Below, in pieces: positions 1 to 64,000 of a stretch of 64,000 nt of DNA. Both the position numbers and the translations under genes were made by a program. Numbering within the stretch: the first letter of the stretch is position 1; each line of letters starts with the position of its first letter. The stretch comes from Mycoplasma sp. SG1. Its GTDB lineage: Bacteria; Bacillota_I; Bacilli_A; Mycoplasmatales; SG1. The stretch lies in NCBI RefSeq assembly GCF_023612375.1, contig NZ_CP076852.1, forward strand, positions 62,001-126,000, in the 5' to 3' direction. The notes under the pieces were generated by a model. That model had not been told where the DNA came from and ran no database searches. It saw nothing but the letters and a program-made list of their open reading frames with translations.

Positions 1-181
1 CAAAACCTGCAGCTATTAGTTCAGTTGGTAATCCATCATTTAAAATAATTTTTTTATTAAATCTTGCAAGATTGGGTAATCCAGATCTTATTTTTTGAAA
101 AAGAAACGAAAAGTTTAATTTTTCTTTATTTTCGATAAAGCTTTTATAGCTTAAATTTTTAATTAAAATTAATACTAACAT
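1..181 (-). CDS. Unidentified protein, N-terminal part only
   Basis: An open frame starts with ATG at 181 and runs off the left edge without a stop, giving about 60 residues. The start follows the MFS transporter stop by 28 bases on the same strand, so the two are probably co-transcribed. The visible part begins with a short hydrophobic stretch (MLVLILIKNL) and ends in NDGLPTELIAAGF. I do not recognise the family and assign no function. Confidence 0.4.
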   Translation of the reverse strand, partial: MLVLILIKNLSYKSFIENKEKLNFSFLFQKIRSGLPNLARFNKKIILNDGLPTELIAAGF

Positions 182-209
182 TTTAATAATTTTGTAAAAT
201 TTTTATTAC

Positions 210-1790
210 TTATAATAATGATCTTATAGGTGAAAGGAACAACGTTTTTTTAAATTTGGCTAATATCAACAGTCATTTAGTTTTAAAACTTTCAAGTCTA
301 CTAATTACATTACTGTCTGTTTTTTGTTCTATGTTTGGAGTGGCTTGTTTTTTGCAATAAAAAAGAAGTTTATTACGAACTTTTTGAACAAATTTATTCA
401 TTCTTTCGCTATTTGGATATTTATATATTCAAAACCAAAGCAAAAAGGCAGATACTAAACCAAACAAACCAACTGCTAATGAAAATAATAATATATACTG
501 ATTTCCTAATTGACTTGTCGCATTTTTATGTAAAGCAGGATATCAAACTTGATGGTCTGATTGAATTGCTGACTTAACAGCTTGAAAGTATGCATCTGGT
601 AGAAAAGCTATAAATGAAACAAACGCAACTGCTCCTGAATATTGCTTTTCATGAATTTTTAACTCTGTTGCTATTGCACTTCAACGAATGGTTACTAAAC
701 ATCAAGCAGAAAAACCCAAACAAACCATATTTAAACCAGCAAGGATTTGAATTGGAATGAAATATCATTGTGAAGTTTCATCTCTAAAATTATTCCCAAA
801 CCCTGGCAAAAGAATAACCATCAAGGTTAAGGCGGATGAAATTACAAGTCCTCAAAGAATATAAAGTGTGTAATGATTTTTCTTGTCAGCGAAACGCCCC
901 ATAAAATAAGATGAAACAAACCGCATTAGATAAGTTTTTGAAAGTCCTAAAATAAAGACAACTACTCCTGAAAATAAAAAGACATTTTTCATGTAATCGG
1001 TGTAACCGCTTAAAGCCATTTGATACATGTAAATTCCCATAACTGAAATACCATATAATCATAATTTTGGACTTTTGGCATTCCCAAAACATGCTTTAAT
1101 ATTACCTTTAAAATCAAAAGTAGAAACTTCTTTTCGATCTTCTACAACGAATTTCCCAACCGCAAAAAATGAACAAATTAAGACAAGCGAATAACAAGAT
1201 GTTAAAACAAAAAAGCCGATGCTGTGACCATCGACTTTAGGATCTATAAAGAAAAAAATTGTTCCTATGATAGCAATAATTGAACCAAAGAAACCATTAA
1301 ATGAACCTTCAAGTCCATTCATTGTTGAAACTTGTTCTCTTTTTCCTTGAAGAGCAATTAACTTTCATAGTGGAGCTCAGAAAAATAAACCTGTAAAAAT
1401 AGCGATTAAAATAAAGATAACTAAATAATTATAAAAATTTGCTGTATAGACGTCTGGGGAAGGATTCCCAGGAGTTCAAATTATTGGAACTAAACTATAT
1501 CAAATGCCGGTTAAAAACATTCCAAAAATACCAATCAAAATTAAAGTTTTACATTTAAATTTATCTGCAAAAGACATCGCAAAAATATATAAAAATATTT
1601 TAATACCACCGTAAATACTTCTGATCAAAGATAGTTGAGAATCTGCGATCCCCATATCACTTTGAAGGTTTGGTAAAAAATTAGAAAGATACGATGGAAA
1701 GGCAAAAATTGCTAGATCACTAAATGCTAGCGCAATGATTGGAATAATTTGTCAACGGATACTTAATCCAGCAAAAAGTTTTTTAAACAT
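210..1790 (-). CDS. MFS family transporter
   Basis: This encodes a 526-residue polytopic membrane protein of the major facilitator type, probably moving a small solute across the cell membrane; the substrate cannot be told from sequence. Reading needs TGA as Trp at many positions. About twelve hydrophobic segments are visible in two halves. After the second segment there is an MFS-like loop (FADKFKCKTLIL), and the equivalent loop in the second half reads MGRFADKKNHY. The C-terminal tail is about 50 residues long, basic and cytoplasmic. The start is the first ATG in frame (MFKKLFAGLSIRW). It is followed closely by another gene on the same strand. Confidence 0.85.
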
Positions 1791-1930
1791 AATAAAGTTT
1801 ATTATCTTTTTTTTATGAAGTTTTTGTCAAAAACGCTTTTATCTAATATATATTAAACCTTTTTTAACTCCATCGCGCAACTAAAATAACTTTTAAATTA
1901 TAAAAATAAATAAATTAAAAAAATTAGAAT

Positions 1931-1958
1931 AAAAACTTTAATTGATTAAAGTTTTTTT
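1931..1958 (-). terminator. Palindromic hairpin at the end of the NTPase gene
   Basis: A perfect 12-base inverted repeat (AAAAACTTTAAT and its complement, two-base centre) is flanked by T runs on both strands. It overlaps the last codons and stop of the NTPase gene. Its position and the T-rich sequence after it on the minus strand suggest a factor-independent terminator. The stem is A/T-rich, so it may be weak. Confidence 0.45.
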
Positions 1959-3161
1959 TAAGGTGAAATAAGCATTTATTTTGCTGTTACTAAAATCGGT
2001 TGAAAATAATAAATAGTCATCAATGATGGTTATTACTGATAAATAACTCAATTCTTTGTTATTTTCTTTATGGTATGTTTTTATGTAATTTAAAAAATTT
2101 TTAAAATCGTTTTTATCATAAACTGATAAAGTGTAATCTTCTACATATTTTGAAACAAAATCTAGCCAATCTGTTTTATCTTTTAAATCAAAAACAGGTC
2201 CAATATAACGAATTAAAGAAAGAGAGTTATCAGTTTTAATTTTTTTTAACTGGGCTTTGTTATAGGTAATGACAAACTTAAATTTAGAATTTGGTTGAGC
2301 AAAAAAATAATCAATTAATGAACATATATCAAATAAATTATTTTCTGGTAAATCATCTAAATGATCTATTAAAAAACAAATATTATTCAGTGATAATTTA
2401 TTGTAAGATTGAATAATTTCATGAATATTTTTGACATTGATATCGCTGTTATCAATTGGAAAAATTCTTTCATTTGTTTTAAAATCTGCTGATTTACTTT
2501 TAACAAGGGTTGTTAAAATAACATCGATTGCAATTCTAGCAGCGCTTAAACTTGATTTAACAATTGAATTTTTATTTTGTCCGAATTTTTTTGGAATGTT
2601 GTCAAAATAACTTAAAAATTTTTGACTGTTATTTAAACTACTTGTTCCGTACTTTCAAGTTCGTGCATCAACAACAATGAAATAAAATTTTTGCCTATTT
2701 TCTTCTAAAATTTTTTTTAAAAAAGTTGTTCTCCCGCTTCCTTTGTTAGCAAGAATAAAAATTGGTTTAGAGTTATCGTTTTCAAAAATGGGTTTGAATG
2801 TTTGATAATCACCATCTACAACGTTGAAAATAGGATTGATTTTTTGATCTCCATCTTTTTGTAAAAGTTTATTTCAATTAACTTGTAGCTTTTCAACAAC
2901 TAATTGATTTGATAAATTATTTATTTTTTGATCTTTTTTATAAATTATAAAATCTATCATTTTGATTATGATATATAAAAATAAAATGATGACAGCTGAT
3001 GCAACATAAATGAGTAATAAGACTCACAAATTATTTAACTTAGAAACAACATATGTATTGATTAAAGAATAGATTGAAAGAACTAAAACAATAAAAATCA
3101 AAGCATAAAATAAAAAGTAAAGAAATTTAATAAATTTTTGGAGCTTTAATAAATGTTTCAT
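1938..3161 (-). CDS. Membrane-anchored P-loop NTPase
   Basis: A 407-residue protein read with TGA as Trp. Residues about 10-35 and 43-65 form two hydrophobic membrane segments with a short loop between, followed by a large cytoplasmic domain. That domain has a Walker A-like motif, LANKGSGRTTFLKK (about residue 135), with arginine in the usual lysine position, and a Walker B-like strand, ICFLIDHLDDLP (about residue 255). The layout resembles membrane-tethered AAA/STAND/KAP-type NTPases, but I cannot name the family. It has its own terminator and stands alone between the transporter and the heat-shock operon. Function unknown. Confidence 0.72.
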
Positions 3162-3235
3162 ATTGTTGGAAGTTTGGATAATTTTTTTTGAAAAATAATA
3201 ATCTCTTTTCTTTTATTATGAAGAAAAAAAGACTC

Positions 3236-3269
3236 TATAAAAAAAATACCATACATCTAAAATGTATGG
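3236..3269 (-). terminator. Terminator of the grpE-dnaK-dnaJ operon
   Basis: On the minus strand an 8-base perfect stem (CCATACAT with its complement ATGTATGG, loop of 5) is followed by TATTTTTTTT. It lies about 45 bases past the dnaJ stop codon. This is a classical factor-independent terminator ending the heat-shock operon. Confidence 0.75.
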
Positions 3270-3312
3270 CATTAACTTAAAATATTGTTAACAAAAGTAA
3301 TTTATGCTTTTT

Positions 3313-4455
3313 TTAATTTTCAATAATCGTATCTTTAACTTTATTGATGTATTCTTTTGTCGTTCTTGAACGATGAACGCTTTGAATTTCATCGATTTTT
3401 TCTTGTTCAGCAAATGAAATATCAGCTTTATTTGGAACAATAATTTCAACAATTACATATAAATCACCGTAGCGATTTTTTTTGTTAATAACCGGAGCAC
3501 CTTTGTTTTTAATTTTGAAAATTTGTTTTTCATGTGTCCCTGGGGGTATTTTCATTTTAACATCACCCCATAAAGTTGGAACAACGATTGAAGTACCGTT
3601 AATAACATCTGCATAATAAACAGGAACCTCAAGGATTAAATCATCATCTTCACGTTTAAAAAATGGATGTCCATAGACAAAAACATTGATATATAAATCG
3701 CCATATCTTCTTAATCTTGAATCATAACCACCTTTGCCTTGAAGTCTAATTCTTTGATTTGAATGAATTCCAGCAGGAATATCTATTTTGATATTTGTAA
3801 CAATCGATTCTTTACCAGAACCACCACAAACATGACATTTTTTAGAAATTATTTTACCAACACCATGACAAGTAGGACAAATAGATTCGTGTTGAATAAC
3901 TCCAAACGGACTTCTTGTTTGTTTAACAATTTTTCCTGAACCATGACAGGTAGGACATACTTGAACATCGCTAGGAGTTTCTGCTCCTGAACCATGACAA
4001 TGACTACATTCGGTTGATTTTTTGATTCTTAAAGTTTTTGATGTTCCATACATTGATTCAAGAAAAGTGATTTCGATTTTAGTTTGCATATCAGCAGAAA
4101 CACTTTGCTGTCTTCTTCCATCAAAACCAGCTCCGCCAAAACCACCAAAACTTGAAAAAATATCTTTTAAATCGCCAAAATCAAAACTAAATCCTCCGCC
4201 TGCTCCAAAGGGATTTCCTTGTCCTTGTTGATTGTATTTAAATGCTTCTGAACCAAACTGATCATAAGTTTTTCTTGATTTTTCATCACTTAAAACTTGA
4301 TAAGCTTCATTAATTTCTTTGAACTTTTTTTCAGCATCAGCGGCTTTATTAATATCAGGATGATATTCTTTAGCAAGTTTACGATATGCTCTTTTAACTT
4401 CATCAGGTGTAGCATCCTTGTTAATTGCTAATGTTTTGTAATAATCTTTGCTCAC
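3313..4455 (-). CDS. dnaJ: Chaperone protein DnaJ (Hsp40)
   Basis: DnaJ is the co-chaperone that delivers substrates to DnaK and stimulates its ATPase. The 380 residues are the normal length. The J domain (1-70) has the HPD motif in EYHPDINK. A Gly/Phe-rich linker follows (about 75-115). Then come four zinc-binding repeats: CSHCHGSG, CPTCHGSG, CPTCHGVG and CHVCGGSG (about 150-220). The C-terminal substrate-binding domains follow. It is the last gene of the operon, 28 bases after dnaK. Confidence 0.97.
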   Translation of the reverse strand: MSKDYYKTLAINKDATPDEVKRAYRKLAKEYHPDINKAADAEKKFKEINEAYQVLSDEKSRKTYDQFGSEAFKYNQQGQGNPFGAGGGFSFDFGDLKDIFSSFGGFGGAGFDGRRQQSVSADMQTKIEITFLESMYGTSKTLRIKKSTECSHCHGSGAETPSDVQVCPTCHGSGKIVKQTRSPFGVIQHESICPTCHGVGKIISKKCHVCGGSGKESIVTNIKIDIPAGIHSNQRIRLQGKGGYDSRLRRYGDLYINVFVYGHPFFKREDDDLILEVPVYYADVINGTSIVVPTLWGDVKMKIPPGTHEKQIFKIKNKGAPVINKKNRYGDLYVIVEIIVPNKADISFAEQEKIDEIQSVHRSRTTKEYINKVKDTIIEN

Positions 4456-4483
4456 GATATGATTATGGTTTTAAATAAGCTAC

Positions 4484-6439
<1,956 letters not shown>

Positions 6440-6446
6440 TTAAATC

Positions 6447-7181
6447 TTAATTATTTTTTACAACTCTCACTAGAGAATGACTTAAAACTATGTCATGAAA
6501 AATATAGCCTTTACGAATAACTTTAGTGATAGTTCCATTTTCTAATTTCGAAGATGCTTCGTGTTCAATTGCATGATGATATTTTTCATTAAATTTGTCT
6601 CCAACTTTAACAATAATTTCTTGCAATCCTTCTGATAGAATTGCTGATCTTAATTTATCAAGAATCATTTCAAATCCTGATAGTCATTGTTTCATTTCAT
6701 TGTTCAATTCAACATCATAACTATGTTCGATTGCTTTTTCAAAAAAGGTTAAAGGTTCAAGAATTTTTTCAATAAAATTTTTTGCTGAATATTTTTGTTC
6801 AGCTTTTAATTGTTCAATTTTATTGAGATACAAATCATAAGTGTTTTTGGCTTTCATGACTTGTAAATGAGAAGGTTCATAAAGTAAAACTTTTTGTTTT
6901 AACTCTGAATTTAATCCTTGAAGTTTAATAATTGATGCTTCTTGTTCAATTAATTTTTCATTTGATTCTTTGATAAAATTCAATGATTTTTGTAATAGGA
7001 AAAGAATTTGATCGACATCATCTTTTGTTTTATCAGCAAGAAAGAGTTTGTGATCTTTTCTTAATTTTGAAAAATCTGTTTTATCATCAAGCGTAATGCA
7101 TCGATTATCTTTATTTTGAACATGATTGTCTTGATAATCGTTGTCGTGATTTTTTAAGTTGTCTTTTTTAATATGTTTCAC
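6447..7181 (-). CDS. grpE: Nucleotide exchange factor GrpE
   Basis: GrpE releases ADP from DnaK. The 244-residue protein has a long charged N-terminal extension (about 60 residues, many Lys/Asp/Asn), a coiled-coil region (about 70-125) and the C-terminal beta domain with HHAIEHEASS and VIRKGYIFHD, the family signature region. One TGA codon is read as Trp (KQWLSGFE). It is the first gene of the heat-shock operon, downstream of the CIRCE-like operator. hrcA, often next to grpE in other bacteria, is not in this window. Confidence 0.95.
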
Positions 7182-7227
7182 AATTTATTATCAATTTTTG
7201 GTTATATCGCATTAGAAATATTTTTAT

Positions 7228-7254
7228 TTAGCAAATCAATATTTAATATGCTAA
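7228..7254. promoter_or_regulatory. CIRCE-like HrcA operator
   Basis: TTAGCAAAT and ATATGCTAA are separated by exactly nine bases, and 8 of 9 positions pair. The known CIRCE consensus is TTAGCACTC-N9-GAGTGCTAA; here the outer TTAGCA/TGCTAA halves and the N9 spacing are kept while the inner CTC/GAG is lost. It lies 4 bases downstream of a TATAAT box and ahead of grpE, over the expected start of transcription, which suits repression by HrcA. Confidence 0.75.
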
Positions 7255-7258
7255 TAAG

Positions 7259-7264
7259 ATTATA
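7259..7264 (-). promoter_or_regulatory. -10 box of the grpE-dnaK-dnaJ promoter
   Basis: A perfect TATAAT on the minus strand lies immediately upstream of the CIRCE-like repeat and 77 bases before the grpE start. The -35 region (TTTCTT at the 17-base spacing) is poor, which is common in mollicute promoters. Confidence 0.6.
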
Positions 7265-7328
7265 AACAAAAAAATAAAAAAAAGAAATTTTGATTTGAGT
7301 TAAAAATGTAATATAAATTTAATTTCTT

Positions 7329-9518
7329 TTACTTTAAATGTTCGCTTAACTTGCTTTTGTAAATAGATTCTGGTGTTAGATTAAATTTATCTCACAGATA
7401 TTCAGATAAAAAAGGACAAAAGGTTGAAAAGATTTGTAAAAAAGCTTTAGTGTATTCAAGATTGATTTCTGGGTTTTTATATAAATAGTTTATAAATACC
7501 ATAAATTTACTAATAGATGTGTTGAATTTAAAAGCTTCTATATCTTTTGGAACCAATTTAATTGTTTTGTTTCAGGTTTGTTCAAATTCAGGTGATGGAG
7601 TTTTTGTAACTTTGATTAATTCAGTAAAAAAACGATAAACACGTTTTAATCATTTGTTGCTTGCAAAAACACCATGTGGTAGTCATTTTGAATTTAAGTT
7701 AATCGGTCCTATAAACATTTCATAAACTCTTAACGCATCTGCTCCATAGTTATCGATAATTTCATCTGGTGAAACATAGTTATTAGCAGACTTTGACATT
7801 TTTTCGCCTTTATCATTTAAGATTAAACCCTGATTGTATAACATTTTAAAAGGTTCTTGACATGAAACAATTTTTTCATCAAAAAGAAAATGATGTCAAA
7901 ACCTAGCATATAATAAATGTAAAACAGCATGTTCTTTCCCGCCTATATAAAGATCTACAGGTAGCCAATAATTTAAAATGTTTTTCGCTTCCTTTGATTC
8001 TAAACTTAAATAATTATCTTTTGCTTTTAATAAATATCCAATATAGTATCAACAACTACCAGCTCATTGTGGCATAACATGTATTTCTCTAAAAGATAGT
8101 TGATTTGTTTTTGATTTTACTTCTTGCCAATTTTTAAAAAATTTTAATGGGGGGAAAAAATTATAAACTTTATCAAAATCATTTGTTTCAGGAAGGACTA
8201 ATGGTAAATCTGTTTCCTTCATCGGATGCGGATCATTATTATCCAATATGATCGGAAAAGGTTCCCCTCAATAACGTTGCCTTGAAAAAACTCAATCTTT
8301 AAGATGGGTTTTATGACTTTTTATCAATTTGTATTTTAATAAATTTTGATCACTTGAAATATCATTTTCTTCTTTTTGATTATTTAATTCATTTCATATA
8401 GAAGTAAAAAGTTTTTTGTTGTTATTAATATATTCAAAAATAACTTTATTTTCTTTGATATCTTTTCCAAAAATAATTTCTTCGTCAATATTTAAATTGG
8501 AATTAAGTTTAGTGACAAGCAAAATTGGTAAAGATTTAGAATATGAATTAAAATTAATTTTATGATCTAAAATTTTTATAACATCAAAATAGTCTCAATT
8601 TTCAATATTATTTTGATTTTCTTGTTCATACTTTAATACTTCATCAACTAATAATTTTTCAGGATCATAATTTTTAATTAAATATTTGTATATTTCTGAA
8701 TTTTTTGTAATAGCTAAAAAAAGAGGATTAAACGTTTTTAGGTATTTACTTTCAAAAAAAATATCAAAACTTTGTTTAGAAATAGTCCCTTTAATTAAAA
8801 AGCCATTCGTTAATTTTATTCAGTTTTTTTGTAATTTAATAATATCTTTCGGTCATTCAAGATTATCTAAATTATCTTGCAAACGTCTTGCATCACTTGT
8901 AATTTTTAAAACCCATTGCATAATATCTTTCTTTATGACGGGATAACTACCACGTTCTGAAAGAAGTTTTCCGTTACAATTAATAACTTCTTCATTCGCT
9001 AAAACTGTTTTTAATTTTTCACATCAATTAACAGGAATACTTTTTTTAAAAGCTAGTTTTTTCTTAAAAAGTCTTAAAAAAATTAACTGTGTAGTTTTAT
9101 AATAAGCAGGATCTGCTGTATTTATTTCGTATTTATAGTTAAAATAAAAACCAACTCTTTTAATTTGATTTCTAAAATTAGAAATATTTTTTAAAACAAA
9201 ATCCTTTGGAGGTTTATGATGTTTAATTGCATATTGCTCGGCTGGCAGACCAAAAGCATCTCATCCTATTGGTTTAAAAACATTGTAACCTTTTAACAAA
9301 TAATAACGAGCAAAAATATCTGTTGCTAAATAACCACGAATATGTCCGACATGTAAACCATTACTAGATGGATACGGGAACATATCAAGAAAGTATTTTT
9401 TTTGTTTTGATTTATCATTTAAATCTATCTCAAAAAAATCATTATCTTCTCATTTTTTTTTACTATAATCTTCTATTTTTTTGAAGTTATAAATGCTTCT
9501 GTCTTCTTTAATTTCCAT
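7329..9518 (-). CDS. leuS: Leucyl-tRNA synthetase with degenerate editing domain
   Basis: This enzyme charges tRNA-Leu with leucine. The class I signatures are present: [13 protein letters not shown] (HIGH, about residue 55), DWVFSRQRYWGEP (about 410) and [10 protein letters not shown] (KMSKS, about 570). The 729 residues fall short of the usual 800 or more. The CP1 insert (about 233-407) lacks both editing signatures: the TTRPDT segment is replaced by ESKYLKTF, and no GTGAVMAVPxHDxRD-like motif remains. Several TGA codons read as Trp. The C-terminal anticodon-binding domain is short. Aminoacylation is expected to work, while post-transfer editing is probably lost. Confidence 0.95.
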
Positions 9519-9541
9519 AAAAATTATTTATAACAAAGGTA

Positions 9542-11020
9542 TTATTCATTATTATTTTCTAATATTTTTAATTTATCATCGCTGATTTCTATTTCTTCTT
9601 GAACTTCATTTAATTGTTTTAATCATTTTTTACGTCTGTAAAATAAGTATGAAGTAAAGGCCTTTAAACCATCGCAAATTACCCCTATTAAAAAGATAAT
9701 AACAATCCCTAAAGCACTAAAAAAATGGGTTAATAATAAAATTACAATTGTCGTAATGAACAAAGTATACATAGAGTCTAGAAAAAAAACTGAAATAACA
9801 TCACCGCCAGCTCTAATTGTGTAGTAACAAACAAAAGCAAAAGCATAAAATGGAAAAAACAATCCGATAATAATTAACATTAAGCGGACGTTATGAATTT
9901 GTCCAACTGGAAGTTTACTAAATATTATTTCTGGTAAAAAACTGCTAATAATCAATAATCCTATTCCTAAAACAATCGAAAAACCGATTGAAATAATATT
10001 AATTTTAACAGAGTTGTTGTAAGCTTCTTTGAGCTTATTTCTCCCTAACTCATATCCTACTAAGGCTCCGACTCCAGATCCTAATCCAAAGAGACCAGAA
10101 AAAAATAAATCATTAATTGTATAAGCGGCTTGAATTTCCTTTACAGCGGTTGTACCTAAATAACCATAAAAACTAAATTGTAAAAAAACCGCAAATGCTC
10201 AAATAATTTCATTAAAGGTTACAGATCACATTTTAAAACTTACTTTTCTTAAAAGACTGAAATGAGGGAAGAAAAAAGATTTAATTGAAAATCAAAATTC
10301 ATATTTTTTAACACAAATAACCGTAAAAACACAACCAAACTCAATAATTCTGACAATTAATCCCCCAGCTGCTAATCCTAAAATGCCCAATCTTGGAATT
10401 ATTGTAACACCATTAATTTTAATTCCATAAGTTAATATTACACAGAAAAATATTTTAAAAATTAATACGATAATGCTTATTCAAAAAGAAATTTTCATTC
10501 TTCTTGTATCTCTTAAAGTCCAATGAATAGAATAACTTAAAGCGATAAAAAAATATGAAATTGTTGAAAATAAAAGATAGTTTTGTGTGTCCTTGACTAT
10601 TTGTGGTGGAATAAAATCTTTACTTCCAATTGATATATTAATTAAAAATTTAGAAAATAAATTGCAAAATATAAAAAAAAGAAGCGAAATAATAAGTCCT
10701 ATTCAAATTCTTAACTTATAAATTTCACTTAAATCTTTGTATTTTTTAGCTCCAAAAAATTGAGCACTAAAAATACTAAAACCACTTAAAACACCAATTA
10801 AAATGGTAAAAAAAACAAAAAAGACGGTAATACCAAGCGAAACTGCTAATATATCGTTTGCATTATAATTACCGATTATAAAAGTATCGATTAGATTAAT
10901 AGAACCTTCAATAATTGACTGAAAAGTAGCTGGTAAAATAAATCCAAGCGCTAAAAATAAAAATTGTTTGCTTATTTTATTTCTATAAAAAAATGATTTT
11001 ATTGGATTTTTAAATTGCAT
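9542..11020 (-). CDS. MATE family efflux transporter
   Basis: A 492-residue protein with about twelve hydrophobic segments. The N-terminal pattern FLALGFILPATFQSIIEG then LIDTFIIGNY is typical of MATE (multidrug and toxin extrusion) proteins. A matching second half follows (SGVGALVGYELG-like region around residue 310, from a stretch full of TGA-Trp codons). The acidic C-terminal tail ends in LENNNE. It most likely exports cationic compounds using an ion gradient; the substrate is unknown. It lies 23 bases upstream of leuS on the same strand. Confidence 0.85.
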
Positions 11021-11120
11021 AACTTAAAACATTTTTTACAAAATATCTTTCAATATAATGTACAACTATGGCAAAATATTACAAATAATTATAAATTATA
11101 AAATGAATAATTTCTATCTT

Positions 11121-12440
11121 TTATAAACGGGGACTATTTGTATTATTTTTTTGAACAAACTGCTTTTTTAATGAAATTGGATTTGATTTTTTAATTAAAT
11201 CATTAAAAAATTTTGTTAACGCAATTTCTGTAAAAAGATTTTTATGAACAATTGTTGAAGCGATTTTTTCAATGTAAGCAAGGTTTAAAAAACCATTTTT
11301 AATGAATGAATAAAATATTAAATAATTAATAATAAAATCTCCAAATCCAAATAATCCTTTTAATTGAATTAAAAACTGTTCTTCATTGCGATCGATTTCT
11401 TTAGAATAAACGAATAAATAAAAACTACGAATATTTAAATGATTTATTTTGTTCGTAACAATTTTATTCATTGTATTATTTTGGTTTAAAAAATCATTAA
11501 AATTGTAATTTATTTGCCAACGAATATCTTGTGTATTATTTTTAGAAATTGGATTTTGGAAGGGGTTTGAAGTAGCATATTTTTCAAAGTGTTCAATTAA
11601 CTTTAAGTAATTGTTGTGATCTAACTTACCTTCTTTATCATAGAAATTTTTATATTCTTTTAATAAAATTTCGTAATCTAAGTTATATTCAACTTTAAAA
11701 GATTGTAAAAAATTTAATATTTCATCATTAACGACATTTTCTAATTTATATAATTTCAAAAAATGAGAAAATTTCTCGTAATTAATTGTATTGGGTGTAT
11801 TATAATGACGATCGGTTAAATGAATTTCCCCATCATTAGTATTGTCGTTTAAGTCGTTTAAATCTTCTTCTTTTCTGTTTGTTAGTTGTTCAAAATCTCT
11901 TAAAATATTTTGATCAAAAGTTTCAGAAATTTCAGATGAAATATCCGTATAGTTTTTATATGAAATTTTTCTTGTGATAAATAATTTTTTAGTAAACTGA
12001 AAATATTCATCTTTTACATAATATAAAAAGGCGTTTTTCAAAAATTCATTACTAAAAAATTTATTTGGTGTTAGAGGCGGGATTAAAGAAAAAATAATGT
12101 CTTTATTCGTGTTATCAACAAAAGTTTTTAATAAACCAACAGCTTCTAATGTTTTTTTAGCTATTAATAAGTCATTAAAATCTACTTTTAATAATTTGCA
12201 GATGTAATTAAATGTAACGCTGGTTCCTGTAGATTGAGTAATTTTTAAACTTCTATTTTCAACAGACAAATAATTTAAACATACTAAATATAAAGAAATA
12301 GCGTTAGCTCCGATTATTGGTTGATATAAATAAAGTAAAGTCTTATTATCAATATCAAAAAACAAACTGTTACTAGTGACAGTAAAATTGTCATCTTTAG
12401 CAAAGTCTATAAAAAAAGATGAATCTTTACCTAATTCCAT
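11121..12440 (-). CDS. dnaB: Replication initiation protein, DnaB/DnaD type
   Basis: A 439-residue soluble protein. Its N-terminal segment LLYLYQPIIGANAISLYL closely follows the start of Gram-positive DnaB, the primosomal and membrane-attachment protein (not the helicase). The later part (about 220-300) looks like a DnaD/DnaB C-terminal helical domain, with FLQSFKVEYNLDYEILL. Such proteins help load the replicative helicase with DnaI. The neighbours (mutM, exonuclease, dnaE) support a replication role. The assignment rests on pattern recognition of a divergent family. Confidence 0.7.
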   Translation of the reverse strand: MELGKDSSFFIDFAKDDNFTVTSNSLFFDIDNKTLLYLYQPIIGANAISLYLVCLNYLSVENRSLKITQSTGTSVTFNYICKLLKVDFNDLLIAKKTLEAVGLLKTFVDNTNKDIIFSLIPPLTPNKFFSNEFLKNAFLYYVKDEYFQFTKKLFITRKISYKNYTDISSEISETFDQNILRDFEQLTNRKEEDLNDLNDNTNDGEIHLTDRHYNTPNTINYEKFSHFLKLYKLENVVNDEILNFLQSFKVEYNLDYEILLKEYKNFYDKEGKLDHNNYLKLIEHFEKYATSNPFQNPISKNNTQDIRWQINYNFNDFLNQNNTMNKIVTNKINHLNIRSFYLFVYSKEIDRNEEQFLIQLKGLFGFGDFIINYLIFYSFIKNGFLNLAYIEKIASTIVHKNLFTEIALTKFFNDLIKKSNPISLKKQFVQKNNTNSPRL

Positions 12441-12552
12441 AGTTTATTTTTTTTAAGTTAAAAATACAAAAAAAGCACAATCTACACCTTAAATATATTT
12501 TAAATAATTATAGGGTAAAAAAATGTCAAATTTGAAAAGATTAAAAGATTTT

Positions 12553-13413
12553 TTAGTCGTTGTTTTTGTGATTTTGTAAAGCTTGACACTTGGGACAAAA
12601 AAACGTACTTCTTTGATTTTGAACTATTTTTTGAATCGTAGTATTACAGATCTTACAATTTTTACCATTTCGACGATAAACAAAAAGTTCATGTTGAAAT
12701 CTACCATGAATATCTTGTGCTGGTTCAAAAGTTGAAACCGTGCTTCCGCCTAACGCAATTGAATGATTTAATACTTCTCTGCTGAAGTGAATAATGTCTT
12801 TTAATTCTTTTTGATTTAATTGATAGGCTGGGATCGTTGGATGAATCCGTGCTAAAAATAAAATTTCTGAAGCATATATGTTTCCTATCCCGCTTATTAT
12901 TGATTGATCTAACAGTGCTGTTTTGATCGGAAGGCGTTTTTTTGAAAATTTTTTACTTAAATATTCTGATTTTAAATTTAAAGAATTTGCATCTATCCCA
13001 ACATTTATTAAAGGTTTATTAGCAAGAAATGATTTTTCTTTATCAAGTGGGTAAAGAAAAAAAGTACCAAATTTTCTTGTATCCCTATAAATTAGAATTT
13101 TATTATTATTTAAATAAAACAAAATTAAAAGATTACTAATTTTTTCAAAATCAAAATTATTGTCAACAACTAAATATCTGCCTTCCATTCTTAAATGAGA
13201 ACAAAGAACAAAACCATTTAAATAAAATATTAGATGTTTTCCTTTTCTTTCAATATTTTTGAATGTTTGATTTTTTAAATCATTAATAAATTTTTCAGAT
13301 GAAACATTTTTAATAATTTTGGGTCAAAAAACTTTAACATTTAATATTTTTTGATTTAAAATCTTGCTTAAAAGGATATTTTTTACTACTTCTACTTCTG
13401 GTAATTCTGGCAT
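12553..13413 (-). CDS. mutM: Formamidopyrimidine-DNA glycosylase
   Basis: MutM/Fpg removes oxidised purines such as 8-oxoguanine and cuts the abasic site. The N-terminal MPELPEVEVV supplies the catalytic proline and glutamate once the initiator is removed. The helix-two-turn-helix contains SIISGIGNIYASEILF (about 165-180). The C-terminal zinc finger is present as CKICNTTIQK followed by FFCPKCQ. At 286 residues it is full length, with one TGA read as Trp (VFWPK). It lies between the replication gene and the Ppx-like gene, as part of a replication and repair block. Confidence 0.95.
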
Positions 13414-13436
13414 TAAAAATATTTTTTTAATTATAT

Positions 13437-14534
13437 CTATTTAATATTTGGCGTCTTTCCAACATTTGTAAATACTTGATCTTTAGTATGTTTTAGTGGT
13501 TGGATATTTTTAATTTTTCATTTAATAAATTTATTTTTAACAAGAATATCTTTAACTTCAGGAAGATGAGATAAAATCATTGCTAAATAACCATCACGGA
13601 TACTAAAAGTAATTGATTTTATTTCTTTAATTTTAAACTTATTATAAAAACTAATAAAGGTTAACAATGCACAACGAATCGAGTTATAACCAATTTTTAA
13701 AATATGATAGCTTTGTAATTCCTTGTCATTCATTGGCATGATTAAGTTAAACAAACAAATCATGCTCATAATATTATCTTTAATAATTGGGATGTTTGGA
13801 TTTTTTTGAACTAACATTTTATAAAAAACTTTTGTCATTAAAAAATTAATAGATTTTAAAGATGCAGATGATGAAAAAAAGTTCATTCCATAAAAAATAT
13901 TTTCTTTAGTTGAAATTCTTGTTAAATTTCTATCTATTTCGCTTTTAATACTGTTCCAGTCAATTTTATAGTTATGTTTGTGTTTTAAAAGTAAAACCAA
14001 AGATCCGATTTTTAATGATTTTATTTCTGAAATTTTATGTTGTTGACAAATAGTTACTTCACAACTTCCTCCACCATAATCCAAAAGACAATAATTTTGT
14101 CTAGTTTTAGGGTTGTTTGGTAAATAAAAATTAATAAATGCTAAATAAGATATATAACCTTCTCTTCCGCCAACTAAAATATCTATATAAATCCCTGTTT
14201 GTCTATAAATCAACATTTGAATATAGGTATAATTTATAGCCCTTCTTAAAACCTCTGTTCCAAAACAATAAATTTTTGTGTTAGCAAATATCTCGTTTTT
14301 AGAAATACGTAATAAAATATCGCGAAAATCATCAACAATTTTATCAATTACATATTGACTTAAAAGACCATTTTTAAAATGATTTAAAAGTTTAAATAAA
14401 CGACGATAAAAAGGATGCTTAATCAATGTATGATTTTGAAAGTTAATTTGATAAAAAGTACTTTTTATACTATTACTTCCAATATCAATGACAATAAATC
14501 CAGAAAAATAATTTATAAAATTGAGCTTTTGCAT
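13437..14534 (-). CDS. Ppx/GppA-family phosphatase
   Basis: A 365-residue protein of the sugar kinase/Hsp70-like fold that includes exopolyphosphatase and pppGpp phosphatase. The phosphate-binding motifs are VIDIGSNSIKSTF (about 15-27), FGTEVLRRAINY (about 100) and LLDYGGGSCEVTI (about 155). A TGA near the end is read as Trp, adding about 27 residues. The likely reaction is hydrolysis of polyphosphate or (p)ppGpp. The helical C-terminal domain of larger Ppx proteins is absent. Confidence 0.82.
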
Positions 14535-14577
14535 TTTTAAAATTTATTTGTTATTTTATTAATAAAATTATAAAATA

Positions 14578-15480
14578 CTAAGCATAAAATGTTCTAAGTT
14601 TATATTTTTTGTAAAAATCAATAACTTTATCACTACGAATATTTTTATAATATCTATTTATGCTATAGGCATTTATGTTAGGGTTTATGTCTAAACGTTT
14701 ATAAATTGGAATAATTTTCTTGTACAATTCAATTTGATCCAGATGATCTTTTAAGCTGTTTCTGTGCTTAGGAGATGGAATCTTATCGATATTATTTAAA
14801 AGATTTTCAAGTCCATTAAATTTAATTAAATAATTAAGAATTGTTTTTATTCCTCAAGACGGAATTCCCCTTAAATTATCGCTTTGATCGCCATTTAAAA
14901 TTTTATAATCAAGAAAATATTTCATCGGTATCTTAACTTCTTGATTAAAATTTTCTTTCGTAATGTTTAATGGTTTAACCATCCCTTTTTGAATATTACA
15001 AAAAATAATATTATTTTGATTGTTAACTAATTGAAGTAAATCATGATCTGATGAATAAATGTAAATATTAGCATCTGATTTAAACTTTTCGACAATTGTT
15101 CCGATAATATCATCGGCTTCATAATTCTCAATCGATAAAAACGGAACTCCTGCTAATTTTAAAAAATCTTGAATTATTTTAATTTGATAAATAATGTGTT
15201 CAGGAGTTTTTGGTCTTTGAACTTTATAATTTGGAAAATAATCTGTTCTAAAGGTTTTTCTTGAGTAATCAAACGCACAACATATATAATCAAATCTTTC
15301 TTTTTTAATGATGTGGATTAAAAAACGAATAAAACCATAAATAACATTTGTTCATAAATTATCATTTAGGCGCATAACTTTTTCAGTGTTTTTACTGGTT
15401 ATGAAATAGATTCTATAAATAACAGAACTACAATCTACGACAAGAAATTTTTTTAATTTCTTTGGTTGGTTGTTTAACAT
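14578..15480 (-). CDS. 5'-3' exonuclease (PolA N-terminal domain homologue)
   Basis: A 300-residue stand-alone 5'-3' exonuclease of the FEN family, as in other mycoplasmas, where the polymerase part of PolA is missing. Visible metal-binding motifs are FLVVDCSSVIYR (about 12), CAFDYSRKTFR (about 65), the pair ENYEADDIIG (about 118) and YSSDHDLLQL (about 142), and KILNGDQSDNLRGIPSWG (about 190), which is the helix-hairpin-helix region. It would remove RNA primers and flaps. It lies just downstream of dnaE, the usual mollicute order. Confidence 0.9.
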
Positions 15481-15500
15481 ATTTTTGTTTTAAATTAACT

Positions 15501-18214
15501 TTACTTAAATTCTCAATTAAATCCTAATATTTGTGCTAAATTCTGACTAATAGCATTAGAAACGGTTAAGTCATTATCAAACATGACTATTATTGGTTCT
15601 TGAACTAAATCTCAACTAATAGATTTATCTTTGTTGATAACAATTTCTGCATAATTATAAATTTGTTCAAGACTTTTTATCATTGTAATTTTATTTAAAT
15701 TAAAATGAGAAAATCCGTTAATTATTATTAAACTTAATAAATTTTTTTTACTTACTTTATATTTTATAAGAATTGTTACCACTTTTACAAAATTATCTTT
15801 AAATTGGTTTATTTCGTCTTTAGCAGCCAAAAGTTGTTTTAATAACGATCCTCCAGCCCTTTAACCATAAATAAACCAAATTGGAGTTTATTATCAATTA
15901 CTTGATATTCACCTGATGGATTAAAAATATCGAAAGGAATAATTTTATATTTTTTACTATACTTCCTTTCAAAATCTTTTAAATAAATATAAGTTTTGGC
16001 AGTGTCTTCAGTGTAATGATTTAACAGTTCACAAAAAAAATATAAAGGGTAATAAACTTTTAAATAAAACATTTGATACCCTAAAATGCTATACCCCACA
16101 GCATGACTTTTATTAAAACCATAATCTGCAAATTTTTCAATCATATTAAAAACATTAACAGCTACTTCTAGGCTATGTCCTTTTTGAACTGCTTGTTGAA
16201 TAAACTTATCTTTATATTCCTCAAAAATTTTATGATCTTTTTTCGCAATTCCTCTTCTAAAATTATCAGCTTCTTCTAAAGAAAAATTGGCAAAAATTTG
16301 TGAAATTAACATTATTTGTTCTTGAAAAAGGATAATTCCATAAGTATTTTCTAAAACGGGTTTTAATTCAGGGACTATGTAATCAATCGGAGTTATTCCT
16401 TTTTTACGATTAATCAATAGTTTACGTTGATCCATCGGACCAGGACGATATAAACTAATGGTAATAATAACATCATTCAAACTGCTTACTTTTAATTGAC
16501 TTAATATTCTTCTTACCCCGCTTGATTCAAGTTGAAAAATACCGTTTGTATTACCGCGAGCATATTCTCAAAAAATGACAGGGTCTTCAAAGTTAATATT
16601 ATCTAAATCTATTCTTTCCCCTAAATGTTTTTCAATAGATAAAAGGGTTTGTTTAATAATCGAAATGTTTTTAATTCCTAAAATATCAATTTTATTAACA
16701 TTGAACTGAGCTAATTGCAAATTATCATATTGTGTAATATTAAAGCCATTTATATCGACATTTAAAGGTATTAATTTTTTAATGTTTTCTTGACTTAAAA
16801 TAACACCGGCAGGATGCATTCCAAATTGACGTGGTATCCCAATTATTTTATTAGCGATATATAAAAAATCTAGTGATCCGTGATATGGATAAATGCTATT
16901 AAAAAAGACAAGATTCTTTTTATAATGCTCAACAACGTCAACACATTCAGGGTCTAAATCTTTGCAAATTAAATTAATATATTTTATATCAACGCCAAGA
17001 ACTCTTCCAACATCACGAATAGCGGTTTTTGCTTTTACAAAGCTATATGTTCCAATATAAGCAACATGATTTAAACCAAAACGTTTAAATATATAATTTA
17101 TTATTTTATTTCGTTCATTAGAATCAAAATCAATATCAATATCTGGAGGCGATACCCTTGAAAGATTCATAAATCTTTCAAAAATTAAATCATATTTTAA
17201 TGGATCAATTTTTGTTATTTTTAATAAATAACATAATAAAGCTCCAACAGCAGAACCTCTGCCTGGACCATATAAAATATTATTTTTATTTGCATAATCA
17301 ATGAAATCTGAAACTATTAAAAAATAATCGGCAAAGTTAAGTTTTTTAATGATCTCTAATTCTTTTTCAAGTCTTCTTTTATATTGATCTTTAAGCTTTA
17401 AAGCTCATGGATGAATTTTTAAAAATTTATCAAAAGCATGATATGCTTTTTCTTCTAACAATTTGTTTGAATCTTGACTTGAATATTTAATTATTGGAAT
17501 TGTTTTAATTCCATAATCAAATTTTATTTTGTTGTAAAATTTTTTTAAATTATGATGATAAACTTCTTTTCATTCTTTATGTTTTTGAAGCTCATCAATT
17601 GTTAAAAACTTATTTTCTTCAGATGATGAGAAAGAGGAAAAATCATCAAATTTCTTTTTTTCTCTAACGTTTTTTAAAAGATCTAAAATTTTTTTATCAT
17701 CTGAAAAAAAATAGTTTACTTCTTGTAAAAAAAGAATGTTTTCTTTGTTTGTAAGGTTTAATTTATGGCTATAAAATATATTTTCTGAATTTATATTAGT
17801 CTGTCCTAATTTACTTTTAAAAAAATCAACAAAAAATAATGATTTTATAACAATAACTAAATCATCTAAATGCGGTATACAGTCATCTCAACTAATTTCT
17901 TTATTTTCTTGATTTAGTAAAGAACAAAGAAAAGCTAAATTTTGATACCCTTTTTGATTTAAAGGAAATAATAATAAAGCGTAATCATCGATAATCGCTT
18001 CCATTCCTAAAATTAATTGAATGTTGTAATTTTTACATAAATTAACTAAATACGGGGCAGCAGAAAAATTATTGATGTCGGTAAAAACTAATTGTTTAAA
18101 ATTATTGTTAACACAATGTTTGACTAATTCATCAGGTTTAATTATTGAACGATAAAAAGAATAACATGTTCTTGCGTTTATGTTGCAGTTTAATTTCGTT
18201 GAGTTGTCTAACAT
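15501..18214 (-). pseudogene. dnaE: DNA polymerase III alpha subunit DnaE, frameshifted near the 3' end
   Basis: This is the second replicative polymerase of low-GC Gram-positives, besides PolC. The PHP domain is divergent. The polymerase core has YGPGRGSAVGALLCYLL, PPDIDIDFDSNER (catalytic aspartates), FGMHPAGVILS, YRPGPMD and FNKSHAVGYS. The first frame stops at TAA after MVKGLEDRY (15839). The homologous continuation (GGSLLKQLLAAKDE and about 110 more residues) lies in the -1 frame and ends at 15501. One base is missing near 15853-15858. No slippery sequence is present there. The C-terminal domain, not the active site, is cut off. Total length without the break is about 904 residues. It overlaps the DHH gene stop by 7 bases. 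Confidence 0.88.
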
Positions 18215-19206
18215 AGTTTTTTAATTTCTCTGATTAAACTCATCACTTCTGGTTTTGATTTTAACTTAACTCCTGCGGCAAGTTCATGCCCTCCTCCGCC
18301 AAATTTTAAAGCGATTTTATGAATCGGAGTTTTTTTGCTTCTTAGGCTAACAGAATAAAGTTTTGTAACAGGATCGATTGATCAAAATACTCAAAAATCA
18401 ATTTCAGTAATGTTATTGAAAACAAAACTAAAATTTTTAGCTTTTGAATAAGGAACGTTAAATTTTGTATAAATTTTTTCATCAAGGAAAAAACTGACAA
18501 AATTGGTATCTTCTCAAAGAAAATTTTGTTGAATATAAGCCATCAAACTAATCTCATTGTAATGACGGTTATAAATTAATTGATAAACCTCATTTAAATT
18601 AAAATTAAACGATGATAGAAAGTATGAAATAAAAAAGGTTAAACTATTAGTATTTTTATATAAAAATCTATTAGAGTCGGTGATAATTCCATAAAATAAA
18701 CTTTTAGCAGTTTTATTGTTAATTTGGTGTTTTTCTGAATTTTCTGAATGTAAATTGTATATCATAAAACTTAAAAGTTCAGAAGTAGCGATTGATTTTT
18801 CAAACAAAATCAAGTAGTCGGAATTTATTTCATTCTCTTTTTCTGACTTTAAATGATGATCTACAACCAGAATTTTGTCTGCTAAAGCCAAATAATTATA
18901 ATTTTTAACCCTTTGCTTAACATTAACATCTAAAACGATCGCAAGAAATTTTGAATCATTATTTTTGTCAGGGTTAAAAATATATTCATCAGTAAACTCA
19001 AAAAAAGAAATTATTTCTTTGCTAAGTTTATCAATCGCATATCTTATTTTTTTAGAAGGATAGTTTAGTTTTAAATATTGAAATAATCCAAACAATGAGC
19101 CAATTGCATCGCCATCGGGATTAACATGAGTAAATAGAACTATTGAATCATGATTTTCAATAACATTTTTAAAAATTTGCGTTTCTTTAGTTAAAAATTT
19201 TACCAT
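18208..19206 (-). CDS. DHH/DHHA1 phosphoesterase (NrnA/MgpA-like)
   Basis: A 332-residue member of the DHH family related to nanoRNase/oligoribonuclease NrnA and the mycoplasma MgpA protein. Motifs are FTHVNPDGDAIGS (about 25-37), VVDHHLKS (DHH, about 115) and the C-terminal DHHA1 GGGGHELAAG (about 305). The probable role is degradation of very short RNA or of pAp. The stop overlaps the start of dnaE, indicating translational coupling. Confidence 0.9.
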
Positions 19207-19217
19207 TTGATAATTTA

Positions 19218-20879
19218 TTAAAAGATTTTATTTAAAATATATACAACTTCTTTGAATTGGTTGGTTGCATAAAGGATTTCTAATTGTGGTAATTTTATGC
19301 TGATAGTTTTATTTCTATCTCTTAGACCAACTGCTTTCATCATCAACCTTGTTGCTGTTTTGTATTGTTCGTTATACTGAATAAAACTATTATAGATTTC
19401 GTTTATATTATCTTTTAATTTATAAATTCCTTTAACAATTTTATCAGTAATGATCGGTTTTTTGCCAAGATAAACTAAAAATGATCTAATATCTTTGGCA
19501 ATCTTTTGAATATCATGCGGGCATGTTTTAAAGAAAAGTTCAAAATTTTTATCAGATCTCTTGGTGTTGATTAAAAATATAAGTTGTTTTAACTGAATAA
19601 ACTCATTTTGATAATCTATAATCGTTTTTCTTTTTTTGTAATAAACTATTCCTTCTTTTAATTTTGTATTTAAATTTTTAATATCATTCGTAATTTCTAA
19701 AATTTTTGAATAAAAATCTGTTCAGTTGATATCAATGTTACTTTGAGCTTGATATAAATTTTTTAATTTATCATATTTATTTTTAATTGAAACCCAATTT
19801 TGTTCAATTTTATCTAAAATTGCTAATTCAGTTCCTTCAATTTTATAATTTTCGTTTTTTTCGCTAAATATACTATTAAAACGAATTTTCAAATTTTGGG
19901 TTTTTTTAAATAAAATTTCAAGTGTAGTTATTACTGAATTAAGATTTTGAAAATATTTTTCTTCCCTTGTTAAAATTTTATAAATTTGATTTATAACTGA
20001 TACTAATTTGTTAAGATCTTTGTCAACTTTTTTATATTGAATGTTTTCTAAATTTCTTTTTATTGTACTGAATGTTTTTTTATAAAAATTACAGAATTTT
20101 ACAAAATCTAAACGACTTAAGCGACATCCACTTTTTATTAATTCATAATATTTTTTTTCTACTTCTGAATATTTTTTAGGGATAATAAATTTTACTAAAT
20201 TATGTTGTTTTGGGTAATTAATAAAAAGATTGGATATAAATAAAATTGCAGGTTTTAACTTTGAAAATTCATCTGTCATTTCAGCAAATTTATTATTTTT
20301 GTTCATTTCATCGAGTTTAATAAAACTGTCATCAATAATTTTAAAAAATTCTTTAATTTTTAAATCTATTTTCTCAAAGAGTAAAAAATTATTAGAATAA
20401 TAGGTTTTTATTGTTTCATAATATTCTTGATATTTTTTTAATAACTCTAAATACTGGTTATTAGAACTAGTTAAATCATCAATTTTTTCTATCATTTTCA
20501 TAATTTTTAATTTTAATATTTTTAGTTTCGATTTCAATGGTTTTGCTAATTTAAAAAATTCATTTATTTTCTTTTTTGTTAAAAGAGTTTCTGCTTTTCT
20601 AACATCTTTGATTATGTTTATTGCGATATTATTTTTAATATCATTGTATTCATTTAAAAGATTGCTGTATATATTCTCTGTTTCTTTTGTTGTAGTTGAT
20701 AGTTTTAAGTTAGCTAAAGATCTTCTATATTGTAAACTATTTATAATATGAATTTGAGATTTCAAATGTTTAAGGACTGATATTGCCCTTTTATATCTTA
20801 TTAATAAAACTATAATTACTATTAACGCAATAAATATAACTATCAATAGTCCTAAAAATATATAAGTTAAAATTTTCAA
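19218..20879 (-). CDS. EzrA-like septation ring regulator
   Basis: A 553-residue protein with one N-terminal membrane segment (about 3-27) followed entirely by charged, Lys/Glu/Asn-rich helical coiled-coil sequence. Length and design match EzrA, which sits in the membrane and controls FtsZ ring placement. The post-membrane segment (YRRSLANLKLSTTTKETENIY) fits the EzrA pattern. Sequence identity is low, so this is a structural call. The start is TTG because an in-frame TAA lies 9 bases upstream. A TGA near residue 386 is read as Trp. The neighbour rpsD is divergent. Confidence 0.6.
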
Positions 20880-21034
20880 ATTTTTTGGTTATAAATATGT
20901 CTGCGTAATGTTTCAAACAAACACAACTTAATGTCAGATTTTAATAAAAACTAAAAAAATAAAACAAGAATATTAAAAAACTTTCTAATTAAAAACCTAT
21001 CCGTTTTTTATTATCTTTCATATTTTTCCTTATT

Positions 21035-21062
21035 TTCATATTATAACTTTTTCTTTTATAAT
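21035..21062 (+). promoter_or_regulatory. Candidate rpsD promoter
   Basis: TTCATA, a 16-base spacer and a perfect TATAAT are found on the plus strand. This would start transcription around 21069 and give a leader of about 125 bases before rpsD, containing the inverted repeat at 21090-21125. Confidence 0.45.
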
Positions 21063-21089
21063 GTTAATATTTGTTAAACTATGTTGTAA

Positions 21090-21125
21090 AAAATATGGTT
21101 AATATTATTTTTTATTCCATATTTT
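21090..21125 (+). repeat. Inverted repeat in the rpsD leader
   Basis: AAAATATGG pairs perfectly with CCATATTTT across an 18-base spacer. It lies between the candidate promoter and the rpsD start. It may be a leader structure used by S4 to control its own translation, which is known for S4 in other bacteria; that use here is inference. It has no T run directly after it typical of a terminator. Confidence 0.4.
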
Positions 21126-21195
21126 ACCTATGGTTTAAAATCGTTAACAAAACACTAAAACAAATAAAAATTAAATAATATAAAGTTAAAAAATA

Positions 21196-21801
21196 ATGAG
21201 ATATACAGGCCCAGTTAATCGTATTGCTAGAAGATTAAAATTTAGTATTCTAGATAATAATAAAGAGTTTTCTAAAAATAAAAAAAGAACAACTTATCCA
21301 GGGATGCACCCCAACAAAAAAAGAAAACAAAATAGTTACGCTTTACAACTGATTGAACGTCAAAAAATAAAATACTTATACGGTTTGACAGAAAAAAATT
21401 TAAAAAATCTTTTTGAAAAAGCAGCACAAACTAAAGGTTCAACAACTGAAAATATGATGAATCGTTTAGAATCTAGATTAGATAATGTTGTTTACCGTTT
21501 AGGTTGAGCTCCTACAAGAAAAGCTGCAAGACAATTAGTTCTTCATAATCACATCCTAGTGAATAATGAAAAAGTTAATATCCCTTCATTTACCCTAAAA
21601 ATAAATGACGTAGTTTCTATTAAAGAAAATTCAAAAAAACTAGAAGTTATTCAACAATCTATTAAAGAAACAAGTTCTCATTTACCTTTTGTAACTTTAA
21701 ACGAAGATAAAATGAGCGGTTTCTTAAATCGCATGCCAGAACGTAAAGAACTTAATATGAATATCAACGAATCTTTAGTTGTTGAGTATTACAGTTATTA
21801 A
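21196..21801 (+). CDS. rpsD: 30S ribosomal protein S4
   Basis: S4 binds 16S rRNA early in 30S assembly. The 201 residues are full length. The N-terminal MRYTGPVNRIARRL region is typical, and the S4 RNA-binding domain is at about 92-155 (RLESRLDNVVYRLGWAPTRK, HNHILVNNEKVNIP). One TGA is read as Trp in the S4 domain. It is one of only two plus-strand genes, single, convergent with tyrS, with a 9-base gap between stops. It carries its own terminator inside the tyrS coding region. Confidence 0.98.
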
Positions 21802-21809
21802 AATATTTT

Positions 21810-23075
21810 TTATTTCTTATTTTCTTTTGAATAAACAGCAAGATAATGCTGTTTATTTTTTTTTATCAATAAATACTTTTTAAAATGGAAAAAATCAGAA
21901 GATAAAATTTGATTGTAGTTGTCAACGGTCTTATTATTAATTTTTATTCCTTTTTGAATTATTAAAGATTTTATTTTAGATTTTGATAATTCATCTTTAA
22001 AAACAAAAGATAAAAGGTTTGAAACAGAAATATCATATGATGAAAAATAAACAGTAGGTATATAACCGATTAAATTTTTAAAATCTTCTTCTTTAAAATT
22101 TCCTTTTAAATAATTGGTAAATAAAAATTCTGAATTTATTACTATTTTTTGATATTCTTTTTCTGAAAACGTCTGACTAATTATATTTTTTGCAACATAT
22201 TTATGTAATGAATAATTATAAGGAGAACCCGTATGTTTTTTGATTTCTTCTTCAATGATAGAATAATCATCACTAGAAGCTGTTTTGGCTAATTTAATAA
22301 TTGATTGATCTGATAAAGAAAGAAAATATTGATAAAAATCGTATGCTGAAAATTTTTCTTTATCAAATAATAAAACATTATTTTCTGATTTACCAAGTTT
22401 TTGATTATTTTCATCTACTAATAAGGGAAAAGTTAACCCTAAAGCCTGATCTCCGTTTTGAACTAATTTTGATATAACATGAATCCCTAAAGATATATTA
22501 CCCCATTGATCACTTCCTCCGATTTGGACTGCACAATTATATTTTTGAAAAAGATTATAAAAATCTCATGCTTGCATAATTATGTATGAAAACTCTGTAT
22601 AAGAAATGCCAAACATTAATCTGGACTTTATAAAATCTTTATCAAGCAATGAATTAATATTTATTTGTTTTCCGAAATTTCTTAAAAAGTCTATGAATTT
22701 TAAATCTTTATAAAATTCTAAATTATTTACTATTTTAGCCTTGGGAAAAACTTTTAAAATAAATTTTTTAATATTAGCTAGGTTTTTTTCAATGTCTTCT
22801 TTTGGTTTAAGCTCTCTTTCCTTGTTTTTACCGCTTGGATCGCCGATTAAACCAGTGGCGCCTCCCAATATAATTATTGGTTTTAGACCTAATTGGGCTA
22901 ATCTTTTTAAAATTATTATTTGAATGTAATTTCCGATATGCAATGAAGATGCTGTTGGATCAAAACCACAATAAACTGATTTTTTGTTAATTAAAGCATC
23001 TAAAAATTTTTCTTTTGAAGATATATGGCTTATATTGTTAAAATTTAAAAATTTTTCTACATCCTTGTTTAACAT
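21810..23075 (-). CDS. tyrS: Tyrosyl-tRNA synthetase
   Basis: This enzyme charges tRNA-Tyr. It is a class I enzyme of 421 residues. It has CGFDPTASSLHIGNY (HIGH-like, about 36-50), GGATGLIGDPSGK (about 70), QIGGSDQWGNI (about 190) and the KMSKS-like KLGKSENN (about 225). The C-terminal S4-type RNA-binding domain is at about 350-420. TGA is read as Trp in MQAWDFY. The last codons coincide with the rpsD terminator hairpin. Confidence 0.96.
21831..21864 (+). terminator. rpsD terminator embedded in tyrS
   Basis: ATAAACAGCA, a six-base loop and TGCTGTTTAT form a perfect 10-base stem followed by eight T residues on the plus strand. It begins 30 bases after the rpsD stop and lies inside the 3' coding end of tyrS. 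Confidence 0.8.
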
Positions 23076-23218
23076 ATTTTAAAATAATGATTTGATTAGC
23101 GCTTTTATAATGACTTTAATTAAAATATTTTATCAAATTTTTTTCTTACAAATATACAAATATAAATTTATTATTTAACTTATTTATTCCTTTTTTTTGA
23201 GTTTTAAGTTAAAATAAA

Positions 23219-23854
23219 TTATTTTTTATCTCATAAATCTTTACAAAAAATATCAATTTTTTCATTAAGATCTGTTTGCATAAATAGTTTATGATTAATG
23301 TATTTTATAACCTTATCATTTACTTTTGTATTTAAATAATAAAATTGATTATTTAACGATTTTTTAGGAAAAATAAATAATTTATTTAATATTAAAAATG
23401 AATTATTTTTAAAACCTAATTGTTTATCTAAAAAATAATAACCATGTCCGCAATTAATAATTGGATGTTTTTCATCTAAAAAGGAACCAAAATTAGAATC
23501 AGAAAAATCAAATTTATTGTCTAAGTTTGGAAGGTTTTGTTTAGAGTAATAATTAACATGTCAGGAATCATTTTTAGAATTTAATCTTAACTGTATAGAT
23601 TCATTATATAAAGATGAATATTCGTCTCTTAGTCCACTCATTATTGAAGTGTTGTTGCTATCATCGTAATTATTGCGAAGAGTAGCAAAATCTGTAGAAA
23701 AATAATGTGGTTTATAAGATGTTAATTGAACACAAATAAAATTCTCTTCTTCCTCTTTTACAATAAGGAAAGGATGTTCAAGATATCGATCTTGATTAAT
23801 TTTATGTTTTCCAAAAATCAATTCTCCAACTTTTTTCTTGGATTTACGAGACAT
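23219..23854 (-). CDS. Hypothetical soluble protein
   Basis: A 211-residue protein that I do not recognise. It has a very basic start (MSRKSKKKVGELIFGKH), no membrane segment, and a mixed alpha/beta look with many aromatic residues. The segment KINQDRYLEHPFLIVKEE followed by FICVQLTS is faintly like the first strands of PemK/MazF-type proteins, but that is weak. Two TGA codons are read as Trp. It has its own promoter region with a palindrome upstream and no close partner gene. Confidence 0.6.
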
Positions 23855-23878
23855 TAAAAAATTTATTTAACAGTTTTT

Positions 23879-23907
23879 ACTATAAGGTAAATTATAAATT
23901 TTATAGT
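23879..23907. promoter_or_regulatory. Palindrome around a -10 box upstream of the hypothetical gene
   Basis: ACTATAA and TTATAGT are separated by 15 bases that include TATAAT on the minus strand (23891-23896), 37 bases before the start of the 211-residue gene. The arrangement could be an operator over its promoter. In such AT-rich DNA it could also be chance. Confidence 0.35.
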
Positions 23908-23950
23908 ATGAATAAAGAAATAGAAAAAATTATTTTTTTGGATGGTATTT

Positions 23951-26170
23951 TTAAAATATTAATACGCAAATTCAATAAGTAATAGCACTTGCTATAAACG
24001 GAACGACAATTCCTAACAGTAAACTAAACCCTGCTGTTTTGAAATTAAATTCAGTACGAATAGCTGCAATTGTGGTTATACATGGTATCGTTAATAACAT
24101 AAAGACCATATAACTTATCGCCATCGGGGTCGTTAAATGAAGATTTGGATCTTTTAATTTATCACTTAAACTGCTATTATCTGATAATTGACTGTTTGTG
24201 GTATCAACTAAACCAAACAATCAGTTAACTGGTGAAAATCCTTGAATTGATAATCAAATTGATGAAAAAAAACCTTTAATTACATCAACAATACTAACTG
24301 AACTATTGCCTCCGCTATTGCTTTGTAATAATTGACCTAATGCTCCGATTGTAGATTCTTTTGCAATTAAAGCTGGAAAAATTGCAGCTACTAATTGTCA
24401 AATATGACCAAAGCCTAATGGATAGAAAACATATGAAATCCCTTTGGAAACATAAGATAAAATTGATGTATTTACATCTCCCCCGTTTGGGAAATAATTA
24501 AATACCCATAAAATAATGCATGCTAAAAGAATTATCGTACTTGCTCTTTTTAAATATCCTCTAGCATAAATAAATGATGACCTTATTAAAACTTTAGGGG
24601 ATGGCAGTTGATAATTGGGAAGTTCAGAATAGTTTGATACTGAAGGAACATATCCTTTTTGTCTTTTCTGAAATAAATTAAAAATAAAGGCGAGAAAAAG
24701 CGCAGTTACTACACCTAAAACATAAAGAAACATTATTAAAACTCAACCACTTTTTCCAAAGAAAGCGGATGCAAAAAGAACAAAAACCGCTAATCTAGCA
24801 CTGCATGGAACAAAAGAAACAGTTAAAGCTGTATTTCTTCTTGCTCGTTTGTTTTCAATGATTCTTGTTGAAAAAATACTTCCAACGTTACAACCAAAAC
24901 CAAGAAATAAACCAATAACAGATTTGCCCCCAAGTCCAATATTTGAAAAGAATTTTTGGACAATAAATGATATTCTTCCAAGATATCCTGCTTGTTGAAA
25001 AACACTAATGAAAAAAAATAAGCAAATCATGATTGGCAGAAAAGTAACAACTGTTCCTGCTCCTGCTAAAACACCATCAACAATAAATGATTTTAGTCAA
25101 TCAGGTTGCAAATTAGAATTTGATACTCAGCCACCGATTCAATCGTTAACTACCATATCTAATCAATCTTTAAAAGGTGTAGCTATATTAAAGACAAGAA
25201 TGAACATTAAGGAAAAAATCAATAACAGCAACGGAAAGCAAAGTCATTTATTTAAGATTATTCGATCAATAAATAATGTTGTTTTGGAGTGCTTTCAAAT
25301 ATTTTTATTAACTAAAACGATCGAAACTATATTTTTGATTAAATTAATTCTTTTTTGAAAAACATAATCAGAAATACTTATCCCTTTAGCTTGCTCAAAA
25401 TGAGAAATTAATTTTTTAGTCTCATCATCTTTAAATCCTTCTAATTTTAAGTGACTTTGATAATGTTTGTTGTTTTCCAAATATCTAATAGCATAAAAGT
25501 TAGCGATAAAATTAATTTTATCGATATCAGAATAATGAGTGTGAACAAATAATACTTTTGAATTAACCAAAAAAGTTGATAATTCATTTTTTAAATTATT
25601 TAAAATTGAATCATATAAAGAAAATTTGATTATTTTTTGTTCTTTTATATTCTCAATATTCTCATTATAATAATCGCTTACAAATGGTAAAATTTTATCA
25701 ATATTTATCGATTTAAGACCAGAAACAAATAAAGCTTTTGTTCGATAAATCTGTTCAAATTTTTTAATATTAATAGAATTAGTGGTATTTTTAAATAAAT
25801 CAAAATGATTTATCAAAACTACAAACGGAACATTTAATTCACGAATTAATTGAGTTAAATATAAACACTTATGAAGACTTGTTCCGTCTATAACGTTAAT
25901 TATTAAATCATAATTCTTTTCTTCGATTAAATTAGCTGTTATTTTTTGATCAAGCGATTTATTATTAAAATCATAAATACCAGGGGTATCAATAATTTCG
26001 ATTTCGTAATCTTTGTAATTTAAATTGATTACTTTTTTAGCAACTGTTACACCAGGATAATTTGCTACTTTTACAACGTATCTGTCTGCGACTTCATTAA
26101 TGATTGAACTTTTACCAACATTAGGATTTCCAACGAATAGTATTCTTATTTTTTTCTTATTGCTCTTCAA
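23951..26170 (-). CDS. feoB: Ferrous iron transporter FeoB
   Basis: FeoB is a GTP-dependent Fe2+ import protein of the cell membrane. The 739 residues include an N-terminal G domain with FVGNPNVGKSSIIN (G1, about 11-24), NYPGVTVAKK (about 38) and IIDTPGIYDF (G3, about 58), and INHFD in the G4 place. The membrane part has the two gate repeats, with GFGCNVGSIFSTR (about 420) and PALIAKEST (about 600). Many TGA codons are read as Trp. The start is TTG: an in-frame TAA lies two codons upstream and the G1 motif begins at residue 11. feoA lies just upstream. Confidence 0.95.
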
Positions 26171-26271
26171 TTTTTAAAAAAATTGTTTAGGATTATTTCT
26201 ATGAATAAATTTTTTTTAAGTTAAAAATTTTAAATTAATTCTACTATTAATTTATTGTTAATATAAGAAGA

Positions 26272-26493
26272 CTACATTAACTCAATGAAAGGACAAAAAT
26301 CTCTTGAAAAAACAACTAGGTTAGAATCATTAATTAAAAAAGCGCGACTAAATTTTGCTGGTGAATGATATACGTATTTAATCTTAGAATTTTCTCACAC
26401 TCCAAGTTTAAACAGTTCTAATTTATCTTTATCTTTGGTATTAATTTTTTTTATAACACCACTCTCTCCTAATTTCATTTGTAATAAATGCAT
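26272..26493 (-). CDS. feoA: Ferrous iron transport protein FeoA
   Basis: A 73-residue SH3-like protein that works with FeoB. The sequence MKLGESGVIKKINTKD, then LELFKLGVWENSKIKYVYHS and a C-terminal LVVFSRDFCPFIEL, follows the FeoA pattern (GExGxIxxI, LxxLGhxxGxxIxV, hxxxxxxxIxV). One TGA is read as Trp where many FeoA proteins have another residue. It lies 101 bases upstream of feoB on the same strand, the usual feoAB order. Confidence 0.8.
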
Positions 26494-26553
26494 ATTATGG
26501 TCTTTCTACTTTGCTTTTTCTAAAGCAAATAAATAATAAATAAAAAGAGTAAC

Positions 26554-26587
26554 AAAATAAGGTCTTGTAAATAACGAACCTTATTTT
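26554..26587 (-). terminator. Hairpin between the nicotinate phosphoribosyltransferase gene and feoA
   Basis: AAAATAAGGT pairs perfectly with ACCTTATTTT over a 14-base loop. T-rich sequence follows on both strands. It separates the phosphoribosyltransferase gene from feoA and probably ends the former's transcript. Confidence 0.6.
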
Positions 26588-26629
26588 TTTATATAGTAAT
26601 AATATACCATAAAAATAAAATATTCGTTA

Positions 26630-27688
26630 TTATTTTAATGTTTTAGGTGGTATATAAATTTTTAATTGTTTTGAAAAATACTCTTTTCTTCCAAATTTAG
26701 CTAAAGGTTTATCGTTTAACTTAACTGCATCACAAGTAAAAATAACATTAACTTTTAAAAGACTTAAACCAACCCCATAACCATCTATTTTAGTTTTGTG
26801 ATCTTCAAAGTATTTTATTTTTTCGTATGTAAGTCCTGAACTGATAATTATTTTTTGGTTTTGATACCCGTTATTATCCAGCGCTTTTCTTAGTGCAGAT
26901 ATTAAAATTGGATTTGATCCACTATATTTTGGATCAAATTTAGCTTCTTTTAAATATCCATTTTCATAAAAATATTTATCTATAATTCTTGGACTTGTAT
27001 CAACCCTTACTCCGATTAAATTTTGATGATGATTTTCCATTACCTTTAAGGTTGTGTTAATTATATCGTTGTCAAAATCAACTAAAATGATTAGTTTTTC
27101 GTTAATTATTTCTGCATAATTTTTTACTACATCATTAACATCATCATTAAACAATTGAATTAGTGCATGCGGAACTGAACCAAAAACTTTACAAGTTTCT
27201 CTTTGTTTGTCAGAAATTAATTTTAACTGTTCATAATTTGAAAACATGGTAGCACCAGCAACTGCAGCGGCATATCCATCGCGTGCTAAATTATCATAAT
27301 GATCTCCACGATCAGACATAATAATTAAACGATTAGGTCCAACTAAATTTATAATTTTTTGAACATTTGTTGCAACACTTGAACCTCTTGTTAAAACGCT
27401 ATCAATCATGTTTTCTAAATAACCGAATAAATGATATGGTCCGGTGATTTTTAAAACTGGTTCGTTTCTTTGAATAATGGTTCCTTCTTCAATATATTGA
27501 ATTTTTAATTTTGAAGTATCAGTGTATTTTTCTAAAATTTTTAATGCTTCTTTGATGCCAACCAGCATAACATTATCTAAAGATGGTTGAAAATATTGAA
27601 CTGTAACAATAGTATTTTTTTTAACTTTTTCTGCTATTATTGCAGCGTGATGAAAATATAAAGATGATTGACTTGGATATTTTATCAT
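26630..27688 (-). CDS. pncB: Nicotinate phosphoribosyltransferase
   Basis: This enzyme makes nicotinate mononucleotide from nicotinate and PRPP, the first step of NAD salvage. It is 352 residues. Family motifs visible are the tract NMIDSVLTRGSSVATNVQK (about 92), IIMSDRGDHYDNLARDGYA (about 120), GSVPHALI (about 168), LVDFDNDI (about 200) and GVRVDTSP (about 222), with SSGLTYEKI near 290. The short form matches mycoplasma enzymes. Nicotinamide or nicotinate substrate specificity is by family resemblance. Confidence 0.88.
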   Translation of the reverse strand: MIKYPSQSSLYFHHAAIIAEKVKKNTIVTVQYFQPSLDNVMLVGIKEALKILEKYTDTSKLKIQYIEEGTIIQRNEPVLKITGPYHLFGYLENMIDSVLTRGSSVATNVQKIINLVGPNRLIIMSDRGDHYDNLARDGYAAAVAGATMFSNYEQLKLISDKQRETCKVFGSVPHALIQLFNDDVNDVVKNYAEIINEKLIILVDFDNDIINTTLKVMENHHQNLIGVRVDTSPRIIDKYFYENGYLKEAKFDPKYSGSNPILISALRKALDNNGYQNQKIIISSGLTYEKIKYFEDHKTKIDGYGVGLSLLKVNVIFTCDAVKLNDKPLAKFGRKEYFSKQLKIYIPPKTLK

Positions 27689-27725
27689 TTTTTTTCTGAA
27701 TTAATCTAAATTAAAATTTGTGATT

Positions 27726-27839
27726 TTATTCTTCTATATCATCAGTGTCTATATCATCTAAAGTGTCTTCTAAAATGATTTCACGAGTAATGTCTAGATC
27801 TGGATTATCTTCTTTTTTATAAACTTTTCACATTTGCAT
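27726..27839 (-). CDS. Small acidic peptide, possibly leaderless
   Basis: A 37-codon ORF (MQMWKVYKKEDNPD at the start, ending in DIDTDDIEE) lies directly before the phosphoribosyltransferase gene. A TGA is read as Trp at codon 4. A promoter-like TATAAT ends two bases before the first ATG, so a transcript would begin near the second ATG (27833), making it practically leaderless. It could be a real small protein, or the start of the transcript with no coding role. No family recognised. Confidence 0.4.
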
Positions 27840-27841
27840 AT

Positions 27842-27871
27842 ATTATATAATTTATTTAATAATTTAATCAA
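27842..27871 (-). promoter_or_regulatory. Promoter for the phosphoribosyltransferase transcript
   Basis: On the minus strand TTGATT (27866-27871), an 18-base spacer and a perfect TATAAT (27842-27847) are found. The predicted transcript start falls at about 27835, at the second ATG of the small acidic ORF. Confidence 0.55.
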
Positions 27872-27907
27872 AGAAACTCGCCTTCATGAATAATCTTTGT
27901 TAAATAA

Positions 27908-27913
27908 TATAAT
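27908..27913 (+). promoter_or_regulatory. -10 box ahead of degV
   Basis: A perfect TATAAT on the plus strand lies 68 bases before the degV start, in the region divergent to the phosphoribosyltransferase promoter. No good -35 box is seen. Confidence 0.4.
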
Positions 27914-27981
27914 AAAGCAGAAAGACTACATTAAAATAAAAGATATTATTTAATAAAAATTTGCTTTAAAATCAACAAAAC

Positions 27982-28905
27982 ATGGATATAAAAAAAACAA
28001 AAATTATTATCGACTCATCGATTGGACTAACGAAAGAAGAAGCTGAAAAGTATTCGTTTGGATTTATAAGTTTGTACATTTTTAATATTAAAAATCATAA
28101 AAATTACCGCGATGATGGAGTTGATATTACAAGGGAAGAATTTTATAATCTGATTGAAACAACTGGTCTTTTAACAAGTCAAGGAAATTTATTTGAATTA
28201 AAAAAATTAATCCAACAGTATCTAGAAGAAGGATATGAAAATATTCTAATTTTTCCGATTTCTAAAGGCATTAGTAGTTTTTATAATAACATTAAAATAT
28301 TAATAAAAGAAAACTTTAATCTTAATCAAGTTCATGTCGTTGACACTAATTTTGTTGGTATTATTTTATTTTATTTAGTCGTTAAAGTTTATCAAAATAT
28401 TAATTATTTTCAAACATTCGTTGATATAGATAATTATATTTCCTTGTTTTCAAAGAATAACTTTGCTCTCTTTATAGTTCAAAATATGAAATGATTAAAA
28501 AGAGGTGGTCGAGTTTCTAAAACCGTTGCTGCACTTACAAATATTCTTTCTATATACCCTGTTTTATCATTGAAAAATGGTAAATTAGATTATTGGTATA
28601 AAACAAGAAATAAAATCAAAGGAATTAAAAAAATTTTGAATTATTTAAAATTGAATGGTAAAAAAAATAATGTTCCTGTTAAAAAACTTCTAGTAGCGGT
28701 TGCTAAGCATGACGATAATTTAATTAATTTAGTTAAAAAATTAATTAATGACGTTTTTGAAGATGATATTAAAGTTTATTTCTCCTATATGCCGTGTGTT
28801 ATATTAACCCATGTTGGACCAGAAATTATTGGATTTTGTTCTCTAGTTGACGATTTATTTATCGATCAAGATATTATGTATTTTAAAGAAAACGATTTTT
28901 ATTAA
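27982..28905 (+). CDS. DegV family fatty-acid-binding protein
   Basis: DegV proteins bind a fatty acid and in Gram-positives (as FakB) present it to the kinase FakA for phospholipid synthesis. The 307 residues begin with IIIDSSIGLTKEEAEKY, the DegV start pattern. It has DDGVDITREEFY (about 46) and LLTSQGNLFELKKL (about 62, the T-S-Q signature region), and KWLKRGGRVSKTVA (about 170) in the fatty-acid-binding part. HVGPEIIGF (about 274) matches the conserved end. One TGA is read as Trp. Its stop codon overlaps that of the convergent lysS. Confidence 0.88.
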
Positions 28906-30452
28906 TTATTTTCTTTATCGTCGTGTTTGTTTAAGGGTTTCAATTGCGGAAATAAAATAACATCTCTAATTGATTGACTTTTAGTAAAAAACATTATCAT
29001 TCTATCTATTCCTATCCCTAAACCGCCAGTCGGAGGAAGTCCGAAAGTTAAAGTTTGCAAATAATTAAAATCAATCGTTGAGATTTCTTCATTTCCTAAT
29101 TGTTTTTCAACTAATTGATTTTTAAATTTTTGATATTGAATAATTGGATCATTTAATTCATTAAAAGCATTTGCATATTCATTCCCGTCAATAAACAATT
29201 CAAAACGTTGTGCGAAATGTTTATTTTTTTCACTTAATTTAGCTAATGGGCTTATTTCAGCGGGAAAATCATAAATAAAGGTTGGTTGAATTAACGTTTT
29301 TTCAACATAATGCTCAAAAAATAAATTAATAATATGTCCGATTGAATTTTCATGTTTTTGAACATTAATATTATGTTCTTTTGCCAATTTTAATGCCTCT
29401 TCAAAAGTTTTAATTTCTAAAAAATTAATTTTTGTTATCTTGAAAATAGATTCAACCATACTAATTCTTTTTCATGGTTTATCTTTTGCAATAAAAATTT
29501 CTTCATTTGGTTTTAAATTAGATAGATATTTCGTTTCTTTAAAAAATTTATCTTTAATTTCGATGAATAATTGTTCTGTTCTATCCATCATATCTTCTAA
29601 ATCAGCATTTGCTTCATAATACTCAATAGCTGTAAATTCTGGGTTATGATTTGGAGAAAGACCTTCGTTTCTAAAATTTTTACCAATTTCAAAAACACTG
29701 TGAATATTTCCAACTATTAATGTTTTTAAATAAATTTCAGTTGCTATTCTTAAAAAGTATTTTGTTTTTAAAACATTGTAAAAAGTGGTAAATGGTTTAG
29801 CAAACGCCCCACCATAAAGTTCTTGTAACGTTGGGGTTTCAACTTCTAAACTGCCATAATTAATAAAAAATGAGCGAATATATTGAATGATCTTGTTTCT
29901 TAAATAAAATTTTTGTTTTGAATCTTTATTGAAAATAAGATCTAAATATCTTCTTCTATAAATAAGTTCGATGTTTTTTAAACCATGAAATTTATCAGGT
30001 AAAGTATTATAAATTTTGCTTAATAATTTAAACTTAGTAACTCTTATAGTTAATTCATTTAATTTTGTTTTAAATAAATTACCCTCAACTCAAATAATAT
30101 CGCCTAAATCTAATTTAGTAAATAAATCAATGTCTTCAGAAGAACAGTTTTTTTTATTTAAGTAAATTTGAATTTTGGAATGTAAATCTTCATCAACTTT
30201 ACTAAACCCTAAAAGGGTTGCGAATATAGCATTTTTACCCATAATTCGCTTTTGAATTAAGCGCCCAAACACCATAAATGTTTTTAATTCTTCAAGTTGA
30301 TTATTTTCATAATCCTTATACTTTGATAATTTAAAAATTGTCGTATTTGTTGCTTCTTTTAAATTAAAAAGTTTTAGATCTTTTGGTAGGTTTTTTATTT
30401 TTTCAGATTCTTTTGCAATTACGTTTAAAAATTTTGTCTCTTCTGAAGTCAT
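28902..30452 (-). CDS. lysS: Lysyl-tRNA synthetase (class II)
   Basis: This enzyme charges tRNA-Lys. The 516 residues comprise an N-terminal OB-fold anticodon-binding domain (about 55-150) and a class II catalytic core with IYRRRYLDLIFN (motif 1 region, about 165), FEIGKNFRNEGLSPNHNPEF (motif 2, about 255-275) and GLPPTGGLGIGIDRM (motif 3, about 475-490). TGA codons read as Trp. The end shares 4 bases with the degV stop on the other strand. Confidence 0.97.
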
Positions 30453-30527
30453 AGTTTTTGGTTAATAAAATTTTAATTAACTTAGATTATAAATAATTCT
30501 GCTTTATTAATTATTATAAAAATTGTC

Positions 30528-33512
30528 TTAAAAAATTTGGCGATAAGAAATTTTTTCAATCTGTTTTTTTGATAAAAAGTAAGAAAAAAGTATTAAGAAA
30601 GCAATTAAAACCGCTGCAGTTAAAAATATATACCACGGATATGGTAAAACAAAATATAGTTTTAATTTTGATGACACTAAGTTCATTATAAAACTAAGGA
30701 CAAAGTAATTAACAACTAAACCAACGATAACTCCGATAATAATAAATAAAATATATATAAATAAAAATGAAATTGATAATTCACTGCTTTTATAGCCTAA
30801 TAGTTTCATTCCAGCGATAACTTTCCGGTTTTCAAAAACAATAATATTAAACGAAACAAACATAACACAAAAGCTTATTAAAAGACTAACCACAGAAAAA
30901 ATTAAGAAAAATGTTGTAATTAATTGAAGGTTGTTTTTTACAATATCTATAATAAATTTTTTATTTAAAACAAAAATGTATGGACTTTTCATGTTAGCAA
31001 GGCTAAACTTTGCTCCTGACATTAAAATAGTAGTAAATCTATTTGAATCGATTGTTTTATTTAAACTAAGTAAATAAGTTGAAAATTGATTAAAAGGTGC
31101 ATTTTGGTTATAAATTAAATTTTCTAAATCTGAATCAGAAGTTTTAAGATAAACTTTTGGATTAAAGTTAAAGTCATTGATAACATGTGTTATATGTAAA
31201 TGAATTTTATATTGATTTTTATTTTCTCCAGAAAAAGTAACAGAACCGCCACCTTTTATATTATTAAAAAGTTTACTTGTAACTGTATTAACAACGGCTG
31301 ATATATCAATTTCTTTATTATTATCGACATTAATGCTTGTTCCGTCAAGAATTTTTTTCGTTAAAAACCCAAAATAATTATCAATATTTCCTGATTGATC
31401 TGGTATCAAATTTAAATCCATACCAATGTACTGTTTGTCAAATAGTTTTAAAGGTATAGAAAAATAATATAAATTTTGGAGAGAATTATAAGGATAAAGA
31501 TTAAAATAAATTGAATAACTGCTGTCTTTTGCAAAATTAAATAAAATATTCCAATTACTTTCTGATATTGAAAACTCTTCAAGGTCCTTTTTAGTAACCG
31601 TAACCTGTGTTGGAGTTTTAGAAGACGTGTTTTGTTTTAAAGTTATAGAATCGCCTGAAGCAGAAAAATCTATATATGAAAATGACGCTTGATTAATTTT
31701 TAAATGATTATTGTTCTTATTCAAAAATTCGTTTTTCATATTTTCGCCAACAGCAATCAATCATTTTTCCAAGTCTTTGAGTTTTTTCACCGGTCCCTTA
31801 TTAACGAATAGACGTTGATTTGTATCATCATAAAGATAAGTATTTTTATCAGTGGGTGTATATATAAAAGGGTTTTGAGGTTGATCTTTTGGATAAAACA
31901 AAGAAAACGGATTATTTAAACTGTTTTTATTAAAAGGTGATGCCTTCTGATTATCGCTTCCTTTATATTTTCAATTACCATCTAATTGATACATATATTC
32001 AAAACGCATTGCATTTTTAGCTTCATTTAAAATAAGCGGTGAAAAAGTCATTCCTAAAATACCAATCGCAACTAAAAATGTTGTCGAAACAGTTGAAATA
32101 AAAATAAATAAAATTTTACGTAATGAATTTAAAAAGAGTGATATTCTAAATCGAACAATAAAAGGTGTTTTTTTGAAAACATTAATTGTTCGTGCGAATG
32201 CAATGTGTTTGATCGGCTGATCTTCAATAGTGATTAAATTTAATGGTTTTTCTTGTAAATTAATATACAAAACAATACCTGAAATTAGCAAAACAATAAA
32301 AAATACCCCAAAAAAACTATAAATAATAATCAATCAATTACTAACAAAAGGAACCAAAGAAACACTAAAGGCAAAAATGCTGTAGCTAGCACCCCTTATG
32401 GTTGCATATATAGCATAACTGACTGGAATAGCGATTAGTCCACCAGTAACTAAAATCCCAATCGGCATAGCAAGATTTATAATTACCAATTGAATCGTGC
32501 TAAATCCGTTTGCTTTAAAAATCCCCAATTGATAACGTGAAGTTTTAATTTTTCTTTTTAAAATTAAAATGATAAGAAATTCTGTTAAACAAAAAATAAT
32601 CGAAATAATTGCATAAGAAAATAAATTAATTCCTTTAATCCGATTAATAATTAGATTCACAAAACTATCATGGGCAGAAAATGTCTGATAAAAATTAATT
32701 TCCCCTTTGTATTTTTGTTGTTGAAAGTTATTTTTTAAATCTTTGTTAATTTGAGAAATCGCTTTTTCTTTGCTATCTGAAGATAAATTAGAATCATTAA
32801 ATTGGATTTGAAAAGAATCAGTATTAGTATTATGAATCTTAAAATTGGATGTTGTTTTATCATCTAATTGATTAAAAATTAAAAATATTTGGTTTTTATA
32901 ATCAGGAAAAGTTCTTGATATAAAATCAAAAAATAAATATTGTGGTAACAAAACTGTTCCTGATATTTTAAATTTACCAACACTTGATAAATCGATAGTA
33001 TCGCCTATTTTTAAATTATTTAGTTGTAAATATTTATAAGGTACTAAAACTTCATTCTTATTTGATGGTAGTTTGCCTTTTAACTGAAGTAAATTGTTAG
33101 AATAATAAAGTAGTTTATCATATTGAATGAATTTATAGTAATCAATTTTTATCTGTGTGGTTACTATGTAATTGTAAACTTGATGCGTATCTCATGAAAA
33201 AGATCAATTTGGATTTGATATTTTAAATTGATCGTTAGTCCTATTTAACTGCTCTGAAAGATCTTTTACTATTTCATCCTCTGGTTTGTTTGGATTTGCA
33301 GTTAAAAGTGATTTAAACTCTGCATCATCGATATATCCATCACGAAGTTTACCGCTCTTAAAGGCTGAGTGAACTTCTGTTTTAAACTGGTTATTGTATT
33401 CAAAAATACCATTAAAAATACCAAACCCAATAAGAACAAGGAAAACAATCGCAATAAAAACAAGAAGATTATTTTTTAGATCTTTTAAATTATTTTTGAA
33501 AAATAAATACAC
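30528..33512 (-). CDS. ABC transporter permease, double FtsX-like domain
   Basis: A 994-residue membrane protein. A membrane segment near the N-terminus (about 15-37) is followed by a roughly 260-residue extracytoplasmic part, then three to four membrane segments (about 298-420). A second unit follows: one segment near 463-487, another large external part, and three segments near 860-990. This is the arrangement of MacB/FtsX-type permeases with two FtsX domains. The start is GTG and seven or more TGA codons are read as Trp. It is the last gene of the ABC cluster. The substrate is unknown, possibly lipids, lipoproteins or peptides as in the family. Confidence 0.8.
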
Positions 33513-33592
33513 AAATAATGATGATAATTTTTAGTTTATTTATAAAAATTATATAAGGAAAGAAGAGGTTGGAAAAAAGATAAAGAAATAAT

Positions 33593-35929
33593 TTAACTAT
33601 TTAATACTTCTTGGCTTGTTAGTCTTGTAATTGATCTAAATGATAATCATTTTGTAATACCATAAACCATTGCCATAACTATAAATGCAGCTGGAATTAT
33701 TCATAAAGTGAAGGTAATTGGAATAAAGAAGTTTGTCATAGTAAATAATTTATTTAAAACAAATAAAAGTGAAACCAAATAAATGACCGTAGCTGTAATA
33801 AAACTAAAAATAAATATTCAAAATAAAAATCCGATTGATAATCTTGAAACTTCTCTATTTGTATATCCCAACATCTTCATAACAGTTATTGATTTTCTTC
33901 AAGTTAAAATCGCCATGTTTGAAGTACTAGACATAATAATCGAAGAAATGGTAAAAATTAAAAGGGCAAGGAAAAGGAAAAGAAAAAATAAACTAAGAAC
34001 TAATCTAAGGACCGTTGTTTTAAAAATATTTGGCGTAAATATCGACTGTATGACACTTTTAATATTGTTGTTGTATGACACGTTTTGTAAAGTGGTTCCC
34101 ACCTTGTTTTGTGTAATTCAAGAATAAAAAGTTCCTCCTGTAAGCGATGGTTGTGAATAATCTCCATATGAATTAGCGATTGTAAAGTTAGTTAAGTCAA
34201 GCGGATCATCTAATTTTGATAATTTACCGTTGAAATATTGTTCTGTGTAAAGCATTCACCAAAGATCGTTATTATCTAGCTTTTTTTGAATGCTAGGATT
34301 TGCATTATATAACATTGAATAGTTAACATCTTCTTGAGGGGCATAAATTAACGGATTACCAGGTTGATTAATAACCCCTTTGATTCTAATCGTAATCGGG
34401 TGGGGATTTGATACGTTTTGAATGTTAAAGGATAGTTTAGGAGCATCACTAGGCCAACTTAATGAATTTACTATATTAGAAACACTATTATTTGTTGTAG
34501 GTGAAGCGGGGATCTTATCATATCCTCATCCAAATTGAAAAAAGCCATTCTTTGTGAATGCATCTACGTTATCAGTTGTACAATCTGACCTGTATCCACT
34601 TTTTACACACATTTTAAATGCAGTATTTAGTGTTCCTTGTTGTTTATTCTCATTTTCAGCATCAACCACATTCCGATGAAAATATGAAAATTTAGCAAGA
34701 GATGAAGTATTAGATTTATTGCTTGTTTCGAAAATAGCAGGAATTTGTGGTGTAAATGTAAATGTTGGATATTGTGTTGTATATTCTAAACCTAATAAAT
34801 GAGCTGTTGCTTTATTAATGACTACATCTCAGGTAAAACGATTATCCTTATGAGTATTTTGAAAATCAATTGGTTTTATCTTATATTTATTTAAAAAATT
34901 TAAGCGGCTATTTTTATTTAAACCTCAAACTTGAATGTTAGCACCATCGCCTTTTTCTTGGGATGAATCTTTTATTTTACCATTAAGATAAGTATAAAGT
35001 TCTGAAATTTTAGGTTCATAAGGAATTCTTCCGAATAATAAAGAAAATTTATTATTTAAATTTGTTCCTTTTTTATCAAGAATTTGTTGTCTTAGATAAT
35101 ATGGCAGTTCCTTGCTTATAGCGTTTAAAATGCATTTTCCAGGATCTGAGCCTGGTTCTCCGATAACTTGACATACCAATTTACTCATCGCTGGTTTACC
35201 TTTATAATATTCTTCAACTTTTTTAATTCAAGTTGTATCAATTGCCATCCCCCCTAAATAAGTAGCATATTTTGTTAAAGTTGATTTATCAGGACTGCCT
35301 CCAAACGACATATAAGCATGATATTTATCACCACTATATGGATTAAAGGTTCCGTAGACAGGGGTTGTTTGGTTTGAATATTTATCTCCAACTTGAATAA
35401 ATGTCTCATTATTTAATCCGTTTTTTTCTAATTGTTGACATCAAGGATTTTGAGAATTATTATAGCAAGGGTTTTCAGCTAGATAAGGGTATGGGTTTTT
35501 AATCCACTTCTCTGCGCTTGTTGCCTGGTTTATTTGATTAACATGGGCGCTGTTAAGCGGGGGTGTTGTGTATTGAATCTGTGAAACATATGGCGAAAGA
35601 TTATGAAAAACTGAATAACTATAACTTCCTAAAACTGAAGGAATCGTAAAAATTAAAAGAAATAAAATTGATGAAATGAAAAGAAGAAAAAAATTAACAA
35701 GAACTTTAAATTTATTATTTCTAAAAAAAGTTAATTTGATCTTTGATTCAAAAACAAATGATGCATAGTGATTTCTAATCGTAGAAAAAAAAGAATTTTC
35801 TGGTTTATGATCTTCTTTTTTATTTACTTCTTTTTCTTTTGAAAATTCTGTCTTTATTTTTTCAACCGTTTCTTTTTTGAGATTTTTATATTCTTTTTTA
35901 AAAGATAGGTAATTAAATAATCGTTTCAT
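33593..35929 (-). CDS. ABC transporter permease, single FtsX-like domain
   Basis: A 778-residue membrane protein with a charged cytoplasmic N-terminus of about 70 residues and one segment at about 75-100. A very large external domain (about 110-630) has several Cys residues (for example CYNNSQNPWCQQ, CQVIGE, KCILN, MCVKSGYRSDC). Three segments close to the C-terminus follow (about 637-750), with the FtsX-type loop KMLGYTNREVSRL after the first of these. Many TGA codons are read as Trp. It is the second permease of a tight cluster, 11 bases after the third permease gene. Confidence 0.78.
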
Positions 35930-35940
35930 AATTTTAATTT

Positions 35941-37386
35941 TTATTCTGGTTCTAATATTTTAGCTATTTCAAACCCTACAAATCCATTACTAAAGGCAAC
36001 GATAAAAGAAAAGACGATCAAAAAAACTATTACAAAAGTAATTAATAAAGGTAAGAAATTGACAATAATCGGAATTGTAAAAAAGTTATTGAATAATCTT
36101 AACAAGACCCATTGACAAAAAACAGAGATAAATATAATTAAAAAGGCTGATAAAATAAAAATTATATATGTTCAAGATAAATATCCGTTTTTTATCTCTT
36201 GTCTGCTATAACCTAGAAAACAAAAAACTTTAATATTGTATTTTTCTAATTTAAATCTTCTTTTATAAAGGTTGTAGAAAATAAACAAAGTAATAAATAA
36301 AATAAAGACAGAAAAAATAATTGTGAAAAGTTGAATGTATGTTATTGCTTTAGTGGTTAAATGGGTACGATAATAGTAATAACCAGCAGAGTCGTTATTT
36401 GCATCATATTTTTTATATCCATCAAATCAACTTTGTAACAATGGAGAGTCATTAAATACTTTTGAGGCAGTAAAATTTTTTAAAATAGTTGTAATATCTT
36501 TCTCTATTTCTGGAAAATTATTAGCTGATCGATATTTTTGATCAACTCCTCCGATTAAATATATTTCACGATCTGTACTAGAAAGGGTTATAAATTGAGG
36601 TTGACGAAACTTTGAATTATCAAGTTGATAAAATGCTGTTTTATAAGCATAAATTATGCCGTTATTTGTGTTGTCGGTGACTACATTAAAATTATTTATT
36701 AAAGGATAAGTGAAATCTCAAGAATTAGCGATACCAACGACTTTATAAGATTGACCAAAAATAACATAATATTCACCAACATTAACGTTATTCCTTTGCG
36801 CAAAAATTGAAGAAACCATAATTTCATGATTATCTTGCGGTCCTCTTCCTTGTTCAATTAAAATTTTATCAGTATTATTGTGATCAGAATCATAGTTAAC
36901 AACTTTGAAAGTCTTAGAAATAGATTGATCTTCTAAAATTCTCGTATCGCGAAACATAATATGAAAATATTGATTGTTGGATGTTTTTAAATCTTGATTT
37001 AACTGTTTATTAAAATAAGTTGAAATATGATCAACAATTGAATCAATTCCAGTAGCCTTTTTTGGATCCACTTTAGAAGGTGGTAACACAAGGTAATCTT
37101 TAAAACCTTCAGCTCCATCAAAAATTGGATGTTTTGCATCTTGTTTAGAATACTTTGTGTTTTTTAAATCAAAATAAACTAAAGATGGATTACTTCTATC
37201 TCTAAAATTATCATAATTTTTATCTAAAAGAAATGAACCGCTAGCTAATCCTGCGACTACACCAACAGAAAAAGATAACAAAACTACTAAGAACAATAAT
37301 TGAAAAAAGTAATAAAAGATTGAAAAAACAGATGCTCTGAACAGTAATTTTGGTGCTTTAAAAATTTCTTTAATTTTTTTCATCAT
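35941..37386 (-). CDS. ABC transporter permease, FtsX-like
   Basis: A 481-residue membrane protein with one segment at about 18-45, an external domain of about 270 residues, and three C-terminal segments (about 320-465) including the typical cytoplasmic loop KVFCFLGYSRQEIKNGY. This matches one FtsX domain of a MacB/LolCE-type exporter. Two ATG codons stand in a row at the start. The gene follows that of the ATPase after a 148-base gap containing a hairpin. Confidence 0.78.
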
Positions 37387-37464
37387 TTTATTTAAACCTT
37401 ATAAACGACTAAATAAGCAATGTAATACTAAATATCTTTTTATGACCTTTCTAAAAATAAAAGG

Positions 37465-37491
37465 AAACTATTTTGTAATCTAAAATAGTTT
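37465..37491 (-). terminator. Hairpin between the ABC ATPase and permease genes
   Basis: AAACTATTTT and AAAATAGTTT form a perfect 10-base stem with a 7-base loop. On the minus strand it is followed by CCTTTTATTTTT. It may act as a partial terminator or a stabilising mRNA end, lowering permease expression relative to the ATPase. Confidence 0.5.
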
Positions 37492-37534
37492 AATCTTGGC
37501 TGTTTAATCAAAAACAACCTCTTAAAATAAAAAA

Positions 37535-38761
37535 TTAAGCTCAAACAATATCTTGAGGACTTTTAATATTTTTATTTTCGTATTTTGAATCGATTGCTCC
37601 ATCATGAATCTTAATGATTCAATCTGATATTTCAGCGATTGCTGGGTTGTGCGTAACAATGATGATCGTTGTTTTAAATTCTTTGTTAATTTTAACTAAA
37701 ATTTCAAGAACTTTTTTTCCAGTTTTTTCATCCAAAGCTCCTGTCGGTTCATCACAAAATAGAATTGAAGGGTTCTTAGCTAATGCCCTTGCAATACTAA
37801 TTCTTTGTTGTTGTCCGCCTGAAAGCTGATAAGGATATTTGTTCATATGTTCGGTCATTTCAATCGTTTCAAAGATTTTATTCAATGATAAAGAACTTTT
37901 TTTCTTATCAGCAAGATTTTCGCCAACTTCAGCGTTTTCTTTAGCAGTTAAATGCGGTAAAAGGTTGTACTGTTGAAAGATAAAAGCAATTTTTTTCCTT
38001 CTAAAAAGGGTTAAATGTGAATCTTTTAAAAGAGATAGATTATAACCATCAACAAAAACATCACCTTGATTAACTGAATCAAGCCCACTCATTAAATTTA
38101 AAAGGGTCGTTTTCCCTGAACCTGATGGACCAAGAATAGTTATTATTTTTTCACGTTGAATATCTAAAGAAATATTATTAATAACGACATTTTTTAATGT
38201 TCCAAGAATGTAATATTTATAAGCGTTTTTTAGTTCGATAATATTTTCTTCTAAATTAGGTTTATCTTTTGTAAAATGGGGAATTATTTCGTGATTATAA
38301 ATAATTCTTTTTGAATATTTTTGTTTTAAAAGATTTATTTTCTTAACTTCTTTTTTCTGCTCGCCTCAAAGTTTTTTAACGTCTGTTTTTTGTTCTTTTA
38401 GAGTGGATTTAATCTGTCGCTTTGTATCTTTAAATTGTTTAATTTTTTCCTGGAGTTTTTTTTCACTAGCAGAAACTTGAACATCTAGTTTGTTAATTTC
38501 AGCATTAACTGAGCTTTTTTCATTAGAAGAAGCTTTATTTTTTGAGTCTATCTTTTTATCAGTTTTTTTACTTTTAAAAATACTTCTTAAAAAAGAATTT
38601 TGAGATTTAACTTTTTTTGGTTTAAGCCCATTTTCACTTTTTTTAATGTCATTTTCTTTGTTGCTATTAAGTTGTGAAAGTTTTTGGGGAATCCCGCTTT
38701 CAAAATTCTTACCATTTGTAGTTTCAGCTTTTAGTTTATGTTTATCACTCATGTTAAGCAT
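37535..38761 (-). CDS. ABC transporter ATP-binding protein with long charged N-terminal extension
   Basis: A 408-residue ATPase of the MacB/LolD class. The nucleotide-binding domain (about 175-400) has Walker A GPSGSGKTTLLNLMSG, Q-loop FQQYNLLPHLT, signature LSGGQQQRISIARAL, Walker B ILFCDEPTGALD and H-loop VTHN. The first 150 residues are extra for this class: very rich in Lys, Ser, Asn and Glu, and ending in a predicted coiled coil (ASEKKLQEKIKQFKDTKRQ). It powers the three permeases encoded directly downstream. An alternative ATG lies three codons in. Confidence 0.9.
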
Positions 38762-38847
38762 TTATTTTGTATAAACTATTGTTTTTTTTATTAATATTAT
38801 ATTTAATATATTTTAAAATAATTATCATAGTCTTAAAACTTTTTAAT

Positions 38848-41016
38848 TTATTCGTCATCTTGGATATCATCAAGCCCTTTTGGTCCAGTAGATTTATCAT
38901 CTTTTGAAACCTTAGTATCATCATCTTTTGTTGGATAAATAACTTTCCCGCTCTCTTGATCGTTTTCGTTTATGTTATCAAAATGATCATCTGCTTTTTG
39001 ACCAACTACCATTGGTTCAGAAGTTGGGTTTTCTTGTTTGATTATGATTTTTTTGCTTTTTAATTTGGGAGCATTTTTTTCATGACTTATTTGTTTTGGT
39101 AATGGTTTTAAATGTTTATAAATATAAAGAATTTGTTCTCTTGTTAGAATCTCTCTTTCTTTTAAACTGGTTGCTAATAAATCTAATAGTTTCCGATTTT
39201 TATTTAAAATGTCTTTACATTTTGCATAACATTGATCAATGATTTTTTTAACTTCATCATCAATTTTAGTTGCAGTTACTGAAGAATGTGATTTTCAAGT
39301 TGTATAATCACGACCTAAGAATGGATCATTTGAAGCTTTTTCATATTCAATTAATCCTAAATCGCTCATTCCTAATTCTGCTACCATTTTATGAGCAATC
39401 ATTGTTGATTTAGAAATATCATCTTTTGCTCCAGTTGTTATTTCATCTGGTCCAAAAACAATTTCTTCAGATGCACGCCCACCTAAAAGTCCAATAATTC
39501 GATCATATAAATCTTTTTTCGTTTCAAGCATTAATTCTTGTTTTGGAGTCATTAACGTATATCCTCCAGCGAAACCACGTGGAATAATTGTTACTTTTTG
39601 AACCTCATGCGCTCCTTCTAAAATTAATCCGATTACAACGTGCCCACATTCATGATATGAAATAAGCATTTTTTCTCGATCAACATATTTTTTCGTAGTT
39701 TTTGCTAAACCACCAATTGTTCTATCAATCGCTTCATCAATATCTTCAAGCTCAATAATTGTTTTGTTTTTTCTAGTAGCAAGTAAAGCTGATTCATTTA
39801 TAACATTTTCAAGTTGTGCTCCTGTAAAACCTTGCGTTCTTTTAGCAATATTTAAAAAATCAACATCAAAAGCAATATTTTTATTCCGAGAATGAACTTT
39901 TAAAATAGCTTCTCTTTCAGAAACAGTAGGAACATGGAAAATAACCGTTCTATCAAATCTTCCTGGTCTTAATAAACCTGGATCTAAAACGTCAGGTCTA
40001 TTAGTTGCAGCAAGAACAATAATTCCTTTATTTTTTTGGAATCCATCCATTTCAACTAATAACTGGTTAAGGGTTTGTTCACGCTCATCATTACCGCCAC
40101 CCATTCCAGCGCCTCTTTGTCTTCCAACAGCATCAATCTCATCAATGAAAATAATACATGGAGATGATTTTTGAGCAACAGCAAACATTTCTCTTACTCT
40201 AGCAGCACCTAAACCAACAAATAATTCAACAAAATTACTTCCAGAAATAACCATAATCGGCACTCCAGCTTCACCAGCGACTGCTTTCGCAAATAATGTT
40301 TTACCAGTTCCAGGTGCACCAACCATTAATACTCCTTTTGGTACTCTTGCACCCATCGCAATATATTTAGTTGGATGTGATAAGAAATGGACTATTTCCT
40401 CAAGTTCAATTTTCTCTTCAGAATACCCTGCGACATCATGGAATTTTGTTGTTGATACTCCAAATACAGATTTATTTTTCTTTAAATTGAAATCAAGTCC
40501 TTTTCCTTTCATTGAATATCTCATTATGAAAAAGAAGATAGCGCCTAATACTAAAGCAGGAATAAGAAATTGTAAAATTGAAGAAAATAGACTAGCTCCG
40601 CCTTGTTGAATAAAAATTGCTCCTGGAAGTGCTTTTTCTAGAATATTAAATCATCCATCTAATACGTTCATATCGCTGGTAAACCCAGTTTGATAATACA
40701 AAACTGTCCCATCTTTTAAATAAATAGTGAAATTACCAAGGTAATAATTATTTAAGAAAGAAAAAACGCCTTGACTTTTTGATAAATCTATTTTACCCTG
40801 TAGACTATTTAATTGTTCAGCTAGTGCTCTTGGGTCATAAAACTTATAACGGTTATAGAAAAATAAAAAATAAATCAGAAAAACTAAAATAATTCCACCA
40901 ATAACCCAATAAATAATATATTTATTCCTTGATAAAGGGGGGCGCTGGGGTTGATTGGGATTATTTGGATTGTTAGGGTTGGGTGTGTTTGGTTTTTGAT
41001 TCGGTGTTAAAGACAT
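38848..41016 (-). CDS. ftsH: ATP-dependent zinc metalloprotease FtsH
   Basis: FtsH is a membrane-bound AAA+ protease that removes misfolded membrane and cytosolic proteins. The 722 residues begin with an Asn/Pro-rich N-terminus, then a segment at about 32-54, a small external domain and a second segment (about 145-165). The AAA domain has [16 protein letters not shown] (Walker A), [15 protein letters not shown] (Walker B) and RPGRFDR. The protease site is HECGH (about 421, HEAGH in most relatives; the HExxH zinc ligands are intact). The tail after the protease domain is long, acidic and ends in DDIQDDE. It follows hpt, the order known from Bacillus. Confidence 0.97.
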
Positions 41017-41088
41017 TTTGAAATTGCTATTTTATTCTTTTATATTCAACTAAATAAATTTTCTTATAAAACGTAAAAAATTAAAAAT

Positions 41089-41715
41089 CTATATTTTTAA
41101 ACTTTTTATCATTTCATGCGATTTTTTATTATTAGAATGTTGCGTTTTTATATCTTCAATTTTATCTGAATGATAGAAGGAAATATATGGGAAATAACGG
41201 AAACGATTTCTATAATCAAGACCATAACCAATAACATAACCTTTTTCAATATTAAAACCAACATAATCGATTTTGACAGCTTTATCAACAGTTTGATAAC
41301 GATTTAATAAAACAACAGTTTTTAATACTTTTGGTTTATGTTTTTTTAAGATGTGATCAGTACATAATTTATAAGTTAGTCCTGAATCAATGATTTCATC
41401 AACTAAGAAAACCGTTTTATCTTTTAGATCAACTGTAACATCTGAAATAATTTTAAAATTACTTGAACTTGAAGAGTTGATTTTTAGACGCATCGGATCA
41501 TCGTCATCGGTTGTTAGAATTTGTATAAAATCTATTTCGATTGGATAGTCGATATATCTAATTAAATCAGCTAAAAAAATGAATGCGCCTTTTAAAACTC
41601 CAACGAAAATAACTGGATTTGTTGTTGTTTTTAAAAATTCATTAATTTCAGCGGCTAATTTTTTGATTCTTTTTTGAATATCGTGAGCTGTTAAAAATAA
41701 TTCGATTTTTTCCAT
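41089..41715 (-). CDS. hpt: Hypoxanthine-guanine phosphoribosyltransferase
   Basis: This purine salvage enzyme joins PRPP to hypoxanthine or guanine. It is 208 residues, about 25 longer than usual because of a polar C-terminal tail. The PRPP-binding loop is VFLVDEIIDSGLTYK (about 107-121), and VGVLKGAFIFLADL (about 38-51) and VGYGLDYRNRFR-like sequence near 165 fit the family. It lies between tilS and ftsH as in Bacillus, suggesting one operon. Confidence 0.94.
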   Translation of the reverse strand: MEKIELFLTAHDIQKRIKKLAAEINEFLKTTTNPVIFVGVLKGAFIFLADLIRYIDYPIEIDFIQILTTDDDDPMRLKINSSSSSNFKIISDVTVDLKDKTVFLVDEIIDSGLTYKLCTDHILKKHKPKVLKTVVLLNRYQTVDKAVKIDYVGFNIEKGYVIGYGLDYRNRFRYFPYISFYHSDKIEDIKTQHSNNKKSHEMIKSLKI

Positions 41716-41843
41716 ATTTAATTGTTCTTTAAAGAAGATGGGAAATGTATTTAATTTGTTGTTTTAGAAATAAGTATTATATTATTATTTAAAAATTTTT
41801 ATAACTAAAAATAATAATTTTAATCTTTATAATTCTTTAATTT

Positions 41844-41867
41844 TACCAAATTATAAAAGATTTGGTA
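41844..41867. repeat. Hairpin at the tilS stop codon
   Basis: TACCAAAT and ATTTGGTA form a perfect 8-base stem over an 8-base loop and overlap the tilS stop. The T-rich run follows it only on the plus strand, so a role as terminator for tilS is doubtful. Confidence 0.3.
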
Positions 41868-42900
41868 TATTTTTTTTAATTTTTTTTGGATTTAGCTTTT
41901 TTAATTCGATCATATTTAAATTTAAAATGATCTGCCATCTTTCAAAATAATCAAATAAAACAAGATTTGATTTTTTTGATTTTCTAACTTTATTAATTAA
42001 TTCTTTAAAAGATGGATATGAAAACGGATAATAGGTAAGAATGATTTTTTGTAATTCTTTTTTTAATCAAATCTGAAATGCAAGAAAAGCTATTTCTTGT
42101 TTTGAATAGTTTAAAATGTTTAAATTTAATTTATCTTGATTGAAAGTGTTTTTTTTTAATAAAAGAAAGGCTTCTTTCAAGTTTTTAAAATAATAATCAA
42201 TGAATGGAATTATTAAATTATTAAAAATAAAATATTTATCTTTTTCATCTAACTTTTGTCTAATATGATAGCGAACAATGTTTCTTTTATAAGTTAAATT
42301 TTTATTAGAACTATCGATACAATAATCTATTTTATGTTTGATAAGATATTCTAAAATCTTTTTTTTAGGCGTTTCAAGTAATGGTCGATAAATAACGATC
42401 TTTTGATATTTCGTTTTAAAAATGGGAATAAATAAACCATAATAGTTTTTTTTTAAACCCCTTAAAATAAAATTTTCAATGACATCATCAAATGTTGTTG
42501 CAACAAAAACGACTTTTATTTGATATTTTTGGACCAATTTTAAGAAAAAACTAAACCTTAATAGTCTAGCGTTTGTTTGAAAATTTTGATGATGAGTTGT
42601 TTTAAAAGAGTTAACATCATTTAAAATTTCAACTTTTAAATGGTGTTTTTGTCCGAATAGTTTAACTTTTTCTTCTTCGCTGTCAGATTCTGGTCTTGCT
42701 TTGTAATTAACGTGGGCTAAAATTAGATTTTTAAAACCTTTATTTATTAAATATAAAACTAAGTAAGTGCTGTCAGGACCGTGACTAAAAGCAATTAAAT
42801 ATTGTCCTCTTTTATCTAGTTTGTCTAATTCTTGCCTATTAAAATATAGGCTATCTTTTATTTTTAAATCTAAAGATTCGACGCCTTCTTTTCGATTCAT
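41851..42900 (-). CDS. tilS: tRNA(Ile)-lysidine synthase
   Basis: TilS modifies the wobble C of the CAU-anticodon tRNA to lysidine so it reads AUA codons. The 349 residues have the PP-loop LIAFSHGPDSTYLVLY (about 35-50; SGGxDS in most relatives), ILAHVNYKARPESDSEE (about 60) and the N-type ATP-pyrophosphatase core with ATTFDDVIENFILRGL (about 135). The C-terminal part is short. It starts inside the end of pth, overlapping it by 31 bases. Confidence 0.9.
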
Positions 42901-43439
42901 GTCAATACTTCCTTGACTCCATTTTCTACCTGATCTCTTAAAGAAGATAAAAGGGGGGAATTTTTTAAATTAAAAAGAACCATATCAATAGTTGGCATAT
43001 TATCAATAAATGATTTGCATCCAATTCTTACCCTTCAAAAGCCGTTTCCAATTTTTAAAATAATGTCTTCAACCCCTTTATGCCCTGCTGATGATTGATT
43101 AATCGAACATTTAACCTTTTTTTTATCAATATCAACATCATCATGAACTATTAAAAGATTTTTTTTTTCTTTAAACCGCAATTTATAAAAAATTTCAATC
43201 ATCGCATTTCCTGATAAATTCATGAAAGTTGCTGGTTTAACTAAAATTAATTTAATATCTTTATCTTTAAAATTGTTAAAAGTTCAAGCTTCAAAGTTTG
43301 ATGATTTACTTTTTTGAAACGATAAATGTTCTTGTTCAAACTTATCTAAAAGGTTGTCAATAACTAAATAACCAAGATTATGGATCGTATCTTTGTATTT
43401 ATTTCCAGGATTGCCTAATCCAACAATAATTAAATCCAT
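42870..43439 (-). CDS. pth: Peptidyl-tRNA hydrolase
   Basis: Pth releases tRNA from prematurely dropped peptidyl-tRNA. The 189 residues begin [21 protein letters not shown] (conserved start with catalytic His), then [12 protein letters not shown] (about 68), [16 protein letters not shown] (about 92, catalytic Asp) and [12 protein letters not shown] (about 115). Three TGA codons read as Trp, the last joining the final seven residues; without it the protein would end inside the overlap with tilS. It lies 18 bases after prs. Confidence 0.93.
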
Positions 43440-43457
43440 TGATTATTTTTTGCTAAA

Positions 43458-44450
43458 TTAAAGGGTTGTGTGTTTTTGATAAACTTTACTGATTGAATCG
43501 CCATAAACATTAGCAGCGATGATATCAGATAAAAAGTTAACAAGACTAATAATGTGAAGTTTAGGGAAATGTTTTTCTTTTGATAATGGGATTGAATCTG
43601 AAACAATAACTTCTTCAATTGAATCGCATTGATTTAAATTTTTACAAGCATCACCGCTGAAAACAGCATGAGTTGCGATAACATAAATTTTTTTAGCTCC
43701 AAATTGATTTAATTTATCACATCCACGAATAATCGTTCCCCCACTGTCAATGATGTCATCAATCATAATACAAATTTTGTCCTTGACATTTCCTAAAATA
43801 TTCATAACTTCAGCAACATTTGGTTTCGGTCTTCTTTTATCAATAATAGCGATTTCTAAATCTGCAGCTGTTGCAAGTTGTCTAGCTCGCGCAATTCCTC
43901 CTTGGTCAGGAGATACAATGATACAATCTTTTTTGGGATATTTATTGAAAATATTTGTTGCTAAATATTTATAAATTTCAGTAACAGCATGCAAATCATC
44001 AACTGGGATGTTGAAAAAACCTTGAATTTGTGATGAATGTAAATCAAAGGTTGTTATCCGATGACAACCAATCGATGTTAGTAAGTCAGCCACTAATTTA
44101 GCAGTAATTGGTTCTCTTCCATGCACTTTTCGATCTTGACGAGCGTAACCAAAATATGGCATAACAACGTAAATTCGTTTAGCACTGGCTCTTTTTAGTG
44201 AATCTATAGCGATTAAAAGTTCCATTAACGAATCATTAACAGGAGTTGATGTTGATTGAATTAAAAAAACTCTTTTATCACGAACTGATGAAAGAATCCG
44301 AACTATCATTTCTTGATCAAGAAAGTGACGAACTTCAACTTCTCCTAATTTTAAATTTGTTTTTAAGGCAACTTTTTTAGCAATTTCATAACCTTTACTT
44401 AAACCAAAAATAATAACATCATCTTTTTTTTGATTGTTAGTAGAGTTCAT
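43458..44450 (-). CDS. prs: Ribose-phosphate pyrophosphokinase
   Basis: Prs makes PRPP from ribose 5-phosphate and ATP. That PRPP feeds hpt, pncB and pyrE in this same window. The 330 residues have VEVRHFLDQEMIVRI (about 37), YARQDRKVHGREPITAKLV (about 100), DLHSSQIQGFF (about 136) and the PRPP-binding loop IMIDDIIDSGGTI (about 227). It is 4 bases after the GlmU-like gene, the conserved glmU-prs pairing. Confidence 0.97.
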   Translation of the reverse strand: MNSTNNQKKDDVIIFGLSKGYEIAKKVALKTNLKLGEVEVRHFLDQEMIVRILSSVRDKRVFLIQSTSTPVNDSLMELLIAIDSLKRASAKRIYVVMPYFGYARQDRKVHGREPITAKLVADLLTSIGCHRITTFDLHSSQIQGFFNIPVDDLHAVTEIYKYLATNIFNKYPKKDCIIVSPDQGGIARARQLATAADLEIAIIDKRRPKPNVAEVMNILGNVKDKICIMIDDIIDSGGTIIRGCDKLNQFGAKKIYVIATHAVFSGDACKNLNQCDSIEEVIVSDSIPLSKEKHFPKLHIISLVNFLSDIIAANVYGDSISKVYQKHTTL

Positions 44451-44454
44451 AAAT

Positions 44455-45429
44455 TTAATTTAAAAGTTTTTTTGTTGATTTTGAATCTGCTTTTTTATCA
44501 GACACATTGTTAGATCTGCTAACAGGTTCACTGTTAACAATTTGTTCACCGCATTTAACAATTGTATTAGGTGGTATTTTAGCATTAAATAAATAAGCGT
44601 TGCTATTTATAACAACATCATCTCCGATTTCAGAATTTCCATCAACTACTACAAAAGGATGAATCGAAACTCTTTTTCCGAATTTTGCAAATGGTGATAT
44701 ATAAGTAAGTTGCGGAGAATAAATAATTGCTCCTTCATTTAAAAGTTGGAAAATTTTTTGTGTGTTAAAAAATTGGACAACTTTAGGTAATTGAGCTGGA
44801 TGAACAATTCTAATTAAAAAAACCCATGGAATCATAAATTCAAATGGTCTTAAATTACGTTTTTTAATTAAATTATTCGCTCATTTAAAAATTGCTAAAT
44901 CAAACGAAGAAAGAATACTTTTTGTTTTACCATAAATCATGTTTGCATATACTTCTTTAACAGGCAATGCTTGCGGATTTTGGTTTGTTGGTTTTTGTTG
45001 ATCTGGAACAAGTTCAAGAATTTGATGTTGTGGATTTCTAATAACCCTTCAATATCCTTCATTTTGTTGGGTTTGCGATATAAACAATAAATAATCTATT
45101 GAATCTTGTTTTTCACGAATAACTTTTTCTAAACGATCAAAAAATTCATTATTTAAGCAAATATTGCTTGCTTCGATGACAAAAATATTTTCTGATTGTG
45201 GTTTTAATTCTTCTTTTGAAGATATGAATTTAATTTGTTCGTATTTTGTTCTTAGTGCTGATTTATAAATCTCGACATCTTCCTTGCATACTACTCATAT
45301 GGTTTTGAAATTTTGTTCAATTAATCGATCAATACAAATTTCAAAATTTTTCTTACCAAAAAGTTCTATTAACAAAGGATTAATTTTAACATTATTTTCA
45401 AATTTATTTAACAATACGATTACTTCCAT
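44455..45429 (-). CDS. Degenerate GlmU-like protein
   Basis: A 324-residue protein at the place normally held by glmU (immediately before prs). The N-terminal half has a nucleotidyltransferase-like look (MEVIVLLNK start, IWVVCKEDVEIYKSAL near 50), but the usual LAAGxGTRM pyrophosphorylase motif is gone. The C-terminal part keeps a short left-handed beta-helix-like stretch (about 230-290, with ISPFAKFGKRVSIHPFVVVD), far shorter than the normal acetyltransferase. It ends with a polar tail. I infer a decayed or repurposed GlmU; mollicutes lacking a cell wall have no need for UDP-GlcNAc in peptidoglycan. Confidence 0.6.
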
Positions 45430-45598
45430 AATTACTTTATTTAATTTGTTTTTAATTTACTTTATTATCTATATACATCAAAGGAACTTAAAATTTTCTA
45501 AAAATTTTCATCTAAATTTTTATCATTTTAACCTTATTATTTGTTCATGTTTATTATATTATTATTTATTTCTTATTATCTTTAATTAAATGGAAAAT

Positions 45599-46408
45599 CT
45601 AAAAAAGATGAGAAAGAAAGAGTTTTTTGGCATTAAAAGAGGTGGTTTTAGTTATTTGTTGTGGTGATAGATTTTTTATTTCTGCCATTTTGCTAACCAA
45701 TAAATTAAGATATTTAGATTTATTTAGCTGTCCCCTGTATGGTGATGGAGCAAGATATGGACCATCTGTTTCAGTTAAAATGTGAGTGAGAGGAATTTCT
45801 AAAAAGACTTTTCTTAATTCATCTATTTTTTTATTATTAAATGTTAATTGTCCTGCAAAAGATACATAAAAACCAAGTTTGATGAAATTTTCTGCATCTT
45901 TTAATGTTCCTGTAAAACAATGAAGAACGCCAACAACTGATCCTTTAAACTGAGAAACAATTTTATAAGCATCATCTCAAGCTTCACGACAATGGATAAT
46001 AACAGGTTTTTTGCAAACACTAGCTAATTTTAATTGTTGAATAAAAACTTCTTGTTGTAATTTTTTAGCACTTCCATCTTTAACATGAAAGTAATCAAGT
46101 CCTGTTTCTCCAATTGCAACTATTTTCTCGTTTTTATTAATTAATTCTTTTAATCAATTAATCTCATCATCTGTTAAAAGTTTTTTAACATTAAGAGGAT
46201 GAACACCAACTGAACAATAAAGATGTTTATATTTAGTTGTCGATTTAATTAGTTCATCAACTTCATTTAACTCAGTACAAACATTAATATAATACTTAAC
46301 GCCTCCTTCGACGTTTTCTTGAATATAATCTTCGACTGTAATATTTTCTTTTTTATAAATTGAGCTGTTTATATGAACATGACTGTCAAATAAATTTCCG
46401 TGTTTCAT
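45599..46408 (-). CDS. tatD: TatD family metal-dependent hydrolase
   Basis: A 269-residue member of the TatD/YcfH 3'-5' DNase family (TIM barrel, two metals). Metal ligands are visible in LFDSHVHINS (about 6), AIGETGLDY (about 98), PVIIHCREAW (about 135), GVLHCFTGT (about 160) and LTETDGPYLAP (about 210). TGA is read as Trp. It is upstream of the glmU-prs block, as the Bacillus yabD gene is relative to gcaD-prs, with several genes lost in between. Confidence 0.93.
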
Positions 46409-46528
46409 AATAAATCTTTTCTTTTAAAGTTTATAGGCGCTTTTCTTTTATTATATTTAATTTAATAAATTTAAAAGTTACTTAATTTTACTAAGATAAT
46501 TCTAACTGAAAATAAAAGTATAAAAAAT

Positions 46529-47920
46529 TTACAGTAATTTATTATTCAAAAGATGCTTAAATTCTTCGATTCTAGATAATAAAATTCTTTTACCCAAGAT
46601 TTGTCATAAATCAATGATCGGAGAGCCGATTAATTTTTTCGTTGTCGCGATTCTTAATGTTTTGAAAAATAATATCTTATTTGTTTTTTTAGATCCAACG
46701 AATAATTGTAAAAGTTTTTCGGTTATTTTTTTTAATGAATTTAAAGAAAAATCAGACTTTTCTAACTCTATTTTGGCTTGATTAGTTATTTCTAATATTT
46801 GATCAACATAATTTTTCTGTTCATTTAAAAAATTAATTACTTCTTTATCATATTCAACTACATCAAAAAAAACATCTCCTTTTGTTAAAAATAAATCAAT
46901 TTTTTTTAATTGTGGTTTTAAATAAATTAATCCTTTTTTAATTGTTTCAGTAAAATAAATATTATTTTTTAAAAATCATTCTTTAGTCTCTTTGATAAAA
47001 ATTTTGTCATCTTTAGCTTTTAAATGTTCTTGATTGAATCATAAAAGTTTATCCATGTCAAAACTAGCTGAGGCTTTGTTAAGGTTTTTAATTGTGAATT
47101 TTTTAATCATCTCTTCTAAAGAAAATAATTCTTTTTCAGTTGAATATCAACCTAAAAAAAGAAGAAAATTATTAACGGCTTCTGGTAAATAGTTTTGATC
47201 TTTAAATTGTGAAATAGTTTGAACAACGTTTTCATTTCGTTTTGATAATTTCTTCTTTGTTGTTTTATCTACAATTAAAGGTAAATGAATATAACGGGGT
47301 GGTTCTCAATTCAAATATTTATAAATTAAAAGTTGTTTTGGAGTGTTAGAAACGTGTTCTTGTCCTCTAATAACGTCGGTTATTTCAAAAAGTTTATCAT
47401 CAATAACATTCGCAAAATTATAAGATGGAGTTTGATCTGATTTGATTAAAACAAAGTCGTTTAACTCATTGCTGTTAATTTTCGTTTCTCCTAAAACACC
47501 ATCATCTCAACTTAAAATAATATCTTTTTTTACTTTCAAACGAATCGCTATTCCTTCTTTATTTAGATGGTTGTTGTTTGAAGCAGATGAATAATAAGCA
47601 AGGCCTTGATCGATTAATTGTTTTGCTAATTTGAGATAAATATCTTTTCTTTCTGATTGAAAATATGAACCGTATTTAGGGTTTGGATTGATATGTGATT
47701 CGTCAGGGATAATTTTTAATCAAATTAAATCTTCATATAAACTTATAAAACTTTTTTGTTGATTACGATCAAGATCGGTATCTTCAATTCTTAAAATAAA
47801 AAGACCATTATTATGTTTGGCGTATAAATAATTAAATAAAGCTGTTCTTGCCCCTCCAACGTGTAGTTCCCCGGTTGGACTAGGTGCAAATCTGGTTCTG
47901 ATTATTTTTTGATTTTTCAT
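46529..47920 (-). CDS. gltX: Glutamyl-tRNA synthetase
   Basis: This enzyme charges tRNA-Glu (and in many Gram-positives tRNA-Gln). The 463 residues have [20 protein letters not shown] (HIGH class, about 11-30), [11 protein letters not shown] (about 44) and LSKRNENVV (KMSKS-like, about 245). TGA is read as Trp throughout. It follows carB by 21 bases, so it may be read from the pyrimidine transcript. Confidence 0.97.
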
Positions 47921-47941
47921 AATGTTTATTCTATTTTCATT

Positions 47942-50900
47942 TTATAAATTTGAAATTAAATATTTCATTTTTAAACAAAGATTTGAAATAACCAAGGCTA
48001 AGTTAATTGAAGTAAATACCATTATTTCCCTTGATATCGCTTCTTCTTGAATTATTTTGATATCTTTATTTCTTTCTCAACTTTCAGAACTTGCAATATT
48101 AACAATAAAACTGACTTTTTGTTGATAAATGAGGTCTAAAATTTCACTTTTCTTTTTTAATTTATTAATTTGAATTGTGTCAAGATCATGTAATTTTAAA
48201 AATTTATTCGTTCCTGGGGTACTGAAAATAGTATAACCAACACTTAATAAATTTTTGGCTATTTGAATTAATTTTTCTCGATCTTGAGTATTTCTATGAC
48301 ATGATAAAATAACGGTTCTATGTTTTAAAATATCAATATTAGATGCTAGTAACGCTTTGTATAAAGCTTTATCGAAAGTATGATCAATCGCCATTGCTTC
48401 TCCAGTTGATTTCATTTCAGGTCCAAGCAGTAAACTTGTTACTTTGGTTAATTTATTAAATGAAAAAGTAGGAACTTTAACAAAAATTCTTCTTTTTTCA
48501 TCATTTTGGTGAAAATCAAAATAATTCGTATACCCAAGCTCTTTTAATGTTTTTTTCTCAATAATAATCTTAATCGCTAAATCGATAATATTTGTTTTTG
48601 TTATTTTTGAAATATAAGGGATTGAGCGACTGCTTCTAACGTTAATTTCTAAAACATAAACTTGATCTTTAAAAATAATAAATTGAATATTGACAAGTCC
48701 GATAATTTTTAATTTTCGACAAATTGTTTTTCCTGCTTTAAGAATTTTATCTTTAAATTCTTTTTTTAAAGTCGATGGAAAAAATACGGTTGAATCCCCG
48801 CTATGAACTCCTGCTGTCTCGATATGTTCCATTAGTCCTGGAATAAATATGTCCACTCCGTCAGAAACTAAATCAACTTCAACTTCTGTCCCTTGAAGAT
48901 AAGAATCAAGGTATAAAGGTTTATCATGACTTATTTTATACGTTTTTAAAGAATCAATTAACATCGTTGCAGAATAAATTATTTGCATCGCTTCTCCGCC
49001 AATAACATAGCTGGGTCTAATAACGACAGGATAGCCTATTTTTCCAGCATTAAGATAAGCTTCTTTATGTGAATAGGCGGTTAAATTTTTTGGATGAGGG
49101 ATGTTGTTGTCGCTTAAAAATTTAGCAAACTCAACCCTATCTTCAGAAATATTAACTATATCATTTGATGAACCCAAAATATTAATATTTGTTTTTGCTA
49201 AATTATTAATTAAAGAAATGGCTGTTTGTCCACCAAATTGTAATAAAACGCCATGCGGTGCTGAAAGGTTAAAAATATTCATAACATCTTCATACGTAAT
49301 CGGTTCAAAAAAGATTTGATTTAACATTCTAAAATCAGTTGAAAGGGTTTCAGGATTATTGTTAATAATGATAACTGGTTTTTGATAAACTTTTTCAAGC
49401 GATAAAACAGAATGAACGGTAGCATAATCAAATTCTACTCCCTGCCCAATTTTAATCGGTCCTGAACCAATAATAAAGATTGAATCTTTTTTAGGTTTGT
49501 AATCATTTTCAAGACCATTATAGGTTGAATATAAATAACTTGATTTAAATTTAAACTCAGCAGCACAACTATCAATTGATTTATAAACTGGATGGATTTT
49601 TTCTTGATGACGATATTGAAAAATATCTTCAATCGAAACATTTCATAACTTACTAATTCAATCATCGCTTAGACCATGTTTTTTAGCTAAAATAAAATAT
49701 TTTTGATTAAAATGGTTCTGTTCTAATTTATGTTCAATCTCTGCTATTTTTTTGAATTGATGTAATCAAAAAAGATCAATTTTAGTCTTTTTTCAAATAG
49801 TTTGACAACTTATTTTTCGTTTTAATAATTGATAAATTTGAAAATATCATTCCCCGTTTGGAGTTTTAATTAATTTTAACAATTCACTGGTTGAAGTATT
49901 TTTTAAATGTTCAAGATTAAAATCTAAATATTTTAAATTAATTGATCGGATTGCTTTTAAAAAAGCTTCACAAAAATTCAAGCCAATCGCCATCGCTTCT
50001 CCGGTTGCTTGCATTTGCGTATTAATATGTTGATCTTTGGTTTTAAATTTATCAAAAGGAAATTGTGGAAATTTAACAACTATGTAATCAAAGGAAGGTT
50101 CAAACGAAGCCTTTATTTTGCCGTTTTTAGGATTAATATAAATTTCGCTTAAATTGTAACCAACCGCTAATTTAGCACAAACTCACGCAATCGGATACCC
50201 TGATGCTTTTGAAGCTAAAGCGCTGCTTCTTGAAACCCTTGGATTAATTTCAATCACATATATTTGGTTATCATCAGGATTAACAGCAAATTGAACATTA
50301 CATCCTCCAATTAATTTTAAATTAGAAATAATTTTATGCGCTGTAGTTCTTAAACGCTGATACATATCATTTGTTAAAGTTAAAGAAGGACAAACAACGC
50401 ATGAATCACCAGTATGTATGCCAACAGGATCAATATTTTCCATGTTACAAATTGTCACTATTTGACCTGATTTATCACGAATAACCTCGTATTCAATTTC
50501 TTTGAAACCATAAATAACAGGTTCAATTAAAACTTCATTAATCGGTGAAAGTTTTAAAGCTTGTTCAATTGTTTTTATGAATTCTTCTTTCGTTTTACAA
50601 ATTCCACTTCCAAGCCCGCCAAGCGTAAAAGAAGGACGAATAATAACTGGAAGTTTAATCACTTTTAATCAACTTAAACCATCTTTTAAATTGCTAACAA
50701 TTTTTGACCTTAAAAAAGGAACGTTAATTGATTCTAAAAATTGACAAAATTGATGACGATTTTCTGAAAGTTTAACAACGTCAGTACTAACACCAATAAC
50801 TTCAATATTATGTTTATCTAAAATTTTTTTATCTTTTAATTTAATAAGTAAATTTAAGGCAATTTGACCACCAAACCCCCCAAGAATAGCATCTGGTTTT

Positions 50901-51139
50901 TCTTTGTTAAGAACTTCTTCAACGAATGTTACAGTTAACGGTTCAAAATATACCCTTGTTGTTATTTTTTCGTCGGTCATAATAGTTGAAGGATTAGGAT
51001 TGATTAAAATAACTTCATATCCTTCTTCTAAAAGACTTAAACAGGCTTGAGTTCCGCTGTAGTCAAACTCAGCCCCTTGTCCAATCATAATTGGTCCAGA
51101 GCCAATAACTAAAATTTTTTTTATATCTTTTCTTTTCAT
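47942..51139 (-). CDS. carB: Carbamoyl-phosphate synthase large chain
   Basis: CarB uses ammonia from CarA, bicarbonate and two ATP to make carbamoyl phosphate. At 1065 residues it is full length. The two homologous halves are seen from [17 protein letters not shown] (about 13) and [16 protein letters not shown] (about 555), with ATP-grasp motifs [12 protein letters not shown] and [12 protein letters not shown], and [19 protein letters not shown] in the first half. The C-terminal allosteric (MGS-like) domain is present. More than twelve TGA codons read as Trp. It lies 11 bases after carA and has no frameshift that I can find. Confidence 0.96.
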
Positions 51140-51150
51140 TTAATCTACTT

Positions 51151-52257
51151 TTAAATTCTTTTATAAAATTCTTTGAAAATATCAACACATTCCTCGGGTC
51201 CGGGGGCTGCTTCTGGGTGAAATTGAACTGAATAGATTCTACCGTCTTCACTTTCAATTCCCTCGTTTGATAGATCAAGCAAAGAAATGTAATTAAAAAC
51301 TATTTTTTTATCCATCAAAATTTTATTCTTATTCGCTAAATCCAAATAATAATCGTGATTTTGTGATGTTATGAAAACTTTTTTAGATATTAAATTTTGA
51401 ACAGGATGATTAATAGAATGATGGCCAAAAGGTAATCTTTTAACTTCAAATCCTAGCGCTAAACCAATTAACTGATGTCCAAGACAAATACCTAAAACTG
51501 TTTCATTATTTTTGATCATTTCTTTAATTTCGCCAATAACATTTTTTAAATCATGTGGATCTCCTGGCCCATTACTAAAAAAATAAGCATTCGGATGATA
51601 TTTTTTTAGATCTTGATATTTTGTATCTCAGGGAACAATTATTAAATTAAGATTAAAGTTTTTAAAATAATTAATAATTGAGTTTTTAACTCCAATATCA
51701 TAAATTACTAATGTTTTTGGTGCTTTTTGATCAATAAAAATAAATTTTGAATCTTTATCTTGGCTAATTTTTTGAACATGATTGTTTAATTTTGTCTTTT
51801 CTAATAATAAAAGCAGTTTAGAAGTTGGAGTGGGTGCAGGCGCAATTGCTACTTTTGAAGCGCCATTATCACGGATATATTTTGTTAATGCTCTTGTATC
51901 GACATTAAAAAGAACTGGAATATTGTTTTCTTCAGTTCATGTTGAAAAATCAATAAATTGATCATTATTTTTAAGATTGTTAACCGGAAAAGATTCGATT
52001 TGATTGACAATAACTGCTAAAGGCTGGATTTTTTTTGATTCATTAAAATTTTTTGGATAAATAGGATATGTTCCGATTAAAGGAAAAGTAAAAACTAAAA
52101 TCTGTAAACTATAACTTGGATCGGTTAAAACTTCTTGATAACCAACAACTGAAGTATTAAAAATAATATCTCCGATTAGAATGTTATCTAACTGATAATT
52201 AGTCAAAGCTAGAAAAGTTTTTTTATTTTCAAATACTATTTTTACTTTTTTAGGCAT
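51151..52257 (-). CDS. carA: Carbamoyl-phosphate synthase small chain
   Basis: CarA is the glutamine amidotransferase subunit that supplies ammonia to CarB. The 368 residues include the N-terminal CPSase domain with [16 protein letters not shown] (about 35) and the class I GATase domain with [10 protein letters not shown] (about 208), nucleophile Cys in [17 protein letters not shown] (about 238-254), and the His-Glu pair in [10 protein letters not shown] (about 345). Gaps to pyrC and carB are 11-12 bases, which fits an operon. Confidence 0.95.
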
Positions 52258-52269
52258 ATTAAATTTATT

Positions 52270-53559
52270 TTAAAAGATTGTGATTAAAATATTGTTTTTA
52301 ATTAAATACTTCGGCCACCCTTGAAGCGTTTTATTTAATAAAGGTGTATTTTTACTTTTTGAAACGATATTGTCTTCTGTAACCTTTTTGGTATGTAATA
52401 AATCAATAATAACAAGTTTCGCTTTCATCCCTACTTCTATGTAATGAGGGGTTGTAAAAATTAAAGCAGCTGGAGCTGTTGTTAATTTTTCAAGAATAAG
52501 TGGTAATGGTACTTTTTTCGTTTTAATTAAATAAGTGTAAAGGCAAGGGAAACAAAATTCAGTTCCAATAATTCCATACATTCCAGTCCTTAAATCTTTT
52601 TTTTCATGTTTACAATGAGGAGCGTGGTCGGTGACTATCATGTCAATAGCCCCTTTGTTAAATTTATTAATTAAATAAGTCTGCCAACTTTTTGTTGATA
52701 GTGGGGGGTTCATTTTAAAATTAGCATCATCGGTTTTGATCATATCATTATTTAAACAAAGATGATGCGGAGTTATTTCACAAGTTACATACACACCTGC
52801 CTGTTTTGCTTTTGAAATATGTTGAATTGTCTGCGGAGTTGAAATATGCTGGATGTGTAAATGGGCGTTGATATTGCGATTTAATTCAATATCCCTTGCA
52901 ACTAAATGACTTTCGTATTCTTGATTTAAAATTGAAATATTATTGTCGACAGCAAATTGACATGGATAAACTACTCCGTTGTTAGTTCTATGTTCTTCAT
53001 GAACAAGAATTGAAGACTTATATTTTTTAGCATTAATCAAAGCTTGTTGCATCATTTCTTTTGATAAAACGGGCGCTCCATCATCTGAAAATAAATTCGT
53101 TAGTTTAACAAGTTCTTGAAAATTAACCAGATTCTGAACACCATTTTTTCATTCAGTAACTGATCCAACACTTTTAACATTAACAACTTGTGTTTTATCT
53201 AAAGTTCTTTGAACTTGCTGATAATTTAAAAGATTAGATGGTCTAGGATTAACGTTTCCCATTGCTAAAACATCTAAAAACCCTCCAACAAGACATCCAA
53301 CCTCAAAAGTAGAAATTTCTTCCTTTTCTTCAAAACCTGGATTTCTAGTATGAGCGTGTCCATCAAAAAAACTTGGCGTAATTAAATAATTCTTACAATC
53401 TAAGACATCAGAATTAGCTGCAAAATGTGAAATTTTAGGGGCAATTTTAATAATTTTAGAATTCTTTATTTCGATGTCTAAAAATTCAATTTTTTTCTGG
53501 TAATATACTTTTGCATTAATTAAATAAAGGTGTGTAATTTTTTTAAACTTAAAAATCAT
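52270..53559 (-). CDS. pyrC: Dihydroorotase (type I)
   Basis: PyrC cyclises carbamoyl aspartate to dihydroorotate. It is 429 residues. The first metal-binding motif is DGHAHTRNPG (about 67), which fits DGHxHxRxPG of type I enzymes. Others are FSDDGAPV (about 160), HIQHIST (about 224), EITPHHL (about 250), FKMNPPLST (about 268) and VTDHAPH (about 298). The ligands look complete, although some neighbouring residues differ (AMGNVNPRPS for the usual MPNTxP). It is 3 bases after pyrB and 12 before carA. Confidence 0.93.
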
Positions 53560-53562
53560 ATT

Positions 53563-54459
53563 TTAAGATTTATTTTTAGAAATATATTCTAAAATAGCAA
53601 TTCTTGTAAAAAGTCCGTTTTCTACTTGATCAAGGATTTTTGATTTAGGTTGATATACTAAATCGGTTTCAATTTCTCAATTACGATTAACAGGACCGGG
53701 ATGAAGAAAAATGGCGTTAGACTTTAATCTTTTGTAATTTAGAGAATTTAAACCATACAATCTGTTGTATGTTTTAGGATCGTGTAAAAGTTTATTTTCT
53801 CTTTCAGCTTCTAAAAATCGTTCATTTTGAATTCTTAAAAAAATAACGACATCCATTTCTTCAATAATATCATTAAAGTTGTAGGTATCTATTTCATATC
53901 CATCATAGTTAACTTTTTCATAACAACAAAGATAAACCTCAAAATTTAATCTTTTAAATAGTTTATAGTTGCTATAACAAACTCTAGAATGATTTAAATC
54001 GCCAACTATTGCAATCTTTAAATTTTTAAATCTATGAAAATGTTCATAAATGGTCACTAAATCTAACAAAGACTGCGATGGATGACTATTAACTCCATCG
54101 CCAGCATTAACAATATTTATATTTTTAATTGATTCTAGCGATTTATAATAGTGATTTTCTCCGCTTCTAATAATAAAATTCGCTATCTTTAACTGCTTTA
54201 AAGTTAAAATAGTGTCATATAACGTTTCTTTTTTTAAGAAACTAGAAGTATTCGTTTCTAAAATACAATAAGTTGAAGCAGTAGAAGATAATGCTTTTTG
54301 AAAAGAAATGTTTGTTCTAGTTGAAGGCTCAAAAAATATAAGACAGGCAGATAAATTTAATTTAGGGATATCTTTTTGATTGTTTTTAAAATAAAGAGCT
54401 CTTAAAACAAGCTTTTTTATGTCATCAATTGAAAAATTATCAAGTGAAGTAAAATTCAT
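53563..54459 (-). CDS. pyrB: Aspartate carbamoyltransferase catalytic subunit
   Basis: PyrB joins carbamoyl phosphate and aspartate. The 298 residues have the carbamoyl phosphate motif FFEPSTRTNISFQ (about 42-54), SSFLKKETLYDT (about 70-81, catalytic Lys) and DGVNSHPSQSLLDL (about 118-131). The motif HPGPVNR (about 255), where ornithine carbamoyltransferase would have HCLP, marks it as an aspartate enzyme. TGA read as Trp extends the C-terminal. No pyrI regulatory subunit is present nearby, as in Gram-positives. Confidence 0.95.
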
Positions 54460-54492
54460 ATAATTTTAAATTTTTATCTATTATAAAAAATT

Positions 54493-55092
54493 TTACAATG
54501 TATTTAGAAAGATTTGAAGTTGAACAGCATCGTTTTGCGTAATTTTGTTTTCTTCAAGGGCGGATTCTACAACTTCATTAATATTAGTTAAAGAATGAAT
54601 TTTATAATCGTGAAGATTTTTTTCTGATTTGTGAGTTAAATAATTAAAAATTGAAATAACCCCAAGCACTTTATATCCATGGTTTTCAAAAATGTTAATT
54701 GTTTGAATCGTACTTAAGCCGGTTGCTATCACATCTTCGATAATAACAATTTGATCATCTAATGATACTTCACCCTCAATATTTTTTCTAGTACCGTGGA
54801 TTTTTTGAGTTGGGCGAACATATCCACTTTTTAAATTTAAAAGATAAGAAACAGCGACAGCATGACCAATTGAAGCTGTTGATATGCCTGAAATAAAAGT
54901 AGCGGTTGGAAAATGACGTTTAACTAAATCTGCTATATTATTTCATATAATATCTCTCTCTTTTAACTTACTAAAAAGAATTCTGTTGTCAATATAAATT
55001 GGTGATATAACACCGCTTGATCATTTATATTTATTAACAAAGTTCAAATTTATAACTTTACATTGTACTAATAATTTCGCTATATTTTTCAT
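54493..55092 (-). CDS. pyrE: Orotate phosphoribosyltransferase
   Basis: PyrE makes OMP from orotate and PRPP. The 199 residues have the substrate strand SSGVISPIYIDNRILFS (about 25), a positively charged loop YVRPTQKIHGTRKNIEG (about 92), and the PRPP-binding motif VIIEDVIATGLST (about 115-127). Several TGA codons are read as Trp. It starts 3 bases after pyrD. Confidence 0.93.
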
Positions 55093-55095
55093 GTT

Positions 55096-56019
55096 TTAAT
55101 ATTTTTTTTCTAAAAATGTTTCTAAACTAAAGTTGTTTTTGGTTAAAAAAATGTTTAAGTCGCTCATAATTTTTATGTAAACATTCTCATCATAAAAATT
55201 TGCAGATCCTACTTGTATCATTTCCGCTCCTGCTTTAAAATAATCTAAAACATCTTTGAATGTTGTTATCCCCCCGCATCCAATAACAGGAATTGTAGTT
55301 AAAGCCTTTAACTTATAAATTTCAGCAAGAACTAAATGCTTAATCGCTGGACCGCTCATTCCTGAGTATATTTTTTCAAAATAATGTTCATTCTTTTTAA
55401 GACCTGGAACAAAACCAGGAATAGAGTTCGACACTGTAATGGCGTCTATCCCGACTGAATTTATAAAGTTAATGTTTTTTTGAATTATCCCGATAATTAT
55501 ACTACTTACTTTTATAAAAATCTTTTTTTCTGTTTGACTTCTGATTTTTTTTAATAAATTTAAAATATTTGTTTCAGAAAAATAATTATTGTTTGTTTCT
55601 TTTTTAATATTTGGGCAACTAAAATTTATTTCATACCCGATTATTTGTGAGTATTGATTAAGATCTGGGATAACCTTTAAAACTTCCTCTTCATCTCCAA
55701 TAACTGAAACAATAATTTTGATTTCAGGATATTTTTTTAAAACTGGTACTAAATAAAACTTCTTAAAATCTTCAAGACCAGGGTTTCTTAAACCAATTGA
55801 ATTAAAAATATAATTTTGGCCGACATATATTTTATTTCCGACATTGCCAACTAATGGTCTAAAAGTAATTGTTTTAGTAACAACACAATCTAAAACAGAT
55901 TTATTCTTTAAGTAAAAATTCTCAAAATCAAAAGGAATGGTTCCAGATGCTGGAAGAATAAAAGACTTAAGATTTAATTTTTCAAAAAAAAACTTTTTTT
56001 TAATTTTATCTCTATTCAT
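55096..56019 (-). CDS. pyrD: Dihydroorotate dehydrogenase (class 1)
   Basis: PyrD oxidises dihydroorotate to orotate using FMN. The 307 residues have ASGTIPFDFENF (about 24), NSIGLRNPGLEDF (about 72), the catalytic Cys loop EINFSCPN (about 130), and FMN-binding IPVIGCGGITTFKDVLDYFKAGA-like sequence (about 240-262). The Cys marks class 1 (class 2 enzymes use Ser). Its neighbour is a PyrK-like subunit, so class 1B, which passes electrons to NAD, is the likely type. Confidence 0.93.
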   Translation of the reverse strand: MNRDKIKKKFFFEKLNLKSFILPASGTIPFDFENFYLKNKSVLDCVVTKTITFRPLVGNVGNKIYVGQNYIFNSIGLRNPGLEDFKKFYLVPVLKKYPEIKIIVSVIGDEEEVLKVIPDLNQYSQIIGYEINFSCPNIKKETNNNYFSETNILNLLKKIRSQTEKKIFIKVSSIIIGIIQKNINFINSVGIDAITVSNSIPGFVPGLKKNEHYFEKIYSGMSGPAIKHLVLAEIYKLKALTTIPVIGCGGITTFKDVLDYFKAGAEMIQVGSANFYDENVYIKIMSDLNIFLTKNNFSLETFLEKKY

Positions 56020-56034
56020 TTTTATCCCGTTTGG

Positions 56035-56784
56035 TTACCTATTTAATTTTATCAATGGATTGATGCATGTTTGATAGCAGTGGTCGCTAAAAGATTGAAC
56101 ACACCCGCCGCAACCACGATTTTTACATATAAAAAATGGCGGTCTAAGGATGTAGATATTATCTTTAATTTCTTTTTTTAAAAAATCAATAAATATATTA
56201 TCAAAGGTACAGTCAACGACTAATGAACTTGTTTCTTGTTTGGTTTTTTGTAAAAAATTTTTTAAAGCGGATTTCTTGAAAAAAACTTTAAAATTAAGAA
56301 TATCTTTTAAAGATCCAAAAAGATTTTTCACTTTAGGCGGAAGATCTGTCTTATTTAAATAAATAATTTCATAATCATTGTTTAAAGTCTTGACCAATCT
56401 TGATATGTATAAAAAAGAAAAATTATCAACTAAAAAAATAATTTTTTTTTCTTTTTTCAATCTATTAATGAAATAAAAGATATGGGGTGAAATTTGTATT
56501 TTTGATTTTATTAAAAAATGATAATTTTCTTCTGTTAACAAATCTCCGCCATTAATTCTAAAATAGGCAATAATTCTCTTTTTATCATAATCTATTTTGT
56601 AATTAACAATCAAACAAAAAAGTAAAAAAAATGGAAGTTTCAAAGAAAAAGAAACTTCATTCTTATCGAATAAATTTTTTATATTGTCTGTTAACTCTAA
56701 CTCAATGTAAATGGTATTGAAGTTTATAACCTCAAACTCTTCTATCTCTGTGTATATAATCCTATTCTTGATTAAATTGGTCAT
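56035..56784 (-). CDS. pyrK: Divergent PyrK-like electron transfer subunit
   Basis: A 249-residue protein in the place of PyrK, the FAD and [2Fe-2S] subunit that takes electrons from PyrD. The C-terminal cysteine cluster is preserved: ICKNRGCGGCVQSF then SDHCYQTC, matching the iron-sulfur loop. The FAD motif (RPxS) and the GGG nucleotide-binding stretch of normal PyrK are not visible; the first is replaced by LKLPFFLLFCLIVNYKI. The ATG at 56784, inside the end of pyrF by 23 bases, is the likely start. The role is inferred from the cysteines and from position after pyrF and before pyrD. Confidence 0.65.
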   Translation of the reverse strand: MTNLIKNRIIYTEIEEFEVINFNTIYIELELTDNIKNLFDKNEVSFSLKLPFFLLFCLIVNYKIDYDKKRIIAYFRINGGDLLTEENYHFLIKSKIQISPHIFYFINRLKKEKKIIFLVDNFSFLYISRLVKTLNNDYEIIYLNKTDLPPKVKNLFGSLKDILNFKVFFKKSALKNFLQKTKQETSSLVVDCTFDNIFIDFLKKEIKDNIYILRPPFFICKNRGCGGCVQSFSDHCYQTCINPLIKLNR

Positions 56785-57489
56785 ATATTTTTTTATACAT
56801 TTGTAATGGATTATCAGAATTAATAATTGTTCTTCCAACTACTAGATAATCAACTTTTTCTTTTTTATAAGCTGAAGTTAATGAAGCATTTCTTGCATGT
56901 AAAAACTTTTTATTTTGATCACTAATCATTCCGCCAGGACAAATAGTTATTATTTTGGGAAATTTCTTTTTAATGGTCTTGCTTTCTTGAATTGAGCAAA
57001 TAACAGCATGACAACTTAATCGATTTAAATCTAAAAGATCGATGCTAAAATCAATCAAACTTAATTTTTCTTGATGTCAAATCTTTTTATATTCTTGATC
57101 GTTGATTGTAGTTAAAAATGGAACCAATACAGTAGCGCAATTTTTAAGTCTTGTGTGAATAATGTTAACGCTATCAAAGCCAGTTCATGGATGGATTGTA
57201 ACCCATTTTATTTTTAAATTTTTTAATAAATCTGCAACGTTTGAGATTGTTGATGGTGTATCACAAAGTTTTAAATCAAGAAAAATTTCATAACCATCGT
57301 TGATTAATTTTTCAACAAATGCAAGACCGGCTTTATAAAAAAGTAAATAGCCGATTTTTAAACGTGGTTTAAAGGGAAATGTTTTATAAAAGAATAAAAT
57401 TCTTCTTCTGAAAAAAAATCACAAGCAATAAAAATATTGTTTTTAAAATTATTGTTTTTCCAAAAATTTATTAATTGCTGTTCTTTCAC
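56762..57489 (-). pseudogene. pyrF: Orotidine-5'-phosphate decarboxylase, read in two frames (frameshift)
   Basis: PyrF makes UMP from OMP. From a GTG start at 57489, the first frame gives 43 residues (with NIFIACDFFSEEEF) and stops at 57358. The homologous rest continues in the -1 frame: KPRLKIGYLLFYKAGLAF, the catalytic IFLDLKLCDTPSTISNVADL, and C-terminal ICPGGMI and DYLVVGRTII. A complete family-like product of about 240 residues needs one -1 shift. The shift point coincides with the heptamer T TTA AAC (57367-57373) in the zero frame, with a hairpin downstream. It may be a programmed frameshift, a base deletion or a sequencing error. Confidence 0.82.
57328..57373 (-). promoter_or_regulatory. 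Candidate -1 frameshift signal in pyrF
   Basis: On the minus strand the heptamer T TTA AAC is in the correct zero-frame phase (CCT TTA AAC). Thirteen bases further begins a hairpin: CGGCT(A)TTTA pairs with TAAAGCCG around a T-rich loop, with one bulged A. These are the two parts of a classical -1 programmed frameshift site. That it functions is inference. Confidence 0.35.
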
Positions 57490-57559
57490 AAAAAAATAAC
57501 ATTTTTGAATTAATTATAAACTACGTTTAATGTGAAAATAAGTTTTTTAATTATTAATT

Positions 57560-59178
57560 TTAACTAACAGCAGCTTTAATAAAGTTTAAAATCAATCGAT
57601 TTGGTTTATTTGGATAACTTGTAAATTCTGGATGAAATTGACAACTGACAAAAAATTTATAATTTTTTAATTCAAAAATTTCAACTAAGTCGAGGTTTTT
57701 CTTTTGTCATGATAAAATCCTGAAAAAGACACCCCGTGCTCTTTAAAAACTTTTATATAATCTTGATTAAATTCATAACGATGACGATGACGTTCATAAA
57801 CTATGTTTTTATTGTCATAATATTTCGCTGTTTTTGTATCTTTGACTAAATGAACAGGATAAGCACCTAATCTTAAAGTTCCTCCTAAGTTTTTATCTTT
57901 TTCTTTGTCAGGAAGAATTAATAATATTTTATGATCTGTTTTTTCGTTAACTTCGGTTGTATTTGCATCTTTCAAATTACAGATATTTCTTGCTATATCA
58001 ACAGAAGCTGCGTGCATCCCAAAACAAATTCCCAAATATGGAATATTTTTTTCTCTTGCGTATTTTGAAGCAAGTACTTTTCCTTCAAAACCATTTTTAT
58101 CAAAACCACCAGCTACAACTATACCATTCAAATTAAATTCTGATAAATACTGAGCATAACTTTTTTCTGTAATTTTGTTTGCATCGATAAAAATAATATT
58201 TATTTTTTTCTCTAGAAAATAGCTTGCATGTTTTAATGATTCATTAAGTGATAAATAAGCATCTTTCAATTGAATATATTTACCAACTAATCCAATCGTA
58301 AATAATTTTTGTTGTGTTTCAGTTCTTACTACACAATCATTAAATTTTTTCCAACTTGATAAAGATATTTTTTTATAAGGTAAGTTTAAATTTTTTAAAA
58401 TAACCTTATCAAGTTCTTGGTTGTGGAAATCAACTGGAATATAGTAAATAGATTTATGATCAACACATAAGAATACTTCATCGTTTTTTACATTACAAAA
58501 CATAATTATCTTATCTCTTGTTTTTTGATTAAAAGGTGCTTTTGAACGAGCAAAAATTAAGCTTGGTTGAATTCCTGATCTACCTAATTCTTTAATCGCA
58601 TGTTGAATCGGTTTTGTTTTATGTTCTTGAGATGTATCAAGATAAGGAACGTAACCAACAATATTAATTAACGTATTATGATTATCTTCTTCAATTTGAA
58701 GTTGTCTAATCGCTTCTAGAAATGGCTCAAGCTCAATATCTCCAACGGTCCCGCCTATTTCAACTACAATAATATCAGCTTTTTCAGGGTTTGTTTTAAT
58801 TCACTTTTTGATTAAATTTGTGATATGAGGAACAATTTGAACTGTTTTACCTAAAAACGCTCCATTTCTTTCATGGTTAATTATTGTTTTATAGATTGAT
58901 CCAGCAGTTATGTTTGAAAGTTTAGAAGTATTTATTTCAGTGAAACGTTCATAATTACCCAAATCTAAATCTGTTTCCTGTCCATCATTTGTAACATAAA
59001 CTTCGCCGTGTTCAAGCGGATTCATAGTTCCGGGATCAACATTTAAATAGGGGTCTATTTTTTTAATTAATATTTTATAGTTGTGATTTTTTAATAATAA
59101 CGCAATTGATGAAGTAATTAACCCTTTCCCAAGCGATGAAAGAACGCCGCCAATAATAAATATATATTTTGTTTCCAT
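57560..59178 (-). pseudogene. pyrG: CTP synthase, frameshifted in the glutaminase domain
   Basis: PyrG turns UTP into CTP. The synthase domain begins [15 protein letters not shown] (about 6) and has [15 protein letters not shown] (about 39) and EIGGTVGDIE (about 140). The glutaminase domain has LGICFGMHAASVDIARN (nucleophile Cys). The first frame stops at 57685, after [10 protein letters not shown]. The homologous end ([11 protein letters not shown] and [10 protein letters not shown] with the catalytic His-Glu) is in the -1 frame to 57560, so one base seems lost from the A-rich tract around 57700-57720. About 540 residues would result. Without repair the amidotransferase site is incomplete. 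Confidence 0.88.
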
Positions 59179-59215
59179 GAAAACTTATCCCCTATTTTTA
59201 AGTTTCATAATGTGA

Positions 59216-59605
59216 TTATTTATTTTCTTCAGTTTCTTCAATATCTTCATCAAAGATATTAGTTGGTTCGTCTGAGTCATCAGACTCTTCTAGATCTCCT
59301 TCAAGTTCTTTATCTTCGATTTCTTCAAAATAGTGAACTTTTGAAATTTCTTTTGACACATCAGAAATTTTTAAAAATTTTCTTAAAAATCATTGATTGT
59401 TTCCAAGCATAATGAATCTCTTATCTAAAATTAATTCAATATAAAAATCCGTAATTAATTTTTTATTTTCTCCATCTGTTAAGTTAAGTTTTTTAGCAAT
59501 ATAATCTCAAAGATCATAAAAATTAATTTTTTCTTTAATCTCTTCAATATATTCTTTGGCTAAATTTTTTAGTGTGTCTGTTGTAATAATTCTTGGGTTA
59601 TCCAT
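59216..59605 (-). CDS. rpoE: RNA polymerase delta subunit
   Basis: RpoE (delta) is an RNA polymerase subunit of low-GC Gram-positives that improves recycling and promoter specificity. The 129 residues consist of an N-terminal winged-helix HARE domain (FYDLWDYIAKKLNL, about 29-42, and DKRFIMLGNNQWFLRKF, about 62-78) and a very acidic tail (Glu/Asp-rich, ending EETEENK). It stands between argS and pyrG, its place in Bacillus. Confidence 0.9.
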
Positions 59606-59623
59606 TTATTTATTTTGTAATTT

Positions 59624-61303
59624 TTATAATTGTTTTAATGATTTTATTTTTAACAAATCAAAGCATGTTTCAAGATGCTTTTTAAGATGTAAAATAATTT
59701 TAATCTTTTTATTATAAATAAAGTCTGATTGGTTTAATATTTTTTCTTGGTTATAAAATGAATGAAAGCGTTTTGATAATTTTATAAGATGGGTGTGTAA
59801 AAAGACTGGATTTAAATTTTGAATACAATTTTTTAAGACTTGAAAAAAACTAATTGCTTGGATTAATAACTTTCTTTCAGATTCATTCAGAATGAAATTA
59901 TCTAAATTTAAATCCTTTATCTTGTCTAATCTTTCTTTTGGAACTTTTTTCAGTAATGATATTATTCTTAAATATCCATATTGACAATAATAATATAAAT
60001 TATTATTATTTTTTATTTTTAATAAGTCTAAATTAATATGAAGATGGGAGTCAGTTGATACTGATATAAGAAAAAATCGTAAAATATCTGCTCCAAAATG
60101 ATTATAAAGATCATCTGCGTTAATAACATTTTTATTCCTTTTAGACATCTTTGTAACTTCGTTATTATTTTTTAAAATAGAAACAAATTGAATTAATCCA
60201 AATTGTAAATGTTCAAGTGGCATTCCCATTTCTTTACAAATGGCTGTAATCCGATTAACATAACCGTGATGATCGGCCCCTCATATATTTATAAGATGAT
60301 TAAAGCCTTTCATAATACGATAATAATGATAACATATATCGCCCAAAATATAAGTTGAAGAATTATCTTCTTTGTATAAAACCCTATCTATTGAATCATT
60401 GTATTTTGTTGTTTTAAGTCAAACTTTTTCATTTTTTTGATAAATAAAGTTATTTTCATTTAATTTATCTAAACTGGGTTTTGCGTATTTTTGAATCATT
60501 TCTTTTTCACTTATGAATTGATCAAAATCAATTTTAAAGTTTTTTAAAGTTTTTTTGATTTTTTCTAAAATATAATTCAACCCTTTTTGACTAAAATTTT
60601 GAATAAGTTCGCTTGTTATGTTTTGATTATTTAAAAAATATTCTTTATTGAATTTATTTAAGGGGTCATTAACAATCAACTTTGAAATATCATCAATATA
60701 TGCAGATTGATAAAGTTTGATTTTTTCATCAACAATATAGGAGTTTAAATTTAATTTATTTTGAAAATTATTAATAATTGAGTAACCTAAATGTTGAATT
60801 TGATTTCCTGAATCATTAATGTAAAAATATCTTGTAATATTAACATTTAAATACTTTAAAATGTTAGCTAATACATCGCCAACTATTCCGTTTCTAAGGT
60901 GTCCTAAATGTAATGGTCCGGTTGGATTAGCAGAAACATATTCAATATTTACAGATTTATTTGTAAGCGATATTTGAAACGGATCTAAACTTTTATTAAA
61001 AAAATGAAACAAAGTGCTATCTGCAAAAAAAATATTAAAAAATTGATTTTGAATCGTTGTTTTCTCAATTACTATTTTATTAAAAATAGATAAAGATAAA
61101 ATGTTTTTTAATTCTGCTTCAATCTCTTCAATCTTAATATTTGGATTTGCTTTTTTATATCAAAAAATAAAATTGGTAGATATATGTGAAAGATTAATAT
61201 TCTGATTAAAAAAGAAATGAATTTTTTTCAATTCATTTTCTGATATTTTAAATTTAATTTTAATGTTTTCTTTAAATAGCTCTATAAAATTAAAAATACT
61301 CAT
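59624..61303 (-). CDS. argS: Arginyl-tRNA synthetase
   Basis: This enzyme charges tRNA-Arg. The 559 residues have an N-terminal add-1 domain, EYVSANPTGPLHLGHLRNGI (HIGH, about 122-140), WGADHHGYVNRI (about 342), TKMSKRNKNVI (KMSKS-like, about 385) and the DALR-type helical anticodon domain. Several TGA codons are read as Trp. It lies 18 bases before rpoE. Confidence 0.96.
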
Positions 61304-61363
61304 TAGGTGCTTGTTTTATATTTTATTATTTATATATTTTACTTTAATATAAAAAAATATTAA

Positions 61364-62635
61364 TTAATTTCAAAATTTTTTATCAACTGTTAAATAATAG
61401 TAGTGAAAATCATTTTCATCATAAGTAAGACTTATGTTACAAAACTTCAAGAAAGATGTAGAAATAGCTTTTAATTCTGAATTATTTTCATACTTTTCTT
61501 GAATTTTTATTTTTTTTAGCTCATCAGAATTAATTAAATTTTTAAAATAATTGCCTGGGTTATATTCTTTTAAAAAATAAATTTCTTTATCTGGTCCGAT
61601 TTTATTCAATATTTGTTTTTTTACAATCTCGTAATTTTTACTTTTTGAATTATTGCTTGTTGAAAGATATTTTAAAATTTTCACTTCTCTTCAGTTAAAA
61701 AAGATGTTGACTAAAAATTTAAGTTCTTGATCTGGATAAAATTCTAGATTCTTTAAATCAACAAAAAAGTCATGATCTGATAATTGTAAATAATAATCTA
61801 ACTTATTAAATTTTTCATCACAAAAAAATAAATTTGTTTTAAAGTTAGCTGGAATTAACTGAAGGTTAGTTTTTATTTTTTTTATTTTTTTAACAATTTC
61901 ATCAAATAAAAAATTAAATTTTAAAACTTTAGGGTGATAATAAATTGATTGATACATGTTAACTCTAGCTAAAATAAATGAATTAATATGGGTAATAACT
62001 AATTTATCAAAAAATAATTCATTTTTTTTAATAATAATTCCTTTTAATAAAAATTTTAAATTAAAATTACCTAATGTATTCCCTGTAAAATATGCATCTC
62101 TAAGTAAAAAATCCATTCTATCAATATCAATTTCTGAAGAAATTAAATTAACAATAGCAGAATTTGAATGTTTGTGTTTGTAAACATTTATTAAATTTTC
62201 TAATAAATCATAATCATTTCTTTTTTTATATTGATCTAAAATAAATTTAATTTCTGAACTTTTTAAAATTTCAATCGTTTTTATTTCATGCTTTTCTTTC
62301 TTAAAAATTTTTTCAAAAGCATGTGAAAAAGGTCCATGACCTATATCGTGTAATAATGCAGAAATTAAAAATAATATCTGTTCATTTTTTGATAAATCGT
62401 GTTGCTTAAGTTCTAAAATTTGATATGCTATTCAATAAGTTCCTAAAGAATGGGCAAATCTTGTGTGCGTTCCTGATGGATATAAAAAATAATTAAATCC
62501 CAATTGTTTAATGCTTTTTAAACGTTGAAATGTTTTTGTATTAATTAATTGGTCGATTATATTGTCTTTTATGTAAATTAATCCGTGGACTGGATCTGCT
62601 ATGAAATATTGAGTAAATTTATTATCACTATCCAT
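61364..62635 (-). CDS. HD domain phosphohydrolase
   Basis: A 423-residue HD-superfamily protein like the YdhJ/dGTPase-related hydrolases. Metal ligands are in SGTHTRFAHSLGTY (about 55-67), SALLHDIGHGPFSHAFE (about 92-107) and EIDIDRMDFLLRDAYFTG (about 160-177). The likely reaction is dNTP or nucleotide hydrolysis; no biochemical substrate can be deduced. The C-terminal 200 residues are Lys/Asn-rich with no clear motif. It lies 60 bases before argS. Confidence 0.86.
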
Positions 62636-62724
62636 TTATTTAAATTTTTAGAGCTTTACAATGATTAATTTTTAAAATAAAATTCATTTTTTTCATTCTA
62701 TAAAATGATTATATAGTTATAAAT

Positions 62725-62746
62725 TGATAGTTTGGTATGACTATCA
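62725..62746. terminator. Hairpin downstream of mnmE
   Basis: TGATAGT and ACTATCA form a 7-base stem with an 8-base loop, 4 bases past the mnmE stop. The T run (TTTTTTATTTT) follows on the plus strand and only a weak one (ATTTATAA) on the minus, so its use as terminator for mnmE is uncertain. Confidence 0.35.
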
Positions 62747-62750
62747 TTTT

Positions 62751-64000
62751 TTATTTTCCAAGACAATAGTTTCTAAAAAGAAAATCAACGATATCTGTTT
62801 TAACATTTCTTCCATAAAGTTGATTAATTTTATCAAATATTTCATGAAATGGTTCAGCTAAAAGATCGTAATATTCAAATATTTCTTCTTTCATTTTGGT
62901 TTCTTTTAAAATGTTGTTGATTTGTTTTAAAATACCTAATTGATGATTTGTTTGTAAAAATTCAAGATTGGTGTTTTTTAACTGGATATTTTCAAGGATA
63001 AAAGCATTTTCAATCCAGTTTAAAAGTTCATCTAAATCTTTTTTTAAGCTTGAAATAAAAACTAATCGATTTTTAGTTTGGTATTTTAAAAGAAAGTCTG
63101 GAATTTGAAAATCATTAATATTGAATAAATCTTTTTTATTTAAAACAACTAAAAAAGGTATTTTTTGATCTTCAAGAAATTGAAGAATTTCAGAGTTGAT
63201 TTCTTTTTCTTTTTTCATTTTTAAACCATCAATTACTAATAAGACAAGATCAGCATTTTGTGATAAATGTTTCGCTTTTTTAATTCCAATTAATTCTATT
63301 TTATTTTTAGTTTGCCTAATCCCTGCGCTATCTAATAATCGTAATGTTAAAGATCTAAGATTTATTTCACCTTCAATAATATCCCTTGTTGTTCCTTTAT
63401 ATTTTGAAACAATCGCTTTTTCTTCGTTAACTAAAGCGTTTAATAATGAAGATTTACCAACATTAGGTGCTCCGATAATTGCAATTTTAATTCCTTTATT
63501 AAGTTTAATAATTTTTTCACTTTCATCAATGATTTTTGATGTTATCTTTAACATTTCATCAATTACGCTTAATATTTTCGGTTTTCTGATTGGAATTGCT
63601 TCTTCATATTCAGGATAATCAATATTTATTTCTATTTGAGCAATTAAATTATTTACCCTTTCAGATAAAAGATCTAAATCATACAAAGATTTATGTTCTA
63701 AAATTTTTAAGGAAGTTTGATGCTGAAATTCATTTTTTGCTTCAATTAAGGCATTTATTGATTCAGCTTGAATTAAATTAATTTTGTTATTAAATCAAGC
63801 CCTTTGCAAGAATTCTCCTTTTAAAGCTAAACATGCTCCAGCAGCAATTAAATTTTGTAAAATTTGATAAGTTAAATAAACCCCCCCGTGACAATTAATT
63901 TCAATCATATTTTCGCCTGTGAAAGAATTTGGTTTTTTATAAACTAAAACAACAACTTCATCTAAAAGTTGGGTTTTTTTAATATCATAAATTTTTAATA
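62751..64000 (-). CDS. mnmE: tRNA modification GTPase MnmE, C-terminal part
   Basis: MnmE, with MnmG, modifies wobble uridine in certain tRNAs. About 416 residues are present; the N-terminus lies beyond the right edge. The folate-binding region has SFTGENMIEINCHGG and GEFLQRA. The G domain has AIIGAPNVGKSSLLNAL (G1), KGTTRDIIEG (G2), LLDSAGIRQT (G3) and VLNKKDLF (G4). The C-terminus is NYCLGK, with the catalytic Cys near the end as in the family. TGA is read as Trp. Confidence 0.96.

Follow-up and report, generated by a model that had tools for sequence, protein, structure and literature searches.

The locus lies on the minus strand of the window, by which we mean the whole 64-kb stretch (1-64000) that was analysed, and spans positions 47942-59178 with pyrG, pyrF, a pyrK-like gene, pyrD, pyrE, pyrB, pyrC, carA and carB, all nine of them on this one strand, as the earlier note had described. 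Open reading frames were read with the code in which TGA specifies tryptophan. carB (47942..51139) encodes a carbamoyl-phosphate synthase large subunit of 1065 aa that matches NF003671 with 1280 bits and TIGR01369 with 1261 bits, and its alignment with E. coli CarB (1bxr) shows the ATP-grasp residues conserved in both halves. The glutaminase subunit is encoded by carA (51151..52257; 368 aa; TIGR01368, 332 bits, above the cut-off), which carries the motifs GICLGHQ and QFHPEA. pyrC (52270..53559; 429 aa; TIGR00857, above the cut-off) encodes a type I dihydroorotase in which the metal and catalytic motifs HAHTR, DDG, HIQH and TDHAPH are present in the alignment with 4yiw, and pyrB (53563..54459; 298 aa; NF002032, above the cut-off) encodes the aspartate carbamoyltransferase catalytic chain, with STRT, the K/E loop, HPSQ and HPGPVNR present in the alignment with 6pnz. 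The orotate phosphoribosyltransferase gene pyrE (54493..55092; 199 aa) reaches 102 bits against TIGR00336, just below the cut-off of 106.8, and its product contains the PRPP motif EDVIATG and the loop KIHG. pyrD (55096..56019; 307 aa) encodes the FMN subunit of a class 1B-type dihydroorotate dehydrogenase, whose best PDB match is Lactococcus lactis PyrDB (1ep1; E 2e-37), with the cysteine of SCPN conserved.

The remaining three genes are less regular. The probable pyrK (56035..56790; 251 aa) owes its start and its identity to its position and a cysteine motif. The main open part of pyrF (56762..57424; orotidine-5'-phosphate decarboxylase) matches NF001273 with 111 bits and PF00215 with 86 bits and carries the conserved motifs DLKxxD and VGRT; its probable N-terminus, running from about 57489 in a different frame (57380..57489; VKEQQLINFWKNNNFKNNIFIACDFFSEEEFYSFIKHFP), is separated from it by a one-base shift near an AAA run. 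The CTP synthase gene pyrG (57685..59178; TIGR00337, 628 bits) is cut short where AAAAA carries a one-base shift and stops before the last catalytic motif, while its C-terminal tail with QFHPEF was read in another frame (57560..57690) and ends at about 57560. A tblastn search with PyrG of the closest homologous genome, G001, likewise placed a frame change at about 57690.

Thus, the gene identities proposed earlier were borne out by strong NCBIfam matches for eight genes (carB, carA, pyrB, pyrC and pyrG above their curated cut-offs, pyrD and pyrF clear and below theirs), but not for pyrK, which matched no family in NCBIfam or Pfam. All six enzymatic steps of the UMP pathway (carAB and pyrBCDEF) are encoded, with pyrF readable only across its frameshift, which supports the central claim of a complete gene set from bicarbonate, glutamine and aspartate to UMP in a mollicute that reads TGA as tryptophan. 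Dead catalytic residues, which had been named as the sign of a non-working pathway, were not seen: the catalytic residues are conserved in the structure-based alignments of CarB, PyrD, PyrB and PyrC, and in the motifs of CarA, PyrE and PyrF as read by eye. From pyrF through carB, the intergenic gaps are -77, 15, 3, 33, 3, 12 and 11 bases, so that the description of gaps mostly under 35 bases or overlapping holds for this run of genes, but not for pyrG, which stands 260 bases from pyrF as assembled, a distance that falls to about 70 if errors account for the shifts. The statement that all these genes use TGA for tryptophan was too broad, because such codons occur in seven of the nine, and pyrD and pyrK have no tryptophan codon at all. 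Scans for promoters and terminators gave no more signal than shuffled sequences, and neither a tRNA gene nor a match to Rfam was found in the 64-kb window.

Both breaks, in pyrF and in pyrG, are one-base shifts at a short run of A, and they may mean either that the genes are damaged or that the assembly is. A decaying operon, in which pyrF and pyrG are true pseudogenes, pyrK is eroded, the pathway is dead and the cell takes up pyrimidines by some unknown route, would account for finding two frameshifts together with a pyrK that can hardly be recognised within one 11-kb stretch. However, we consider it quite improbable. A screen of 104 G001 genes against 344 kb of the studied genome, which misses short gene ends and left pyrF unflagged, found frame changes in three genes, namely pyrG, gpmI (in a T run) and dnaB (in an A run inside the Walker A motif); the one-base homopolymer frameshifts in dnaB and gpmI lie at about 8590 and about 3950 of their stretches. 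Because dnaB and gpmI share the same type of defect, all four frameshifts are taken as most likely assembly errors, and the completeness score of the assembly, 81%, fits this reading. Decay is further opposed by the six other genes, carA, carB, pyrB, pyrC, pyrD and pyrE, which are full length with their active-site motifs in place, by the lack of upp, udk and tdk discussed below, and by pyrG, which is generally not a dispensable gene. The earlier note had overlooked these frameshifts, as well as the erosion of pyrK and the missing salvage genes.

Class 1B PyrD normally requires PyrK, and it counts against the favoured reading that the open reading frame between pyrF and pyrD can hardly be recognised as such. 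BLAST showed no significant similarity between this candidate and PyrK of G001, and in a profile comparison with hhalign only its last 26 columns align, weakly, at the Fe-S site. There, the pattern C-x4-C-x2-C-x11-C aligns with canonical PyrK and has the spacing of a 2Fe-2S site, and both the length of the candidate and its position, which is that of the canonical pyrK in G001, are as expected. On the basis of position, length and the four-cysteine motif, it is probably pyrK. Of the features of class 1B, we found the 1B-type PyrD with its active-site cysteine and the 2Fe-2S cysteines of PyrK, but the FAD motif (RRPxS) and the glycine-rich NAD motif were not recognisable in the alignment of the candidate. 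The AlphaFold model, with a mean pLDDT of 45.5, was too poor for use. Homologues of SufS and SufU are present in the studied genome and make Fe-S assembly plausible.

The flanking genes, also on the minus strand, place the locus in a wider context. gltX (46529..47920; TIGR00464) follows directly after carB, prs (43458..44450; TIGR01251/NF002320) encodes the PRPP synthase that supplies PyrE, and upstream of pyrG lie rpoE, encoding the RNA polymerase delta subunit (59216..59605; TIGR04567), and argS (59624..61303; TIGR00456). G001, a genome of 647,830 bases from another family (f2), has the same order pyrF-K-D-E-B-C-carA-carB-gltX with argS-rpoE-pyrG nearby, and differs in having a canonical pyrK and in the fusion of pyrB and pyrC into one frame of 711 aa in the order ATCase-dihydroorotase (12675-14807 of its stretch), whereas in the window the two genes, in the same frame, are separated by the TAA stop of pyrB and 3 bases before the start of pyrC. 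In the window, the block HD-argS-rpoE-pyrG is situated upstream of pyrF, while in G001 it comes downstream of gltX. Because of this different placement, pyrG is a neighbour and not a member of the pyr operon, to which it had been assigned earlier. The CarB proteins of the two genomes are 51% identical, and a collection of genome contigs yielded best matches of only 47% and no close relatives. Elsewhere in the window, from 210 to 42900, there are many long minus-strand open reading frames, the longest of 994 aa, and matches between them and G001 are few.

This synteny at gltX and argS also largely refutes contamination or misassembly of the cluster, which we regard as extremely improbable. Nothing points to it directly apart from a completeness of only 81%, and it is opposed by the single contig of 622,752 bases that makes up the genome, by the GC content, which is 24-30% here and 26% in the genome as sampled, and by the TGA tryptophan codons. 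Compared with the pyr operon of Bacilli (pyrB-C-AA-AB-K-D-F-E), which we found in that order in the outgroups, the window has an equal gene set and the core B-C-carA-carB in order, but the halves are swapped, with F-K-D-E standing before B-C-carA-carB.

The tree of five concatenated genes (pyrB, pyrC, carA, pyrE and pyrF) joined the window with G001 (support 100/100), then with the genomes of g18 (100/100) and then with those of g32 (100/99), and this clade, which spans the families f1, f2, f7 and f8, persisted when the window branch was removed (98). With 2.22 changes per column, the window has a very long branch, and its exact place in the tree is therefore unsure. For the same five genes, a clade of all members of the order was not rejected, and the tree constrained in this way even obtained a higher score than the free tree from the quick search, which means that this search was not exact. 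In the carB tree, the window, G001 and g18 form one clade with support 100; joining g32 to it was not favoured, but also not rejected (p 0.156). Among Clostridia and related lineages, the carB genes of the f9/g43 genomes occupy two separate positions, and a tree in which carB of the whole order forms a single clade was rejected (p 2e-4). For g43, which comprises gut-type mollicutes, this placement suggests transfer or replacement of carB.

Transfer therefore occurs in the order, and as an alternative to retention from the mollicute ancestor, the cluster could have entered the ancestor of this lineage horizontally, in a single event or in several. We consider this unlikely, since the five other genes unite the window with G001, g18 and g32 in one clade across four families, and since the genes are the same set as in the Bacilli operon. 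The clade and the shared gene order support ancestral retention over recent transfer, and the simplest reading of the trees would be retention from a shared ancestor with many losses and with replacement of carB in g43. Of the two origins named in the earlier note, an ancestral remnant or a transferred cluster, the first is thus probably correct, and so is the view that the genes have long been resident in this lineage. An ancestral origin of mollicute pyrimidine genes was argued earlier (PMC3563533), and our trees add phylogenetic support to this older proposal of a mollicute ancestor that was still synthesising pyrimidines.

De novo pyrimidine genes in a mollicute are a known kind of finding and not unique, and the rarity implied in the earlier note was overstated. 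A full-length carB, defined by a match that exceeds the family cut-off, was counted in 28 of the 320 genomes of the order (the studied genome, G001, two genomes of g18, five of g32, and for the remainder genomes that belong to g43). Spiroplasma melliferum and Mycoplasma penetrans have published pyr genes (PMC3563533, PMC3749518) and resemble the window in having retained pyrimidine genes, but their set begins from arginine (arcABC), whereas the window adds carAB. A de novo pyrimidine pathway has also been published for host-associated marine mollicutes, namely M. marinum, M. todarodis and a Mollicutes MAG from an oyster (PMC8125052). What is new, judging from the genes found, is that the studied genome and G001 combine the order pyrF-K-D-E-B-C-carA-carB with the lack of upp, udk and tdk.

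upp is present in 292 of the 320 genomes of the order (239 of the 248 of good quality), and was found neither in G001 nor in the studied genome, where udk and tdk were also searched for without a match; at 81% completeness, such absences weigh less than they would in a clean genome. udk is missing from G001 and from some other genomes of the order as well, and tdk was present in all 16 other genomes tested besides G001. A match to tdk in G001 proved to be RecA, and weak matches to upp there were Prs and Hpt, and these were rejected. Both genomes retain thyA, pyrH, prs and a pyrimidine-nucleoside phosphorylase; nucleosides could therefore still be degraded, but with the genes found the conversion of uracil or uridine to UMP would not be possible. 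In the absence of upp, udk and tdk, both genomes probably have no source of UMP other than de novo synthesis, the inverse of the usual mollicute state, and this would explain why the operon was retained.

Taken together, we consider it likely that a very reduced and divergent mollicute has retained the ancestral pyr operon of Bacilli in rearranged form, with the frameshifts being assembly errors and de novo synthesis the sole route to UMP. The ancestral operon would have been rearranged to pyrF-K-D-E-B-C-carA-carB, its products are predicted to make UMP from bicarbonate, glutamine, ATP, aspartate and PRPP, and pyrH, pyrG and thyA would lead from UMP to CTP and dTMP. The genes and their motifs, the order shared with G001, the place in the trees and the lack of the salvage genes were observed directly, whereas the activity and essentiality of the pathway and the electron acceptor of PyrD are what we infer from these genes. 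A bolder reading, which we put forward only tentatively, is that two deep mollicute lineages of about 0.62-0.65 Mb kept the ancestral pyr operon, lost the salvage of uracil, uridine and thymidine and became wholly dependent on de novo synthesis, and that PyrD of the window may hand its electrons, via a rewired PyrK with the Fe-S site kept and the FAD and NAD sites lost, to a partner other than NAD.

Mollicutes are the model of biosynthesis loss and of life by salvage. A lineage of about 0.62 Mb with pyrimidine synthesis and without salvage indicates that the habitat decides which redundant half goes, and it suggests a host niche in which free uracil and nucleosides are scarce, or a pyrimidine-supplying symbiont. 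The part that we consider worth following is that salvage was lost in the two genomes with a common gene order. The lineage itself is very divergent: the studied genome is the sole member of its family among the 320 genomes of its order, and its 16S rRNA, compared with 19 rows, reaches only 75% identity with the nearest of them and forms a long unplaced branch in the tree; a 16S rRNA was looked for in G001 and not found. Outside the window, the studied genome also carries an agmatine deiminase cluster (3790-8590 of its stretch) consisting of carbamate kinase, agmatine deiminase, an antiporter and putrescine carbamoyltransferase, which may provide carbamoyl phosphate as a second source or may consume it.
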